DNA of 64,000 nt from Geoalkalibacter sp. (GCF_030605225.1 NZ_JAUWAV010000001.1:62001-126000), one strand, 5' to 3'. Positions 1-64,000 are shown, counted from the stretch's first letter. The notes: generated from the letters alone by a model not told the origin. Numbers and translations are program-made.

Positions 1-360
1 TCCTACGGCAAGATCCGCCGGTTGCGTGAAGCGGGGGCGCGCGTGCTGGTGCTTCCCGAACGCGAAGGACGGGTTGATCCGGCGGCGCTGTTGGCCGCGC
101 TGGGCGGCATGGACCTGCAGCATGTGCTGCTCGAAGGAGGGGCGACGCTTAGCGGCACCTGTCTCCGTGAGCGCCTGATTGATCGGGTGATGCTCTTTAT
201 CGCTCCGCGCCTGATCGGCGGCGACGGCAAAGGTCTCTTCGACGGGGCGGGCGCGCAACGTCTTGCCGAAGCGGCGCGGGTCGTCCATCCGCGCCTTCGG
301 CACTTCGGCGAGGATCTGCTCTATGAGGGAGAGGTGGTCTATGTTCACGGGACTGATTGA
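1..360 (+). CDS. ribD: RibD C-terminal part (5-amino-6-(5-phosphoribosylamino)uracil reductase domain), truncated by window edge
   Basis: The window opens in frame inside this gene, so only the last 119 codons are visible and the deaminase half lies upstream. The remaining part carries the reductase-domain features: a [10 protein letters not shown] segment followed by [14 protein letters not shown], typical of RibD_C. The enzyme makes the NADPH-dependent reduction step of riboflavin synthesis. Its end overlaps the start of riboflavin synthase by 20 bases, which indicates a tightly coupled rib operon. Any FMN riboswitch would lie upstream of the window. Confidence 0.9.
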
Positions 361-991
361 AGGACTGGGAATCCTGCGCGACCTTCGCCGCGGCGGCGAT
401 AGTTGCTGCCTGACGCTCGACGCCGGCGGATCCCTGGGCGACTTTGTTCTGGGCGAAAGCATCGCCGTCAACGGGGTATGCCTCACGGTTACGTCCTTCG
501 GCAAGAATTTTTTTCAGGCCGATGTGTCGCCGAGCACTCTGGAATCCACCACCCTTGGACGCCTGGCGCCGGGTTCGGCGGTGAATCTTGAGCGAGCGCT
601 GCGCCTCGGTGATCGCCTGGGCGGGCATCTGGTCACCGGGCACGTGGATGGGGTGGGGGTGATCATTGAGCGGCGTCGCAGTGGCAATGCCGAGTTGTTC
701 AGCATCAGACCGCCGGCTCCACTGATGCGCTATCTCGTCGCCAAAGGCTCCGTGGCCGTGGACGGCATCAGTTTGACGGTCAATTCCGTGGCCGCGTACA
801 GCTTTTCCTTGACCATCATTCCTCACAGCCTCGGCCGGACCAACCTGCAATTTCTCAAGGTCGGTGATCAGGTCAACCTGGAAACGGACATCCTCGGCAA
901 ATATGTCGAACGGCTGCTCGCCAGCGCTCGTCCCGATGCCGGCGGCGGTGCCGTCGACCTTGAATTCCTTGCTAAAAACGGCTATCTGTGA
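341..991 (+). CDS. ribE: Riboflavin synthase alpha chain
   Basis: This 216-residue protein dismutates two 6,7-dimethyl-8-ribityllumazine molecules to riboflavin. It starts [10 protein letters not shown], the standard N-terminus of the family, and consists of two lumazine-binding barrels: the first contains [11 protein letters not shown] and the second [12 protein letters not shown] at about residues 130-145. The internal repeat [12 protein letters not shown] is also canonical. The longer open frame upstream is not used: ATG 341 matches the family start and lies inside the ribD end. It is followed by ribBA after a 34-base gap. Confidence 0.95.
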
Positions 992-1025
992 CATAGTTTC
1001 GGGCTTTGAAAGGATGCTCATCGCC

Positions 1026-2231
1026 ATGCCTATCGCCAGAATCGAAGAAGCGCTCAAGGATATTCGCGCCGGGAAAATGGTCATTCTGGTCGATGACGAA
1101 GACCGGGAGAACGAGGGAGATCTGACCATGGCGGCGGAAATGGTCACCCCTGAAGCCATCAATTTCATGGCCCGCGAGGGTCGCGGTCTCATCTGTCTGT
1201 CCTTGACCGAAGCGCGCGCCGATTTTCTCGATCTGCCGTTGATGGTGCGCGACAACAGCAGTTCCTTCGGTACCGCGTTTACCGTTTCCATTGAAGCGCG
1301 CAAGGGTGTGACCACCGGCATCAGCGCCGCGGATCGGGCGCATACCATCAAGGTGGCCATCGCCGATGAGAGCACCGCGCTCGATCTGGCGCGCCCGGGC
1401 CATGTGTTTCCCTTGCGCGCCAAAAAAGGCGGCGTCCTGGTGCGTGCCGGACAGACCGAGGGATCGGTGGATCTTGCCCGCCTGGCCGGTCTGAAGCCTG
1501 CCGGCGTCATCTGCGAAATCATGAACGACGACGGCACCATGGCGCGAATGCCGGATCTGAGGAAATTCGCCGCCCGTCACGATCTGAAAATCGTGTCGAT
1601 CGCCGATCTGGTGGCTTACCGCATGCGCAAGGAATGTCTGGTGCGCCGTGCCGCGGAAACGCTTCTGCCGACCCCATTCGGTGGGGAATTCCGGGCCATC
1701 ATTTATGAAAACGAGGTCGATCAGGCCCAGCACGTCGCCCTGGTCAAGGGGGAGATTGCTTGCGAGACGCCGGTGCTGGTGCGCGTGCATTCCGAATGCC
1801 TGACCGGCGATGTGTTCGGCTCCCTGCGCTGCGATTGCGGCGACCAGTTGCACAGCGCGATGGAGCAGATCGACCGGGTCGGAAGCGGAGTGGTGTTGTA
1901 CATGCGCCAGGAAGGCCGCGGTATCGGGCTCATCAACAAGATCAAGGCTTATGCCCTGCAGGACCAGGGTCATGATACGGTCGAGGCCAACGAGGTGCTC
2001 GGCTTTCAGGCCGACTTGCGCGATTACGGCATCGGCGCCCAAATTCTGGCGGATCTCGGGGTGCGCAAAATCCGGCTGCTGACCAACAATCCCAAAAAGA
2101 TCGTTGGTCTTGAAGGTTACGGGTTGGAAATCGTCGAGCGCGTCGCCATTGAAATCGCGCCCAACCGCGCCAATCTCAAATACCTGCGCACCAAGCGCGA
2201 AAAAATGGGCCACCTGCTGGAAAATATCTGA
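1026..2231 (+). CDS. ribBA: Bifunctional 3,4-dihydroxy-2-butanone-4-phosphate synthase / GTP cyclohydrolase II
   Basis: A 401-residue fusion supplying both precursors of riboflavin. The N-terminal half (about 1-205) is DHBP synthase with the acidic [11 protein letters not shown] motif. The C-terminal half is GTP cyclohydrolase II with zinc-binding cysteines in [17 protein letters not shown] and the RQEGRGIGL motif. ATG 1026 is chosen because the AAAGGA at 1008-1013 is about 12 bases upstream and homologues begin just before the IEEAL helix. ATG 1014, four codons earlier, is too close to that site. It sits between ribE and ribH in the expected operon order. Confidence 0.95.
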
Positions 2232-2254
2232 TTCCCCCGGGGAGGAAAAAATTC

Positions 2255-2719
2255 ATGGCGAAAACCATTGAAGGCAAACTGGACGCGACGGGGCTGAAAT
2301 TCGGCCTGATCGTCAGCCGCTTCAACAGCTTTATCAGCGAACGATTGCTCGAGGGCGCCCAGGATGCCTTGGTGCGCCATGGCGCGCAGAGTGCCGATCT
2401 CGATGTCATTCGCGTGCCCGGCGCCTATGAAATTCCCCTGGTGGCGCAAAAAGCCGCGGCCAGCGGCCGCTATGACGCGGTGATCTGTCTGGGCGCGGTG
2501 ATTCGCGGTTCCACCCCTCACTTTGATTATGTCAGCGCCGAGGTGTCCAAGGGCATCGCCCATGTGAGCCTCGACACCGGCGTGCCGGTTGCCTTTGGGG
2601 TGCTGACCACCGACAATCTCGAACAGGCCATCGAGAGAGCCGGGACCAAGGCCGGCAACAAGGGCTTTGAGGCGGCCATGGGCGCCATCGAAATGGCCAA
2701 TCTTCTGAAAAACTTCTGA
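2255..2719 (+). CDS. ribH: 6,7-dimethyl-8-ribityllumazine synthase
   Basis: 154 residues, the usual length for the lumazine synthase beta subunit. It condenses the uracil intermediate with dihydroxybutanone phosphate. Visible family motifs are [11 protein letters not shown] near residue 15, VPGAYEIPL at about 55-63, [15 protein letters not shown] at about 80-95, and a conserved [17 protein letters not shown] ribosome site lies just upstream. It is the last rib gene and is followed 33 bases later by nusB, the common arrangement in proteobacteria. Confidence 0.96.
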
Positions 2720-2752
2720 CCACCATTATTTGCCGGGATTGATTGATTTTTC

Positions 2753-3280
2753 ATGTCGAACGATTCACCCAACCAAGCCCATCCCTGCCTGAACTCTTCT
2801 TCCCGCGGCGCCGCCGGTCGGCGCGGCGCCCGTCGCCAGGGACGAGAACTCGCCCTCAAGGTTCTCTATAGCCTGCGTGACCAGGATGCCGACATTCGCC
2901 TGGTTCTCGATCGCTTCTGGGGCAATTTTCGCTTTGCCGAGGATATTTTGGGCGATCCCCTGGACGATTCCTCCGCGGCCGTCACGTCGGATGTCCTGGG
3001 ATTTACCGAAAGCCTGGTGCGCGGGGTGCATGACCATCTCGAAGGCATCGACCGGATTCTCAAGGAATTCTCCACCAATTGGGCACTGGAGCGCATGGCT
3101 CGCGTCGACCTGGCGATATTGCGTCTGGCCGCTTACGAGTTGCTCTATTGTCCCGCGGTGCCGACCAGCGTCATCATCAATGAAGCCATTGAAATCGGCA
3201 AGCGTTTCGGCTCCCAGGAGACGCCCGCCTTCGTGAACGGCATTCTCGATCAGATCTCGCGCAAGTATCGCCCCAAATAA
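2753..3280 (+). CDS. nusB: Transcription antitermination factor NusB
   Basis: 175 residues. NusB binds boxA RNA with NusE to support antitermination of rRNA transcription. The all-alpha NusB fold is recognised from RQGRELALKVLYSL, WALERMARVDLAILRLAAYELL and PTSVIINEAIEIGKRFG. Compared with typical 135-145 residue NusB proteins there is a Ser/Arg/Gly-rich N-terminal extension of about 30 residues. The ATG used has only a weak ribosome site, so a start further in cannot be excluded. It is the end of the rib-nusB cluster. Confidence 0.93.
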   Translation: MSNDSPNQAHPCLNSSSRGAAGRRGARRQGRELALKVLYSLRDQDADIRLVLDRFWGNFRFAEDILGDPLDDSSAAVTSDVLGFTESLVRGVHDHLEGIDRILKEFSTNWALERMARVDLAILRLAAYELLYCPAVPTSVIINEAIEIGKRFGSQETPAFVNGILDQISRKYRPK

Positions 3281-3347
3281 TGAGAAGCGCAGCACCCGCA
3301 GGGTTTCCGCAGCGCGTGAATTTCCCATTTTCCAGGAGCAGCCAGGT

Positions 3348-4658
3348 ATGAAAGAAATCAAGGCAGGGCTCATCGGTCTGGGCACCATCGGGACCGGGGT
3401 GGTGAAGGTCTTCCAGAAAAACGCCGAATTGATGGAAAAACGCCTCGGCGCGCGCCTGCGCCTGGTCAAGATCGCCGATCTCGACATCACCACCGATCGC
3501 GGCGTCGCCATTGATCCGGCGCTGTTGACCACGGACGCCTACGCGGTGCTTCGCGATCCCGAGATCAAGATCGTCATCGAACTGATCGGCGGCTATGAGC
3601 CGGCGCGAACCTTCGTGCTGGAAGCCATCGCCCAGGGCAAGCATGTCATCACCGCCAACAAGGCGCTGCTGGCCCTCCATGGCGCCGAAATTCTGGCGGC
3701 TGCGGAAAAGCAGGGCGTCAATGTCATGTTCGAAGCCTCCGTGGCCGGCGGCATCCCGGTGATTTCGGCAATCAAGGAAAGTCTCTGCGCCAATCGTTTC
3801 CGCAGCGTGCTGGGCATTCTCAACGGCACCTGCAACTACATTTTGACCCGCATGAGCCAGGAAGGGCTCGAATTTGAAGCGGTGCTCAAGGACGCCCAAG
3901 CGCAGGGTTATGCCGAGGCCGATCCGACCTTCGACATCGAGGGCATCGACACGGCGCACAAACTCGCCATTCTCATTTCCTTGTGTTTCGGCACACGGGT
4001 CGATTTCAAAAGCATTTACACCGAAGGGATTTCCAGGATTTCGGCCCTGGATCTGCAATTTGCCAAGCAGTTCGGCTACGAGATCAAACTGCTCGCCATC
4101 GGCAAGCTGGGTTACGGCAAGATCGAAGCGCGCGTTCATCCCACCATGGTCCCCGTCGACCATCCGCTCTCCGATGTCGATGGCGTGTTCAACGCCGTGC
4201 GCCTGCAGGGCGATTTTGTCGGTCCGGTCATGCTGCATGGCCGCGGCGCCGGCATGGATGCCACAGCCAGCGCCGTGATGGGCGATGCCATGGCCATCGC
4301 TCGTGACCTGCTGCGCAAGGGGCCCCTGCGCACTCCGTCCATGGGTTGCGCGCAATCGGCGTTGGCTGATTTCCCGGTGCGGCCCATGGATGAACTGGTC
4401 GGCCAGTATTACCTGCGCTTCGGTGTGCTTGACCGTCCCGGTGTGCTGGCGCAGATCGCCGGCATTCTCGGCAACCACGACATCAGCATTCTTTCCATGC
4501 TGCAGCCCGAACGCCAGATCGGCGGGGCGGTTCCCATCGTGCTCATGACCCATGAAGCCGGGGAGGCCAATATCCGCGCGGCCCTTGCCGAAATCGATCG
4601 CCTGGATCTGGTGCGGGAAAAATGCCATTTGATCCGGATCGAAAACGATCTGGCCTGA
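3348..4658 (+). CDS. hom: Homoserine dehydrogenase
   Basis: 436 residues. It reduces aspartate semialdehyde to homoserine for threonine, methionine and isoleucine synthesis. The N-terminal Rossmann segment GLIGLGTIGTGVVKV binds NAD(P). The catalytic domain shows ANKALLA, GILNGTCNYILTRM and GYAEADPTFDIEGIDTAHK. A C-terminal ACT domain (from about residue 355, FGVLDRPGVLAQIAG) is the probable site of amino-acid feedback control. An AGGAGCAGCC ribosome site precedes ATG 3348. The gene ends at a strong bidirectional terminator facing the convergent acyl-CoA synthetase. Confidence 0.96.
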   Translation: MKEIKAGLIGLGTIGTGVVKVFQKNAELMEKRLGARLRLVKIADLDITTDRGVAIDPALLTTDAYAVLRDPEIKIVIELIGGYEPARTFVLEAIAQGKHVITANKALLALHGAEILAAAEKQGVNVMFEASVAGGIPVISAIKESLCANRFRSVLGILNGTCNYILTRMSQEGLEFEAVLKDAQAQGYAEADPTFDIEGIDTAHKLAILISLCFGTRVDFKSIYTEGISRISALDLQFAKQFGYEIKLLAIGKLGYGKIEARVHPTMVPVDHPLSDVDGVFNAVRLQGDFVGPVMLHGRGAGMDATASAVMGDAMAIARDLLRKGPLRTPSMGCAQSALADFPVRPMDELVGQYYLRFGVLDRPGVLAQIAGILGNHDISILSMLQPERQIGGAVPIVLMTHEAGEANIRAALAEIDRLDLVREKCHLIRIENDLA

Positions 4659-4680
4659 TTCACACTGCGGCATTTTTGAT

Positions 4681-4723
4681 CGACGAAAAAAAGGCGCCTC
4701 CTTGGGGCGCCTTTTTTTCGTCG
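4681..4723. terminator. Bidirectional rho-independent terminator between hom and the acyl-CoA synthetase gene
   Basis: An almost perfect dyad: CGACGAAAAAAAGGCGCC, a short loop, then GGCGCCTTTTTTTCGTCG. The GC core is flanked by an A run on one side and a T run on the other, so it can stop transcription from both the plus-strand hom gene and the minus-strand gene that ends 26 bases away. Confidence 0.92.
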
Positions 4724-4748
4724 AAATCCTGAATGTCGCGATGGACGT

Positions 4749-6644
4749 TTACTTCACGGTGGTCGGAGCGGAAGACGCAGCGGGAATCTCGGCCTCGACG
4801 GCGAAACGCTTGATTTTGCGGGTCGTGGTTTTGGGCAATTCCTCCTCACGCAGAGTGAATTTTTTCACGCGCTTGAAATCCGCCAGTTGGCGGCAGGCGC
4901 TGACCACCTCGGCGCGAATCAACGCTTCCACGTCGCTCATGTTGAGGGGCGGCAGGCCGTTTTGCCGGACATGGTCGTCGAGTCGTTCCTGATCCGGTAC
5001 GATCAGCGCGTGAACCTCCTCGGCCGAAGCCGTGACCTTGTGTCCGTAGACCATCGCCTCGGCGATGAAGGGGCTTTTGATCAATTCGTTTTCCACTTCC
5101 TCCGGGTAGACGTTTTTGCCGTTGGGCGTGACGATGAGGTTTTTCACCCGGCCGCGAATGCTCAGAATGCCTTGCTCGTCGATGCTGCCGAGATCGCCCG
5201 TATGGTACCAGCCGTCGGTCAGCACTTCGGCACTGGCTCGGGGGTTGTTGAAATAGCCCTGCATGACGTTGGGACCCTTGACCCAGATTTCGCCGACGCC
5301 TTCGCCGTTGGCTTCATGGATACGCACCTGGACACCCGGCAGGGGCATGCCGACGGTGCCGAGTTTTTTGCAGCCGGGGCGCTCGGCGGCGACGATCGGC
5401 GAGGTTTCCGTAATGCCGTAACCCTGATAGACGTCCACCCCGAGGCGGGCCAGGCCATCGGCGACCGCCGGATCCAGGGCCGCGCCGCCGCTGACGAAGA
5501 TGGTGCCGTCTCCCAGGCTCTGCCGAACTTTGCTGGTCACCAGGGTGCGCGTGGGCCCGAAGCGAAACAGCAGTCGCGCCAGAGGTTTGTCGTCGATGCT
5601 TTTGCGGATGCGGTCGTGCAGGCGCTGGAACACCGCGGGCACCCCGAGCAAAAAGGAAGGTTTGACCTCGGCCAGATTGGCGGCCAGTTGCTTGAGGGAT
5701 TCGGCGAAGGATATCGTGCCGCCCACCGACAAGGGCAGCAGAATGCCGCACACCAGTTCGTAGACGTGATTGATGGGCAGAAAGGACAGGGTGCGCATCT
5801 CGGCGCCCAGGTTGAAAATGTCCCGGGCGGCCTGAATGTTGGAGATGACGTTGCCATGACTGAGCATGGCCCCCTTGGAACGTCCGGTGGTGCCCGAGGT
5901 GTAGAGAATCATGGCAGTATCCGCGGCGCATCGCGGCGAGGGCGGCAAGTTTTCGGGATCTCCCAGGAAATCCCCCAGGGCGACAACCGGCATGGAGTCA
6001 TGGGCTTCGCCTCGGGCAAAGCGTTGACGCAGGGATTTTTTTCCTTCTTCGGTTTTTTTGCCGATGGGGAACGCCGGAGCGATCTGGGCGCGCAGACGCT
6101 GAATCATCCCGGACAGGTTGTCCCTGTCCCGCTCGGTAAAGCCGTAGCGCGCCGCGAGTTCGGAGAGGCTTTGGGACAGGGCCTCGAGATCCTCGCCGGG
6201 TGCGGGCGCGGTGGCGACGACCGCGGAGCGTGCGCGTCCCGCACGCAGCAGCACGACGGTTTCCAGAGAGGGCAGGCTGGGAGCTATCTCCTGGACGGAC
6301 TCAAGAAATTGCGGTTCGGTAAACAGAATGCGGGCCTGGCAATCGCTCAGGATATGGCGGATTTCCGTGGTCTTGAGCTCCTTGTCGATGGGCACGACGA
6401 CCCCGCCGGCCTTGAGGATGCCCAGATAGGCGGCTACCCAGAGACTTGACGGAGAGGCAAGAACGGCCGCTTGGCGGCCGGGCTGAAACCCCTGTTCGCA
6501 AAGACCCGCGCCGATCCGCGCCGCCTGATCCTCCAGGCTCTCGTAGCTAAGTTCCCGCCAGATGCCGCCGAGTTTTTCCCGTAACGCGGCCTTGGCGCCC
6601 AGTTGCCGACAACTGTGCTGCACGAGCCGATCGATGGTATCCAC
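4749..6644 (-). CDS. AMP-dependent long-chain fatty-acid-CoA synthetase (FadD/FAA1-like)
   Basis: 631 residues from a GTG start at 6644, chosen because GGAGGA (6652-6657 complement) sits 7 bases upstream; the ATG at 6677 has none. The enzyme adenylates a carboxylic acid and transfers it to CoA. The P-loop-like motif YTSGTTGRSKG is at about residue 247. Later motifs are YQGYGITETSP and YHTGDLGSIDEQG, and GRVKNLIVTPNGKNVYPEEVE near the hinge. An insertion of about 70 residues lies before the AMP motif, as in FAA1-type synthetases. Substrate chain length cannot be read from sequence. Monocistronic, convergent with hom. Confidence 0.9.
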   Translation of the reverse strand: MDTIDRLVQHSCRQLGAKAALREKLGGIWRELSYESLEDQAARIGAGLCEQGFQPGRQAAVLASPSSLWVAAYLGILKAGGVVVPIDKELKTTEIRHILSDCQARILFTEPQFLESVQEIAPSLPSLETVVLLRAGRARSAVVATAPAPGEDLEALSQSLSELAARYGFTERDRDNLSGMIQRLRAQIAPAFPIGKKTEEGKKSLRQRFARGEAHDSMPVVALGDFLGDPENLPPSPRCAADTAMILYTSGTTGRSKGAMLSHGNVISNIQAARDIFNLGAEMRTLSFLPINHVYELVCGILLPLSVGGTISFAESLKQLAANLAEVKPSFLLGVPAVFQRLHDRIRKSIDDKPLARLLFRFGPTRTLVTSKVRQSLGDGTIFVSGGAALDPAVADGLARLGVDVYQGYGITETSPIVAAERPGCKKLGTVGMPLPGVQVRIHEANGEGVGEIWVKGPNVMQGYFNNPRASAEVLTDGWYHTGDLGSIDEQGILSIRGRVKNLIVTPNGKNVYPEEVENELIKSPFIAEAMVYGHKVTASAEEVHALIVPDQERLDDHVRQNGLPPLNMSDVEALIRAEVVSACRQLADFKRVKKFTLREEELPKTTTRKIKRFAVEAEIPAASSAPTTVK

Positions 6645-6786
6645 GGAAGATTCCTCCTTGGTGGTTTGCGAAAGCACTTCATCCTAGCCGTCCCTAGAAA
6701 CCTCGATCAAGTAAAAAGGTGTTTGGTTCGCGCGATATGGGACCGACAAGGCCGTTGAAAAATTACGACTTCCTGAAACAAAGAGC

Positions 6787-6816
6787 TTGACAGTCTTTTG
6801 GCTGTTCTGCTAAAAG
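6787..6816 (+). promoter_or_regulatory. Sigma-70 promoter for tRNA-Val
   Basis: TTGACA at 6787-6792 is a perfect -35. After 18 bases comes TAAAAG (6811-6816), preceded by TGC as an extended -10. The transcript would start about 13 bases before the tRNA. Confidence 0.7.
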
Positions 6817-6835
6817 TGACCGGCATTGCGGATGG

Positions 6836-6910
<75 letters not shown>

Positions 6911-6943
6911 AATGCAGTGACCAGCCGCAATCACGGTTTCCTT

Positions 6944-6967
6944 GAGGCATCTTCGGATGCCTCTTTT
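6944..6967 (+). terminator. Rho-independent terminator or attenuator between tRNA-Val and thrS
   Basis: GAGGCATC-TTCG-GATGCCTC is a perfect 8-bp stem closed by a stable UUCG tetraloop and followed by TTTT. It ends 17 bases before the thrS start codon. It can terminate the tRNA transcript but could also attenuate read-through into thrS. Confidence 0.82.
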
Positions 6968-6984
6968 CATTCGTGGAGAATTTC

Positions 6985-8901
6985 ATGAGCAGGGTGCACA
7001 TCGAACTCCCCGATGGGACGAGCAGAGACTATTCGGCCGGCACAACCGCGCTTGAGGTGGCTCGGGACATCAGCGAGCGTTTGGCGCGACAGGCGGTGGC
7101 CGCTAAAATCGACGGCCTGTTGACCGATGTGACCACTCCCCTGGAGCGCGACAGCCGTCTTGAGCTGATCACCCTTGAGAGTCCCGAGGGGCTTGAAATT
7201 TATCGCCACTCCACCGCGCACCTGATGGCCCACGCGGTCAAGACCCTGTTCGGAACAGAGGTCCAGGTCACCATCGGCCCCGCCATCGAAAACGGCTTCT
7301 ACTACGATTTCTACAGCGAGACACACAAGTTCACGCCCGAGGAATTCGACGCCATCGAAGCCAGGATGGCCGAGCTGGCCGCAGCGGATCTGCCCATTCG
7401 GCGCGAGGAAATGACCCGCGAGAGCGCCATTCAGCTTTTTCGCGACATGGGTGAGACGTACAAGGTCGAGTTGATCGAGGACTTGCCCAATCCGACCGTT
7501 TCTCTTTATCGTCAGGGCGATTTTGTCGATCTCTGTCGCGGTCCGCATCTGCCCTCCACGGGCTTTATCAAGGCCTTCAAGCTGACCAGCGTGGCAGGTG
7601 CCTACTGGCGCGGCGACGAGCATCGGGCCATGCTGCAGCGCCTATATGCCACGGCCTTCCCGGACCGCAAGGAGCTCAAGGCGCATTTGCAGCGATTGGA
7701 AGAGGCACGCAAGCGTGACCACCGCAAGCTGGGCCGTGAACTCGACCTGTTTTCCTTTAGCGAGGAGGCTGGCGCCGGCCTGGTGATCTGGCATCCCAAG
7801 GGCGCGCTGCTGCGCACCATCCTGGAGGATTTCGAGCGGCGCGAGCATCTCAAGCGCGGCTATGACATCGTCATGGGGCCGCAATTGCTGCGCACCGATC
7901 TGTGGAAGACCTCGGGGCATTACGACAATTATCGCGAAAACATGTATTTCACCGAGGTCGAGGGGCAGGGTTACGGCATCAAGCCGATGAACTGTCTCTC
8001 GCATATGATCATCTACAAGTCGCAGATTCGTTCGTATCGGGATCTGCCGTTGCGCTTTTTCGAGTTGGGTACCGTTCATCGCCATGAAAAATCGGGTGTC
8101 CTGCATGGCTTGACCCGCGTTCGCGGCTTTACCCAGGACGACGCGCACATCCTCTGCACCCCCGAGCAGCTCGATGGCGAGATCAAGGGTGTGCTTCAAT
8201 TCGTGCGCGATGTCATGGGCATCTTCGGCTTTGAGTACGAGTTGGAAATTTCCACCCGGCCGGCCAAATCCATCGGCAGCGACCGGGATTGGGAGCGTGC
8301 CACAAGCGCCCTCATGGAAGCCTTGAAGGACACGGGGCTGCCCTTTGCGGTTAACGAGGGAGACGGCGCATTTTACGGCCCCAAGATCGATGTGAAGCTT
8401 AAGGATGCCCTTGACAGGCGTTGGCAGTGTGCTACAATCCAGTGCGATTTTACCCTGCCCGAACGCTTCGATCTGTCTTACGTGGGGGCCGATGGGGAAA
8501 AACATCGCCCGGTCATGGTACATCGTGTCATCCTCGGTTCAATCGAGCGATTCATCGGCGTTCTGATCGAGCATTACGCCGGCAATTTCCCTCTGTGGAT
8601 CTCACCGGTTCAGGCCGTCGTGGTGAATGTCACCGACAACCAGGCCGCTTATGCGCGGCAGGTCTTCAACGAGTTGCGCGCGGCGGGGCTTAGGGTGCGG
8701 CATGATCTGCGCAATGAGAAGCTCGGCTTCAAGATCCGCGAGGCGCAGGTCGAAAAAATCCCTTATATGCTGGTGATTGGCGACAAGGAGATGGAGCAGG
8801 GGACGGTCGCTCCGCGGCATCGTTCCGGAAAGATGCTCGATGCCATGTCGCCCGCTGATTTTGTTCGTTTCGTGCTGGAAGAGTGTAAAAACTATCATTA
8901 G
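6985..8901 (+). CDS. thrS: Threonyl-tRNA synthetase
   Basis: 638 residues, full length. Order of domains: TGS (1-60), editing domain with [11 protein letters not shown] near residue 73, catalytic class II core with NCLSHM (family NCxxH, zinc Cys and His), the motif 2 region [23 protein letters not shown], motif 3 [14 protein letters not shown], and a C-terminal anticodon-binding domain. ATG 6985 is preferred over the in-frame GTG 6973 because GGAGA lies between them. The stop codon overlaps the ribosome site of infC, so the two are translationally linked. Confidence 0.96.
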
Positions 8902-8912
8902 GAGGTCGCATC

Positions 8913-9431
8913 ATAGCTAAGCCAGAAACCAACATCAATCGCGCCATTCGGGCTCGGGAAGTGCGGGTCATCGACGACGAATCCCAACAGCTTGGGGTTA
9001 TGAGCCTGACCGATGCGCTGGCCGCCGCCGAGGAGCGGGGGCTCGACCTGGTTGAAGTTTCGCCCAATGCGAACCCGCCTGTCTGTCGGATCATGGACTT
9101 CGGCAAGTACATGTACCAGCAGAGCAAGAAAGCGGCGGAAGCCAAGAAGAAAATGGCCCGCGTCGAGCTTAAGGAAGTCAAGATGCGACCCAAGACCGAC
9201 GAGCACGATTTTCAGGTCAAGGTACGCAATGCGCGCCGCTTCCTCGAAGACGGCAACAAGGTGAAATTCACCATGATGTTCCGCGGCCGTGAAGTCACCC
9301 ACCCCGAGCGGGGGCAGTTGCTTCTCGATCGCGCCGCCGAGGGTGTGGCTGACCTGGGTCAGGTGGAAGCGCGTCCCAGCCTTCAGGGGCGCTTCATGAC
9401 CATGATCGTAGCGCCCGCGAAAAAATCCTGA
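8913..9431 (+). CDS. infC: Translation initiation factor IF-3 with non-AUG start codon
   Basis: 172 residues. IF-3 binds the 30S subunit and checks the initiation codon. The protein continues [20 protein letters not shown] and contains [20 protein letters not shown]. No ATG, GTG or TTG exists at the family start position. The strong AGGAGG (8900-8905) is followed by ATC 8910 and ATA 8913. ATA, 7 bases downstream, matches the usual start position just before AKP; ATC 8910 is the alternative. Rare start codons in infC are known to support IF-3 autoregulation. The next ATG/GTG codon (8961) would remove the conserved N-terminus. Confidence 0.9.
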
Positions 9432-9489
9432 TTTCTATGACGGGGGCGTTTCATGCCTGGCCGTCATTAACTTTCAAGGAGTGATTCAG

Positions 9490-9687
9490 ATGCCGAAAAT
9501 CAAAACCAACCGGGGCGCCGCCAAGCGTTTCAGCAAGACCGGCACCGGTAAAATTCGTCGCAGCAAGGCGTATAAGCGCCACATTCTCACCAAGAAGAGC
9601 GCCAAGCGCAAGCGTAACCTGCGTGGCGGGGCCATTGTGGACAGTCGCGATCACGCCAATGTCAGCCGTCTGATCCCCTATCTCTGA
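9490..9687 (+). CDS. rpmI: Ribosomal protein bL35
   Basis: 65 residues, very basic, starting [27 protein letters not shown], here cited in part: the MPKIKT...KRF...TGTGK pattern is diagnostic of bL35. ATG 9490 is preceded by AAGGAG; the in-frame GTG at 9481 lies inside that ribosome site and is rejected. It sits in the conserved infC-rpmI-rplT order. Confidence 0.96.
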
Positions 9688-9720
9688 TCCGTGAGCAATG
9701 CCCATCGGCTTTAAATCCGC

Positions 9721-9781
9721 GAACTGAGGGGTTCATGTCTCCCCCTTCAGATCCGGTAGCGGCTTCGGCCGCTTATTTATT
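9721..9781 (+). promoter_or_regulatory. Hairpins in the rpmI-rplT spacer (possible attenuator or processing site)
   Basis: Two hairpins occupy the 112-base spacer. The first pairs CTGAGGGG with CCCCCTTCAG imperfectly. The second, 9758-9773, is AGCGGC-TTCG-GCCGCT followed by TATTTATTT and resembles a weak terminator. It ends 26 bases before the rplT ATG. Function is inferred from position only. Confidence 0.45.
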
Positions 9782-9799
9782 TCAAGAAGGAGTACCAGA

Positions 9800-10156
9800 A
9801 TGCCGAGAGTCAAAAGAGGATTCAAAGCGAGACGCAGAAGAAACAAGATCCTGAAGTTGGCCAAGGGCTACCGCGGCGCACGCGGCAAATTGTTCCGCAG
9901 CGCCACCGAGGCCGTCGATCGCGCTCTTAATTACGCGTTTCGCGATCGCCGCGTGCGTAAGCGTGATTTCCGCGCTCTTTGGATTGCCAGGATCAATGCC
10001 GCTTCGCGCGACAATGGACTGTCTTACAGTCGTCTGGTCCATGGTCTGAAAAAGGCCGAGATCGGGCTGGATCGCAAGATCCTGGCGCAACTCGCGGTGG
10101 AAGATCCCAAGGGATTCGCCAAGGTTGTCGATCAGGCCAAAGCCCAATTGCATTAA
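9800..10156 (+). CDS. rplT: Ribosomal protein bL20
   Basis: 118 residues, the normal bL20 length. It starts [19 protein letters not shown] and contains [13 protein letters not shown], both characteristic. bL20 binds 23S rRNA early in 50S assembly and often controls its own operon. AAGAAGGAG precedes the ATG. It is the last gene before a strong terminator. Confidence 0.97.
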
Positions 10157-10164
10157 GTCAGGCC

Positions 10165-10200
10165 GAAAAAAGAGATGGGGATGTCCTCATCTCTTTTTTT
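10165..10200 (+). terminator. Rho-independent terminator after rplT
   Basis: AGAGATG (10171-10177) pairs with CATCTCT (10188-10194), extended by a G-T pair and two G-C pairs. The stem is flanked by six A residues and by a run of nine T residues running to 10201. Confidence 0.9.
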
Positions 10201-10223
10201 TCAAACCTACGTGTCCCTAGAAA

Positions 10224-10257
10224 ATGGAAGCCGGTGCTTGAGGCTTCCATACTTTTT
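10224..10257 (+). terminator. Second hairpin with T run upstream of pheS (terminator or pheST attenuator)
   Basis: ATGGAAGCC (10224-10232) pairs perfectly with GGCTTCCAT (10242-10250) around a 9-base loop, followed by ACTTTTTC. It lies 23 bases beyond the rplT terminator and about 75 bases before pheS, so it may be a backup terminator or an attenuator in a pheST leader. No Phe-rich leader peptide was recognised. Confidence 0.55.
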
Positions 10258-10332
10258 CCTGGTCGGTGAGTCGGGTCGCCTTATTTGTCGAAGGTGACCC
10301 GGGATCGCCTTTCCTGTGGTTGGATGGAGATC

Positions 10333-11349
10333 ATGAAGGAGAAACTTGAGGCTATTGCCGCCGAGGGGCGGCAGGCGCTGCTCACGGCGACCGGCGAGGT
10401 CGATCTGCAGCAGGCGCGGGTACGCTACCTCGGCAAGAAGGGCGAGTTGACCGCGCTGATGAAGGGCCTGGGCAGTGTTCCGGCGGATGAGCGCCCTGGC
10501 ATCGGCGCCTTGCTCAATCAATTCAAGGACGAGTTGGAGGATCTCTTTCAGTCGCGTCTTCACCAGGTGCGCGAGGACGAGATCCGCGTGCGCCTCGAGC
10601 GAGAGAGGATCGATGTCACTTTGCCGGGCCGCTCCCGGTTTACCGGCAGCAAGCATCCCATCACCCTGGTGACCGAGGAAATCTGTGCGATCTTTGCCGC
10701 CTTGGGTTTCGGCGTCGCCGAAGGCCCCGAAGTGGAAAAGGACTTTTACAATTTCGAAGCGCTTAATTTCCCCAAGGATCACCCCGCACGCGACATGCAG
10801 GACACCTTCTTCGTATCCGAGGAGGTGTTGCTGCGCACCCATACCTCGCCGGTCCAGGTTCGCACCATGCTACAGCATGCGCCGCCGGTGCGGGTGGTCG
10901 CGCCCGGCACCGTCTATCGCCGTGATTCCGACATCACCCACAGCCCCATGTTTCACCAGATCGAAGGTTTTCTGGTGGATCGGCATGTGACCTTCGGGGA
11001 TCTCAAGGGGATTCTAACCGCCTTTATCAGCCAGTATTTCGGGCGCGGCGTCGGGGTGCGCTTTCGGCCTTCCTTCTTTCCTTTCACCGAGCCTTCGGCT
11101 GAGGTTGATATCCAGTGCGTGATCTGCAAGGGTGGTGGGTGCCGAGTGTGCAAGAACAGTGGCTGGCTCGAAATTCTCGGCAGCGGTATGATCGATCCCG
11201 AGGTGTTCAAAGCGGTCGATTATGATCCCGAGATTTATTCCGGATTTGCCTTCGGCATGGGTATCGAGCGCATCGCCATGCTCAAGTATGGCGTGAATGA
11301 TTTGCGTCTGTTTTTCGAGAATGACGTCCGCTTTCTTCGTCAGTTTTAA
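10333..11349 (+). CDS. pheS: Phenylalanyl-tRNA synthetase alpha subunit
   Basis: 338 residues from ATG 10333. An ATG three codons earlier (10324) is an alternative, and neither has a textbook ribosome site. The N-terminal coiled coil contains RVRYLGKKGELTALMKGLG. The class II core shows FYNFEALNFPKDHPARDMQDTF (motif 2 region) in part, RTHTSPVQVRTM and FAFGMGIERIAMLKYG (motif 3). It forms the catalytic half of the alpha2-beta2 enzyme with PheT encoded 56 bases downstream. Confidence 0.95.
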   Translation: MKEKLEAIAAEGRQALLTATGEVDLQQARVRYLGKKGELTALMKGLGSVPADERPGIGALLNQFKDELEDLFQSRLHQVREDEIRVRLERERIDVTLPGRSRFTGSKHPITLVTEEICAIFAALGFGVAEGPEVEKDFYNFEALNFPKDHPARDMQDTFFVSEEVLLRTHTSPVQVRTMLQHAPPVRVVAPGTVYRRDSDITHSPMFHQIEGFLVDRHVTFGDLKGILTAFISQYFGRGVGVRFRPSFFPFTEPSAEVDIQCVICKGGGCRVCKNSGWLEILGSGMIDPEVFKAVDYDPEIYSGFAFGMGIERIAMLKYGVNDLRLFFENDVRFLRQF

Positions 11350-11405
11350 AAAAGGTTGAAAAAACAAAGTTTTGATGTTTATTTCCTGACAAAGGACCTG
11401 AAGGA

Positions 11406-13823
11406 ATGATCCTCACCTACAACTGGCTCAGAGAATTCGTCGATTGCGATCTCGCTCCCGAGGAACTGGCCCATCGCCTGACCATGGCCGGGCTTGAGGT
11501 CGACAGCATGGAGAAAATCGGGGAAGGCCTCGATACGGTCATCGTCGCTCGTCTCCAGAGCGTTGCTCCGCATCCCGACGCCGATCGCCTGACGGTCTGC
11601 CAGGTTGATACCGGCAGCGCGCTGATCCATGTGGTGTGCGGCGCGCAAAACCATAAAAGCGGTGATCTGGTGGCGCTTGCCCAGGTCGGCACGGTTCTGC
11701 CGGGTGACTTCAAAATCAAAAAATCGAAAATCCGCGGCCAGGAATCCCAGGGTATGCTCTGCTCCGAGAAGGAATTGGGTCTCGCCGAGCAGTCCGAGGG
11801 GATCTTGATTTTACCGCCGCATCTCGATCTGGGCACCCCGGTATTTGAAGCCTTGGGCCTCAAGGATGTGCGTTTTGAATTGGGCTTGACCCCCAATCGC
11901 GCCGATTGCCTGAGTGTCGTCGGTGTGGCGCGAGAAGTCGCCGCCTTGACCGGCAGGAGCCTGCGCCTGCCGAAATCTCTTCTCGTCGAGGACGGCGCGC
12001 CCATCGGCGAGCAGACCTCCGTCACCATCCAGGAACCAGGCATGTGTCCGCGCTACGCCGCCCGCCTGATTCGCGGGGTCAAGATCGGTCCCTCGCCTCA
12101 GTGGATGGTGCGCCGTCTGGAATCCATCGGCCTGCGTTCCATCAACAACGTGGTCGATGTCACCAATTACGTTCTCATGGAACTGGGGCACCCGCTCCAT
12201 GCCTTTGACTTTCATCAACTGCGCGGCGGCCGTATCCTCGTGCGCCGCGCCGCCGAAGGCGAGCGCTTCACAACCCTCGACGGGCAGGAGCGCCTGCTCA
12301 ACGGCGGGGATCTGACCATTTGCGACGGCGAGGGGCCGGTCGCCCTGGCCGGCATCATGGGCGGCGAAAATTCCGAAATTCGTCCGGAAACCGTCGATAT
12401 TTTGCTTGAGAGCGCTTATTTCAATCCCCCGACCATTCGCCGCACCAGCAAGCGGCTGGGGCTGCACAGCGAGTCTTCCCACCGCTTCGAACGCGGTGCC
12501 GATGTCGACATGGTGCCCCGTGCGCTGGATCGCGCGGCAGGATTGATCCTCGAGGTCGCCGGCGGCACCCTGGCCAAGGGCGCAATTGACTGTTATCCCA
12601 CTCGGATCCACCAGCGGCGCATCACCCTTTCGCCGGAGCGCACCAGTCGCCTGCTGGGCATTGATGTCGATCTGTTCGAGATTCAGAAACTGCTGCGCTC
12701 CATCGGTCTTGAGGTCGAGGTGGCCGATGATCGCAAGGATGAAGCGCTATATGTGCGGGTGCCCAATTTCCGCCCCGATCTTGAGCGTGACGTTGACTTG
12801 ATCGAGGAAGTGGCGCGACTCAAGGGCTATGATCATATTCCCACGACCATGCCCCAGGGGCGCATTCTTTGTCATCGCGAACCGCCTCTGCGCCGCCTGG
12901 AGCGGCGCCTGCGCGATGCCGTGATCGCCTGTGGCTTCAACGAAGTCGTCAATTATTCGTTCAACAGCGCGGGACTGCTTGATCGTCTTGGGCTTGCCGC
13001 GGACGATTCCCGGCGCCGGCAGGTGCGGCTGCTCAATCCCCTGAACGACGACCAGTCGGTGATGCGCACCACCCTTGTACCCAGTCTCTTGCAGACCGTG
13101 GCGCAGAACCTGGCCTATCGCAGTACGACCGATCTGCGCCTTTTCGAGTTGCGCCCGGTCTTCTTGCCGCGCGCGGGCGAAGAACTGCCCGAGGAAAATC
13201 CGCGTTTGACGGGTGTGATGTGTGGCCGGCGTGCACCCCTAGGATGGTCGCAGGGGAGCGAAAATGTCGATTTTTACGATCTCAAGGGCGTGGTGGAAGA
13301 GCTTCTGGGGCATTTGCGCCTGGCGGGGCTGGCCTGGGACAGCTCCATGCCCGAAGTCTATTATCATCCGGGGAAAAGTTGCACTCTCCGTGTGGATCAG
13401 CAAGTCCTGGGATCCCTGGGTGAGGTTCATCCCAAGGTACTGGCGGCCTTTGACATTGAGCAGCCGGTATTTCTTTTCGATCTCGACTTGGGCGCCTTGC
13501 TGCAATTGGGCGAAGGGCGCTCGCAATTCAAGAGCCTCTCGCGTTATCCGGGCGTGTATCGCGACAGCGCCCTGTTGCTTGATGAACGGGTCAGTGGCCG
13601 GCAGATCCTGGATGTCGTTCAGGGCGCCAAGGCCAAGGATATGGAGGATGTCGTGATCTTCGACATCTATCGCGGCAAGGGAATCCCCGAGGGGAAAAAG
13701 AGCGTGGCCATCCGGGTGCGTTATCGCTCCGCCGAGAAAACCCTGACGGATGAAGAGATCGGCCAGTCCCACGGGCGCATCATCCGTGCCCTGGAAAATG
13801 AGTTAGGTGCTGAAATTCGCTGA
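11406..13823 (+). CDS. pheT: Phenylalanyl-tRNA synthetase beta subunit
   Basis: 805 residues, full length. It has the N-terminal tRNA-binding OB fold (about 40-150, HPDADRLTVCQVDTG), the B3/B4 editing region, the B5 domain, a catalytic-like core and a C-terminal anticodon-binding FDX-ACB domain ending in EKTLTDEEIG. It edits mischarged Tyr-tRNA(Phe) and positions the tRNA for PheS. AAGGACCTGAAGGA gives the ribosome site. The pheS-pheT-ihfA-merR order follows the enterobacterial pheST-ihfA pattern. Confidence 0.96.
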   Translation: MILTYNWLREFVDCDLAPEELAHRLTMAGLEVDSMEKIGEGLDTVIVARLQSVAPHPDADRLTVCQVDTGSALIHVVCGAQNHKSGDLVALAQVGTVLPGDFKIKKSKIRGQESQGMLCSEKELGLAEQSEGILILPPHLDLGTPVFEALGLKDVRFELGLTPNRADCLSVVGVAREVAALTGRSLRLPKSLLVEDGAPIGEQTSVTIQEPGMCPRYAARLIRGVKIGPSPQWMVRRLESIGLRSINNVVDVTNYVLMELGHPLHAFDFHQLRGGRILVRRAAEGERFTTLDGQERLLNGGDLTICDGEGPVALAGIMGGENSEIRPETVDILLESAYFNPPTIRRTSKRLGLHSESSHRFERGADVDMVPRALDRAAGLILEVAGGTLAKGAIDCYPTRIHQRRITLSPERTSRLLGIDVDLFEIQKLLRSIGLEVEVADDRKDEALYVRVPNFRPDLERDVDLIEEVARLKGYDHIPTTMPQGRILCHREPPLRRLERRLRDAVIACGFNEVVNYSFNSAGLLDRLGLAADDSRRRQVRLLNPLNDDQSVMRTTLVPSLLQTVAQNLAYRSTTDLRLFELRPVFLPRAGEELPEENPRLTGVMCGRRAPLGWSQGSENVDFYDLKGVVEELLGHLRLAGLAWDSSMPEVYYHPGKSCTLRVDQQVLGSLGEVHPKVLAAFDIEQPVFLFDLDLGALLQLGEGRSQFKSLSRYPGVYRDSALLLDERVSGRQILDVVQGAKAKDMEDVVIFDIYRGKGIPEGKKSVAIRVRYRSAEKTLTDEEIGQSHGRIIRALENELGAEIR

Positions 13824-13904
13824 AAAAATCGGTTGCGGTACCCCGATTCCTGTGTTATAAAACCAGCAAATTCAAGGACATGGGTTTTGATTTCTGGAGG
13901 TGCT

Positions 13905-14186
13905 ATGACCAAGGCGGATCTGATCGAAAGCGTTTATCTCAAAACCGGCTTTTCCAAGAAGGAATCGGCCGAAATCGTCGAGATGGTCTTTGACTTGATC
14001 AAGGGGACCCTTGAGAAGGGGGAAAAGATCAAGATTGCCGGCTTCGGCAATTTCGTCGTGAAAGAAAAGGATTCGCGGCGGGGCCGAAACCCCCAGACGG
14101 GCGATGAGATTGAAATCACCTCGCGCCGCATTCTGACCTTCAAGCCCAGCCAGGTGCTCAAGTCCTGCATCAACGACGCTGACTGA
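13905..14186 (+). CDS. ihfA: Integration host factor alpha subunit (HU/IHF family)
   Basis: 93 residues starting [20 protein letters not shown] after CTGGAGG. The DNA-bending beta arm contains [12 protein letters not shown], the family signature with the conserved NP. The protein ends [11 protein letters not shown]. Location right after pheT supports IHF-alpha rather than HU. IHF often assists sigma-54 promoters, which is relevant to the activator encoded at 30875 in this window. Confidence 0.93.
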
Positions 14187-14224
14187 GAGCGCATCTTTGC
14201 TGTCGGGCTTCCGTTAAGGATGAC

Positions 14225-14611
14225 ATGATACCCGATAAGCTCTATTTCAAGATTGGAGAAGTTTCCCGGATCACGGGCATCAAACCCCATGTCCTGCGCT
14301 ACTGGGAAGCGGAATTCGGGGTTTTTTCCCCGGTTAAGAGTCGCAGTCGGCAGCGCCTTTACCAGCGCAAGGACATTGAATTGGTGCTGCGGCTCAAGCA
14401 ACTGCTGTACAACGAAGGGTTCACCATCGCCGGAGCCCGAAAAAAGCTCAAGGAAGAGCGGCCGGAGGCAGCGCAAGCGCCCCTGCCGCTTTTTGATTCC
14501 ACCCCCGATCTTCTCAGCGAAATCCGTTTGGATCTCATAAGACTGCGGGATTCGCTGCGCGGCATGCCGATGACGTGCAGCCGCCCCGCGAACCTTCGCT
14601 CGGACACCTGA
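14225..14611 (+). CDS. MerR-family transcriptional regulator
   Basis: 128 residues. The N-terminal winged helix-turn-helix reads [20 protein letters not shown], followed by a MerR wing containing [22 protein letters not shown]. The short C-terminal part has no cysteine or drug-binding features. It is therefore a small MerR protein of unknown effector, in the position commonly found between ihfA and surE in this bacterial group. Its stop codon is three bases before the likely surE start. Confidence 0.85.
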
Positions 14612-14613
14612 TC

Positions 14614-15375
14614 TTGCTTGTTCTCGTCACCAACGATGATGGCATTCATGCCCCGGGCCTGGCGGCTCTGGCCGCCGAACTCGGTCGCCTCGGCCGTGTC
14701 GCGGTGGTGGCGCCGGATCGCGAGCGCAGCGCCACAGGCCATTCCCTGACTCTGCATTCCCCGTTGCGCGCCGAGGAAATTCGTCCCCAGTGGTTTGCCA
14801 TCGACGGCACGCCGACCGACTGCGTCAACCTCGGGATCCATGGTTTGTTTCGCGAACGTCCGGCCCTGGTGGTTTCCGGCATCAATCGCGGCGCCAATAT
14901 GGGCGACGACATTACCTATTCCGGCACGGTGGCCGCGGCCATGGAGGCCACGCTCATGGGTGTTCCGGCATTCGCCGTTTCCTTGGCGAACCTTTCGGAG
15001 CAGCAGGCCGATTACCGACCCGCCGCGCGCTTTGCCGCGCGTCTCGCCCAGGCATTGCTCGAGCGCGGCTTGCCGCGCGATACGTTTTTCAACGTCAATG
15101 TCCCGGCCTTGAAGGACGATCAGTTACAGGGCGTGCGCCTCACACGGCAGGGAAAGCGGATCTATGGCGACCTGGTCATTGAAAACACCGATCCGCGCGG
15201 ACGAAAATATTATTGGATCGGCGCGGGCGATCTGGATTTCAAGGATGTGGAAGGTACGGATTTTCACGCCGTTCATCGCGGTTTCATTTCCCTGACGCCC
15301 CTCCATCTCGATCTGACCAACTATCGTTCCTTCGAGGAATTGTCGACCTGGGATCTTTTTTCGGTCCAATCCTGA
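14614..15375 (+). CDS. surE: 5'-nucleotidase / survival protein SurE
   Basis: About 253 residues. The N-terminal [11 protein letters not shown] motif holds the metal-binding Asp-Asp pair. [16 protein letters not shown] and [26 protein letters not shown] supply the remaining active-site residues (both cited in part of the family consensus). The TTG at 14614 places the first strand as in other SurE proteins; GTG 14575 is an alternative that would overlap the MerR gene. No clear ribosome site, so coupling to the upstream stop is likely. SurE hydrolyses nucleoside 5'-phosphates and clusters with pcm and rpoS. Confidence 0.92.
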
Positions 15376-15395
15376 TGCGCGCACAGGGGCAAACC

Positions 15396-16049
15396 ATGGA
15401 TTTTACCATTTCACGCCGCCGTATGGTGGAGCAGCACATCAAGGCGCGCGGCGTGCGCGATCCCCTGGTGCTCGATGCCATGTCGCAGGTGCCGCGTCAC
15501 CTGTTTGTCGAGGAAGCCCTGCGCGATCAGGCCTACAGTGATTTCCCCCTGCCCATCGGTCATCGCCAGACCATTTCCCAGCCTTACATGGTCGCCGTCA
15601 TGACGGAAGCCTTGCGCCTCAAGGGCGGTGAGAAAGTTCTCGAAATCGGTACGGGATCGGGCTATCAGGCGGCGGTACTGTCGCGCATCGCCGGGAGAGT
15701 GTACACGGTGGAGCGCATCGCGGAATTGGCGCGGCGCGCGCGGCGCATCCTCGATCAGATCGGCGCCATCAACGTCAATATCAAGGTGACGGACGGCACC
15801 TTCGGCTGGGAAGAAGAACAGCCCTTCGACGGCATTCTGGTCACGGCCGGCGCGCCCTCGATTCCCCCGAGCTATCTGCATCAACTGGCGCCTGGCGGGC
15901 GCCTGGTCATTCCCGTCGGCAGCCTGGGCAGCCAAACCCTGATGCGTGTGACCCATTCCGCACCCGGGCGCTTTGATGAAGAGCGGCTGCTTGATTGTCG
16001 TTTTGTGCCCCTGATCGGCCGCAACGGCTGGCAAAGCGAGGAATATTGA
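15396..16049 (+). CDS. pcm: Protein-L-isoaspartate O-methyltransferase
   Basis: 217 residues. The enzyme methylates isoaspartyl residues of aged proteins using S-adenosylmethionine. Motifs seen: [16 protein letters not shown], the substrate segment [18 protein letters not shown]-binding [15 protein letters not shown], and the post-I acidic residue in [10 protein letters not shown] 15396 follows CAGGGGC. An earlier ATG at 15375 overlaps the surE stop as TGATG and is possible. The surE-pcm-nlpD-like-rpoS order matches the stress cluster of many proteobacteria. Confidence 0.94.
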
Positions 16050-16053
16050 ATCT

Positions 16054-16647
16054 ATGTTCGGCCTGCGACGGCTTTATGACTGGGTTCTGTCCTGGGCACA
16101 GACGCCTTACGGGGGCATTGCCCTGTTTTTTTTGGCTTTCATTGAATCCTCCGTCTTTCCCGTCCCGCCCGATGTTCTGTTGATCGCCCTGGCGCTTTCC
16201 GCGCCCACCCGCGCGTTTCGCTTCGCCCTGATCGCGGCCTGCGGGTCGGTGCTGGGAGGGCTTTTCGGCTACTTGCTCGGATTTGGCCTCTGGCATGTTC
16301 TGGATTCCTATTTCTACGCCTATGTCCCGGGATTTTCACCCGAGGGCTTTGTGCGGGTTCAGGATCTGTTCGAACGTTATAATTTCTGGGTCGTCTTTTC
16401 CGCGGGATTCACGCCGATCCCCTATAAGATCATCACCATCGGCGCGGGAGTTTTCCAAATCAACCTGCCGGTATTCGTGCTGGCGTCCGCCGTCGGGCGC
16501 AGTCTGCGATTTTTCCTGGTGGCCTGGTTTCTCTATCGGTTCGGTCCGCCGGTGCGCATACTGATCGAAAAATACTTCAATCTGCTGGCATTGGTGTTTT
16601 TTATTCTTCTGCTCGCGGGCGTCTGGGTGGTAAAATACGCCTTCTGA
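16054..16647 (+). CDS. DedA/YqaA-family inner membrane protein
   Basis: 197 residues with four to five hydrophobic segments. The re-entrant loop motif of the DedA/SNARE-associated superfamily is visible as FIESSVFPVPPDVLLIALAL near residues 29-48, with GFTPIPYKIITIGAGV further on. These proteins act in the inner membrane in lipid flipping or proton-coupled transport; the substrate here is unknown. Four bases after pcm. Confidence 0.88.
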   Translation: MFGLRRLYDWVLSWAQTPYGGIALFFLAFIESSVFPVPPDVLLIALALSAPTRAFRFALIAACGSVLGGLFGYLLGFGLWHVLDSYFYAYVPGFSPEGFVRVQDLFERYNFWVVFSAGFTPIPYKIITIGAGVFQINLPVFVLASAVGRSLRFFLVAWFLYRFGPPVRILIEKYFNLLALVFFILLLAGVWVVKYAF

Positions 16648-16708
16648 AACCGGCATGTCGCGAGAAAATCTCGTTGATGAGGACCGGCGAGCGCGGCGGA
16701 AGGACAAG

Positions 16709-17527
16709 ATGCGGCCTTGGGTGATTTTCTTTGTTGCTCCCCTGATCTGGCTCACCCTTTGGGCGTGCGCGCCTCAGCGCGGGGTATACCACACGGTCGA
16801 GCCGGGTCAGACCCTCTATCGCATCAGTCGGGCCTACGGTGTCGATGAAAAAAACCTGGCGCGCTTGAACGGAATCGACGACCCCACGCAATTGCGCGTT
16901 GGGCAGCGAATTTTCATTCCCGGAGTTTCCCAGGAAAAGAAGGTTTCGGCGAGCGTCGCACCGGCTTCTGCTCCCCCGTCGCCGACCGTCAGGCCTCAAT
17001 CTTCTCCCCCGCCGTCTCCCGCTCCCGCTCCTCCCGCGACGACCAGCCGCCCGGCGCCGCCTCCTCCGCGGATTTCGCCGACGCCGCCTCCCGCAAGTTC
17101 CTCGCCGAGCATCGCCGCCGCGCCGCGAACGCCTCCGCCCGCCGCAAGCATCGGCAAAGGGCATTTTGCCTGGCCTTTGCAGGGCGAGGTGGTTCGCCGT
17201 TTCGGGCAAAAAAACAGCGGTCCAGGCCAAGGCATCGAAATTGCCGCCGGCAAGGGTACGCCCGTCCGCTCGGCGGCGGCTGGCCGAGTCATTTACAGCG
17301 GCGATGGCGTGCGTGGTTACGGCAATTTGATCATCCTGCGGCATGACGACAATTTTTTCACCGTCTATGCCTACAATGATCGCAATCTGGTCAAGGACGG
17401 CACCTTCGTCGGCAAGGGGGAACAGATCGCCGCCGTCGGCATTCCTCCGGGAGGAGGGACGCCGCGTCTTTACTTCGAGGTGCGCCAGGGCAAGGACACG
17501 GTGGATCCGCTTTTTTACTTGCCATAG
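16709..17527 (+). CDS. LysM and M23-domain lipoprotein (NlpD-like murein hydrolase activator)
   Basis: 272 residues. ATG 16709 follows GGAAGGACAAG and begins a lipoprotein signal ending in the lipobox LWAC (Cys at about residue 20). A LysM domain (YHTVEPGQTLYRISRAYG) follows, then a Pro/Ala/Ser-rich linker of about 70 residues, then an M23 domain from FAWPLQGEVVRRFG. The M23 zinc residues appear degenerate: the first motif reads GQGIEIAAGKGTPV with no HxxxD, as in NlpD/EnvC-type regulators. It is therefore likely an amidase activator anchored in the outer membrane. It sits directly before rpoS, like nlpD in gamma-proteobacteria. Confidence 0.88.
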   Translation: MRPWVIFFVAPLIWLTLWACAPQRGVYHTVEPGQTLYRISRAYGVDEKNLARLNGIDDPTQLRVGQRIFIPGVSQEKKVSASVAPASAPPSPTVRPQSSPPPSPAPAPPATTSRPAPPPPRISPTPPPASSSPSIAAAPRTPPPAASIGKGHFAWPLQGEVVRRFGQKNSGPGQGIEIAAGKGTPVRSAAAGRVIYSGDGVRGYGNLIILRHDDNFFTVYAYNDRNLVKDGTFVGKGEQIAAVGIPPGGGTPRLYFEVRQGKDTVDPLFYLP

Positions 17528-17594
17528 CCCAGCCGCTCCCCTAGACTCTTCAATGCTTATAAATTTTCGCTAGTTACAGAAAAAAGGATAATCC

Positions 17595-18575
17595 ATGAAC
17601 GATGAACTCAGTGAACTCGACGATCTCGACATCGATGACGAAGAGGCCGATGAGATGGAGGATGAGGCCGTCGATGCCGAGGATGATCTGGAGGAAGAGC
17701 CTGAAGAAGCCGAGGCCAAGGGCGATTTCGGCGACCATTCCGATGACGCCATCAAGCTCTACCTCAAGGAGATTCAGAAGACCAAGCTGCTGACCGCCGA
17801 GGAGGAGCGCGAGCTGGCGCGTCGTATCGCCAAGGGCGAAATGGCGGCACGGGATCGCATGATCGAGTCGAACCTGCGCCTCGTGGTGAAAATCGCCAAG
17901 CGTTACATGAATCGGGGCCTGCCTTTTCTCGATCTGATCGAGGAGGGCAACATGGGACTGATCAAGGCGGTGGAACGCTTCAAGCTGAGCAAGGAGTGCC
18001 GCTTCTCCACCTACGCCACCTGGTGGATCCGCCAGTCCATCGAGCGCGCGCTGGTCAACCAGAGCCGCACCATTCGCCTGCCCGTGCATGTCTCCGACGA
18101 CATCAACAAGCTCATCAAGATCAGCCGCGAGTTGCAGCAAAAGCTCAACCGCGAGCCGCAGGTCAAGGAAGTCGCCGAGGCCATGGGCGTGGAACCGGCC
18201 TATGTGCGTCGTCTCATGGTCCTGGTCAAGAAGACCTACTCCATCGAGCACCCCATGGGGGAAAACAGCGACTACAGTCTCATGGACACCATCGAAGACG
18301 CCACGGCGGTCGATCCGTCCGGTCTGGTCGAGGATCTCGAGAAGTATAGGCGTGTCGAGGAATGGCTGGCGACCCTAAGCGAGAGCGAGCGGGAAATTCT
18401 CACCCTGCGCTTCGGGTTGCAGGATCGTGAGCCGCAGACGCTGGACACCATCGGACGTAAATTCGGGGTGACCCGCGAGCGCATTCGTCAGATCGAGGCC
18501 AAGAGCCTGGAGAAACTGCGCAGAATCATGGAAGAGGGGGAAGAGAACGCTCGAGCCCTCAGGGAAGATTTCTAA
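17595..18575 (+). CDS. rpoS: RNA polymerase sigma factor RpoS
   Basis: 326 residues, primary-like sigma without region 1.1. A very acidic N-terminus (about 40 residues of D/E) precedes region 1.2 ([18 protein letters not shown]). Region 2 contains [18 protein letters not shown]. Region 4.2 contains [20 protein letters not shown]. Length, domain set and the surE-pcm-nlpD-like context support RpoS, the stationary-phase and stress sigma factor. A TATAAA at 17558-17563 may be the -10 of its own promoter, but no good -35 is seen. Confidence 0.93.
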
Positions 18576-18620
18576 CCCGCGGACAGAATTTTTCGTTCAC
18601 CTCAAGAGGAGCCGGTCGTC

Positions 18621-19139
18621 GTGGAGGATCTCAAAACCATCATCCGTGATATTCCCGATTTTCCGAAAAAGGGAATCCTGTTCAAAGATATCACCACCTT
18701 GCTGTCCGATGCCAAAAGCTATCACCGCATGATCGATCTCATCGCCCATCGTTATATCGGGCAGAATATCGCTCAGGTGGTGGGTGTCGAGGCGCGCGGC
18801 TTCATTCTCGGCGCCGCCTTGGCCTACAAACTCGGCGCCGGGGTCACCCTGGTGCGCAAGCCGGGCAAATTGCCCTATCGCACGCGCAAGCAGAGCTATC
18901 AGCTCGAATACGGCGAGGACACCCTGGAGATTCACGAGGATGCTTTTCAGCCAGGCACCCGGGTGATCATCGCCGATGATCTTTTGGCGACCGGCGGCAC
19001 CGTCGCCGCGGTTTACCAACTCGTGACCAGTCTGGGCGCCGACGTGATCGAATGCGCCTTCATGACCGAGCTGAAATTTCTCAACGGGCGGCAACGCTTG
19101 CCCCAGGGCAAGGTGTTTAGTCTGCTGCAGTTCGACTGA
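18621..19139 (+). CDS. apt: Adenine phosphoribosyltransferase
   Basis: 172 residues from a GTG start preceded by AAGAGGAG. It salvages adenine to AMP with PRPP. The PRPP-binding loop [16 protein letters not shown] is at about residues 115-130; [14 protein letters not shown] and [10 protein letters not shown] are further family motifs. FKDITTLL near residue 25 is also typical of Apt. Followed by a separate tRNA unit. Confidence 0.95.
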
Positions 19140-19156
19140 CTCAAGGTTTTCAGGGG

Positions 19157-19185
19157 TTGTTCCCTTCACCCCTTTGTTGTATAAG
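19157..19185 (+). promoter_or_regulatory. Sigma-70 promoter for tRNA-Arg
   Basis: TTGTTC (19157-19162), 17-base spacer, TATAAG (19180-19185). Transcription would begin about 6 bases before the tRNA. Confidence 0.65.
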
Positions 19186-19197
19186 TTTTCACCCTCG

Positions 19198-19274
19198 GGC
19201 CCCGTAGCTCAGCAGGATAGAGCAACCGCCTCCTAAGCGGTAGGTCGTGCGTTCGAATCGCGCCGGGGCCGCCA
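19198..19274 (+). tRNA. tRNA-Arg (anticodon CCT)
   Basis: Cloverleaf with acceptor GGCCCCG/CGGGGCC, anticodon stem ACCGC/GCGGT around loop CTCCTAA, and T-arm GTTCGAATC. The anticodon CCT reads AGG. CCA is encoded at 19272-19274. Confidence 0.95.
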
Positions 19275-19275
19275 T

Positions 19276-19320
19276 AAAAAAAAACAGGGACTTACGGCGC
19301 TTGCTGTAAGTCTCTGTTCT
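19276..19320. terminator. Terminator shared by tRNA-Arg and the convergent pirin gene
   Basis: ACAGGGACTTAC (19284-19295) pairs with GTAAGTCTCTGT (19306-19317), 12 bp with one G-T pair. Nine consecutive A residues precede it, so on the minus strand it has a full T run behind the stem. On the plus strand the T run is poor. Confidence 0.8.
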
Positions 19321-19349
19321 GTTGATGCCATACTAAACCCTCTCGCCGA

Positions 19350-20270
19350 TCACTCTCCGGGCAGGGGAATAAACTCCGTTTCTCCCGGTACCTTGGGAAA
19401 CTGCCCATTTTTCCAAGCCGCCTTGGCCTTTTCGATCAATTCCCGGCGTGAGGCGACCAGATTCCACCACACGGTGCGCTTGCCCAGGGGTTTGCCGCCG
19501 ATGATCACCAGACGGCTGTCCTCGGCGGCGATCAATTCGACGCCCGGCGCGTCGTCGAACACCGCCATGTGGTGAGAGGAAATGAGCGTGTCGCGAAACT
19601 TGAGGTTGCCGGTTACCACGTAAGCGGCGCGCTCTTTGACCCCCTCGGGCAGAGCGATGGTTGCTCCTTTGGTGAGCTTTGCTTCCACATAAAGGGTAGG
19701 CGAGTAGGTCTTGACGGGCGACGTGACGCCGAAGGCCTCGCCGACCATAATCCGCAGGCTGAGACCTTCTTTTTCGATGGACGGTAATTGCGCGGCATCG
19801 TAGTGCAGAAACTCCGGCGCCGTTTCTTCCTGCTCCTCGGGAAGCGCCACCCAGAGTTGCAGGGCATGCAGGTCGTGTCCGGCCTGCCGCAGGTCGGGCG
19901 GAGTGCGTTCCGAGTGGACGATGCCGCGTCCGGCCGTCATCCAATTGATTTCACCCGGCCGAATCGGCTGTACCTGGCCGAGGCTGTCGCGGTGGAGGAT
20001 TTCGCCCTCGAACAGATAGGTGATGGTCGCCAGACCGATGTGCGGATGGGGGCGCACGTCGATACCCGTGCCGGGCGCGAAGCGGGCGGGGCCCAGATGA
20101 TCGAAAAACACGAAGGGTCCGACCGACTTGAGGCGATCGGAGGGCATCAGACGGCGCACGCTGAAGCCGCCGAGATCCCGGTCCGTGGGTTCAAGGATGG
20201 TGCGCAGCGCGGCGCGGGGAGGGCAGATTTCCGGCGTGCAATGGGCCGACTCTTCGAACAGGTTGCTCAT
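19350..20270 (-). CDS. Pirin family protein
   Basis: 306 residues of bicupin pirin type. The start at 20270 is preceded by GAGAGGAG on the minus strand. The N-terminal cupin carries the metal-binding set: PHPHIGLATITYLFEGEILHRDS has two His, and HSERTPPD follows the MTAGRGIVHSE motif. A second cupin (C-terminal) lacks these residues, as usual. Pirins bind Fe; some are quercetinases or redox-sensitive co-regulators. The specific role here is unknown. Downstream of the MATE gene on the same strand, 61-base gap. Confidence 0.9.
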   Translation of the reverse strand: MSNLFEESAHCTPEICPPRAALRTILEPTDRDLGGFSVRRLMPSDRLKSVGPFVFFDHLGPARFAPGTGIDVRPHPHIGLATITYLFEGEILHRDSLGQVQPIRPGEINWMTAGRGIVHSERTPPDLRQAGHDLHALQLWVALPEEQEETAPEFLHYDAAQLPSIEKEGLSLRIMVGEAFGVTSPVKTYSPTLYVEAKLTKGATIALPEGVKERAAYVVTGNLKFRDTLISSHHMAVFDDAPGVELIAAEDSRLVIIGGKPLGKRTVWWNLVASRRELIEKAKAAWKNGQFPKVPGETEFIPLPGE

Positions 20271-20331
20271 GGGTTCACTCCTCTCGGGCGCAGGTCGATG
20301 CCTAAGTGTACCAGAACCGATCCCCGTGCCT

Positions 20332-21720
20332 TCAGCTAGACCCACCTCGATCGCGAACCACGACCAAGGATTTCCACTTGCCCATGCGATAGCGCCAATA
20401 AAACAGGCCGCTGAAGCTCAGGAAAAACGCGATGAGGGCCAGCCAGGCGGTTTGGGGCGGCACGTCCAGCACCTTGAGAAAGACGAGGAGAACCGGAACC
20501 AGCAGCCAGTGCATGCATACGGAGAGACACATGGCCCAGAACGTGTCTCCGGCGCCGCGCAGCGCGCCGCTGAACACCACCATCATGGCGTCGGCCAGCA
20601 CGTAGAGCGAGGCCAGGCGCAGCATATGCACGGCCAGAGGTGCCGCCTCGACGAAAATGGCATCACTGTGCCGCGGCTCGAATACGGCCACCAGAACTTC
20701 CGGGATGGACACGAAGATGAGAAGAATGACGCTGGAGTAGGCCAGCGTCATTTTCAGGCCCGAACGGGTGGCGCGCTCGGCGATGTCCGGACGCCCGGCG
20801 CCCATGTAGCGCCCGACCAGGCTGAGCACGCCGATCTGGATGCCGAGCAGGGGCACGAAAGAGACCATGTCCCAGTTGAAGACGATGGTGATCGCCGTCG
20901 CGGTGACCAGGCCGTGGCCGTGAAAAATGAGGATGACGAGGGTAAAGGCCAGTAGGTTGAGAAAGAGCTCGACACCCGAGGGCGAACCGAAACGCAGCAG
21001 CTTGCCCATGACGGCGCGATCCAGGCGCAGGGACGCAAAAATCTCAAATTCTCGCCGGTTGGAACCTTTCAGGTAGGCCGTCAGCATCACCAGCAAGGCG
21101 CAGAGGCTGCCGAGCAGCGTTCCGTAAGCCGCGCCGCGAATGCCCAGGGCGGGCAGGCCAAGTTTGCCGAAGATCAGCAAATAGTTGGCGCCGATGTTGA
21201 CCAGCATCGCCACCCCTGCCGAAAGCATCACCACGCGGGTGCGTCCGATGCCGGAAAAAAAGCCGCTCAAACTGCCGCGCAGCAAAACTAGGGGCGTGCC
21301 GTAGAGCAGGATGTCGAAATAGAGTTGCTGTTGGTGGCGTTGCTCGGCGGGGATCTCCAGGACGGAAAAAAACCAGTGCGCCAGCGGCTTGGCCGCGAGG
21401 ATCACGGGGGTTGCCAGGATGGCCAACAAGGCCGCCTGGGTGACGACGAAGGCGCAGAGCTCCTTGCGCCCGGCGCCGAGATACTGCGCCACCAGGGCGG
21501 TGCTGTAGCCGATCAGGCCGATGAAAAACGTCATCAGCATGAAACTGGTGAGCCCGCCGGCCATGGCCGCGCTCATGGTGGTCGAGCCGAGCTGCGCCAG
21601 AAACAAACGGTCGGTGAAGATCAGGAGGGTTTCGCAGGCCTGCGAGACCACCATCGGCATGGCGATGGCCGACATTTCCCGCAGACCGCCGGCCGGTGTT
21701 GTCTTCTGCTTGTTTTCCAA
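20332..21720 (-). CDS. MATE-family multidrug/cation antiporter
   Basis: About 462 residues, twelve hydrophobic segments in two MatE halves. The first half has MSAIAMPMVVSQACETLLIFTDRLFLA, cited in part, with the membrane-embedded Asp of TDRLF. The second has SGALRGAGDTFWAMCLS. These exporters use Na+ or H+ gradients to expel cationic compounds; the substrate is unknown. TTG 21720 is preferred because AGGA lies 8 bases upstream. An upstream GTG (21741) and ATG (21810) have no ribosome site. Confidence 0.87.
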   Translation of the reverse strand: MENKQKTTPAGGLREMSAIAMPMVVSQACETLLIFTDRLFLAQLGSTTMSAAMAGGLTSFMLMTFFIGLIGYSTALVAQYLGAGRKELCAFVVTQAALLAILATPVILAAKPLAHWFFSVLEIPAEQRHQQQLYFDILLYGTPLVLLRGSLSGFFSGIGRTRVVMLSAGVAMLVNIGANYLLIFGKLGLPALGIRGAAYGTLLGSLCALLVMLTAYLKGSNRREFEIFASLRLDRAVMGKLLRFGSPSGVELFLNLLAFTLVILIFHGHGLVTATAITIVFNWDMVSFVPLLGIQIGVLSLVGRYMGAGRPDIAERATRSGLKMTLAYSSVILLIFVSIPEVLVAVFEPRHSDAIFVEAAPLAVHMLRLASLYVLADAMMVVFSGALRGAGDTFWAMCLSVCMHWLLVPVLLVFLKVLDVPPQTAWLALIAFFLSFSGLFYWRYRMGKWKSLVVVRDRGGSS

Positions 21721-21722
21721 AA

Positions 21723-21805
21723 GAGGACGTCCTCGATTCACAAAAAAAATCGCCGGGCCGTTTTCGGCACCAGCTTTGCTTATTACAGCCCTATCCCGTG
21801 CCGAA
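21723..21805. promoter_or_regulatory. Palindromes upstream of the MATE gene
   Basis: GAGGACGTCCTC (21723-21734) is a perfect 12-bp palindrome that overlaps the MATE ribosome site. TTCGGCAC (21763-21770) and GTGCCGAA (21798-21805) form a second inverted repeat. They are candidates for operator or RNA structure; no regulator is identified. Confidence 0.35.
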
Positions 21806-21938
21806 GTCAATTTTTGTTCAACTATTCAAGATCGGCATGACTTTCATGCAGGGCGAGAGGGTTTGCAGCGACCTCGAAAATCAAACCAGGCATGGGAAAT
21901 TTAGTCGAAATTTTTTTAGAATGCTGTAATATTCTCGT

Positions 21939-21968
21939 TTGAAACAGCCGGAAGCAAGGGACTATTCT
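21939..21968 (+). promoter_or_regulatory. Possible sigma-70 promoter of the signalling operon
   Basis: TTGAAA (21939-21944), 18-base spacer, TATTCT (21963-21968), ending 36 bases before the first kinase gene. Matches are moderate. The rest of the 21806-22004 spacer shows nothing else recognisable. Confidence 0.4.
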
Positions 21969-22004
21969 TTGCCGAAAACTCATATTTTTAGGGGGGAAGC
22001 CGAA

Positions 22005-23597
22005 ATGGGGGATGATCACCTCAGAATACTCATCGTTGAGGACGAGGGCGCTCATGTCGAGGCCATTTCGCGCGCATTGATTCGAGCCCATCCAAGCTGC
22101 GAAATCCTCTCCGTGACCAGCCTGCGCGGCTATTTTCAGTGTATAGCCAAGGATGTTCCCGATGTCGTGCTGATGGATCTGAATCTGTCGGACGGTTCCG
22201 CCCTCGATATCCTCCCGGGCGGCGCCGTCGACCGACCCTTTCCGATCCTCATCATGACGGCTCACGGCAATGAAGCCATGGCCGTGGCCGCCATGAAGGC
22301 CGGCGCTCTTGATTACGTCGTCAAATCACCCGAAAGTTTTGCCGCCATGCCGCAGATCGTTCAGCGGGTCTTGCGCGAATGGCGGCTTTTGCAAGACAAA
22401 AAACAGGCAGAGCTCGCCCTCAGACAAAGCGAACAGCGTCTGCGTCTCGCCGTGCGGGAAGCCGAAGCCGCGTCTCACGCCAAAAGCGAGTTTCTGGCCA
22501 ACATGAGCCATGAAATCCGCACGCCCCTCAACGGCATCTTCGGCATGCTGCAATGCCTGCAGACCACTCCCCTTGCCGAAGACCAGGCTGAATGCATCGA
22601 TCTGGCCCTGGAATCCGGCCGCAAGCTTCTCAATATCCTCAATGACATCCTCGATCTTTCGCGCATCGAGGCGGGGCGCCTGGATCTGCAAATGGCCTGT
22701 TTCGATCCGGCACGCCTGGTCCATCAGATTCGCGATATTTTCCATGCCAATGCCGCCGCGAAAAATCTTGTTCTTCACTGCGACATTTCTCCCGATTTCC
22801 CCGAGCAGGTCTTCGGCGACGAAGGACGCCTGCGGCAGGTTCTCTTCAATCTGGTGGGCAATGCCGTCAAATTCACCGAACAAGGCCAGATCACTCTTGG
22901 CGCCGAAGCGAGTCTTGATCCCGAGCGCCCGGGCGGGGTTCGGCTGGGGTTTACCGTGCACGACACCGGCATCGGCATCCCTCGCGACAAACTCGACATC
23001 GTTTTCGAGCCTTTTGTTCAGGTCGACGGCAGCAGTACCCGCAGGTTCGGCGGCGCGGGACTTGGCCTTGGCATCGTCAAGCGCCTGGTGCAATTGATGA
23101 ACGGTCATTTGAGCATCGACAGCGAGTTGGGCGTCGGAACCCGAATCAGATTCAGCATCGAGGTCGATCAGGTGCCGTCCGACGACGCTCTTCTGGGTGC
23201 AGTGGCGGCGGTGGAGCCGTCCATGACGCGTTCCCTGAAAATTCTTCTGGCCGAGGATGAGCGGATCAATCGCCTCACCCTGGAGCGGCTGTTGACCAAG
23301 CAAGGGCACGAAGTTCAGGCGGTCGCCGACGGCAGGCAATGTATCGAGTTGCTGCGCAAGGACCGCTTCGACCTGGTGCTCATGGACATCCAGATGCCGG
23401 ACATGGACGGTCTGGAAGTCACGCGCCGGGCTCGCTCTGACGATGATCCGCGCATCTCCCGCATTCCCATCGTCGCTCTGACCGCCCATGCCATGAAGGG
23501 GGATCGGGAGAAATTTCTCGAAGCCGGCATGGATGACTACATCTGCAAGCCCGTGCACATGGATGAAATCAGACGGATTCTCGCACGTTTTGCCTGA
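22005..23597 (+). CDS. Hybrid histidine kinase: REC - HisKA - HATPase - REC
   Basis: 530 residues, no membrane segment, so cytoplasmic. ATG 22005 follows AGGGGGGAAG. The N-terminal receiver begins LRILIVEDEGAH with phospho-acceptor Asp in VLMDLNLSDG. A coiled linker leads to the HisKA H-box [11 protein letters not shown] (His at about 170), then HATPase motifs (N box NLVGNAVKF, DTGIGIPRD, GAGLGLGIVKRL). The C-terminal receiver has Asp in VLMDIQMPDMDG at about 459. It can both receive phosphate at its N-terminus and pass it on, a phosphorelay arrangement. First gene of a seven-gene signalling run. Confidence 0.92.
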   Translation: MGDDHLRILIVEDEGAHVEAISRALIRAHPSCEILSVTSLRGYFQCIAKDVPDVVLMDLNLSDGSALDILPGGAVDRPFPILIMTAHGNEAMAVAAMKAGALDYVVKSPESFAAMPQIVQRVLREWRLLQDKKQAELALRQSEQRLRLAVREAEAASHAKSEFLANMSHEIRTPLNGIFGMLQCLQTTPLAEDQAECIDLALESGRKLLNILNDILDLSRIEAGRLDLQMACFDPARLVHQIRDIFHANAAAKNLVLHCDISPDFPEQVFGDEGRLRQVLFNLVGNAVKFTEQGQITLGAEASLDPERPGGVRLGFTVHDTGIGIPRDKLDIVFEPFVQVDGSSTRRFGGAGLGLGIVKRLVQLMNGHLSIDSELGVGTRIRFSIEVDQVPSDDALLGAVAAVEPSMTRSLKILLAEDERINRLTLERLLTKQGHEVQAVADGRQCIELLRKDRFDLVLMDIQMPDMDGLEVTRRARSDDDPRISRIPIVALTAHAMKGDREKFLEAGMDDYICKPVHMDEIRRILARFA

Positions 23598-23623
23598 TCC
23601 CCGGAGAACATGGAGCGCCGCCG

Positions 23624-25135
23624 ATGATGCAGGATGATTCAGGGAATATCCCTCGGACGGATCGGCAGGGCAAGCTTGAATCCGTCGGGATTTCCTTTCT
23701 GTTTATCGCTCTCTTCTGGACTCTGGTGCTCGGTGCCCTGGCCGGTTGGAATTATTATCAGACCTACCAATTCGCCCTGGAAAATGCCCGCACCGCCGCG
23801 CGTCACGGCGTCGGTAAGGACCGCACCTTTCGACGCTGGGCCACCGGCCATGGGGGCGTATATGTCCCGGTAACCGAAAAGACGCCACCCAACCCCTATT
23901 TGACCCATGTTTTCGAGCGCGACATCAGCACCCCCTCCGGACGGCCCCTGACTCTCGTCAATCCCGCCTATATGCTGCGCCAGATGCACGAAATGGCCGA
24001 TGATCTTTTCGGCACCCGCGGCCATATCACCAGCCTCAAACCCCTGCGACCCGAAAATGCCCCCGATGCCTGGCAGATCGAGGCCTTGCAGGCCTTTGCG
24101 CGGGGTGTCGACGAGTGGTCTTCCAAGTCGCTTCTGGATGGTGAAGTCTACGTGCGCCTCATGCGCCCCATGATCGCCGAGGAGGGGTGTCTCAAATGCC
24201 ATGGTCACCAGGGCTACCAGGTCGGGGATGTTCTGGGCGGGGTGAGCGTCGCGGTGCCCTGGGAGGGGTACCGCCGGGAATTGCAGAACGTGCTGCCGGC
24301 CTACGTGTTGGGCTATGGCGGGCTGTGGGGACTCGGGCTTTATTTCATCGCAAGAAACCGCGCGCGGCTGCGCGATCATCTGAGAATGCGTGGGCAGGTC
24401 GAGACCCTGCTGCGGGAGCGCACCCGTGAGCTTGAGGAGCGCGGCGCCGAACTCGAACGCTTCAACTACACGGTGTCCCACGATCTGAAAAGTCCCCTGG
24501 TGACGGTCAAATCCTTCCTTGGCTTTCTGGAAGACGATCTCAAGAGCCAGGATGCCCGGCGTATCCAGATGGATATGGAATACATGCGAGTCGCGACCCG
24601 GAAAATGAGTCAGTTGCTGGACGAACTTCTGGAAATGTCGCGCATCGGACGCCTGGTCAATCCTCCCGTTTCCATGTCCTTTGCCGATCTGATGGAGGAA
24701 GTGCTTCTCCTGACGGCCGGCTCCATCACCGAACGGGGGGTCGAGGTGTTGATCACCGCCGGCGGCCCCGACCTTTACGGCGATCGACCGCGATTGGTGG
24801 AGATCTGGCAGAATCTCGTGGAAAACGCCGTGAAATACATGGGCGCGCAGAGCCAACCGCGCATTGACATCGGGTTTGAGGAAGAGGGAGGCGAGACGAT
24901 CTTTTTCGTGCGCGACAACGGCATGGGCATCGACCCGCGCTATTTCGACAAAATTTTCGGACTCTTTGAAAAGCTCGACAAGCAGACCGAGGGCAGCGGC
25001 CTGGGGCTCGCTCTGGTCAAGCGCATTGTCCAACTCAACGGGGGCCGTATCTGGGTGGAATCTGCTGGTGAAGGGCAGGGTGCCTGCTTTCGTTTTACCT
25101 TGCCCGAAACCCTTGGACGAAAGGCGCGTCCATGA
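23624..25135 (+). CDS. Membrane sensor histidine kinase with Tll0287-like (DUF3365) domain and c-type heme motif
   Basis: 503 residues. One membrane helix at about 24-44 and another near 225-245 enclose an outside domain of about 180 residues resembling Tll0287/DUF3365. It contains GCLKCHGHQG at about residue 188: a CxxCH motif expected to hold covalent heme c. A kinase core follows with H-box TVSHDLKSPLVTVKSF and HATPase motifs NLVENAVKYMG, DNGMGID and GSGLGLALVKRIV. This predicts a periplasmic redox or gas sensor. No receiver is attached. GGAG lies 8 bases before ATG 23624, and the stop overlaps the next start as ATGA. Confidence 0.9.
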   Translation: MMQDDSGNIPRTDRQGKLESVGISFLFIALFWTLVLGALAGWNYYQTYQFALENARTAARHGVGKDRTFRRWATGHGGVYVPVTEKTPPNPYLTHVFERDISTPSGRPLTLVNPAYMLRQMHEMADDLFGTRGHITSLKPLRPENAPDAWQIEALQAFARGVDEWSSKSLLDGEVYVRLMRPMIAEEGCLKCHGHQGYQVGDVLGGVSVAVPWEGYRRELQNVLPAYVLGYGGLWGLGLYFIARNRARLRDHLRMRGQVETLLRERTRELEERGAELERFNYTVSHDLKSPLVTVKSFLGFLEDDLKSQDARRIQMDMEYMRVATRKMSQLLDELLEMSRIGRLVNPPVSMSFADLMEEVLLLTAGSITERGVEVLITAGGPDLYGDRPRLVEIWQNLVENAVKYMGAQSQPRIDIGFEEEGGETIFFVRDNGMGIDPRYFDKIFGLFEKLDKQTEGSGLGLALVKRIVQLNGGRIWVESAGEGQGACFRFTLPETLGRKARP

Positions 25136-27111
25136 GAATGAGATTGTTTTTCGCCGGTTTGCTTATCGCGTTTCTCACCCTGGCGCCTCTCGTCGTTTCC
25201 GCCGAAACGCCGCGCCTGGTGCGCGTGGCCTCCTTCAATTACTATCCGGCGATTTTCCTCGACGACGACGGCCGGGTGAAAGGTTTCTACGTCGATCTGT
25301 TCGATGAGATCGCCAGGCAGGAAAATCTGCGCATCGAGTACGTTCACGGTAGCTGGGCGCAGGGCCTGGAGCGCATCCGCGGCGGCGAAGTGGATCTGCT
25401 CACCAGTGTCGCCTGGACCGAGGAACGCAGCGCCTTCATGGATTACGGGCGCGTACCGCTGCTCACGGTGTGGAGCGAGCTTTACGTGCGCACCGATGCG
25501 ACGCTGACCGGCATCAAGGACGTCGCGGGCAAGAAAATCGCGGTGATGAAGGGTGATTACAACGGCCGCTATGTCGCCGACATTCTGGAAAAGTTCGGCC
25601 TGCCCGCCGAATTTCACGAATTCGCCGATTTCACCGCCGTGTTCGAGGCCGTGCGTCGTGGGCAGGTCGACGCGGGGGTGGTCAATGTGTTGTTCGGCGA
25701 GGCGCGAGCCTCTCAGCACGGACTCAAATCCACCGGGGTGCTCTTCAATCCCTTCGATGTCTATTTCACGACGGCCAAGGGTCAAAACACCGAACTCCTC
25801 GCGCTGCTGGACCGCTATCTGGAGGATTGGAAGAGCGGCGAAACTTCCATTTATCACCAGGCACGCCTCAAGTGGCAACATCCGAAAGAGCAACCCGGCG
25901 AAATCCTCCCCACCTGGGTTTATCAAGCCCTGGGTGTACTCTTGGCGCTCGCGTTGGGCGCCCTGGGGTTCGTCGTGTTGCTGCGCCGCGAGGTGCGGCG
26001 CAAGACCGAGGCCGTGAGGCAGCGCGAGGAACAGTTGCGCGACAGCCACGAGGCCTATCAATGCATTCTGCGCACCACCCATGACGGATTCTGGCTGACC
26101 GACACCCAAGGGGTGATCCTCGATGTGAACGACACCTACGCCCGTCAGTCCGGCTATGGTCGGGACGAATTGATCGGCATGCGCATCAGCGATCTGGAGG
26201 CCCGTGAAACCCCCGAGGAAACGGCGACGCATGTCGGCCGCCTCATGGAAAAGGGCAGCGATCTTTTTGAAACCATGCACCGCCGTAAGGACGGATCGAC
26301 CTGGGACGTGGAAATCAGTTGCACCTATAGCCCCTTCAGCGGCGGACGTTTCACGGTGTTTGCGCGCGACATCAGCGCACGCAAGCAGGCCGATGCGGCC
26401 CTCAGGGAGAAAAACGAGGAGATGGAGCGCCTGGTCTACACCGTGTCTCACGATCTGCGCACGCCGCTCATCACCATCAAGGCCTATCTCGGCTTTCTCC
26501 AGCAGGATCTGGCCGCGCACATCACTGAGGAAATCGCCACGGACATGACGCATATGCACGCGGCGGCCGACAAGATGGAACGGCTGCTGGAAGAGTTGCT
26601 GCACTATTCGCGGGTCGGTCGCCTCAATCCGGCGGTCGTGGATATCGGTTTTCGGCAACTGGTCGATGAGGGCTGCAAGGCCGCCGCCGGGCGTCTGGCT
26701 TCCAGGCAGGTCGAGGTCAAGGTGCGCGATGCGGACCTCGTCCTGCACGGCGATCCCCTGCGCCTGGCGCAGATCTGGCAGAACTTGATCGACAACGCCG
26801 CCAAATACATGGGTGATCAGGCCGCGCCGCGCATCGACATCGGCGTGGAGAATCAGGGAGCGGCCTGGGTATTTTTCGTGCGCGACAACGGTATGGGCGT
26901 CGCGCCCGAGAATCAGGAAAAAATCTTTGGGCTTTTTGATAAAATCGACAAGCATAGCGAAGGCACGGGGCTGGGGCTCGCCCTCGTCAAAAGGATCGTC
27001 GAGTCCTATCGAGGTCGTATCTGGGTTGAGTCGCAAGGAGCGGGGCAGGGGAGTTGCTTTCGGTTCACCCTGCCCGAGGCTCTGCCCGCGCAAGGAGAAG
27101 GGAGTCTATGA
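25132..27111 (+). CDS. Sensor histidine kinase with periplasmic solute-binding (SBP family 3) domain and PAS domain
   Basis: 659 residues. A signal peptide (about 1-24) precedes a family 3 solute-binding domain (about 27-250; DLFDEIARQENLRIEYVHGSW type segments), a membrane helix near 262-283, a PAS domain (about 300-420), and a kinase core with H-box TVSHDLRTPLITIKAY and HATPase DNGMGVAPE, GTGLGLALVKRIV. It probably senses a small periplasmic ligand, perhaps an amino acid or organic acid, which cannot be named. The kinase half is very close to those of the genes at 23624 and 35727. Its end overlaps the next gene as ATGA. Confidence 0.9.
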   Translation: MRMRLFFAGLLIAFLTLAPLVVSAETPRLVRVASFNYYPAIFLDDDGRVKGFYVDLFDEIARQENLRIEYVHGSWAQGLERIRGGEVDLLTSVAWTEERSAFMDYGRVPLLTVWSELYVRTDATLTGIKDVAGKKIAVMKGDYNGRYVADILEKFGLPAEFHEFADFTAVFEAVRRGQVDAGVVNVLFGEARASQHGLKSTGVLFNPFDVYFTTAKGQNTELLALLDRYLEDWKSGETSIYHQARLKWQHPKEQPGEILPTWVYQALGVLLALALGALGFVVLLRREVRRKTEAVRQREEQLRDSHEAYQCILRTTHDGFWLTDTQGVILDVNDTYARQSGYGRDELIGMRISDLEARETPEETATHVGRLMEKGSDLFETMHRRKDGSTWDVEISCTYSPFSGGRFTVFARDISARKQADAALREKNEEMERLVYTVSHDLRTPLITIKAYLGFLQQDLAAHITEEIATDMTHMHAAADKMERLLEELLHYSRVGRLNPAVVDIGFRQLVDEGCKAAAGRLASRQVEVKVRDADLVLHGDPLRLAQIWQNLIDNAAKYMGDQAAPRIDIGVENQGAAWVFFVRDNGMGVAPENQEKIFGLFDKIDKHSEGTGLGLALVKRIVESYRGRIWVESQGAGQGSCFRFTLPEALPAQGEGSL

Positions 27112-27557
27112 CGGGAGAGCCGGTTGTCATACTTTTGGCCGAGGATGATCCTGCGCATGCCGAAATCGTGCGCCGCAACATGGAAAAATCGCGGATACTC
27201 AATCACCTCGAGCACGTGGTGGACGGTCGGGAGGCGCTTGATTACCTGTACCGGCTCGGTCGGTTCGCCGACCCCCTGCGCTCTCCGCGCCCGGGGTTGA
27301 TTCTTTTGGATCTGCGCATGCCGCGGGTCGACGGCCTCGAGGTGCTGCGGACCATCAAGAACGACCCCGACCTCTCGAACATACCCGTCGTGGTGCTGAC
27401 CACCTCGGCGGCGGAAACGGATGTGGCCAAAGCCTATGAGCATCACGCCAACAGCTATCTGGTCAAGCCGGTGGATTTTGCTCAGTTTGTCGATTTGCTG
27501 GGGGTGATCGGCTATTACTGGCTGGTGTGGAACCAGAATCCCCAACTTCGTCCGTGA
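27108..27557 (+). CDS. Stand-alone response regulator (Rcp1-like receiver)
   Basis: 149 residues, a single receiver domain. VVILLAEDDPAHAEI gives the acidic pocket, the phospho-acceptor Asp lies in LILLDLRMPRVDG (about residue 66), and the conserved Lys is in YLVKPVDF. Insertions around DYLYRLGRFADP resemble Rcp1, the partner of phytochrome-type kinases. It overlaps the preceding kinase by four bases, so it is most likely that kinase's direct target. Confidence 0.92.
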   Translation: MTGEPVVILLAEDDPAHAEIVRRNMEKSRILNHLEHVVDGREALDYLYRLGRFADPLRSPRPGLILLDLRMPRVDGLEVLRTIKNDPDLSNIPVVVLTTSAAETDVAKAYEHHANSYLVKPVDFAQFVDLLGVIGYYWLVWNQNPQLRP

Positions 27558-27607
27558 CGGCGGCGGGAATCCTTTATTTAGATGATTTTTTTCACAAGGG
27601 CATGGAT

Positions 27608-29731
27608 ATGACGGCTGAGCCGACCAGAATTCTCATCGTCGAGGACGAAGGTGCCCATGCTGAGGCGATCTCCCGCGGCTTTCGGACGGCCGACTACGAT
27701 ACCCGGATCTTTCTCGCCGGTTCACTGGCTGATTTTCGGCGCATGGCGGCCGAACAAGCACCGCACATCGTGCTTTTGGATTACAACTTGCCCGACGGTC
27801 GTGCCGTCGAGGTTCTTACGGCGCCCGTCGAGGCGGCCGAGTTTCCCGTGCTCATCATGACCTCCCACGGCAGCGAGGTGCTTGCCGTCGAAGCCATGAA
27901 GGCCGGGGCTCTCGACTACATTGTCAAATCACCCCAAGCCTTCGCCGAGATGCCCAAGACGGTGAGCCGCGCCCTGCGCGAATGGCGCGCACTGCGCGAG
28001 CATCGGCGGGTGGCCGAGGCCCTGCGGCACAACCAAGAGCAGTTGCAGAAGCTGAGTCTCGCCGTCGAGCAGAGCCCCGCCGCCGTGGTCATCACCAACC
28101 TCGATGCCGCCATTGAATACGTCAATCCCAAATTCACCCAGGTCACCGGCTACACCCTGGAGGAAGTGCGGGGAAAAAATCCCCGCATTCTGCAATCCGG
28201 CGAGATGCCGCGCGAGGATTACCTCAGGCTGTGGCAAACCTTATTGGCCGGAAGGGAGTGGCATGGCGAATTTCTCAATAAACGCAAGGACGGCAGTCTG
28301 TTCTGGGAGCAGGCCTCCATTTCGCCCTTGCGCAACGATCAGGGGCGCGTCACCCATTACATTGCGGTCAAGGAAGACATCACCGCACGCAAGCGCTACG
28401 AAATGCAACTCGAGCATCAGGCCACGCACGATGATCTGACCGGCCTGGCCAATCGCGCCCTGCTGCATGACCGCCTGGAGCAGGCCATTCATCAAGCCCG
28501 ACGCTCGGGGCGGCTGGTGGCCGTTCTGCTGCTTGATCTTGATCGCTTCAAGCTGGTCAACGACAGCCTCGGCCACGCCGTTGGCGACAAGATGCTCTGC
28601 CAAGTGGGTGAACGCCTGCGTAAATCGGTTCGCGAGGTCGATACGGTGGCGCGACTGGGCGGCGATGAATTCGTCATCCTGCTCACGGAAATTTGCGATA
28701 TCGACGATGTGGGCCAGGTGGCGGCGAAAATCCTGCGCCATCTTGGGGAACCCCTGGCTCTCGACGGTCGGGAAATCTCCATCGGCGCAAGCCTGGGATT
28801 AAGTATTTACCCGCGCGACGCCTCCGACGGCGCCACCCTCATCCGCAACGCCGACATCGCCATGTACCGGGCGAAACAGGAGGGCGGAAGTTTCTCCTTC
28901 TACGCTAACGAGATGAATCTGCGGCTTTTGGAAACCCTCGAGCTCGAAAGCGCTCTGCGTCAAGCCCTCGATCGTCGCCAGTTTTGTCTGCATTATCAAC
29001 CCAAGGTCGGCTTGACGAGCGGACGTGTGCTTGGTTGCGAGGCGCTGATCCGCTGGCAACATCCTCAGCGAGGCATGATTTCTCCGGCGGAATTCATTCC
29101 CTTGGCCGAGGAAACCGGGCTCATCGTGCCCATCGGCCATTGGGCGCTGCGCGAAGCTTGCCGGCAGACCCGGCAATGGCTGGAACAGGGCCTCTCGCCC
29201 CGGAATGTGGCCGTGAATCTCTCCGCGCGCCAGTTCCGCAAGGGCGACCTGGTGGACGTGGTGCGGCAGGTGCTGGCCGAAAACGCGCTGGATCCCGATC
29301 TGCTGGAGTTGGAGCTCACCGAGAGCATGATCATGGATGATCCCGTCGGCGCGGAACAGACCATGCGCCGGCTCAAGAATCTGGGCGTGGGGCTGAGTCT
29401 CGACGATTTCGGCACCGGGTATTCAAGTCTCAACTATCTGCGTCGATTTCCCGTCGACAGCCTGAAAATCGACCGTTCCTTCATCGCCGACGTGGTCAGC
29501 GATCCCAGCGGATCCTCGGTGGTCACCAGCGTCATCTCCATTGCCCACAACCTGGGATTGTCGGCCATCGCCGAAGGGGTCGAAACCAGCGATCAGCTCG
29601 ATTTTCTGGTCGACAACGGGTGCGATATGCTGCAGGGCTATATTTTCAGCAAGCCGATGCCCGCCGACGAATACGCTGAACTGCTGCGGCGCGATCCGCG
29701 ACTTGAATGTCCCGGAACCGCCTGGGGGTGA
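27608..29731 (+). CDS. Response regulator: REC - PAS - GGDEF - EAL (cyclic di-GMP turnover)
   Basis: 707 residues, cytoplasmic. The receiver starts RILIVEDEGAHAEAI with Asp in VLLDYNLPDG. A PAS domain (about 145-265) follows. The GGDEF motif is intact (ARLGGDEF) and preceded at the standard 5-residue spacing by REVD, an RxxD inhibitory site. The EAL domain is also intact (CEALIRW, DDFGTGYSSLNYL). The protein may therefore make or degrade cyclic di-GMP; the net direction cannot be predicted. ATG 27608 is placed 7 bases after AAGGG; ATG 27602 is too close. Confidence 0.93.
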   Translation: MTAEPTRILIVEDEGAHAEAISRGFRTADYDTRIFLAGSLADFRRMAAEQAPHIVLLDYNLPDGRAVEVLTAPVEAAEFPVLIMTSHGSEVLAVEAMKAGALDYIVKSPQAFAEMPKTVSRALREWRALREHRRVAEALRHNQEQLQKLSLAVEQSPAAVVITNLDAAIEYVNPKFTQVTGYTLEEVRGKNPRILQSGEMPREDYLRLWQTLLAGREWHGEFLNKRKDGSLFWEQASISPLRNDQGRVTHYIAVKEDITARKRYEMQLEHQATHDDLTGLANRALLHDRLEQAIHQARRSGRLVAVLLLDLDRFKLVNDSLGHAVGDKMLCQVGERLRKSVREVDTVARLGGDEFVILLTEICDIDDVGQVAAKILRHLGEPLALDGREISIGASLGLSIYPRDASDGATLIRNADIAMYRAKQEGGSFSFYANEMNLRLLETLELESALRQALDRRQFCLHYQPKVGLTSGRVLGCEALIRWQHPQRGMISPAEFIPLAEETGLIVPIGHWALREACRQTRQWLEQGLSPRNVAVNLSARQFRKGDLVDVVRQVLAENALDPDLLELELTESMIMDDPVGAEQTMRRLKNLGVGLSLDDFGTGYSSLNYLRRFPVDSLKIDRSFIADVVSDPSGSSVVTSVISIAHNLGLSAIAEGVETSDQLDFLVDNGCDMLQGYIFSKPMPADEYAELLRRDPRLECPGTAWG

Positions 29732-29735
29732 TGGT

Positions 29736-30874
29736 TTGTCCGCCGAGCCGCTGAACATTCTGGTCGTGGAGGACGATCAGGCCCACGCCCTGGCGATCTG
29801 CCGCGCCTTCAAGACCCCGGATGGCTGGGTCCGCATCGAGGTTGCCGAAACCTTGCGGGATTTTCAACACATGGCGCGAGCCCAACGACCGGACATCGTG
29901 CTGATGGATCTGAATCTTCCCGACGGACGGGCCATCGATTTGCTCCACAATACTCGAGAGGAAAGATCCTATCCGGTTTTGATCCTGACGGCTCTAAGCG
30001 ATGAGAAAGCGGCCGTGGCCGCCATGAAGGCCGGGGCTCTCGATTATGTCGTCAAGACGCCCGCGGCTTTTGCCGATCTGCCGCGCATCGTCGGGCGCGC
30101 CCTGCGCGAATGGAATCTGCTCGAGCGCGAGAAAAAAGCCCAGGCCGAACTGATCCGCGCTTCGCAGCTCGCCTCCCTGGGGGAATTGGCGGCCGGTGTC
30201 GCCCATGAGATCAACAACCCCATCAACGGCGTGATCAACTACGCGCAGATGCTCGTCAATCGTTTGCCAAGCGACGGCGACGAGCGCGAACTCGCCGCCC
30301 GCATCATTCAGGAAGGCGAGCGCATCGCCCAGATCGTCGGCGGACTGCTCGCCTTCGCGCGCCCGCAGCAAGAGCGCATAACCCCGCTCAACATCGGCGA
30401 CGTCGTGAAATGCTGCCTGCCGCTGGTCGAGGCGCAGTTGCGCCGGGAGGATGTACGCCTGGTCCTCAGCCTTCCTTCCGACCTGCCGCTCGTGCCGGGG
30501 AAAAAACAGCAGTTGCAGCAGGTTATTCTCAACCTCATCAGCAATGCCCGCCATGCCCTTAACGAAAAATACCCCGGCGCCGATCCGGGGAAAGTTCTTG
30601 AAATCCGCGCCGAGGAGATCGCGGACGAGGTCGGCGCGCGGGTGCGTCTGACCTTCAGGGATCAGGGCACGGGCATCCCCGAAGAGGTGCGCGACAAGAT
30701 TTTCAATCCCTTTTTCACGACCAAGCCGGCCGATCGCGGCACGGGCCTGGGTTTGAGCATCAGCTACGGCATCATCAAGGATCACGGCGGAACCCTGCGG
30801 GTGTCGAGTCAGACCGGCCTCTACACGGTCGTCTGCGTTGAACTGCCCATCGCCGGCGGTCGGGGAGGCGATTG

Positions 30875-30875
<1 letters not shown>
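29736..30875 (+). CDS. Response regulator-histidine kinase: REC - HisKA - HATPase (NtrB-like kinase core)
   Basis: 379 residues from TTG 29736, the only in-frame start that keeps the receiver whole; it follows GGGGGTGA. The receiver has [12 protein letters not shown] and Asp in [10 protein letters not shown]. The kinase H-box is of the NtrB/ZraS type: [19 protein letters not shown], with DQGTGIPEE and [18 protein letters not shown]. It directly precedes, and shares one base with, the sigma-54 activator gene, so the two probably form a cognate pair. Confidence 0.92.
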
Positions 30876-32572
<1,697 letters not shown>

Positions 32573-32578
32573 TTCGCG

Positions 32579-32627
32579 CTGTGTCATGACACAGAGGTGG
32601 ATTGTCACACTTTTGTGTCATGACACA
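32579..32627. promoter_or_regulatory. Twin palindromic upstream activator sites
   Basis: CTGTGTCATGACACAG (32579-32594) is a perfect 16-bp palindrome and TGTGTCATGACACA (32614-32627) repeats its core. Centres are 34 bases apart, about three helical turns. They start six bases after the sigma-54 activator gene and lie roughly 165-200 bases before a sigma-54 promoter. This is the expected layout of enhancer sites for that activator. Confidence 0.75.
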
Positions 32628-32781
32628 CATCAAGTCATTGGTCCAAGGGCCCTCACTCTGCTTTGTCCGCCTTGACCCCCGCCCCGCGGCCATCTTTGCC
32701 GTGCCGTAGAATCTCGAAAAATTCACACCATAGGCACGACATCTCCCGCCAGGCCCGTAAAAAATAAAAATATATTAATGC

Positions 32782-32798
32782 TTGGCATGTTCATTGAT
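32782..32798 (+). promoter_or_regulatory. Sigma-54 (-24/-12) promoter of the chemotaxis genes
   Basis: TTGGCATGTTCATTGAT fits the sigma-54 consensus YTGGCACGRNNNTTGCW except at C7, R9 and the final C of the -12 (GA instead of GC). The GG/G spacing is exact. The start would be near 32808, just before the ribosome site of the small gene at 32830. Confidence 0.7.
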
Positions 32799-32829
32799 TG
32801 TATGGCGGCGTGGAAGGAGGACTGTTCCC

Positions 32830-33081
32830 ATGGCCGCACGTCACATATTTCCCTATGCCCCGATACCCCTGGCGCTTGACCCCGTCATCTGTCCCCTGGT
32901 CAGCGCGCCGCGCGAGCAATGCCATTGCTCAAAACTCACCAGTCAGCGCATTCCGCTCATCGTTCTCTATTGCGCCGGCAACTACGCCGAGTGCGATCTC
33001 TACCAGGAATACCGACGCTCCGTCGATTCTCACCACCATCCGCCGAAGGAGGAACTCCGTGAATGTGGAAAGCACCAATGA
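32830..33081 (+). CDS. Small cysteine-rich protein of unknown function
   Basis: 83 residues, not recognised. ATG 32830 follows an excellent GGAAGGAGGA at 8 bases. Five of its six cysteines are clustered, in VICPLV, QCHCSKL, LYCAGNY and ECDLY, a spacing that could hold a metal or Fe-S cluster; the sixth is near the C-terminus. There is no signal peptide or membrane helix. It is the first gene after the sigma-54 promoter and overlaps the cheW start by 23 bases, which suggests translational coupling and a role tied to this receptor system. A non-coding leader is the alternative, but the ribosome site argues for translation. Confidence 0.6.
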   Translation: MAARHIFPYAPIPLALDPVICPLVSAPREQCHCSKLTSQRIPLIVLYCAGNYAECDLYQEYRRSVDSHHHPPKEELRECGKHQ

Positions 33082-33562
33082 CGCCCATCAGTACCTAACC
33101 TTCAAACTCGACCGTGAAGTTTTCGCCCTGGGCATCGACAAGGTGCGCGAGGTGCTCGACTACACGGCCATCACCCGGGTGCCCAAAACGCCCGACTTCA
33201 TGCGCGGGGTGATCAACGTGCGCGGCGGGGTTGTGCCGGTGGTCGATCTGCGCGTGAAGTTCGGCATGGAGCCCACACCGCAGACGGTCAACACCTGCAT
33301 CATCATCGTCGAGATTTTCTTGGAAGGGGAAAGCACCATCCTCGGCGCCCTGGCCGACCAGGTCGAGGAAGTTCTCGACCTTCTGCCGGCGCAGATCGAA
33401 CCCGCGCCGCGCATCGGCACGCGTCTGCGCACCGACTTCATCAAGGGCATGGGCAAGACCGAGGAGCGCTTCATCATCCTGCTCGACATCGACCGGGTGT
33501 TCTCCAGCGAGGAATTGGCCCTGGTCGCGGGCGAAGATCAGAAAATGGCGGCTCAAGCTTGA
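33059..33562 (+). CDS. cheW: Chemotaxis coupling protein CheW
   Basis: 167 residues from GTG 33059, 6 bases after AAGGAGGA. CheW links receptors to the kinase CheA. Family features: YLTFKLDREVFALGIDKVREVLDY cited in part, the core RGVINVRGGVVPVVDLR, and ERFIILLDIDRVF near the end. The longer in-frame opening upstream overlaps the small gene and has no family similarity. Followed by a chemoreceptor; no CheA, CheY or CheR is encoded nearby, so the partner kinase is elsewhere. Confidence 0.92.
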   Translation: MNVESTNDAHQYLTFKLDREVFALGIDKVREVLDYTAITRVPKTPDFMRGVINVRGGVVPVVDLRVKFGMEPTPQTVNTCIIIVEIFLEGESTILGALADQVEEVLDLLPAQIEPAPRIGTRLRTDFIKGMGKTEERFIILLDIDRVFSSEELALVAGEDQKMAAQA

Positions 33563-33610
33563 AAGCGATGAACGTTTTGATCTCAAACATCTAAAACACG
33601 AGGGAATTTT

Positions 33611-35641
33611 ATGAAGCTGGGATTGAAGATCGGATTGGGATTCATGGCGGTGCTGGCGCTGACGGCGGTGCTGGGTGTGGTGGCGGTCTGGAACATGTCC
33701 CGGGTGACAAGTGAGGCGACCATGCTCGCCGAGGAATACGTGCCCGAAGTCGTGATCGCCAACCAGGTGGAACGCAGCGCCTTTCGCACCATGTATGCCA
33801 TGCGTGGTTATGGTTTTACCGGCGAGCAGAGCTATCTCGACGCGGCCCGGGAGCAAATAAGTCAGCTCAAGGAGCGTCTCGCGGCGGCCCGGCAACTGGC
33901 CGATCGCGCGCAAAACCTCAAGGATTTGGCGCCGGCGGTGCAGGCGGCCCAGGCCGGTGTCGCGGAATATGAGGCGTTGATGGCCGAAACCCAGGCCACC
34001 AATGGGAGGATGAATGAGTTGCGTGGACGCATGGATGCCGCTGCCGGGACCTACATGGAAGCCGCGGAGGGGTATCTGGCCAGCCAGGTGCAGGCCATGG
34101 AGCGTGAAATGGAGGGCGGAGTCGCTATTGCCGCCCTCAAGGAGCGGCTTCACAAGATCACCCTGGCCACCGAGGTGATCAAGGTGGGCGAAGGCATCCG
34201 GCGGACCAACTGGCGCGCCCAGGCGACCCGTGACCCGGAACTGATCCGCCGCAACGAGGCAAGCTTTACCCTGCTCGCCGATAAGTTCCAAAGTCTGCGC
34301 GCCATTACCCGTCAGGAGATCAATCTGCGCCAGATTGCCGCCGCGGAGCAGGCCGCTAGCGATTATCAGAAGGCCGTGAACGGCTTTCTGCAGGAATGGC
34401 TGGCCAACAACGAGCTCGGCCAGAAACGCGGCCAGGTGGGCGACTCGGTGGTGCTGCAGGCGCGCGACGTATCCGTGTCCGGCACCGACGGCGCGACAAG
34501 CATTTCCAGTAATACCATGAACCTGCTCGGCACCGCCTCGACGGTGGTGATCTCCGGCCTGATCGCGGCTCTTGCCATCGGCATCGCCCTGGCATGGTTC
34601 ATCACCCGTTTGATCACGCGTCCCATCATCCAGGGCGTGAGCTTCGCCGAATCCGTCGCCGCGGGCGATCTGAGCCAGCAACTCGCCATCGACCAGAAAG
34701 ACGAAATCGGCCAACTGGCCTCGGCCCTGAACGGCATGGTCGAGAAGCTGCGCGAGGTGGTGGCTGATGTACGCGCCTCGGCCGACAACGTGGCCTCGGG
34801 CTCGCAGCAGCTCTCGGCGAGCAGCGAGGAGATGAGCCAGGGCGCCACGGAGCAGGCGGCGGCCGCCGAGGAGGCCTCGAGTTCCATGGAGCAGATGGCG
34901 GCCAACATCCGCCAGAACGCCGACAACGCCGTTCAGACCGAAAAGATCGCGGCGAAGAGCGCCGAGGACGCCCGCCAGGGCGGCGCGGCGGTGGCGCAGA
35001 CCGTGGCGGCTATGAAACAGATCGCCGAAAAAATCTCCATCGTCGAGGAGATCGCCCGCCAGACCAACCTGCTCGCACTCAACGCGGCCATCGAGGCGGC
35101 GCGCGCCGGCGAGCACGGCAAGGGCTTCGCGGTGGTGGCGGCCGAGGTGCGCAAGCTCGCCGAGCGCAGTCAGGGCGCCGCGGCGGAAATCAGCGAACTG
35201 TCGGGGTCAAGCGTCGAGATCGCCGAAGCCGCTGGCAAGATGCTCGAGCGCATGGTGCCCGACATCCAGCGCACCGCCGAACTGGTGCAGGAGATCGCGG
35301 CGGCGAGCCGCGAGCAGGACGCCGGCGCCGAGCAGGTCAACAAGGCCATCCAGCAGCTCGATCAGGTGATCCAGCAGAACGCCTCGGCCTCCGAGGAGAT
35401 GGCCAGCACCTCGGAAGAGCTTTCCAGCCAGGCCGAGCAGTTGCAGCAGGCCATCGCCTATTTCAAGGTCGATGTTGCCGGCCAGGCGACGGTACGCGTC
35501 GGCAAGCCGCTGCCGAAAAAAGCCGCGCCCAAGGCCATCGCCCATGTGGTCGCACCAAAGGCGCAGGCGAAAAAATCAGGATTGGCTCTGAATATGGGCC
35601 AAGGCAAGGATTGTCTTGATGAAGATTTTGAACGCTATTAA
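33611..35641 (+). CDS. Methyl-accepting chemotaxis protein
   Basis: 676 residues. Membrane helix at about 7-28, a long helical periplasmic domain (30-310), second membrane helix near 315-337, HAMP (about 335-390), then a signalling domain with the highly conserved hairpin tip [25 protein letters not shown], cited in part. The C-terminus has an Ala/Lys-rich linker ending EDFERY, a possible docking tail. Ligand unknown. Together with cheW it appears to be driven by the sigma-54 promoter. Confidence 0.94.
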
Positions 35642-35654
35642 GATGTAACAATCT

Positions 35655-35708
35655 GATCGCCCAGGCAGCCGCTTTGACTGCCTGGGCGATCCGGCTGTCA
35701 AAGCGGCT
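35655..35708 (+). other. Two interlocking perfect hairpins (possible pseudoknot)
   Basis: GATCGCCCAGGCAG (35655-35668) pairs with CTGCCTGGGCGATC (35678-35691). The loop of this stem belongs to AGCCGCTTTGAC (35667-35678), which pairs perfectly with GTCAAAGCGGCT (35697-35708). The two stems are mutually exclusive or form an H-type pseudoknot. No T run follows, so a simple terminator for the receptor gene is unlikely. The structure ends 18 bases before the next start codon. Confidence 0.6.
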
Positions 35709-35726
35709 TAAACCCGGAGCTCCCCC

Positions 35727-37391
35727 TTGAATCTGCCCGCCGCGATTTTACTGAGCCTTTTTCTTGCTCTTTCCCTGCCTGCCACGCCCTGTTTTTCTCA
35801 AGGCAATCCGACCTTCGGCTACGAAATGTTCGAGCGCCACGGCGCCGTGATGTTGCTCATCGATCCCGCGCAGGGCACCATCATCGACGCCAATCGGGCG
35901 GCGGCTGATTTTTACGGTTACAGCCTCGATGAGCTGCGCCGCATGCGGATTCAGCAGATCAATACCCTCTCCGAGGCGCAAACCCGCCAGGAGTGGGAGC
36001 TGGCCTCCAAGGAGAGCCGCAACTACTTCATCTTTCGGCATCGTCTGGCCAACGGCGAGATTCGGCCCGTGGAGGTTTATTCCTGGCCCATCACGGTCAA
36101 CGGGCGCGCGGTTCTGTTTTCCATCATTCATGATGTGTCCGGCCGCGAAACCTTGCAGCAGGCCCTGGTGGAGAGCGAGGTGCGGCTGCGCCAAGCCGAG
36201 CGCGTCGCCGGGGTCGGGCATTGGACTCTGGATCTGGGCCGAGGAACCTACACGTTTTCGGAAGGGGCCAGGGAGATTCTCGGCCTGACCGGAGAATCCT
36301 GGGCGGCAAAGGATATTTTGGCGCTCATTCCCCCCGATGACCGCAAGCTCATGGAGCAATCGCGGCACGGACTCGTGGAGCGGGGGGATGAATACAATAT
36401 CAAGGTGCGGTTTCAACGTCCTTCCGACGGCAAGATCCTTGATCTTCATTCTCAGGGGTTTTTCGATCCCAAGGAAAATCTCCTCTTCGGTGTGATCCAT
36501 GATCTCACGGACTACACCCAGGCCATGCGCACGTTGAAATCGCGCACATGGCGCTTCACGGCGGTGGTGTCGGTTTTCGTGGTCGTGCAGTTCGTCGCCA
36601 TCGGCCTGTTGGCGCGCGCCGTGAAAAAGCGCCGCCTGGCCGAGCAGGCCTTGCTTGAGCGCGAGGCCAGGCTCAAGGACAGCGATCGACTGTTGCGGGA
36701 AAAGAATGCCGAACTGGAGCGGTTCACCTACACCGTTTCCCATGATCTCAAAAGCCCGCTGGTCACCATTCAGACCTTTCTCGGCTATTTGCGGCAGGAT
36801 CTGGCCGCCAACGACGCCGTGCGCTTGGACAAGGATGTGGCCTACATCGACGCCGCCGCTCAGCGCATGACGCTGCTGCTGGATGAACTGCGGGAATTTT
36901 CGCAGGTTGGGCGCGTGGTCAACGAACCTCTCCGCGTGTCATTCGCGGAACTGACTCAGGAGGCGCTGGGGTTGGTGGCGGGACGCATCAGCGCGCGGGG
37001 AGTGCAGGTGCGCACCCAGCAGGTGGATCTGACCCTGGTGGGGGATCGTCCCCGGTTGGTGGCGCTCTGGCAGAACCTGCTGGAAAACGCCGTCAAATAC
37101 ATGGGCGATCAGGCACAGCCCTTGATTGAAGTCGGGGTTGATCCCACCAGGGAAGAGACGGTCTTTTTCGTCAGGGACAACGGCATGGGTATCGAACCTA
37201 GGCATCAGGAAAAAATTTTTGAGTTGTTCAAGCGGGTCGATACCGGCGGCGAGGGAACCGGATTCGGGTTGGCGCTGGTCAAGCGCATCGTCGAAGTCCA
37301 CGGCGGGCGAATCTGGGTGGAATCGGAGGGATTGGGGAAGGGAAGTTGCTTCTTTTTCAGTTTGCCGGCGGCGGAAAAATACACTTCCTGA
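35727..37391 (+). CDS. Sensor histidine kinase with two PAS domains
   Basis: 554 residues from TTG 35727 with GGAG about 8 bases upstream. The N-terminus is a hydrophobic signal sequence (about 1-24, ending near PCFS). PAS domains lie at about 30-130 and 145-265, followed by a membrane helix near 272-295 and the kinase core with H-box TVSHDLKSPLVTIQTF and HATPase DNGMGIEPR. The order signal-PAS-PAS-membrane places both PAS domains outside the cytoplasm. The kinase core is a paralogue of those at 23624 and 25132. Start and leader region overlap the hairpin element upstream. Confidence 0.88.
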   Translation: MNLPAAILLSLFLALSLPATPCFSQGNPTFGYEMFERHGAVMLLIDPAQGTIIDANRAAADFYGYSLDELRRMRIQQINTLSEAQTRQEWELASKESRNYFIFRHRLANGEIRPVEVYSWPITVNGRAVLFSIIHDVSGRETLQQALVESEVRLRQAERVAGVGHWTLDLGRGTYTFSEGAREILGLTGESWAAKDILALIPPDDRKLMEQSRHGLVERGDEYNIKVRFQRPSDGKILDLHSQGFFDPKENLLFGVIHDLTDYTQAMRTLKSRTWRFTAVVSVFVVVQFVAIGLLARAVKKRRLAEQALLEREARLKDSDRLLREKNAELERFTYTVSHDLKSPLVTIQTFLGYLRQDLAANDAVRLDKDVAYIDAAAQRMTLLLDELREFSQVGRVVNEPLRVSFAELTQEALGLVAGRISARGVQVRTQQVDLTLVGDRPRLVALWQNLLENAVKYMGDQAQPLIEVGVDPTREETVFFVRDNGMGIEPRHQEKIFELFKRVDTGGEGTGFGLALVKRIVEVHGGRIWVESEGLGKGSCFFFSLPAAEKYTS

Positions 37392-37400
37392 GGTTGACTA

Positions 37401-37450
37401 CCTACGGCAATCCCCGACAAATCAGGGGGATTGCCGTAGGTGTTTATTTA
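37401..37450 (+). terminator. Rho-independent terminator after the PAS kinase
   Basis: CCTACGGCAATCCCC (37401-37415) and GGGGATTGCCGTAGG (37426-37440) form a perfect 15-bp stem with a 10-base loop, followed by TGTTTATTTAT. It may also act on the convergent receptor gene. Confidence 0.85.
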
Positions 37451-37517
37451 TATTCAAATTTTCGCAATTGTAAAAATCTCCATGTTCCCGGCTGCCGGTG
37501 AGACGGACGTCGGAATG

Positions 37518-39686
37518 CTATAGCACCCCGCGCTGATTGAGATAGGGGCCATATTTCTTGTCGGTTCCCTGAATATGGTTGATCAGCCAGCCTTTGAGGA
37601 AATTGAACAGATCGCTGGATACCGAAACCTTGCCGGCTTTAAATTTCTTTTGGAAATCAGCCACCTGACCCACCAGATGGGCATGCGCGGCCTTGTGTTC
37701 CTCGAAATCGGGATAGCCGTGGGATTTCATCATGCGTTCTTCCTCGAAAAAGTGTTTCTGCGTATAGTCGACGAGTTGCGCGAGAATATCTTGCAGAACC
37801 CCATCGCCCTGGCCGCTTTTCATGGCGGAAAACATCTGGTTGATCAGGGTTACGAGTTTCTGGTGCTGGCGGTCGATATGCTCGATACCGACGCTCAGAT
37901 CGTCGCTCCAGCGCATTAAAACAAATTCTCCCGCTTGGGGGGGCTGCAGCGCTGGTGCAGGCATGGCTGGCAAACCCTTGGTCGACGCGTATTCGCCCTT
38001 GAGGTGAAAACGTCGCAGCATCTGAAGCAGTTCGCGTCCCTGTCCCGCGAGTTCCTCGGCGGCGGCCGCGGACTCCTCGGCGTTGGCGGTGTTCTGCTGG
38101 GTCACTTGATCAATTTGTGAGAGACCCAGATTGACCTGGCTGATCCCTTCAGCCTGTTCATTAGCGGCCGCAGAAATCTCGCCGATGAGATCCGAGACTT
38201 TGGTCACGCCGATGACAATTTCATCAAGCGCGGCGGCCGTGTGATCGGCGATGTCGCCGCCGTTTCTGGCTTTTTCAACGGCAACCTCGATCAGTTCAGC
38301 CGTTTCCTTGGCCGCTGTGGCGCTGCGCGCGGCAAGATTGCGTACCTCTTCGGCCACCACCGCGAAGCCCTTGCCGTGCTGACCGGCGCGCGCTGCTTCC
38401 ACGGCGGCATTGAGGGCGAGGAGGTTGGTCTGGAAGGCGATCTCGTCGATCACCTTGATAATTTTGGAAATATCGCCTCCGGCGCGGTTGATTTCGCCCA
38501 TGGCCTGAATCATGGTCTGCATCTGCTGCTGGCCGCGCGTGGCGGACGCACTGGCCTGGTTTGAGAGGCGAGCCGCCTGCCCGGCATGATCGGCAGTTTG
38601 TTTGATCTGGGTCGCCATCTGCTGGACGGATGCGGAAATCTCCTCCAGGGAACTGGCTTGCTCCGTGGCTCCCTGCGACAGGGATTGGCTGGTTTCCGCG
38701 ACCTGCTCGGCGCCTTGGGAAATCTGGTTGCCGTTGTTTTGCACTTCGGCCAGAATTTGATTGAGATCGTTGCTGACCTTGGCGAGGGACTGGCGGATTT
38801 CATCCCGGGCGTCAAAGGGAACTACGCCGAAGTCGAGATCCCCGGCCGCCAATTTTTTCATGTTCGCGACGAGGTCTTTTTCCAGGGTGTCGGCGAAGCC
38901 GTCGATGGCCTTGGCCATCTGCCCGATCTCGTCGTTTTTTTCGATGTTCAGGCGCATGCCGAGATGGCCCCGTCCCAGTTCCTCCATCATCACCACCAGC
39001 CGCTTCAGAGGCGCGCACACCATGCGGCCCAAGAGGAGCACCACGCTCAGTGCGGCAACCAGCAGGCCACCCCCGCCGGTGAGTACCCCCGTCTGAATAC
39101 TTTCTGCTCTCGCGGCGATCAGGTTTTGCGCAAAATCCGCTTCCACTGCCCGTAGCCCCTCCAAGCTGAAGCGTACATACAATGCCCCGGCCGCGCTGTT
39201 TTCCTGTTGATCAAAATGACACTCTATGCAGCTTGAGGTGAGGATCAGAGTTCGACTGAGCGTCACCGAGGCCTGATCCTCGACTTCTTGCAATGGCTGC
39301 GCGCCCTGCTGTGACATTACGGGCATGGCGAACTTCCGGCCAACGCTTGTCTGGAGGCTGGAATGTTTGATCTGCCCCTGGGCGTCGGTCAAGCCGACCT
39401 CCAGGACACCCGGGACTTCCGACAGTCCGTGAATCAACTCCAGGAACAAATCCATTTCGCCGCGCGCCACCGAGCCCGAGGTGCCGACTTCCAGGCTGAT
39501 GAAGACACTGCGCGCCTGATCGAGGGCTGAGTCCCGCAGGGCCTCTAGGGCATCGGCACTGGAGTGATTGAGCAGGGCGTTGCTTTGCAGCGTGTTGATG
39601 GTCGTGCTGACCGCAAACGCCACCATCAGGATGATTGCAAGGAAACCGCCGACCTTTGCCTGGATTCCATTAAGCCGAGAAGCCAT
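37518..39686 (-). CDS. Chemoreceptor with periplasmic CxxCH motif and C-terminal hemerythrin domain
   Basis: 722 residues; the start at 39686 follows AGAGGGG on the minus strand. Membrane helix at about 10-32, a periplasmic domain with SSCIECHFD near residue 152 (CxxCH, a predicted heme c site), second membrane helix around 200-222, HAMP, MCP signalling domain with ARQ-type tip ([24 protein letters not shown] cited in part), and a hemerythrin domain from about 590. The di-iron ligands are visible in HIDRQH, HFFEEE, EEHKAAH and NHIQGTD. It should sense oxygen or redox state on both sides of the membrane. Confidence 0.92.
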
Positions 39687-39970
39687 AAATCCCCTCTGTG
39701 GTAAAAATACTATATAAAACAACTGGTTGATGAGAGAGAAACGCACAATGATTGGTGTGTGCCAACATAAACCGAATGGATTGAATTATGCAAAGAAAAA
39801 TTTAATTGCAAGGAAAAAATAAGTAAAAATTTAAATTTGTCCTTGCGGAACATCAGGTCAAGAGGCCGTGCTATATATAGTTGCATGCTGATCAGGCAGC
39901 GGGTTTCAGGATGGCGCCGTTGACGGGGTTTGGCGGCCCTGGGGACTGGGGTGGGAAAGGTCGGGACATC
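39687..39970. other. Divergent intergenic region between receptor and sufC
   Basis: 284 bases, AT-rich between 39775 and 39845. A TATATA at 39872-39877 could be a -10 for sufC but lacks a convincing -35. No clear operator was found. Confidence 0.4.
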
Positions 39971-40693
39971 ATGGCCTTGCTTGAGGTGAGGGATCTTGTT
40001 TATCGGACTCGGGATCGTCTGATTCTTGATGGTCTCTCCCTGCACTTGGCCGCAGGAGAGGTCCATGCCCTGATCGGTACCAACGGCACGGGCAAGAGCA
40101 CCCTGGCCTACCTGATCATGGGCTGCGGCGGATTGCGTCCGTCCGGTGGGAGCATCCGGTTCGACGGTCGGCCGTTGGACGGCCTGGAAATTCACGAACG
40201 CGCCCGGCTGGGAATCAGCCTCGCCTGGCAGGAACCGGCTCGCTTCGAAGGTTTGAGCGTCAACGAATATCTCACCCTCAAGAATACCCAGGCCGACGCG
40301 GCCGCCCTCCTGAAAATGGTTGGTCTTGATCCAGGTCTCTACCTCGGTCGCATGGTCGACAAATTTCTTAGCGGAGGCGAGCGCAAGCGCATCGAGCTGG
40401 CTTCCGTCTTGGCCCTCAAACCGCGCCTGGCGATTCTCGACGAGCCGGATTCGGGCATCGACATGCTCTCGACCCAGGATCTCATCGAGGTCATTTCCGC
40501 CTTTCGCCGGGACGGCGCCGCCGTGTTGCTGATCACCCACCGCGAGGAAATCGCCGCGGTCGCCGATCGCGCCTCGCAGATCTGCGACGGGCGCATTGTC
40601 TGCACCGGCCCGCCGACAACTGTGGCGGCCCATTACAAAGAACGCAAGTGTCGGGTATGCAACGGTCGGGAGTGTGGTTATGAGCGACGCTGA
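39971..40693 (+). CDS. sufC: SufC-type ABC ATPase (Fe-S cluster assembly)
   Basis: 240 residues. Walker A GTNGTGKST, signature LSGGERKR, Walker B LAILDEPDSGID and the H-loop in LLITHREEI are intact. Similarity to SufC rather than transporters rests on ISLAWQEPARFEGLSV and on the adjacent SufB gene, which overlaps by 14 bases. SufC energises cluster assembly on the SufB scaffold in the cytoplasm. Oddity: the C-terminal tail KCRVCNGRECGYERR has three cysteines, not part of the ATPase fold. ATG 39971 was chosen from the domain start; the frame upstream has no ribosome site. Confidence 0.88.
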   Translation: MALLEVRDLVYRTRDRLILDGLSLHLAAGEVHALIGTNGTGKSTLAYLIMGCGGLRPSGGSIRFDGRPLDGLEIHERARLGISLAWQEPARFEGLSVNEYLTLKNTQADAAALLKMVGLDPGLYLGRMVDKFLSGGERKRIELASVLALKPRLAILDEPDSGIDMLSTQDLIEVISAFRRDGAAVLLITHREEIAAVADRASQICDGRIVCTGPPTTVAAHYKERKCRVCNGRECGYERR

Positions 40694-41615
40694 TGCCCTG
40701 CTCAAGGCCTTTGGAAGCGCCGGCGGCGATCGGGCGGTGCTCGAGGATCCACGAACCGCTCATTTGTTGGCCGTCGGCCACCGGATTCTCAGCGCGCGCC
40801 GGGTCGAGGGGCTGGAGGTCGAGACTCGCGAAACGGATAACGGCATTGCGGCCAGGGTGCGGGTGGCGCCGGGAGTGCGTATCGAACATCCGGTGCATTT
40901 GTGCTTCGGGGTCGTGCATCGGCGAGGCGTACAGGAAATCGACATGGATGTGCGCCTGGAGCAAGGCTCCTCGGCCCAATTCCTCGCTCACTGCCTGTTT
41001 CCCCACGCGGAAGAGGTGCGGCATCTGATGAAGGGCAGGGTCCGCATCGACGAAGGGGCGCGGCTGCACTATGTGGAAACCCATGTGCATGGCCCCCATG
41101 GCGGCGTCGAGGTCATCCCCCGGGCTGAGGTTCATGTAGGCAAGAACGCGCGCTATCTCGGTGAGTTCACCCTGACCGGCGGGCGCGTCGGGAGCCTCGA
41201 TATCGATTACGTGGTTGCCTGCGAGGAGGGCGCGGTCACCGAGTTGATCGCCCGGGTGCATGGCCGCGGTTCCGACCGCATCAGGATTCGAGAGGCCATT
41301 TCCCTCAACGGTGAGAATGCTCGGGGCCTGATCAAGACCCGCATCGCCCTGCAGGACGAGGCGAGGGCGGAAGTAACCGGGGAGACGCAAGGCCATGCGG
41401 CGGGGGCACGGGGGCACGTGGACTGCATGGAACTGGTGCGGGATCGCGCCGTTGCCGGCGCCGTGCCCATCGTCGGCGTCACCCACCCCCTGGCCAAGGT
41501 AACCCACGAGGCCGCCATCGGCAGTGTCGACCAGCGCCAGTTGGAAACCCTCCTGGCGCATGGACTGTCCCCCGAGGAAGCGGTGGATGTCATCGTGCGC
41601 GGGGTGCTGCGTTGA
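40680..41615 (+). CDS. sufB: SufB/SufD-family Fe-S scaffold protein
   Basis: 311 residues, shorter than E. coli SufB (about 495) and similar to compact archaeal and delta-proteobacterial SufB-like proteins. The right-handed beta-helix core is seen with GARGHVDCMELV and ATHEAAIGSVD-type motifs (here KVTHEAAIGSVDQRQLETLL, end region with GLSPEEAVDVIVRG). Cys in GHVDC is a candidate for cluster or sulfur binding. With sufC it forms a minimal two-gene assembly system without SufS, SufE or SufD nearby. Confidence 0.87.
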   Translation: MSDADALLKAFGSAGGDRAVLEDPRTAHLLAVGHRILSARRVEGLEVETRETDNGIAARVRVAPGVRIEHPVHLCFGVVHRRGVQEIDMDVRLEQGSSAQFLAHCLFPHAEEVRHLMKGRVRIDEGARLHYVETHVHGPHGGVEVIPRAEVHVGKNARYLGEFTLTGGRVGSLDIDYVVACEEGAVTELIARVHGRGSDRIRIREAISLNGENARGLIKTRIALQDEARAEVTGETQGHAAGARGHVDCMELVRDRAVAGAVPIVGVTHPLAKVTHEAAIGSVDQRQLETLLAHGLSPEEAVDVIVRGVLR

Positions 41616-41721
41616 GTCTCCCTTTTTTGCGGTTTTCTGATCTTGCCGCACGCTCTCGCCCCATGGATTCCTAACGAATTTGCTCTTGATTTGTGGATGC
41701 CGAGGGCATTAGAGTGCCTTT

Positions 41722-44700
41722 ATGCCAAAGCGCCCCCATAACGCCCGCAAATCCCTCGCCGGCCCCTGGCTGGCGGCTGCGTTTTTTTTGGTCCTGCTTG
41801 CCGGCAGCCTCCTGTCCTGGTGGTCCATTCAGCGGTCCGACGAGGCCTTGCGTCAAGAACTCCTTCGCCAGGCCGAATGGTTGGCCCAAACCCTCAATGT
41901 CGATCAACTCAAAATCCTGACCGAGCCGCGCCCCGACTCTTTTTCTCCCACCCTTTACCGCCTGCGGCAACAGTTGGAGGCGGTCCTCTCCGCCGATTCC
42001 CGCCAGCGCCGCGTCATCCTTCTGGAGCGCGGGGCCGAAGGCGCGAGGCTGATTCTTGAGGTTGCTGGCCCGGAATCTCCCGGGTGGCCGGAAAGCAACG
42101 CTGTCGATCCACTCTTTACCGGCGAAACGTCGACGGTCCTTGGCCCATGGAGGGATGCGAAGGGTCGCTTCTTGCGCGCGGCGGTGCCGTTAGCACGGTT
42201 CGACGGCGAGCGTACCGTTTTTTTGTGTCTGGATGTGGACGCGGAGGATTGGCTCCATAAACGCTATGGCGCCGCTCTGCCGGCCCTTTGCGGGACTTTG
42301 GTCCTGAGCCTGATTCTGGGTGCTTCCGGCTGGATGCGGCGAGGCGAGGCGCGCGCGGCCGGCCGCTCCCGAAGCTCCTTGCGTTCTTTCGCGCCCTGGC
42401 TGGTTGCCGCCGTTGGAGTGGTGGTGACGCTGGTCGCGGCCTGGACGGCTCATGAACAGGAACGCCGCGACCGCCGAGAGGGCTTTGCGCAACTGGCTGC
42501 CGCGCGTACCAAATCCGTCGCGGAAATTCTGCACGACGTGCGGGATTACGAGTTGGAAAGTCTCGCCCGTTTTTACGAAGGCAGTGAACATGTCACCCAG
42601 GAAGAGTTTCTGCATTTTACCGGGTTCCTGGTAAAAAATCCGGTCGTTAAGGCCTGGGCTCTGATCCCGGCGGTCGCGGCGGAGCAGGTGAGGGTTTTCG
42701 AGGAGCAAGCGCGCGCAGAGGGGCTGGACGGATTTTCCGTCCGGCAGATGGATGGGGAGGGCCGGCCTGTGCCGGCCTCCGGGCGGGAGACGGTTTTTCC
42801 CGTCTTGTATGTCGCGCCTCTCGAAAGCAACCGCGACGTGCTGGGATACGATCTCGGTTCCGAGGCCCTGCGCCGCGTCGCCCTTGTGGAGGCGGCGCAT
42901 ACCGGCTTGGTCACGGCCAGCGATCCCATCGCCCTGGCGGATATTCCCGACGACCAGGGTCTGCTGATCTACCGGCCCGTTTTCATGGAAAACGAGCCGT
43001 CCCGTCTGCGCGGATTTGCCCTGGCGGTGCTGCACCTGGACAAGCTGCTTGTCGCGCGCGACGCGGACGACAGTCTTCATCTGGAACTTTCTCTCATCAA
43101 ACCTGGGCAGCCGTCCTGGCGGCTGCTGGCGTGGGACGGCGAGGAAACGCATGCCTTGAGCGGTTTCTCCTTGCATCGACCCGTCTTTGCCTACGGCAAG
43201 ACCTTTGTCGTATCGGCGCACGCCGGGCCCGATTTTTTCAAGGCCCGCCCGGCGGGTGCCGGGCTGTTTGCCCTGGCGACCGGAGCGGTGCTCACCGCCG
43301 CCCTGGTCGGCCTGACCTGGACCGTGCTTCGTCGCCGCGAGGAGCTGGAGCGCCTGGTCGCGGCGCGCACCCAGTCGCTGGGGAAAAGCGAAGCCTTCTC
43401 CCGCATGCTCCTGGCGACCATTCCGATTCCCGTGTTTTACAAGGACAAGGACGGCCGTTATCTGGGGTTCAACCAGGCATTCGAGGATTTTTTCGGCAAG
43501 AGCAGCGCCGATCTGATCGGCAAGAGCGTTTTTGATATCAGCCCGCCCGATCTGGCAAGGATTTATCACGCTCAGGATTGCGTGCTGTTTGAAAAACCCG
43601 GAGTCCAGGTCTATGAATCCCAGGTTCGCGACGCGCGCGATCAATTGCACGAGGTGGTTTTCCACAAGGCGTCGATGCTCGACGAGAAAGGGGCGGTCAT
43701 CGGCCTGATCGGCGCGATTCTCGACATCACGGAACGCAAGCAGTCCGAAAACGCCCTGCGGGAAAGCGAAGCACGTTTGCGGGCCATCAAGGATTCGGCG
43801 CAGGACGCCATCATCATGATGGACGGCCAGGGAGCGATTTCGTTCTGGAATCCCGCGGCGGAAAAGATTCTCGGCTATCGCGCGGAGGAAGCCCTGGGAC
43901 GGCCCCTGCACGAACTGCTTGCGCCACCGCGGCACCTTGACCTGTATCGCAAGGCATTTCCCGACTTTCAACGCGCGGGGCAGGGACGCGCCCTGGGGCG
44001 GACTCTCGATCTGACCGCGCGGCGCAAGGACCAGCAGGACATCGATATCGCGCTCTCCCTGTCGGCGGTGTTCCTCGGCGGTCAATGGCACGCGGTGGGC
44101 ATCCTGCGCGATGTGACGGAGCAGAAGCGTACCCAGGAGGAGATTCTTCAGACCAATCGCGAGTTGGAGGCCGCCATCGCCCGCGCCAACGAACTGGCGG
44201 CGCGGGCCGAGGCCGCCAATATCGCCAAGAGCGAATTTCTCGCCAACATGAGCCACGAGATCCGCACCCCCATGAACGGGGTGATCGGCACCATGGAATT
44301 GCTGCTGGAATCGCCGCTCAACGAGGAACAGCGTCAATACGTGCAGATGGCGCAAGCCAGCGGTCGGGCTCTGCTGTCGCTCATCGACGATATTCTCGAT
44401 GTGTCCAAGATCGAGGCCGGGAAGTTCGATCTGGAAATCAAGGAATTTGATCTCGAAGCCCTGCTGCGGGATTGCTCCGCCACCCTCGGCGTGCAGGCCC
44501 GAGAGAAGGGCTTGGCGTTGGTCTGCGAGCTCGATTCCGCGGTTCCCCGGGAACTGCGCGGCGATCCGGACCGGCTGCGGCAAATCCTGCTCAATCTGGC
44601 CGGAAATGCCGTCAAGTTCACTCCGGCGGGGCGTGTCGATATCCGGGTCGCTTTGACTCGGGACACGGAGGCGGAGGTTCTGCTGCGTTTCAGCGTATGC

Positions 44701-45402
44701 GATACGGGCATCGGCATCGCTCCCGATAAGATCGGTCTGCTGTTCAACAAATTCACGCAGGTCGATGCATCCATCACGCGCCGCTACGGGGGGACGGGCC
44801 TGGGTCTGGCCATCTCCAGGCAACTCGTCGAACTCATGGGCGGGCAGATCGGGGTGGAAAGTCAACCGGGAAGGGGATCGGAATTCTGGTTTACCGCGCG
44901 GTTCGGCAGAGCCTGCCGTCCAGCCGACACGTACGCCCCGCTGGAATCCGTTGCTTTCGGGGCGTACCGTGCCCCGTCTTCATCCCTGCCGGAGGTCAGG
45001 CCGCGCGTTCTCGTGGTGGAAGACAATCGCACCAACCAGCGCGTCGCCCTGGGTCTGCTGGAAAAGCTGGGCGTGACCGTGGAACTTGCGACCAACGGCA
45101 TCGAGGCCCTCAAGCTGCTGCAGACCCTGCCGTGCGATCTGGTGCTGATGGATGTGCAGATGCCCGAGATGGACGGCTTCGAGGCGACGCGCGCCATTCG
45201 CGATCCGCGCGCTCGCGTGCTCAATCCCCAGGTGCCCATCGTCGCCATGACCGCCCACGCCATGCAGGGCGACCGGGAACGCTGCCTTGCCGCCGGAATG
45301 AACGATTACCTCTCCAAACCCCTTTCGGCCAGAGCTCTGGATGCCGTCCTGAAGCGCTGGTTGCCTTGGACCGTCGAAAAACCCGCCGCGCACCTCATTT
45401 GA
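41722..45402 (+). CDS. Large hybrid histidine kinase: CHASE - PAS - PAS - HisKA - HATPase - REC
   Basis: 1226 residues. Membrane helices at about 15-35, 190-210 and 225-245; then a CHASE-type outside domain (about 255-440; [13 protein letters not shown] and VLGYDLGSE are typical), another helix near 515-540, PAS domains at about 565-680 and 690-815, H-box [11 protein letters not shown] (about 843), HATPase, and a receiver with Asp in [12 protein letters not shown] (about 1141). The extra N-terminal outside segment (35-190) is not recognised. ATG 41722 lacks a strong ribosome site. Monocistronic as far as can be seen. Confidence 0.9.
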
Positions 45403-45923
45403 CCCCGACTTGAAAGCAGATACCGCCCAAGAAGATCCACGTCCCTGTATTTTCATTAGAGTAAAAATAAAACAAGGTTTTTTTATTTTGACGACAATAA
45501 AGTTGGTCATTGAAGTCGTCGGGAGGTTGAAGTCCGGGTGGCTTCAATGCTGATGGCTTGATCCATGGAGTGGGGCAAAGGAAAAATAAAAATGCCCCTT
45601 TCTGCGACTTGACAAGGCGACTTTTCCTGATATTTGCTTAGCAAAGAGGTCAGCTATCGAAAAATTTATTTATATTTTTAAAAATTGTAATTTTTAAATG
45701 TCCATTTGTTCATCACCTGAACTCCTCTCTTCATTGTCTTTCTGATTTTCTGACTTCTTTCAAATTCAATGAAAAAAATTTTTTTTAATTTTGTGATTTG
45801 ATTTAAGTCAAAAATAAAAAACAAAAACCGTTCTATTTTTACACCGCGCGCATATGTATCGCGATCTGCCGACAAGCACAGTCGGGATTGAGCATTTGGC
45901 GTCGAGCGAAAAGGGGGTCGTCC
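45403..45923. other. AT-rich 521-base regulatory region upstream of the FrdA/Acl-like operon
   Basis: No gene is supported. A possible promoter is TTGACA (45609-45614) with TATTTG (45631-45636). TTTAAAAATT-GT-AATTTTTAAA (45677-45698) is a perfect inverted repeat, although in very AT-rich DNA. The stretch 45700-45830 is extremely A/T-rich and leads into the FNR-type site at 45798. The size and composition contrast sharply with the GC-rich neighbours. Confidence 0.5.
45798..45839 (+). promoter_or_regulatory. FNR-type class II promoter of the FrdA/Acl-like operon
   Basis: TTGATTTAAGTCAA (45798-45811) matches the FNR/DNR half-site pattern TTGAT-N4-GTCAA. TATTTT (45834-45839) begins 29.5 bases after its centre, exactly where a -10 falls when the activator is centred at -41.5. 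The same arrangement recurs before the nitrate reductase operon. Confidence 0.72.
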
Positions 45924-46574
45924 ATGATCACGATGGAATTGGAAGGACGCAAGATCAGGGTTCCGGCGGGGCTGACCATCATCGAGGCGTTGTGGGACAC
46001 GGGGCATGAGGTCAAGCGCGGCATCGGCTGTTTGTCGGGGCTGTGCGGCGCCTGCACCGTCGCTTATCTGGAGGAGGGGGCGCAGCGGGTCAAGTTCGGC
46101 CTGGGCTGCCAGACCCTGGTGGGCGAGGGGATGAACGTCATCATGCTGCCCTATTTTCCCTCGCGCCTGGCGCGCTACGACATGCAGAGCATGGACAACC
46201 CCCTGCGGGATCTGCCGAACCATTACCCCGAGCTTTTGGCCTGTAATGACTGCAAGGCCTGCAACATTTGCCCTGAATGGATTGATGTGGCGGCCTTTGT
46301 GCGCAATGCCCGCGAAGGCGAATACGCCCTGACGGCGGAAAAAGTCCTTGACTGCCACATGTGCGGCCTGTGCGCGTCGCGCTGCCCGAAAAGCATCGCG
46401 CCTCATTATGTCGGACTCTACACGCAGCGTTCCTGCGCCCGACAGCAAGCCTTGCCGCCCAATCTGGAAAACCGCCTTAAAGAAATGGAGTCGGGCCGAT
46501 ACGCCGAGGAGTTCGCGAAAATCCTCAGCTTGAGCGACGACGAACTCAAGGATTTCTGCCGCAAGGCCCTGTGA
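45924..46574 (+). CDS. 2Fe-2S / 4Fe-4S iron-sulfur protein (SdhB/FrdB-like electron-transfer subunit)
   Basis: 216 residues; ATG 45924 follows AAGGGGG. The N-terminal ferredoxin fold has GCLSGLCGAC with a further Cys in LGCQTL, a 2Fe-2S pattern. The C-terminal alpha-helical domain has CNDCKACNIC and CHMCGLCASRCP, enough for two further clusters. The build resembles SdhB/FrdB, but the first C-terminal motif (C-x2-C-x2-C-x2-C) and the short C-terminus differ, and no CCG domain is present. It should carry electrons between the flavoprotein encoded next and the membrane subunit at 53408. Cytoplasmic, no signal. Confidence 0.85.
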   Translation: MITMELEGRKIRVPAGLTIIEALWDTGHEVKRGIGCLSGLCGACTVAYLEEGAQRVKFGLGCQTLVGEGMNVIMLPYFPSRLARYDMQSMDNPLRDLPNHYPELLACNDCKACNICPEWIDVAAFVRNAREGEYALTAEKVLDCHMCGLCASRCPKSIAPHYVGLYTQRSCARQQALPPNLENRLKEMESGRYAEEFAKILSLSDDELKDFCRKAL

Positions 46575-46589
46575 GCCGGGAGGATGCCT

Positions 46590-48185
46590 ATGTACCCCGA
46601 ATATCTGTTTGGGCAACTCGATCTGGTCAACGCCACGCGGGAGCAGCGCATCGCGCAAACCCAGGACCTGTTTTCGGACGCGGAGAAAAGCGCCCTGCTG
46701 CGGAAATATCATCCCGATTACAAGGATGCCGCCTTTCGCAACCTGCGCGTCGGGCCGAACAAGGGCGACCGGACGACCCATGAGTTCGCCGACCTGCTCG
46801 AATCCTACGGCGATCTGGATTACGCCAAGATCAACCCCGAGCCGGAATTCGTCACCGACGTACTGGTGCTGGGCGGCGGCGGTGCCGGGGTGACGGCGGC
46901 GCTGTTCGCGGAACGACAGGGCGCGCGGGTGCTTCTGGCGACCAAGCTGCGGTTGGGCAACTCCAACACCATCATGGCCCTGGGCGGCATGCAGGCCTGC
47001 GTGGCGGAGGGTGATTCCCTGCTCAAGCATTTCGCCGACACCATGATTTCCGGCAACTTCGCGAGCCGCCGCGAACTGGTGCGAACCATGGTGGAAGATG
47101 GCCCCAACATCGTGAAATGGCTGCTGGAGATCGGGGTCAACTTCGACCGCGACACGCAGGGCAACCTGGCCGTCAAGAAAGCCGGGGGCCTGTCGGCGCC
47201 GCGGATTCTCTCCATCGGCGATCACACCGGGCTCAACATCATGAAGGTGCTCAAGGACGAAATGCGTAAAACCGGACGTATCGAGCTCTGCGAATTCACG
47301 CCCGCCGTGGAACTGACCACCGACGAACACGGCGAATGCAACGGCGCGGTGCTTTACGACCTGGGGCGCAGGCGCTATTTCGTGGTCAAGGCCAAGGCGG
47401 TCATTCTCGCCACCGGCGGCGCCGGGCGCCTGCACAACCAGGGTTTTCCCACCTCCAACAATTTCGGCGCGACGGGCGACGCGGTGGTGCTGGCCTATCG
47501 GGCCGGGGCGCGCATGGCGGATCTGGATTCCTTCCAGTTTCATCCGACGGGGGTGATGTATCCCGATCACATGGTCGGGGTGCTGGTGACCGAGGCCATT
47601 CGCGGCCTGGGCGCTCATCTGCTCAATGCTCGCGGCGAGCGCTTCGTCAATGAGCTGCAGACGCGCGACGTGGTGGCCGCCGCCGTCATCCGTGAGTGCG
47701 AACAGGGGCGCGGCGTCAGAACCAAGGCGGGGCGGGTGGGGGTGTGGCTCGACATCCCGGTGCTCGAGGAGATCGTGGAAAAGGGCCTGATCAAGAAGCG
47801 CTTTCCCTCCCTCTACAAGAAATTCATGCGCGTCAAGATCGATGTTACCCGGCGCCCGCTGTTGATCTATCCGACCCTGCACTACCAGAACGGCGGGATT
47901 CTCATCGACGAGCACGCCGAGTCCACGGTGAAGAATCTCTTCGTCGCCGGCGAGGCGGCGGGCGGCATCCACGGTCGCAACCGCTCCATGGGCAATTCGC
48001 TCCTCGACATTTTCGTCTTCGGCCGCCGCGCCGGGCTGGCGGCCGCGACCCGTGTATCACGCGATCCGGGCCGGATCACCCTCGATCATGTGCACAGCTA
48101 TTACAGGAATTTGAAATCCTTGAGGATTTCCAGCGTGGCCAAATCGCCCACGTTGTTTCCCGAGTTCATCGTCGACAAGCTTTAA
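46590..48185 (+). CDS. Fumarate reductase/succinate dehydrogenase-type flavoprotein with non-covalent FAD predicted
   Basis: 531 residues. FAD-binding VLVLGGGGAGVTAAL is near residue 90. Dicarboxylate-site residues of FrdA are kept: His318 in FHPTG, Arg359 in QTRD, His431 in LHYQNGG, Arg465 in HGRNRSMGNSL. The flavin-linking His of FrdA/SdhA is replaced: the segment reads GNSNTIMALGG, with Asn126. FAD is therefore probably bound non-covalently, as in thiol:fumarate reductase and L-aspartate oxidase. An N-terminal extension of about 85 residues precedes the FAD domain. ATG 46590 is 6 bases after GGGAGG. Substrate unproven; a dicarboxylate is likely. Confidence 0.87.
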   Translation: MYPEYLFGQLDLVNATREQRIAQTQDLFSDAEKSALLRKYHPDYKDAAFRNLRVGPNKGDRTTHEFADLLESYGDLDYAKINPEPEFVTDVLVLGGGGAGVTAALFAERQGARVLLATKLRLGNSNTIMALGGMQACVAEGDSLLKHFADTMISGNFASRRELVRTMVEDGPNIVKWLLEIGVNFDRDTQGNLAVKKAGGLSAPRILSIGDHTGLNIMKVLKDEMRKTGRIELCEFTPAVELTTDEHGECNGAVLYDLGRRRYFVVKAKAVILATGGAGRLHNQGFPTSNNFGATGDAVVLAYRAGARMADLDSFQFHPTGVMYPDHMVGVLVTEAIRGLGAHLLNARGERFVNELQTRDVVAAAVIRECEQGRGVRTKAGRVGVWLDIPVLEEIVEKGLIKKRFPSLYKKFMRVKIDVTRRPLLIYPTLHYQNGGILIDEHAESTVKNLFVAGEAAGGIHGRNRSMGNSLLDIFVFGRRAGLAAATRVSRDPGRITLDHVHSYYRNLKSLRISSVAKSPTLFPEFIVDKL

Positions 48186-48210
48186 TGCTGTCTTTTCCAG
48201 GGAGGCACCC

Positions 48211-49485
48211 ATGCAGATCACCGGCATGAAATACGGACACCAACTACTGAAACTGGTTGATTTTCCCGTCGCGGAAACCCTGCGCGCCAGCGCCTCGCTG
48301 GACGAGGTGAGCGGGCTGATCGAGCGTCACGGCGGCAAATGCGTGGTCAAGCCGGTGTTTCTCGGCGGCATCGGCAAGAAGGGCAAGGCGGGGCTGGTGC
48401 GCATCGTGAGCAATCCCTACGAGGCCATGGTCGCCAAGCGTGATCTTTATTTCGCCGTCCACGAACAGGGCAATCGCCAGGTGCAGGCCAACGGCGTGAC
48501 CTTCGAGGGCTTCATCCCCTCGGACATCGAGGTCTACGTCAACATCAGCGCCTCGACCCTGTACCGCAGCCCGGTGCTGACCCTGACCACCGAGGGGGGC
48601 GTGGATGTCGAGGAGATCGCCGAATCGCGCAAGCGGGTGATTTCCTTCAATCCGGCGACGGGGCTCAAGGCGTTTCACGTGCACGACGCCCTGCGCGAAC
48701 TCGACTGCCCGGCGCATTACATCAGCCCCCTGGTGCAGCATCTGCCGAAACTCTGGCAGCTCTACGACAATTACGGCATGACCGTGCTGGAACTCAATCC
48801 CATCCGCATGGCGCGAAAAAACGGCCGTTATCTGCCCGTGGCCTGCGACATCAAGGCCGCCTTCGACGTGGACAATCCCGCTTGGCGCCGCCTGGGCTTT
48901 CCCGAGGAGATTTTTTCAACGGAGCTGAGTCGCTTCGAGGCCGAGATCAACGTGCTGCGCACCCATCAGGGGCAGAGCGACGTGGTCGAGATCAACGCGC
49001 AGGGCAGCATTCTGCCCTTCATGTTCGGCGGCGGGGCCAACAGCGTGACCACGGAGATTCTCGGCGATCGCGCCATCCTCTCCTCGGATTTCGGCGGCAA
49101 TCCCCCCTACGAGAAAATGAAAGCCATCGCCGACATCACCATGCGGCACTGGCTGCGCCAGGCGCGGGTGCTGCTGATCATCGGGGGCCGGGCCAACAAC
49201 ACCGACATTTTCACCACCTTCAAGGGCATTTTCGATGCCTTGCGCGAGAACATCCATCTCAATCCGCGCATTCAGGTGGTGGTCGGTCGCGGCGGACCCC
49301 GTCTGGTCGAGGGGCTGACCTATGCGCGCGACATCCTCGAGCGGTTGCAGATTCCCTATGCCTTCTTCGGCTTCGACAGCAGCATGGTCAGCGTCATTCA
49401 TTATGCCCTGGAACTGGATCGCTGGCTGGAACGAGCGGCCAACAAGGCCGCCGCGCAAGCCCCGTCCGAATCCGCTTTCGTTTAA
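48211..49485 (+). CDS. ATP-citrate lyase small subunit-like protein (ATP-grasp plus CoA-ligase domain)
   Basis: 424 residues. The N-terminal ATP-grasp part has KCVVKPVFLGGIGKKGKAGLV and the metal-site LELNPIRM. The C-terminal part aligns by eye with the ATP-citrate lyase beta subunit rather than SucC: FGGGANSVTTEIL, VLLIIGGRANNTDIFTTFKGI and VVVGRGGPRLVEGL. ATP-citrate lyase forms citryl-CoA from citrate, ATP and CoA. Clear ribosome site GGGAGG. The partner large subunit begins 14 bases after the stop. Confidence 0.85.
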   Translation: MQITGMKYGHQLLKLVDFPVAETLRASASLDEVSGLIERHGGKCVVKPVFLGGIGKKGKAGLVRIVSNPYEAMVAKRDLYFAVHEQGNRQVQANGVTFEGFIPSDIEVYVNISASTLYRSPVLTLTTEGGVDVEEIAESRKRVISFNPATGLKAFHVHDALRELDCPAHYISPLVQHLPKLWQLYDNYGMTVLELNPIRMARKNGRYLPVACDIKAAFDVDNPAWRRLGFPEEIFSTELSRFEAEINVLRTHQGQSDVVEINAQGSILPFMFGGGANSVTTEILGDRAILSSDFGGNPPYEKMKAIADITMRHWLRQARVLLIIGGRANNTDIFTTFKGIFDALRENIHLNPRIQVVVGRGGPRLVEGLTYARDILERLQIPYAFFGFDSSMVSVIHYALELDRWLERAANKAAAQAPSESAFV

Positions 49486-49499
49486 AGGAGACCCCGTCC

Positions 49500-52205
49500 A
49501 TGCCAGCGACTCCGCCATTTCCCTATTTCGTCGGCGTGCAGAGCCTGCACGAACTTGCCAACCGCCGCTCGCGGGTGTGCGTGATGAACATTCTCGGCAC
49601 CGAGAGCGTGCAGGTCACGCCAACCTCCCACGCCTTCAGCGGCGGCAACGTCGTCGCCGGGGTGCAGTACGGCAGCACCGGCGAGGCCTTGGAGACGCCC
49701 CTGGGGCCGATTCCCGTTTACGGCAGCGTTTCCGAGGTGCTGAAAAGCGGGCATGATTTCGATACCGGCGTGATCTATCTGCCGCCGGCCGCGGTCAGCC
49801 ACGCGGTGTCGGAGCTCTGCGTGCACAACCGCAACCTCAAGCGCATCTATATTGTCACCGAGAAGGTCAGCGCGCGCGATTCGCGCCTGATCCGCTACGT
49901 GGCGCAGAATCGCCGCGTCGACGTGCTCGGTGCCAACTCCCTGGGCATCGGCAATTCCTGGGATCAGGTGCGCATCGGCGGCGCTCTGGGAGGCGACAAT
50001 CCCTCGGCCTGCCTGAAGCGCGGCAGCATCGCCATCTACAGCAACTCGGGCAATTTCTGCACGACCCTGGCCGAATATCTCAAGACCCGCGGCTTCGGCA
50101 CCTCGACCATCTTCAGCAGCGGCAAGGACCACTACATTCACTTCGCATTGGCCGAGTTTCTCTACTGCGCCGAGAACGATCCGCGCACCAAGGCGGTGGT
50201 CATCTACATCGAGCCGGGCGGCTATTACGAGAAGCAGGCCCTGGACTGGATCGAGCAAGGCCGTCTGCCCTTCAGCAAACCCCTCATCGCCTGCGTGACG
50301 GGACGCTGGAAAAGCCGTCTGGCGCGACCCTGCGGTCATGCAGGCGCCATGGCCGGCGGCAGCGACGACGCCTTCGCCAAGGAAGTGTGGTTCGACACGT
50401 ATTTCGGTGTGCCGGCCTTTTCCGCGACCCATCCCTCTGTGGGACGACGTGGAGTGCGCGTGACCAGCATCCAGGATCTGCCCCAGGCGGTGCAGGCGGT
50501 GATGGAACTGCTCGGCGAGGCGCCGGACTTCGCGCCCCAGGGCGATCTGTCCCTCAAGCCCTGGCTGGTCAATCATCAGGGGATCGCCCTGCCCGAAGAG
50601 TTGCGTCTCAAGCCGGTGCCGCCCCTGGCGCCCTATGACCGTCAGCTGGCCGAAGCCAATCGCCTGGTCGGCGCCTGCCTGGTGCGCGAAAGCATGCGCA
50701 ACGCCTCCAGCGCCACCCGCGTGGTGGAAGCGACTCAGCAGACCGAACTTCATGGCAAGCCGATTCTCGATCTCATCGAGACGCCTTTCGCCGCCACCTG
50801 TCTGTTCGCCCTGCTGCGCCAGGAGCTGCCCGAATCGGCCGTCCCTCTGGCCAATCTGGTGCTCGATGGCTTGACGCGGCGAGCCGAGCAGAGAGTCTTG
50901 CCCGTGGCCGAACAGGGCCGCGCCCAGGGATGCGCACCCAATGCCTATCTGGCCGCCGAGGTGCTGCTGGCGGGCAACAACTCCTGGTTTCAGGATCTGA
51001 CGACCATCGCCGAGCGTCTTATCGACGCCTTCTTCCATGCCGCCGATGCGGCCCTCGCGCCCGATGAAGCCTTGCTGCGCGAAGTTCTCGAATCCATGCC
51101 CGACCTGCCCAAGGGGTCGGTCACGGACATCGAGGAACGCTGGGCCGCCGAGTGCGCCGCTTTGTTGAAAAGCACCGCCGGCGAAACCTTGTTGACCCGT
51201 TTTGCCGAGGCCTACGTCGCTCGGGAGAGCCATGCGGGGGTGCGGACCAATCCCCTGAGTCTCTTCGTCGTCGCCGTGCTCCTCGGCTGGGCCTGGCCGG
51301 CCTTGAAGAATCGCCGCATTCCCCGCCAGACGGCGGTGGAGCTGAGTATCCATCTGGCCCTGCTGGGCCTGGTCGCCCGGGCGGGGGCCGCGACGCCGCC
51401 CTGGCCGCCAGGCGCGGACGCCGGTGACTCGCGGGATTTTGTCGCAACGTTGTTTCGCGGCCTGTTCGGCCGCGAACCCGGGAGCAACGATCTGTTCGCC
51501 CTCAATGCGCTGCTCAATCTCACCGTCAGCAACGGCCCCGGCACCCTCAGCGCCATGGGGGCCAAGGAAAGCGTGAGCGCCGGCAATCCTGTCGCCACCG
51601 CCTACGCCGGCTTCATGACCAACACCGGCCTTGCCCACGGCGGTAACGGCTTCAAGGCCGTCGCCTATCTGCTGGAGGTGTTTGCCGGTCAGGATCCCTA
51701 CCAACTGCCCGAGCCGCAGCGTGAGCAACTGTTGCGCCGGCTCGCCGAGGAGCGTGCCGCCCAATTCCTGGCGGCCAAGCGCGGTGCCCGCGACACCAAG
51801 GATCTGGAACCCATCCCCTGTATCAATCATCCGGTGTTTCGCGGCCAGCCGATCAACGTCGACCCGCGCGAAGAGCGCATTCGCTGCGTGTTGCGCGATC
51901 GCGGCATCCGTAATCCGTTTCTCGAGTTCTATCATCACCTGGTCGAGGAGCTGTTCCGCATCGGCGCCACCCGCAATGTGTTCTGCGTGAACGTCGATGC
52001 GGTGCTCGCCACCCTGTCCCTGGAGCTGTTCTGGCCGCAGTGGCAGAGCGGCGCGGTGACGCCCGAAGCCATGCAGGACGCGGTGTTCCGTCTGTTTCTC
52101 TACGGGCGCATGCCCGGCATCGCCGCGGAAATCGCCGACCATCGCAGTCGCGGCAGCGACATGGACTGCCGCACGCCCAATTCTGAGTTGCGCTATCTGA
52201 ATTGA
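49500..52205 (+). CDS. ATP-citrate lyase large subunit-like protein with citrate synthase-type lyase domain
   Basis: 901 residues, about 290 longer than green-sulfur-bacterial AclA as I recall it. Residues 1-340 are the CoA-binding/ligase part with the phospho-histidine in CGHAGAMAGG (His280). The C-terminal half is citrate-synthase-like and keeps the catalytic triad: His713 in AHGGNG, His777 in NHPVFRG followed by DPRE, and Asp833 in VNVDAV. Citrate synthesis or cleavage chemistry is therefore plausible. Residues about 345-600 are unusually divergent. ATG 49500 follows AAAGGAG; the longer upstream frame overlaps the small-subunit gene and is not coding. Confidence 0.85.
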   Translation: MPATPPFPYFVGVQSLHELANRRSRVCVMNILGTESVQVTPTSHAFSGGNVVAGVQYGSTGEALETPLGPIPVYGSVSEVLKSGHDFDTGVIYLPPAAVSHAVSELCVHNRNLKRIYIVTEKVSARDSRLIRYVAQNRRVDVLGANSLGIGNSWDQVRIGGALGGDNPSACLKRGSIAIYSNSGNFCTTLAEYLKTRGFGTSTIFSSGKDHYIHFALAEFLYCAENDPRTKAVVIYIEPGGYYEKQALDWIEQGRLPFSKPLIACVTGRWKSRLARPCGHAGAMAGGSDDAFAKEVWFDTYFGVPAFSATHPSVGRRGVRVTSIQDLPQAVQAVMELLGEAPDFAPQGDLSLKPWLVNHQGIALPEELRLKPVPPLAPYDRQLAEANRLVGACLVRESMRNASSATRVVEATQQTELHGKPILDLIETPFAATCLFALLRQELPESAVPLANLVLDGLTRRAEQRVLPVAEQGRAQGCAPNAYLAAEVLLAGNNSWFQDLTTIAERLIDAFFHAADAALAPDEALLREVLESMPDLPKGSVTDIEERWAAECAALLKSTAGETLLTRFAEAYVARESHAGVRTNPLSLFVVAVLLGWAWPALKNRRIPRQTAVELSIHLALLGLVARAGAATPPWPPGADAGDSRDFVATLFRGLFGREPGSNDLFALNALLNLTVSNGPGTLSAMGAKESVSAGNPVATAYAGFMTNTGLAHGGNGFKAVAYLLEVFAGQDPYQLPEPQREQLLRRLAEERAAQFLAAKRGARDTKDLEPIPCINHPVFRGQPINVDPREERIRCVLRDRGIRNPFLEFYHHLVEELFRIGATRNVFCVNVDAVLATLSLELFWPQWQSGAVTPEAMQDAVFRLFLYGRMPGIAAEIADHRSRGSDMDCRTPNSELRYLN

Positions 52206-52232
52206 CCCCGGGGAAGGGCAGGGAGGACGACC

Positions 52233-53411
52233 ATGAAACGGATCCTGTTGATCGGCTGCGGCGCGGAAATCGGCTCCCTGTTGCTGGGCATGCTGCGGCC
52301 CGAGCGTGACGGCCTCGTCATCGGCGCCGTGCTGACCAACTCGCCGGCGACGGACCCGAGTCATCCCCGGCTTTCGCCCCTGGATGGACTGTGCGCGCGT
52401 ATTGTCCTGGCCCAGCCGCAGCTGCTCGACGAGGTGAGCGTCGAGGGCGGCGTGCTGCGGGTGCGCGGCCGCGAGGTTCCCGTTTTCTTCGGCGACATGC
52501 GCACCTATCCCCTGGAGAGCCTGCCCGGGCCGTTTGATGTCTGCCTCGTCGCCACCTCCAAGACGCATATCGGCGATCGTCCGTTGATGGAGCGTTTTCT
52601 GGGCGTCGCCCGCTATGTGCTCGGCGTCGCCGAAGCCACGGCGCTGCCCGGCTTTTATCCGCCGCTTATCGGGGCGCCGGAGCGGTTCCTGCCTGTTCGT
52701 TCGCAGCCCGCGGGCGGCGAGCGGATTTTTGCCCTGGGTTCCTGCCAGACCAACGGCTGGCTGGCGCAGGTGCGCGGTCTGCTCGATCTGGCCGAGGACG
52801 TCGGCATGACTCGGTTTGAGCTGCGCGGCCTGGAAGTCGACATCGTTCATCCGGATACGCCGACGGGGCGTCTCGGCACGGCCTCGATCCGGGCGCGCGA
52901 ACAAGATCCGCGCGACAACCTGCGTCCCGGCTTTTCGCAGGTGGAAACCTCCATGGCGCGGCTGTTCCCCGAGCGACATGCCCTGAGCACAATTTCCCTG
53001 CGCACCCTGACCCTGCCGCCCGGGTATCAGATCTGCCGTTTCTTTTTTCGCTATGCCCGCGCCCATGGGCGGCGTCTCGACGCCGAGGAGATCAGGGCAG
53101 GCCTTGGCCGCACCGTCCAGCGTCTGCCCTGGCTGCTGCGCCTGGCCGAGCGCCCCTACGGCAGTCGCGGTTTCGAGCAATGCGAGGCGGCCGCCGTGAT
53201 TCTGCCGCAAGAGGCGCTGCTGCGCTTCGCCGATGATCCCTTCGCCCTGCATGCCGAAGGCGTGCAGCCCTTGAGCGAACTGATCCTGCAGGCCTATGTG
53301 CACAACACGCGCGGCTATTGCCGCAGTGTCATCGAGGCCATGCGTCATCTGGTCGGCAATCCCGCGCCCCGGGTATATGCCGCCCTGACGTCCGGGGAGG
53401 GAGGGCCATGA
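52233..53411 (+). CDS. GAPDH-fold oxidoreductase-like protein
   Basis: 392 residues. The N-terminus is a Rossmann-like strand-turn (MKRILLIGCGAEIGSLLLGML). A catalytic-cysteine motif ALGSCQTNGWLAQV (Cys171) resembles SCTTNCLAP of glyceraldehyde-3-phosphate dehydrogenase. GFSQVETSMARLFPE and TLTLPPGYQICRFFF correspond to the GAPDH segments before and within the phosphate-binding sheet. The catalytic His is not obvious. It could oxidise or reduce an aldehyde/acyl-phosphate, but substrate and cofactor are unknown. Its stop overlaps the next start as ATGA. Confidence 0.7.
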   Translation: MKRILLIGCGAEIGSLLLGMLRPERDGLVIGAVLTNSPATDPSHPRLSPLDGLCARIVLAQPQLLDEVSVEGGVLRVRGREVPVFFGDMRTYPLESLPGPFDVCLVATSKTHIGDRPLMERFLGVARYVLGVAEATALPGFYPPLIGAPERFLPVRSQPAGGERIFALGSCQTNGWLAQVRGLLDLAEDVGMTRFELRGLEVDIVHPDTPTGRLGTASIRAREQDPRDNLRPGFSQVETSMARLFPERHALSTISLRTLTLPPGYQICRFFFRYARAHGRRLDAEEIRAGLGRTVQRLPWLLRLAERPYGSRGFEQCEAAAVILPQEALLRFADDPFALHAEGVQPLSELILQAYVHNTRGYCRSVIEAMRHLVGNPAPRVYAALTSGEGGP

Positions 53412-55150
53412 GGAAAAATCTCGGGGTCGAAATCCGCACCTTCGCGGGGGGGCTGTTCGAGGTGATGTTCGTGGGCGGCCGGGCTTTTTATGCCTGGATG
53501 ATCTTTCTCACCCTGTTTGTCGTGGCGGGGGCGGCCACCTACGTCACCCAACTGACCCAGGGCATGGCCGTCACCCACATGCGCGATCAGGTGTCCTGGG
53601 GCTTCTACATTTCCAACTTCACCTTCCTCGTCGGAGTGGCCGCGGCGGCGGTGCTGCTGGTGATTCCGGCCTACCTCTATCATTTCAAGGCCATCAAGAA
53701 GATCGTCGCCTTCGGCGAATTGCTCGCCGTCACCGCCGTCATCATGGCCATTTTGTTCGTGTTCGTCGACATCGGCCGGCCCGACCGCATCTGGCACATG
53801 CTGCCGGGGTTGGGCATCCTCAATTTTCCGTCCTCGATTCTCGCCTGGGACCTGATGGTGCTCAACGGCTATCTGCTGCTCAACCTCGGCATCACCACCT
53901 ACATCGGCACCTGCACCTACCTGGGCCGCGAACCCGACAAGCGCATCGTCATCCCCCTGATCCTACTCTCCATTCCCTGGGCGGTTGGGATTCACACCGT
54001 GACCGCCTATCTGTACAACGGCCTGCCGGCTCGACCCTTCTGGAATGCCTCGATCCTCGCGCCGCGTTTTCTCGCCTCGGCCTTTTGCGCCGGACCCGCC
54101 CTGATGATCGTTATCTTTCAGATTCTGCGGCGGGTCATGGATTTTCAGGTGCGCGACCGGGCCATTTTCAAGCTCGCCGAGATCATCGCCTACGCCATGG
54201 CGGTCAATCTGTTTCTCATGGGCGCCGAGATCTTCAAGGAATATTATTCGCACACCCAGCATCTGGCGCCCATGGAGTATCTGCTCCAAGGCCTGAACGG
54301 CAAGACCCGCCTGGTGCCCTGGATCTGGGTCGCCATCCTGTTCAACCTGATCGGTTTTTTTCTATTCCTCCTGCCGAGAACCCGCCGGAATTTCATCACC
54401 CTCAACATCGGCTGCGTGTTGATTTTCGTCGGCATCTGGATCGAGAAGGGCATGGGCCTGATCGTGCCGGGCTTCATTCCTGATTCCCTGGGTGAAATCT
54501 ACGAATACATGCCGTCCTCGCGGGAAGTTCTCATCGGCCTGGGCATCTGGGCGACGGGCGGGTTGATCTATACCCTGGCGGTGCGGACGGTGATCGCCCT
54601 GGATACCGGTCGCCTCCGACACCCCGGCGCGCCGCCCCTGGTGCCGGAATACGACGAGGAGGGTCCCCTCGCCGGGGATCTGATGGCGGCGAATCCCATC
54701 ACGGTGACGGCGGACACAAGGATTACCCAGGCGCGGGCCATCATGAGTCACAGCGGCTGCGGGGGGATTCCCGTGGTGAACGAGCAGAACCGAGTAGTGG
54801 GCCTGCTGTCGGAATCCGACCTGATTTTCCACGAAATTCACCAGGAGCCGCAGTTGGTCGAAAAATTCCGGCATCTGCTGCTGCCCAAATTCCGCCGAAA
54901 AAATTTTTCGGGAGAAACGGTGGCGCAGATCATGGGCGCTCCGGCGATCACCGCGCGCGAGGATACCCCGGCACGCGAACTCTCGCAGATGCTTCTGGAG
55001 AACAACATCAAGCGCATCGTCATCGTCGATGCGCAGGATCAGCCCATTGGGATCGTCTCGCGCGGCGACATCGTCCGAACCTTTGAACCGGCGTTTGGCG
55101 ACACGCGAAAACCGGGGGCGGAAAATGATTCTCATTTGGAAAAAAATTAA
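53408..55150 (+). CDS. NrfD/PsrC-family quinone-interacting membrane subunit fused to a CBS-domain pair
   Basis: 580 residues. About ten hydrophobic helices occupy residues 25-400, with NrfD features such as DIGRPDRIWHML, LAWDLMVLNGYLLLNLG and GAEIFKEYYSHTQH. NrfD proteins exchange electrons with menaquinone for a membrane-bound complex. The C-terminus has two CBS domains, from residue 423 (GDLMAANPITVTADT) and from about 504 (VAQIMGAPAITARED), which usually bind adenine nucleotides. ATG 53408 follows GGGGAGG and overlaps the preceding stop. Last gene of the operon; it is the only membrane anchor encoded there. Confidence 0.88.
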   Translation: MRKNLGVEIRTFAGGLFEVMFVGGRAFYAWMIFLTLFVVAGAATYVTQLTQGMAVTHMRDQVSWGFYISNFTFLVGVAAAAVLLVIPAYLYHFKAIKKIVAFGELLAVTAVIMAILFVFVDIGRPDRIWHMLPGLGILNFPSSILAWDLMVLNGYLLLNLGITTYIGTCTYLGREPDKRIVIPLILLSIPWAVGIHTVTAYLYNGLPARPFWNASILAPRFLASAFCAGPALMIVIFQILRRVMDFQVRDRAIFKLAEIIAYAMAVNLFLMGAEIFKEYYSHTQHLAPMEYLLQGLNGKTRLVPWIWVAILFNLIGFFLFLLPRTRRNFITLNIGCVLIFVGIWIEKGMGLIVPGFIPDSLGEIYEYMPSSREVLIGLGIWATGGLIYTLAVRTVIALDTGRLRHPGAPPLVPEYDEEGPLAGDLMAANPITVTADTRITQARAIMSHSGCGGIPVVNEQNRVVGLLSESDLIFHEIHQEPQLVEKFRHLLLPKFRRKNFSGETVAQIMGAPAITAREDTPARELSQMLLENNIKRIVIVDAQDQPIGIVSRGDIVRTFEPAFGDTRKPGAENDSHLEKN

Positions 55151-55175
55151 AATTTCAGCTTTTTAATTGTGATTT

Positions 55176-55217
55176 TTGATTTAGGTCAAAATGTGTAATC
55201 AAAAACTGTTCTAAAGT
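55176..55217 (+). promoter_or_regulatory. FNR-type class II promoter of the nitrate reductase operon
   Basis: TTGATTTAGGTCAA (55176-55189) is centred 29.5 bases before TAAAGT (55212-55217), the same geometry as at 45798. An upstream TTGTGATTT and a downstream CTGTTCTA are also shared between the two promoters. Confidence 0.75.
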
Positions 55218-55272
55218 GCAGGTGAGAATGACGTTGTCAGGTGCTTTTCCTTTCCAACCCAGGGAGGTGACC

Positions 55273-55812
55273 ATGAGAAACAAGGGACGAGGGTGTCGGG
55301 TAGTGCTGCTGGGCGTGTTGCTGCTTGTCGGGGCCTGGACGGCCGGCGCGCAATCCCTCGCGGGTGATGCGCGGCGCGGCGAGGCGCTTTATGTCGGAAC
55401 CCAATCTTTTTCCCAGGGAGGTGCGCCCTGCCTGGCCTGCCATGGGATCAGCGGCGCTGGGCTCGGCCTGGCGGCCGGGGCCAATTTTGGACCCGACCTG
55501 ACGAGCATGCACGCCAACTTCGGCGGCGACGGGGTGCTCTCCATTCTGGAAAGCCTGACGGATTTCGCCAGCATGGAACCCATTTACGCCAACCGACCCC
55601 TGACGGCGGACGAGCAGGCGGATGTCGCCGCGTTTCTTGCCGATGTTTCTGGACAAACACCGTTTGAAACAGGCGCGCGGCTCTTGGGTCATGTGGCGGT
55701 TTGGACGGGAGCGTTGCTGGTGGTTCTGGTCCTGGCCGGGTGGGGACGATTCAAAGGCGCGAGACGCCCCCTGGTGGAGAGTGCGCGCATGAGAAAGGGA
55801 GGTCTGCAATGA
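55273..55812 (+). CDS. Membrane-anchored monoheme cytochrome c of the nar operon (NarC-like)
   Basis: 179 residues from ATG 55273 after GGGAGGTGA. An N-terminal signal segment (about 1-27), a class I cytochrome c domain with one CLACH heme motif near residue 58 and a possible Met ligand in [12 protein letters not shown], then a C-terminal membrane helix (about 145-165). It places a heme in the periplasm next to the nitrate reductase. Similar cytochromes lead nar operons in Thermus and Geobacter. It may take part in quinol oxidation or in maturation of the complex. Overlaps narG as ATGA. Confidence 0.85.
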
Positions 55813-58800
55813 GTTGGATAAAGGACATTTTCGATCCCAAAGCGCGGGCCTGGGAAGAATTCTACCGCAACCGCAACCAGTGCGACAAAGTGGTGCGCAG
55901 TACCCACGGCGTCAACTGCACCGGCAGCTGCTCGTGGAACGTGCACGTCAAGGACGGCATCGTTGCCTGGGAACTGCAGGCCACGGATTACCCGCCCCTG
56001 GAAGAGGGCATTCCCCCCTACGAGCCGCGCGGCTGCCAGCGAGGCGCGGCCTTTTCCTGGTATCTCTACAGTCCGCTGCGCATCAAGTACCCCTATGTGC
56101 GCGGCACCCTCATGGATCTGTGGCGGCAGGCCAAGACCGTCCATGCCGATCCGGTGGCCGCCTGGGCGTCCATCGTCGACAATCCGCAGAGCCGCAAGAG
56201 CTACCAGAAGGCCCGCGGCAAGGGCGGTTTCCGGCGCAGCAGCTGGGAGGAGGTCGAGGAGATTATCTGCGCCTCGATCATTCACACCATTCTAAAATAC
56301 GGCCCCGACCGCCTGGTTGGATTCTCGCCGATTCCCGCCATGTCCATGCTCAGTTTCGCCGGCGGCTCGCGTTTCATGCAGCTGCTGGGGGGCGTCAACC
56401 TGAGCTTCTACGACTGGTACTGCGATCTGCCCAACGCCTCGCCGGAAATCTGGGGCGAGCAGACCGACGTCGCGGAAAGCGCCGACTGGTACAACAGCAA
56501 GTACATCGCGGTGATGGGCTCAAACGTCAACATGACCCGCACCCCCGATGCCCATTTCCTCGTCGAGGCGCGCCACGCCGGCGCCAAGGTGACGGTGCTC
56601 TCGCCGGATTTCAGCATGACCTCCAAGCACGCCGACTGGTGGATTCCGGCCCATGCCGGGCAGGACGGCGCCTTCTGGATGGCGGTCAATCACGTCATTC
56701 TCAAGGAATTTCATCACGGCGCCCAGACGCCCTATTTCCTCGACTATCTCCAGCGCTACACGGACAGTCCCTTTCTCATCGTCCTCGATAAAAAAGGGGA
56801 GGGCTTCCGTCCCGGGCGCATGCTCACGGCGGCCGTTTTCGAGGACTACCAGGCCGAGGAAAACGCCGGATTCAAGTACCTGATCTGGGACGAGAACGAC
56901 CAGGCGCCGCGCATGCCCCTGGGCACCCTGGGTTTTCGCTGGCAGGAGAAAAAAGGTGAGTGGAACCTGCAATTGAAGGACGGCAAGACCGGGCAGGAGC
57001 TTTCACCGGCACTGACGCTGCTCAAAGGCGATGCCGAGGTGCTGGAGGTCGGTTTCGATGATTTCGCCTCGGGTCGGGCGCAAAAACGCGGCGTGCCGGT
57101 GCGTTACGTGGAGACCACCGAGGGGCGCGTGCCCGTCGCGACCATCTATGATCTGCTCATGGCGCAGTTCGGCGTGGGCCGCGGTCTGCCCGGCGATTAT
57201 CCGCGCGACTACGACGCGGAAGAGAGCCCTTACACGCCGGCCTGGCAGGAAAAGTTCACCGGCATCGATCGCGCCAACGTCATTCAATTCGCCCGTGAAT
57301 GGGCTTCCACCGCCGAGAAGACCCAAGGCAAGTGCTCCATCATCATCGGCGCAGGCATCAACCACTGGTACCACGCCAACCTCATCTACCGCGCCGGGAT
57401 CGTCGCGCTGATGCTGTGCGGCTGCGTGGGACGCAACGGCGGCGGCCTCAACCACTACGTCGGTCAGGAAAAACTCGCTCCCGTGGCGCCCTGGGCGACC
57501 ATCGCCGGGGCCCTGGACTGGACGCGTCCGCCGCGTTTCCAGAACACCCCGTCCTTTCACTACGTGCACAGCGACCAGTGGCGCTACGAGCGCACCGCCG
57601 ACGAAGTGCGCATCAACCCGGTGGCGGAGAAAACGCCCCTGAGCTCGGATCACACCATCGATCATCAGATTCGTGCCGTGCGCAGCGGCTGGCTGCCGTT
57701 CTATCCCCAGTTCGACCGCAGCCCGACGCGGGTGGTCAAGGAGGCCCAAGCCGCCGGCGCCGCCGACAACCAGGGCATCATCAACTGGACGGTCAAGCAG
57801 TTGGCGGACAAAAAGATGAAATTCGCCGTCGAGGATCCCGACGCGCCGGAAAACTGGCCGCGATTCTGGATCATCTGGCGCGGCAATGCTCTCATGTCGA
57901 GCGCCAAGGGCCACGAGTACTTCCTCAAGCATTATCTCGGCACCCACCACAACAGCGTGGCGCCGGAGACCGCCGAGGAATCGGTGAAAGAGGTCAAGTG
58001 GCACAAGCAGGCGCCCGAGGGCAAGCTCGACCTGGTGGTCGATATCAACTTCCGCATGGATACCTCGGCGCTCTATTCGGATATCGTGCTGCCCACGGCG
58101 ACCTGGTACGAAAAGGATGATCTCAACAGCACCGACATGCACTCTTTCATCCATCCCCTGCAGGCGGCGGTGCCGCCCTGTTGGGAGGCCAAGAGCGATT
58201 ACGACATCTTCAAGGGCCTGGCCAAAGGCATCAGCCGGCTGGCCCAGACGCACCTGCCCCAGCCGGTGCGCGACATCGTGGCGGTGCCCTTGCAGCACGA
58301 CACGCCCGCCGAGATGGCCCAGCCGACCATCAAGGACTGGAGCAAGGGCGAGTGCGAACCCATTCCCGGCAAGACCATGCCGGGTCTCGCGGTGGTGGAG
58401 CGCGACTACGTCAATCTCTACAACCGCTTCATCTCCTTCGGACCCGCCGCGCGGCAGAACGGCATCGGCGCCCACGGACTCTCCTGGGGCATCGAGGATA
58501 TGTATGACGACCTCAAGCGCACCAATCCGACGGTCCGGTGGAACGGTCAGGACTATCCCTCCCTCTCCGATGCCCGCGAAGCCGCCAACATCATTCTCGC
58601 CCTGGCGCCGGAAACCAACGGCGAGGCCGCTTATCGCGCCTTCAAGGCCGAGGAGAAGAAGGTCGGCCTGCCCCTGACCGATCTGGCGGAAAGCAACCGC
58701 GACGTGCGCACCACCTTCGCCGACATCGCCGCCAAGCCCCGGCGTCTGCTGACCAGCCCCTGTTGGAGCGGTCTGACCAACAACGGTCGCGCCTACACCT

Positions 58801-59432
58801 CCTACAGCTTCAACGTCGAGCGTCTGGTGCCCTGGCGCACCCTGAGCGGCCGCCAGCATTTCTATCTCGACCACGAGGGCTACATCGCCGCCGGCGAACA
58901 TCTGCCGACCTACAAGCCCAAGCCCGATCCCAGCAGCCTGCAGGACATCGTGGTGAGCAAGCCGGGCGAAAAGAGCATCCTGCTCAATTATCTCACCCCC
59001 CACGGCAAATGGGGCATCCACAGCACCTACGGCGACAACCACCGCATGCTGACTCTTTCGCGCGGCTGTCATCCCTTCTGGATCAATGACCGCGACGCCG
59101 AGGAGATCGGCGTCATCGACAACGACTGGGTCGAGGTGTTCAACGACCACGGCGTGGTGGTCACCCGGGCCGTGGTCAGCGCCCGCCTGCCGCGCGGCAT
59201 CTGCCTCATTTACCACTCTCCGGAGCGCACCATCGGCGTGCCCAAGTCGCCGTTGCGCGGCAATCGCCGCGCCGGCGGCCACAACAGCCTCAACCGCGTG
59301 CGCCTCAAGCCCAATCTGATGCTCGGCGGCTACGGCCAGTTCACCTACGGCTGGAACTACTGGGGACCGACCGGCGCCAACCGCGACACCTTCATCCTGG
59401 TGCGCAAACTCCAGGGTGAACCGCAGTATTGA
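55809..59432 (+). CDS. narG: Respiratory nitrate reductase alpha subunit
   Basis: 1207 residues, molybdopterin enzyme reducing nitrate to nitrite. The FS0 cluster ligands are [11 protein letters not shown] with a distant Cys in EPRGCQRG, including the NarG-type His. The Mo-coordinating Asp is in YDWYCDLP. There is no twin-arginine signal, so the enzyme faces the cytoplasm as in NarGHI of E. coli. Near the C-terminus [13 protein letters not shown] is typical. Length is slightly below E. coli NarG (1247). Start overlaps the cytochrome stop. Confidence 0.97.
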
Positions 59433-59449
59433 GGCGGGGGACGGGTTCT

Positions 59450-59500
59450 GTAGGGGCGAGGCGTTGCCTCGCCCTGGGCGACCCAGCGGGTCGCCCCTAC
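59450..59500. repeat. REP-like double hairpin in the narG-narH gap
   Basis: Two adjacent hairpins, GGGCGAGGC-gtt-GCCTCGCCC (59454-59474) and GGGCGACCC-agc-GGGTCGCCC (59476-59496), are enclosed by GTAGGGGCGA/TCGCCCCTAC (59450-59459 and 59491-59500). The style is that of dispersed extragenic palindromes. Only one copy is present in this window. Confidence 0.7.
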
Positions 59501-59532
59501 ATCGATCGATCGGCCGATAAAGGAGTCACGCC

Positions 59533-61020
59533 ATGAATATACGCGCGCAGGTTTCCTCGGTTTTTCATCTCGACAAGTGCATCGGCTGCCATACGTGCAG
59601 CATCGCCTGCAAGAACATCTGGACCGACCGCAAGGGGTCGGAATACATGTGGTGGAACAACGTCGAAACCAAACCCGGCACCGGTTATCCAAGCCGCTGG
59701 GAAGACCAGCGGAGCTATAAGGGCGGCTGGGAGAAGGTCGGCACCCAGTTGCGGCTCAAGATGGGCGGCCGCGGCGGGACCCTGGGGAAGATTTTTCACA
59801 ATCCCCATCTGCCGACCATGGACGATTACTACGAGCCCTTCACGTACAAGTACGAGGATCTGACCCACGCCGCGGCCGGCGACGATCAGCCCACGGCGCG
59901 GCCAATCTCCATGGTGAGCGGCAAGCCCATGGAGATCGAGGCCGGTCCCAACTGGGACGATGATCTCTCGGGCTCCAACATCTACGCCGCCAACGACCCC
60001 GGCGTGCTCAAGCTCAGCGCCGAGGAGCAGGCGCAGATGTTCGCCATCGAGAAGATGGTCATGTTCTATCTGCCGCGTATCTGCAATCACTGCGTCAACG
60101 CCGGCTGCGTGGCCGGCTGCCCGTCGGGGGCGATCTATAAGCGCGGCGAGGACGGCATCGTGGTGATCAGCCAGGACAAATGCCGCGGCTGGCGCATGTG
60201 CGTTTCGGCCTGCCCCTACAAGAAAACCTATTACGGCTGGAACACCGGCAAATCGGAGAAATGCATCCTCTGCTACCCCCGCCAGGAAGCCGGCGAAGCA
60301 CCGGGATGCTTTCATTCCTGCGTGGGGCGGATTCGCTACCTCGGCGTGCTGCTCTACGACGCCGATCGCATCGAAGAGGTCGCCATGCGCGAGGACGCGG
60401 ATCTGGCCGCCGCGCAGCGCGACATGATCCTCGATCCCTTTGATCCGCAGGTGCAGGCCGAGGCCCGCAGGGCCGGCATTGACGCGCAGGTGCTCGACGC
60501 GGCGCAACGATCACCGGTGTACCGATTCGTCAAGGAATGGGGCATCGCCCTGCCGCTGCATCCCGAGTTTCGCACCCTGCCCATGCTGTTTTACGTGCCG
60601 CCGCTCCTGCCGGTTTTGTCGACGGAGCAGCAGGGCACGCAAAAACTGGCCGATGACTTTTTCACCAGCCTTGAACAGGCGCGCCTGCCGATTCGCTACC
60701 TGGCCGGCCTGTTCGCCGGCGGCAACGAGGAGGAAGTCAAGGCCGTGTATCGCAAGCTCATCGCCGTGCGCTTGCAGCAGCGGGCGCAAAGCGTCGGCGA
60801 TCTGGACGAGGGCGAAGTGGCCAGGGCGCGTGAGCAGGCCCAGTTGAGCGCCGAGGCGGTGAGCGCCATCTATCGCATAACGTCGCTGACGCGTATCGAA
60901 GAGCGCATCGTCATCCCGCCCATGCTGCGCGAACAGGCCATCGAAGCCGGCGTGGATACCGAAACGCACAGGCAGGGCATGGGCTTCGGCAGTCGCCGGG
61001 CGCCCGGGAGGCGCTGGTGA
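59533..61020 (+). CDS. narH: Respiratory nitrate reductase beta subunit
   Basis: 495 residues. Four cysteine clusters are visible: CIGCHTCSIAC, CNHCVNAGCVAGCP, CRGWRMCVSACP and CILCYP with CFHSC. The Trp in CRGWRMC marks the 3Fe-4S cluster site, as in NarH. The subunit wires heme b of NarI to the molybdenum centre of NarG. AAAGGAG precedes ATG 59533. It overlaps narJ by one base. Confidence 0.97.
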   Translation: MNIRAQVSSVFHLDKCIGCHTCSIACKNIWTDRKGSEYMWWNNVETKPGTGYPSRWEDQRSYKGGWEKVGTQLRLKMGGRGGTLGKIFHNPHLPTMDDYYEPFTYKYEDLTHAAAGDDQPTARPISMVSGKPMEIEAGPNWDDDLSGSNIYAANDPGVLKLSAEEQAQMFAIEKMVMFYLPRICNHCVNAGCVAGCPSGAIYKRGEDGIVVISQDKCRGWRMCVSACPYKKTYYGWNTGKSEKCILCYPRQEAGEAPGCFHSCVGRIRYLGVLLYDADRIEEVAMREDADLAAAQRDMILDPFDPQVQAEARRAGIDAQVLDAAQRSPVYRFVKEWGIALPLHPEFRTLPMLFYVPPLLPVLSTEQQGTQKLADDFFTSLEQARLPIRYLAGLFAGGNEEEVKAVYRKLIAVRLQQRAQSVGDLDEGEVARAREQAQLSAEAVSAIYRITSLTRIEERIVIPPMLREQAIEAGVDTETHRQGMGFGSRRAPGRRW

Positions 61021-61589
61021 TGACGATGGATGAAACCACCTATCGCAAGATCTGCGCGCATTTCGCGTCGCTGCTGAGCTATCCGCGGCCGGATCTGGCC
61101 CACCTGGCCCAGACCTGCCGCGATCTGCTGGCCGCCGAGCATCCGGCGGCGTCCGCCGCCCTGGAATCCTTCCGGCGCTTCGCGGTGCTGCAGGAACAGG
61201 CGCACCTGGAGGAAATCTATACCGCGACCTTCGATCTTCAGCCCCATTGCCATCCCTACGTCGGCTATCACCTGTTCGGCGAGGGCAAACAACGGCCCTT
61301 CTTCATGGTCAAGCTCCAGGAATGCTACCAGCGGCACGGATATGCCTGCCGGGGCGAACTGCCCGATCATCTGTCGGAAGTCCTGGGCTTTCTGGCGATG
61401 GTGGAGGATGAAACCGCGCGGCAGGAGCTGGTGGAGGACGGTCTGTTGCCGGCCTTGGGGAAGATGAACCAGGGCGCGGATGCGGCCACCCATCCCTACG
61501 CCGATGTGCTGCGCGCCCTGGAGGATTTTCTCGCCGCCGAAACACCGGCCGGGAACGCAACCTGTCTCTTACAGGAGGTTGAATCATGA
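61020..61589 (+). CDS. narJ: Nitrate reductase assembly chaperone
   Basis: 189 residues, all-helical TorD/NarJ-type chaperone needed for cofactor insertion into NarG. Conserved YVGYHLFGEGKQRPFFM at about residues 79-95 and PDHLSEVLGFLA are typical of NarJ. ATG 61020 overlaps the narH stop in a TGATG arrangement; ATG 61026 is possible. The end overlaps narI as ATGA. Confidence 0.93.
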   Translation: MTMDETTYRKICAHFASLLSYPRPDLAHLAQTCRDLLAAEHPAASAALESFRRFAVLQEQAHLEEIYTATFDLQPHCHPYVGYHLFGEGKQRPFFMVKLQECYQRHGYACRGELPDHLSEVLGFLAMVEDETARQELVEDGLLPALGKMNQGADAATHPYADVLRALEDFLAAETPAGNATCLLQEVES

Positions 61590-62263
61590 TGGATCTGGTT
61601 CTGTTCGGAATTTTTCCCTACGTGGCGGTGGCCCTGGCGGTATGCGTGGGCATTTACCGTTACTTCGTCGATCGCTATTCCTGGTCGTCCCATTCGTCGC
61701 AGTTCCTGGAGAGCCGGCTGCTGTTCTGGGGATCGGTGCCCTGGCATTACGCGATTCTGGTGATCCTGCTCGCGCATTTCCTGGCCTTTCTCTTTCCCCA
61801 GGGCTGGGGAACGCTGCTGGGGCGCCCCCTGCGGCTCTACCTGTTGGAAGCCAGCGGCATGGCCCTGGGCATCGCCACCCTCATCGCCCTGATCCTGTTG
61901 CTCGCGCGGCGCGCCGGCAATCCACGCCTCTCCGCCGTGACCACGGTGGCCGACTGGGTGGTGCTCTGGCTGCTGCTGTTGCAGGTGGCCACGGGCGTCT
62001 ATATCGCCTTCACCCTGCGCTGGGGCTCGGTCTGGTATCTGCACACCGCCAGCCCCTGGCTGTGGTCGCTGGTGAAGTTCGATCCCCAGGTGCAATATCT
62101 CGCCGTGCTGCCGACGGTGGTCAAGCTGCACGCCATCAACGCCTTCGTCCTGATCGCCATTCTGCCGTTCTCGCGGCTGGTTCACGTCATCACCGTGCCC
62201 CTGTCCTACCTGGGGCGTCCCTATCAGGTGGTGGCCTGGTACCGGCAGCGCCGCTCGGCTTGA
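61586..62263 (+). CDS. narI: Respiratory nitrate reductase gamma subunit (cytochrome b)
   Basis: 225 residues with five membrane helices. It oxidises quinol and holds two b hemes. The four His ligands are recognisable: SVPWHYAIL and LAHFLAF in helix 2, KLHAINAF and SRLVHVIT in helix 5. ATG 61586 overlaps the narJ stop. Confidence 0.95.
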   Translation: MMDLVLFGIFPYVAVALAVCVGIYRYFVDRYSWSSHSSQFLESRLLFWGSVPWHYAILVILLAHFLAFLFPQGWGTLLGRPLRLYLLEASGMALGIATLIALILLLARRAGNPRLSAVTTVADWVVLWLLLLQVATGVYIAFTLRWGSVWYLHTASPWLWSLVKFDPQVQYLAVLPTVVKLHAINAFVLIAILPFSRLVHVITVPLSYLGRPYQVVAWYRQRRSA

Positions 62264-62305
62264 TTCAGGCAAGTATCGCAACAGCTTTACGAAAGGAGGA
62301 GAACC

Positions 62306-63658
62306 ATGGCGACCCACCAGCACAAGCAGGTTTCGGTTCTGGCCCTGAGTACGATGTCTTTCACCGTCTGCTTCGCGGTGTGGGTGATGTTCTCCATCAT
62401 CGGCATCCCCATCAAGCAGACTCTGCAACTCAGCGACACCCAATTCGGTCTGCTGGCGGCCACGCCGATTCTGACCGGTTCGCTGATCCGCCTGCCCCTG
62501 GGCATGTGGACCGACAAGTACGGCGGCCGGATCGTGTTCGCCGTGCTGATGCTGTCCACCATCATCCCCATCTATCTCATCAGCCTGGCGACCCAGTACT
62601 GGCAGTTTTTGCTGCTCGGTCTGTTCGTCGGCGCGGCGGGCGGCTCGTTTTCCGTGGGCATCGCCTACACCGGCCGCTGGTTCAGCCAGAAACGGCGCGG
62701 CCTGGCCATGGGGATCTTCGGCGCCGGAAACGCCGGGGCGGCGGTGACCAAGTTCGTGGCGCCCGCCCTGGTGGTGGCCTACGGCTGGCAGGCCGTGCCC
62801 CGCGTTTACGCCCTGGCCATGGCGATCACGGTGGTGCTGTTCTGGCTCTTCACCTACAGCGAGCCGCACCATCTGGTCGGCAAGCAGGTCACGATCCGCG
62901 AGCAGCTGGCGGCGCTCAAGGACATCCGGGTGTGGAAATATTGCCAGTATTATTCCATCGTGTTCGGCGGCTACGTGGCGCTGTCCCTGTGGCTGACCAA
63001 ATACTACATCAGCGAATACGGCTTCGGTATCCAGACCGCGGCCCTCATCGCCGCCATCTTTGTCTTGCCCTCGGGCGTGATCCGCGCCCTGGGCGGCTGG
63101 CTTTCCGATCGCTTCGGCGCCCATACCGTGACCTGGTGGGTGATGTGGACCTCCTGCATCAGCCTGTTCTTTCTCTCCTATCCCCAGCACCAGGTCATCA
63201 TCCAGACCATTCGCGGGGAAATGACCCTGAATCTGGGGCTCAATGTCTGGGTGTTCACCGCGCTGCTCTTTGTCGTCGGCATCGCCTGGGGCTTCGGCAA
63301 GGCGTCGGTGTTCAAGTACATCGGCGACGAATATCCTCACAACATCGGTGTCATTTCCGGGATCGTCGGCTTGATGGGCGGATTGGGCGGATTTTTCTTT
63401 CCCATCATCTTCGGCATGCTCCTCGATCTGACGGGCATCAACAGCAGCATTTTCATGTTGCTGTTCATCATCACCTGCTGGTCGCTGATCTGGATGTACA
63501 CCACCGAGGTGCGCGGCGTGAAGACCTTGAAGCTGATCGCCTCGACGGGACAGGAGGCGGCGGAAGCCGAGAGGCGGGCGCGGCAGGAGGCCGGATCGAG
63601 CAACCCGGACCGCGAGGTCGTGCCGGGTGGCGGGGACTCGGCGCATCAACGAATTTGA
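62306..63658 (+). CDS. narK: Nitrate/nitrite transporter, NarK1 type
   Basis: 450 residues, twelve-helix major facilitator. The nitrate signature is seen in helix 5 region GRWFSQKRRGLAMGIFGAGNAG and in helix 11 region GIVGLMGGLGGFFFP, cited in part. NarK1 proteins import nitrate, often with protons. Strong AAAGGAGGAG upstream. The C-terminal tail (about 40 residues) is hydrophilic. The next gene is a second NarK-type protein, 51 bases on. Confidence 0.94.
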   Translation: MATHQHKQVSVLALSTMSFTVCFAVWVMFSIIGIPIKQTLQLSDTQFGLLAATPILTGSLIRLPLGMWTDKYGGRIVFAVLMLSTIIPIYLISLATQYWQFLLLGLFVGAAGGSFSVGIAYTGRWFSQKRRGLAMGIFGAGNAGAAVTKFVAPALVVAYGWQAVPRVYALAMAITVVLFWLFTYSEPHHLVGKQVTIREQLAALKDIRVWKYCQYYSIVFGGYVALSLWLTKYYISEYGFGIQTAALIAAIFVLPSGVIRALGGWLSDRFGAHTVTWWVMWTSCISLFFLSYPQHQVIIQTIRGEMTLNLGLNVWVFTALLFVVGIAWGFGKASVFKYIGDEYPHNIGVISGIVGLMGGLGGFFFPIIFGMLLDLTGINSSIFMLLFIITCWSLIWMYTTEVRGVKTLKLIASTGQEAAEAERRARQEAGSSNPDREVVPGGGDSAHQRI

Positions 63659-63709
63659 GACTGTTTTTCCGACACGAACGCGTTTGTCGTCACAGGGAGG
63701 AGTCATCCG

Positions 63710-64000
63710 ATGGAAACCAAAGTTCGTACCGCCGGCGCACCGGAAAAAGGACCGAATCTGAGCCACTGGGAACCGGAAAATCCCACTTTCTGGGAACAGC
63801 AGGGCAAGCGCATCGCCCAGCGCAACCTGTGGATCTCCATCCCCAACCTGCTGTGCGGCTTCGCCGTCTGGCTGATGTGGGGCATCATCACCGTGCAGAT
63901 GCTCAATCTGGGCTTTCCCTTCACGCCCGCCGAGATGTTCACCCTCACCGCCATTTCAGGCCTGACGGGGGCGACGCTGCGCATTCCGGCCTCCTTCATG
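63710..64000 (+). CDS. Second NarK-type transporter, truncated by window edge
   Basis: Only the first 97 codons are in the window. ATG 63710 follows GGGAGGAG. The N-terminal hydrophilic part (about 40 residues) is followed by NLWISIPNLLCGFAVWLMWG and TLTAISGLTGATLRIP, which resemble helices 1 and 2 of NarK2-type nitrate/nitrite exchangers. Tandem narK1-narK2 genes beside narGHJI are a known arrangement in denitrifiers; together they import nitrate and expel nitrite. Confidence 0.85.
   Translation, partial: METKVRTAGAPEKGPNLSHWEPENPTFWEQQGKRIAQRNLWISIPNLLCGFAVWLMWGIITVQMLNLGFPFTPAEMFTLTAISGLTGATLRIPASFM

Follow-up and report, generated by a model that had tools for sequence, protein, structure and literature searches.

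Among the closest described counterparts of the operon analysed here, likened to it by published gene arrangement, is the reductive TCA (rTCA) cluster found in tubeworm symbionts and in Thioflavicoccus mobilis, in which a type II ATP-citrate lyase (ACL; aclAB) and a TfrAB-like fumarate reductase are encoded together, with korABCD and flx-hdr. In the tubeworm symbionts, tfrAB is placed among flx-hdr and kor (PMC6315080), and expression of the Riftia symbiont cluster is reported to depend on nitrate, its transcripts, tfrAB excepted, dropping under nitrate limitation (PMC11636981). Clusters of the order hdrB-hdrA-flx-tfrB-tfrA-sucCD-kor-sdhAB are found in other Desulfobacterota; there tfrB precedes tfrA, as in our operon, Hdr-Flx is the electron source as judged by context, and the type II ACL (ACL-II) is encoded elsewhere in the genome, often beside IDH. 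Operons of Geobacter MAGs (L004-L006) resemble the locus described below in that ACL-II is accompanied by fumarate reductase genes and by a protein with CBS domains.

The window, the 64,000-nucleotide stretch of Geoalkalibacter sp. DNA that was analysed, belongs to a 3.7-Mb genome, and its closest matching contigs come from Geoalkalibacter and other Desulfuromonadales MAGs. Between positions 45924 and 55150 it carries six genes on one strand (g1 to g6, Table 1), found where the original prediction had placed them, and the operon was confirmed as real. The gaps from g1 to g5 are 9, 25, 14 and 27 bp, and g5 and g6 overlap by 4 bp (ATGA at 53408); the predicted spacing of 14 to 27 bases or overlap is thus correct for the later gaps and the overlap, but not for the first gap. 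The neighbouring nar operon continues after narG with narH, at 59533, and also includes narJ. Unlike the tubeworm symbiont and T. mobilis cluster, the operon has no adjoining kor, idh, mdh, flx or hdr, and it is a single six-gene unit with an NrfD-CBS gene, a GAPDH-like gene and a nar neighbour. Conservation of the gene order, on which the prediction had been staked, was found in two other genomes. L007, a Desulfuromonadales MAG, keeps the order of g1 to g6, the proteins being 72-90% identical; a PEP carboxylase gene stands between g5 and g6, and cytochrome c and narG follow; L003, a Geoalkalibacter MAG, keeps g3 to g6, cytochrome c and narG at 87-95% identity up to the contig end. Because the order recurs, the arrangement is not a matter of chance. 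We found no account of this operon in the literature on ACL in Geobacter and Desulfuromonadales.

Table 1. Features of the six-gene operon and its surroundings (positions in the window)
Feature	Position	Strand	Remarks
HcpR/FNR-type palindrome TTGATTTAAGTCAA before g1	45798..45811		GTTCTA (-10-like) at 45830-45835, 18 bp on
g1, TfrB-like Fe-S protein, 216 aa	45924..46574	+	2Fe-2S and two 4Fe-4S motifs
g2, TfrA-like fumarate reductase flavoprotein, 533 aa	46584..48185	+	FAD_binding_2; dicarboxylate-site His/Arg
g3, type II ATP-citrate lyase small subunit (predicted)	48211..49485	+	ATP-grasp and citrate-binding domains
g4, type II ATP-citrate lyase large subunit (predicted), 901 aa	49500..52205	+	SucD-like ligase and citrate-synthase domain
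g5, putative GAPDH-superfamily protein, 392 aa	52233..53411	+	Cys171, His206, Arg257 kept
g6, DsrP/NrfD-like protein with two C-terminal CBS domains, 580 aa	53408..55150	+	domain search
HcpR/FNR-type palindrome TTGATTTAGGTCAA before cytochrome c-nar operon	55176..55189		GTTCTA at 55208
Cytochrome c, first gene of neighbouring nar operon (context, outside module)	55273..55812	+	
narG, respiratory nitrate reductase alpha subunit (context)	55809..59432	+	translation

The sequence data suggest that the operon probably encodes a reductive-TCA module that serves the cell while it respires nitrate. It represents part of a known reverse-TCA gene set in rearranged form: the enzymes are known, and the arrangement and the nitrate link are new. 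A wholly new six-part pathway was rejected for the core, ACL-II and TfrBA being known families. The prediction that no described system combines such parts likewise does not hold for the core, since type II ACL and tfrAB are found in one published rTCA cluster (PMC6315080).

The citrate-binding domain of g3 scored 66 bits against a cut-off of 26.8, and the best solved-structure relatives of g3 and g4 were citryl-CoA synthetase and ATP-citrate lyases. Translated, the primers published for the type II ACL of tubeworm symbionts read VAKEEWF and NGFEAIA (PMC3522073). In our alignment the g4 family motifs AKExWF and GGNG(F/Y)EA(I/V), which read FAKEVWFD and GGNGFKAV in the window, coincide with these primer targets. 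Because the primers target motifs that the g4 family conserves, we assigned g3/g4 to type II ACL; by sequence the pair is this known enzyme, and citrate cleavage is predicted. The phospho-His loop of g4, GHAGA, occupies residues 279-283. In the C-terminal citrate-synthase-like domain the first catalytic His, which we take by our own count to be ACLY His900, is replaced by Asn in every aligned member of the family, and the remaining catalytic His and Asp are retained. Canonical type I ACL (human ACLY, Hydrogenobacter CCL), in contrast, has the full His/His/Asp triad. The replacement is, on the alignment, a trait of the whole family, and because of it the residues by themselves are no proof of the lyase step. 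The AlphaFold model of g4 had a pLDDT of 55; since this model and that of g5 are of low confidence, their fold matches were taken as support only.

In a tree of ACL-II, a Desulfuromonadales clade (window, L003, L007 and Geobacter) stands apart from a group holding the remaining Desulfobacterota and plasmid-borne alpha- and betaproteobacterial copies. Elsewhere in Desulfobacterota, ACL-II adjoins a monomeric IDH at six loci. The fumarate reductase set beside ACL-II in the Geobacter MAGs (FrdA-FrdB-CCG) differs from ours in having the covalent-FAD His and a CCG subunit; the CBS protein there stands alone, NrfD and GAPDH-like genes are lacking, and PEPC lies close to the locus in L004.

The best NCBIfam match of g2 was TfrA, at 361 bits, below the equivalog cut-off of 718. 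As in methanogen TfrAB, g2 is a TfrA-like flavoprotein with intact dicarboxylate-site His and Arg residues. Methanogen TfrB, however, carries C-terminal CCG (HdrB-like) domains, whereas g1 ends shortly past its 4Fe-4S motifs; because g1 lacks these domains, we call the pair TfrBA-like and not a member of the thiol:fumarate reductases. Both proteins look cytoplasmic. Throughout the family, g2 included, SNT replaces the SHT or SHS of covalent-FAD SdhA/FrdA, so that the FAD-linking His has become Asn. Because efficient succinate oxidation requires covalent FAD, fumarate reduction is the likelier direction for g2; the substitution, together with gene context, favours the reductive direction.

Homologues of g2 (E < 1e-80) occur in 101 of the 395 genomes of the phylum sample. 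Relatives about 50% identical to it occupy the hdr-flx-tfrBA clusters of other Desulfobacterota: in the loci examined the g1-like gene adjoins the g2-like one, other genes intervening in L114 and L115, and in L106-L109 and L113-L116 the two are accompanied by some of the hdr, flx, sucCD and kor genes, with the full set in L107. This agrees with the order published for the tubeworm symbionts (PMC6315080). The TfrA family was present in 12 of 13 sampled ACL-II genomes as against 69 of 247 overall (hypergeometric P ~1e-6, relatedness ignored).

A link with nitrate is suggested by the promoters. The pattern TTGAYnnnnRTCAA occurs three times in the window, before g1, before the cytochrome c-nar operon and at 12205, against 0.18 expected. 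L007 has exactly two such boxes, at the g1 and cytochrome c-nar promoters, and L003 has one, at the latter. Box-N18-GTTCTA is identical at four of the five promoters of these three sequences, the fifth having ATTTTA. The box and spacing common to the operon and the adjacent cytochrome c-nar operon are a new feature. Genome-wide we counted 16 sites versus 2 for a reversed control, one of them preceding an hcp gene. For Geobacter/Desulfuromonas the published HcpR motif reads wyTTGACnnnnGTCAArw and the regulon includes nar (PMC1274295), and an upstream TTGACnnnnGTCAA-like palindrome common to nar and hcp was found here as well. We infer that the regulator is of the HcpR/FNR type; one half-site reads TTGAT, and a different FNR-family regulator may act at these boxes.

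The NrfD part of g6 scored 425.8 bits against the DsrP equivalog cut-off of 350, and about 10 TM segments are predicted. Because of the positive loops, both termini, and hence the CBS pair, are predicted to be cytoplasmic. Like g6, DsrP of DsrMKJOP is an NrfD-type membrane protein, and over the membrane part g6 is 59-63% identical to DsrP of Dsr-type clusters, one of which is in its own genome; unlike DsrMKJOP, g6 adds two CBS domains and has no DsrM, K, J or O gene adjacent. Where other clusters have Hdr-Flx, the operon has this fusion of a DsrP/NrfD protein with a CBS pair, which is a new feature. Common descent of these CBS domains with the CBS proteins of L004-L006 was rejected; at only 16-19% identity (E 0.02-0.05) we treated the two as independent.

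The similarity of g6 to DsrP, including the paralogue in its own Dsr-type cluster (contig C40), could also mean that g6, and perhaps g5, is unconnected with g1 to g4 and serves another complex, for example DsrMKJO or the adjacent nar, which it adjoins in all three genomes; this is a serious possibility, though one we hold to be short of even. Against it, g6 overlaps g5 by 4 bp, and the ACL-II/Frd operon of the Geobacter MAGs also has a CBS neighbour, weak as the likeness is. A role as a nar component is disfavoured, as the cytochrome c-nar operon begins at its own conserved promoter after g6. NrfD partners are usually periplasmic Fe-S subunits, whereas g1/g2 look cytoplasmic, which counts against the module that we prefer. 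A link between NrfD and the flavoprotein is plausible, and Hdr-Flx encoded in trans might still serve g1/g2. Taken alone, the step from NrfD to TfrBA is conceivable but rather doubtful. More tentative still, and on balance unlikely, is that the operon encodes a new build of quinol:fumarate reductase, in which soluble TfrBA docks on an NrfD/DsrP-type protein gated by CBS domains (adenylate), drives the rTCA cycle while nitrate is respired and works in functional coupling with type II ACL.

A search of Pfam and NCBIfam gave no match for g5, and a PDB sequence search with g5 gave nothing meaningful. Its motifs are SCQTN, a His, an Arg and YxxNxxGY; the Cys, His and Arg are kept, also in a 36% identical homologue on a Pantoea plasmid, whose neighbours there are a Sua5/YrdC and a PEP-binding protein. 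In phosphorylating GAPDH the catalytic Cys is in SCTTN, where g5 has SCQTN. All 48 Foldseek matches with E<0.001 were GAPDH, the query being a model of low confidence (pLDDT 46), and hhalign against a GAPDH of its own genome gave an E of 0.0036 yet a probability of 9%, which is weak. The protein is rare, being present in 1 of 395 genomes across the phylum sample and, within the order, in 3 of 136, its own genome counted, and no relatives were found on viral contigs. The genome holds three ordinary GAPDH matches, so that g5 is not simply the glycolytic enzyme. From its conserved residues and fold matches we take g5 to be a putative GAPDH-superfamily member; a rare protein of this kind in the operon is a new feature.

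The remaining genes for a reductive cycle would come from elsewhere in the genome, which encodes KorAB and a monomeric IDH on one contig (C24), SucCD on C8, citrate synthase on C9, POR-type enzymes and, separately, an SdhA-like protein. Acetyl-CoA synthase was looked for in it and not found. ACL, fumarate reductase and KOR, the gene set of the reductive TCA cycle, are thus present in one genome. The presence of a canonical citrate synthase means that full rTCA flux is not required, and it is consistent with an assimilatory or redox-balancing branch in place of autotrophy, which would make acetyl-CoA for biosynthesis and use fumarate reductase as an electron sink during mixotrophic growth on nitrate. 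The ACL-II genes on Microvirga, Sinorhizobium and Paraburkholderia plasmids, without TfrBA, point the same way, as do the tripartite tricarboxylate transporter and PHB genes near ACL-II in Microvirga VF16. However, citrate transporter and polymer genes are absent from our operon, and its genome's KOR and IDH are 58-70% identical to their counterparts in rTCA-cluster genomes, and we consider such a branch unlikely.

Acetate oxidation is established among relatives of the Geoalkalibacter host, and a TCA cycle that oxidises acetate with reversed ACL is known in the style of Desulfobacter. An oxidative module of this kind, with ACL-II running as acetyl-CoA + oxaloacetate + ADP + Pi -> citrate + CoA + ATP, the flavoprotein oxidising succinate and NrfD passing electrons to quinone, would fit these relatives, the possible electron passage and the nar neighbour, but we judge it improbable, given that g2 lacks the covalent-FAD His, that its relatives accompany KOR and Hdr-Flx in an rTCA context, as do those of g1, and that a citrate synthase and a separate SdhA-like protein are encoded elsewhere in the genome. 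The original prediction, which had offered respiratory carbon oxidation or a variant reverse-TCA entry, is therefore partly supported, the second option being the better supported of the two.

In the reductive module that we prefer, TfrBA would reduce fumarate to succinate, KOR and IDH would carry succinyl-CoA towards citrate, and ACL would cleave citrate to acetyl-CoA and oxaloacetate at the expense of ATP. NrfD-CBS may supply the electrons, probably from menaquinol, and so replace the Hdr-Flx that other Tfr clusters encode; its CBS domains may gate this supply by adenylate charge. In the weakest step, g5 would probably handle an intermediate that lies downstream of PEP and is phosphorylated or an acyl compound. 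The electron route, the gating and the role of g5 are the conjectural parts of this scheme.

Taken together, these data extend the type II ACL/Tfr form of the rTCA cycle to the relatives of Geobacter and Geoalkalibacter; the form has been described chiefly in tubeworm symbionts, which are uncultured, and in a single purple sulfur bacterium in culture. They predict that the module would be switched on jointly with nitrate respiration through one regulator, and they offer a concrete proposal for how fumarate reduction may be coupled to the quinone pool by a route other than Hdr-Flx.

In g4, the large subunit of the type II ATP-citrate lyase (ACL) pair, the first catalytic histidine of the citrate-synthase domain is replaced by asparagine, and the same substitution was found in all sampled members of the type II ACL family. 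A shorter ACL-like fusion of 690 aa, in genome G131, is divergent and has a very long branch.

Type II ACL matches also came from Sinorhizobium, Caballeronia and others. The plasmid pairs of Microvirga and Paraburkholderia occur without the TfrBA fumarate reductase, and in Microvirga VF16 a tripartite tricarboxylate transporter and PHB genes lie close to the pair. A homologue (36%) of the GAPDH-superfamily protein g5, carried on a Pantoea alhagi plasmid, is flanked by two genes, one for a Sua5/YrdC protein and the other for a PEP-utilizers_C protein.

The window's third HcpR/FNR-type box, within a GC-rich stretch, is probably intragenic and a chance occurrence.

Features and their coordinates
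Feature	Locus	Coordinates
SufC-like ATPase, SufD/SufB-like protein, large CHASE-PAS hybrid histidine kinase (operon-upstream)	window	39881-45402
g4	window	49500-52205
Third HcpR/FNR-type box	window	12205-12218
PEP carboxylase gene	L007	14243-17038
Plasmid-borne type II ACL pairs (Microvirga, Paraburkholderia)	L008	10001-14025
	L009	10001-14009
	L010	10001-14027
ACL-like fusion	L044	8056-10128
Geobacter H7geo region	L105	2550-17000
Pantoea alhagi g5 homologue	L131	7908-9113

In Geobacter H7geo, narGHJ and two MFS genes lie upstream of the g1-g2 pair, which adjoins genes for a sensor with a NIT domain and for a sigma-54 activator and is separated from the type II ACL genes by ~13 kb. In the Desulfuromonadales MAG of locus L007, a PEP carboxylase gene separates g5 from the NrfD-CBS gene g6.
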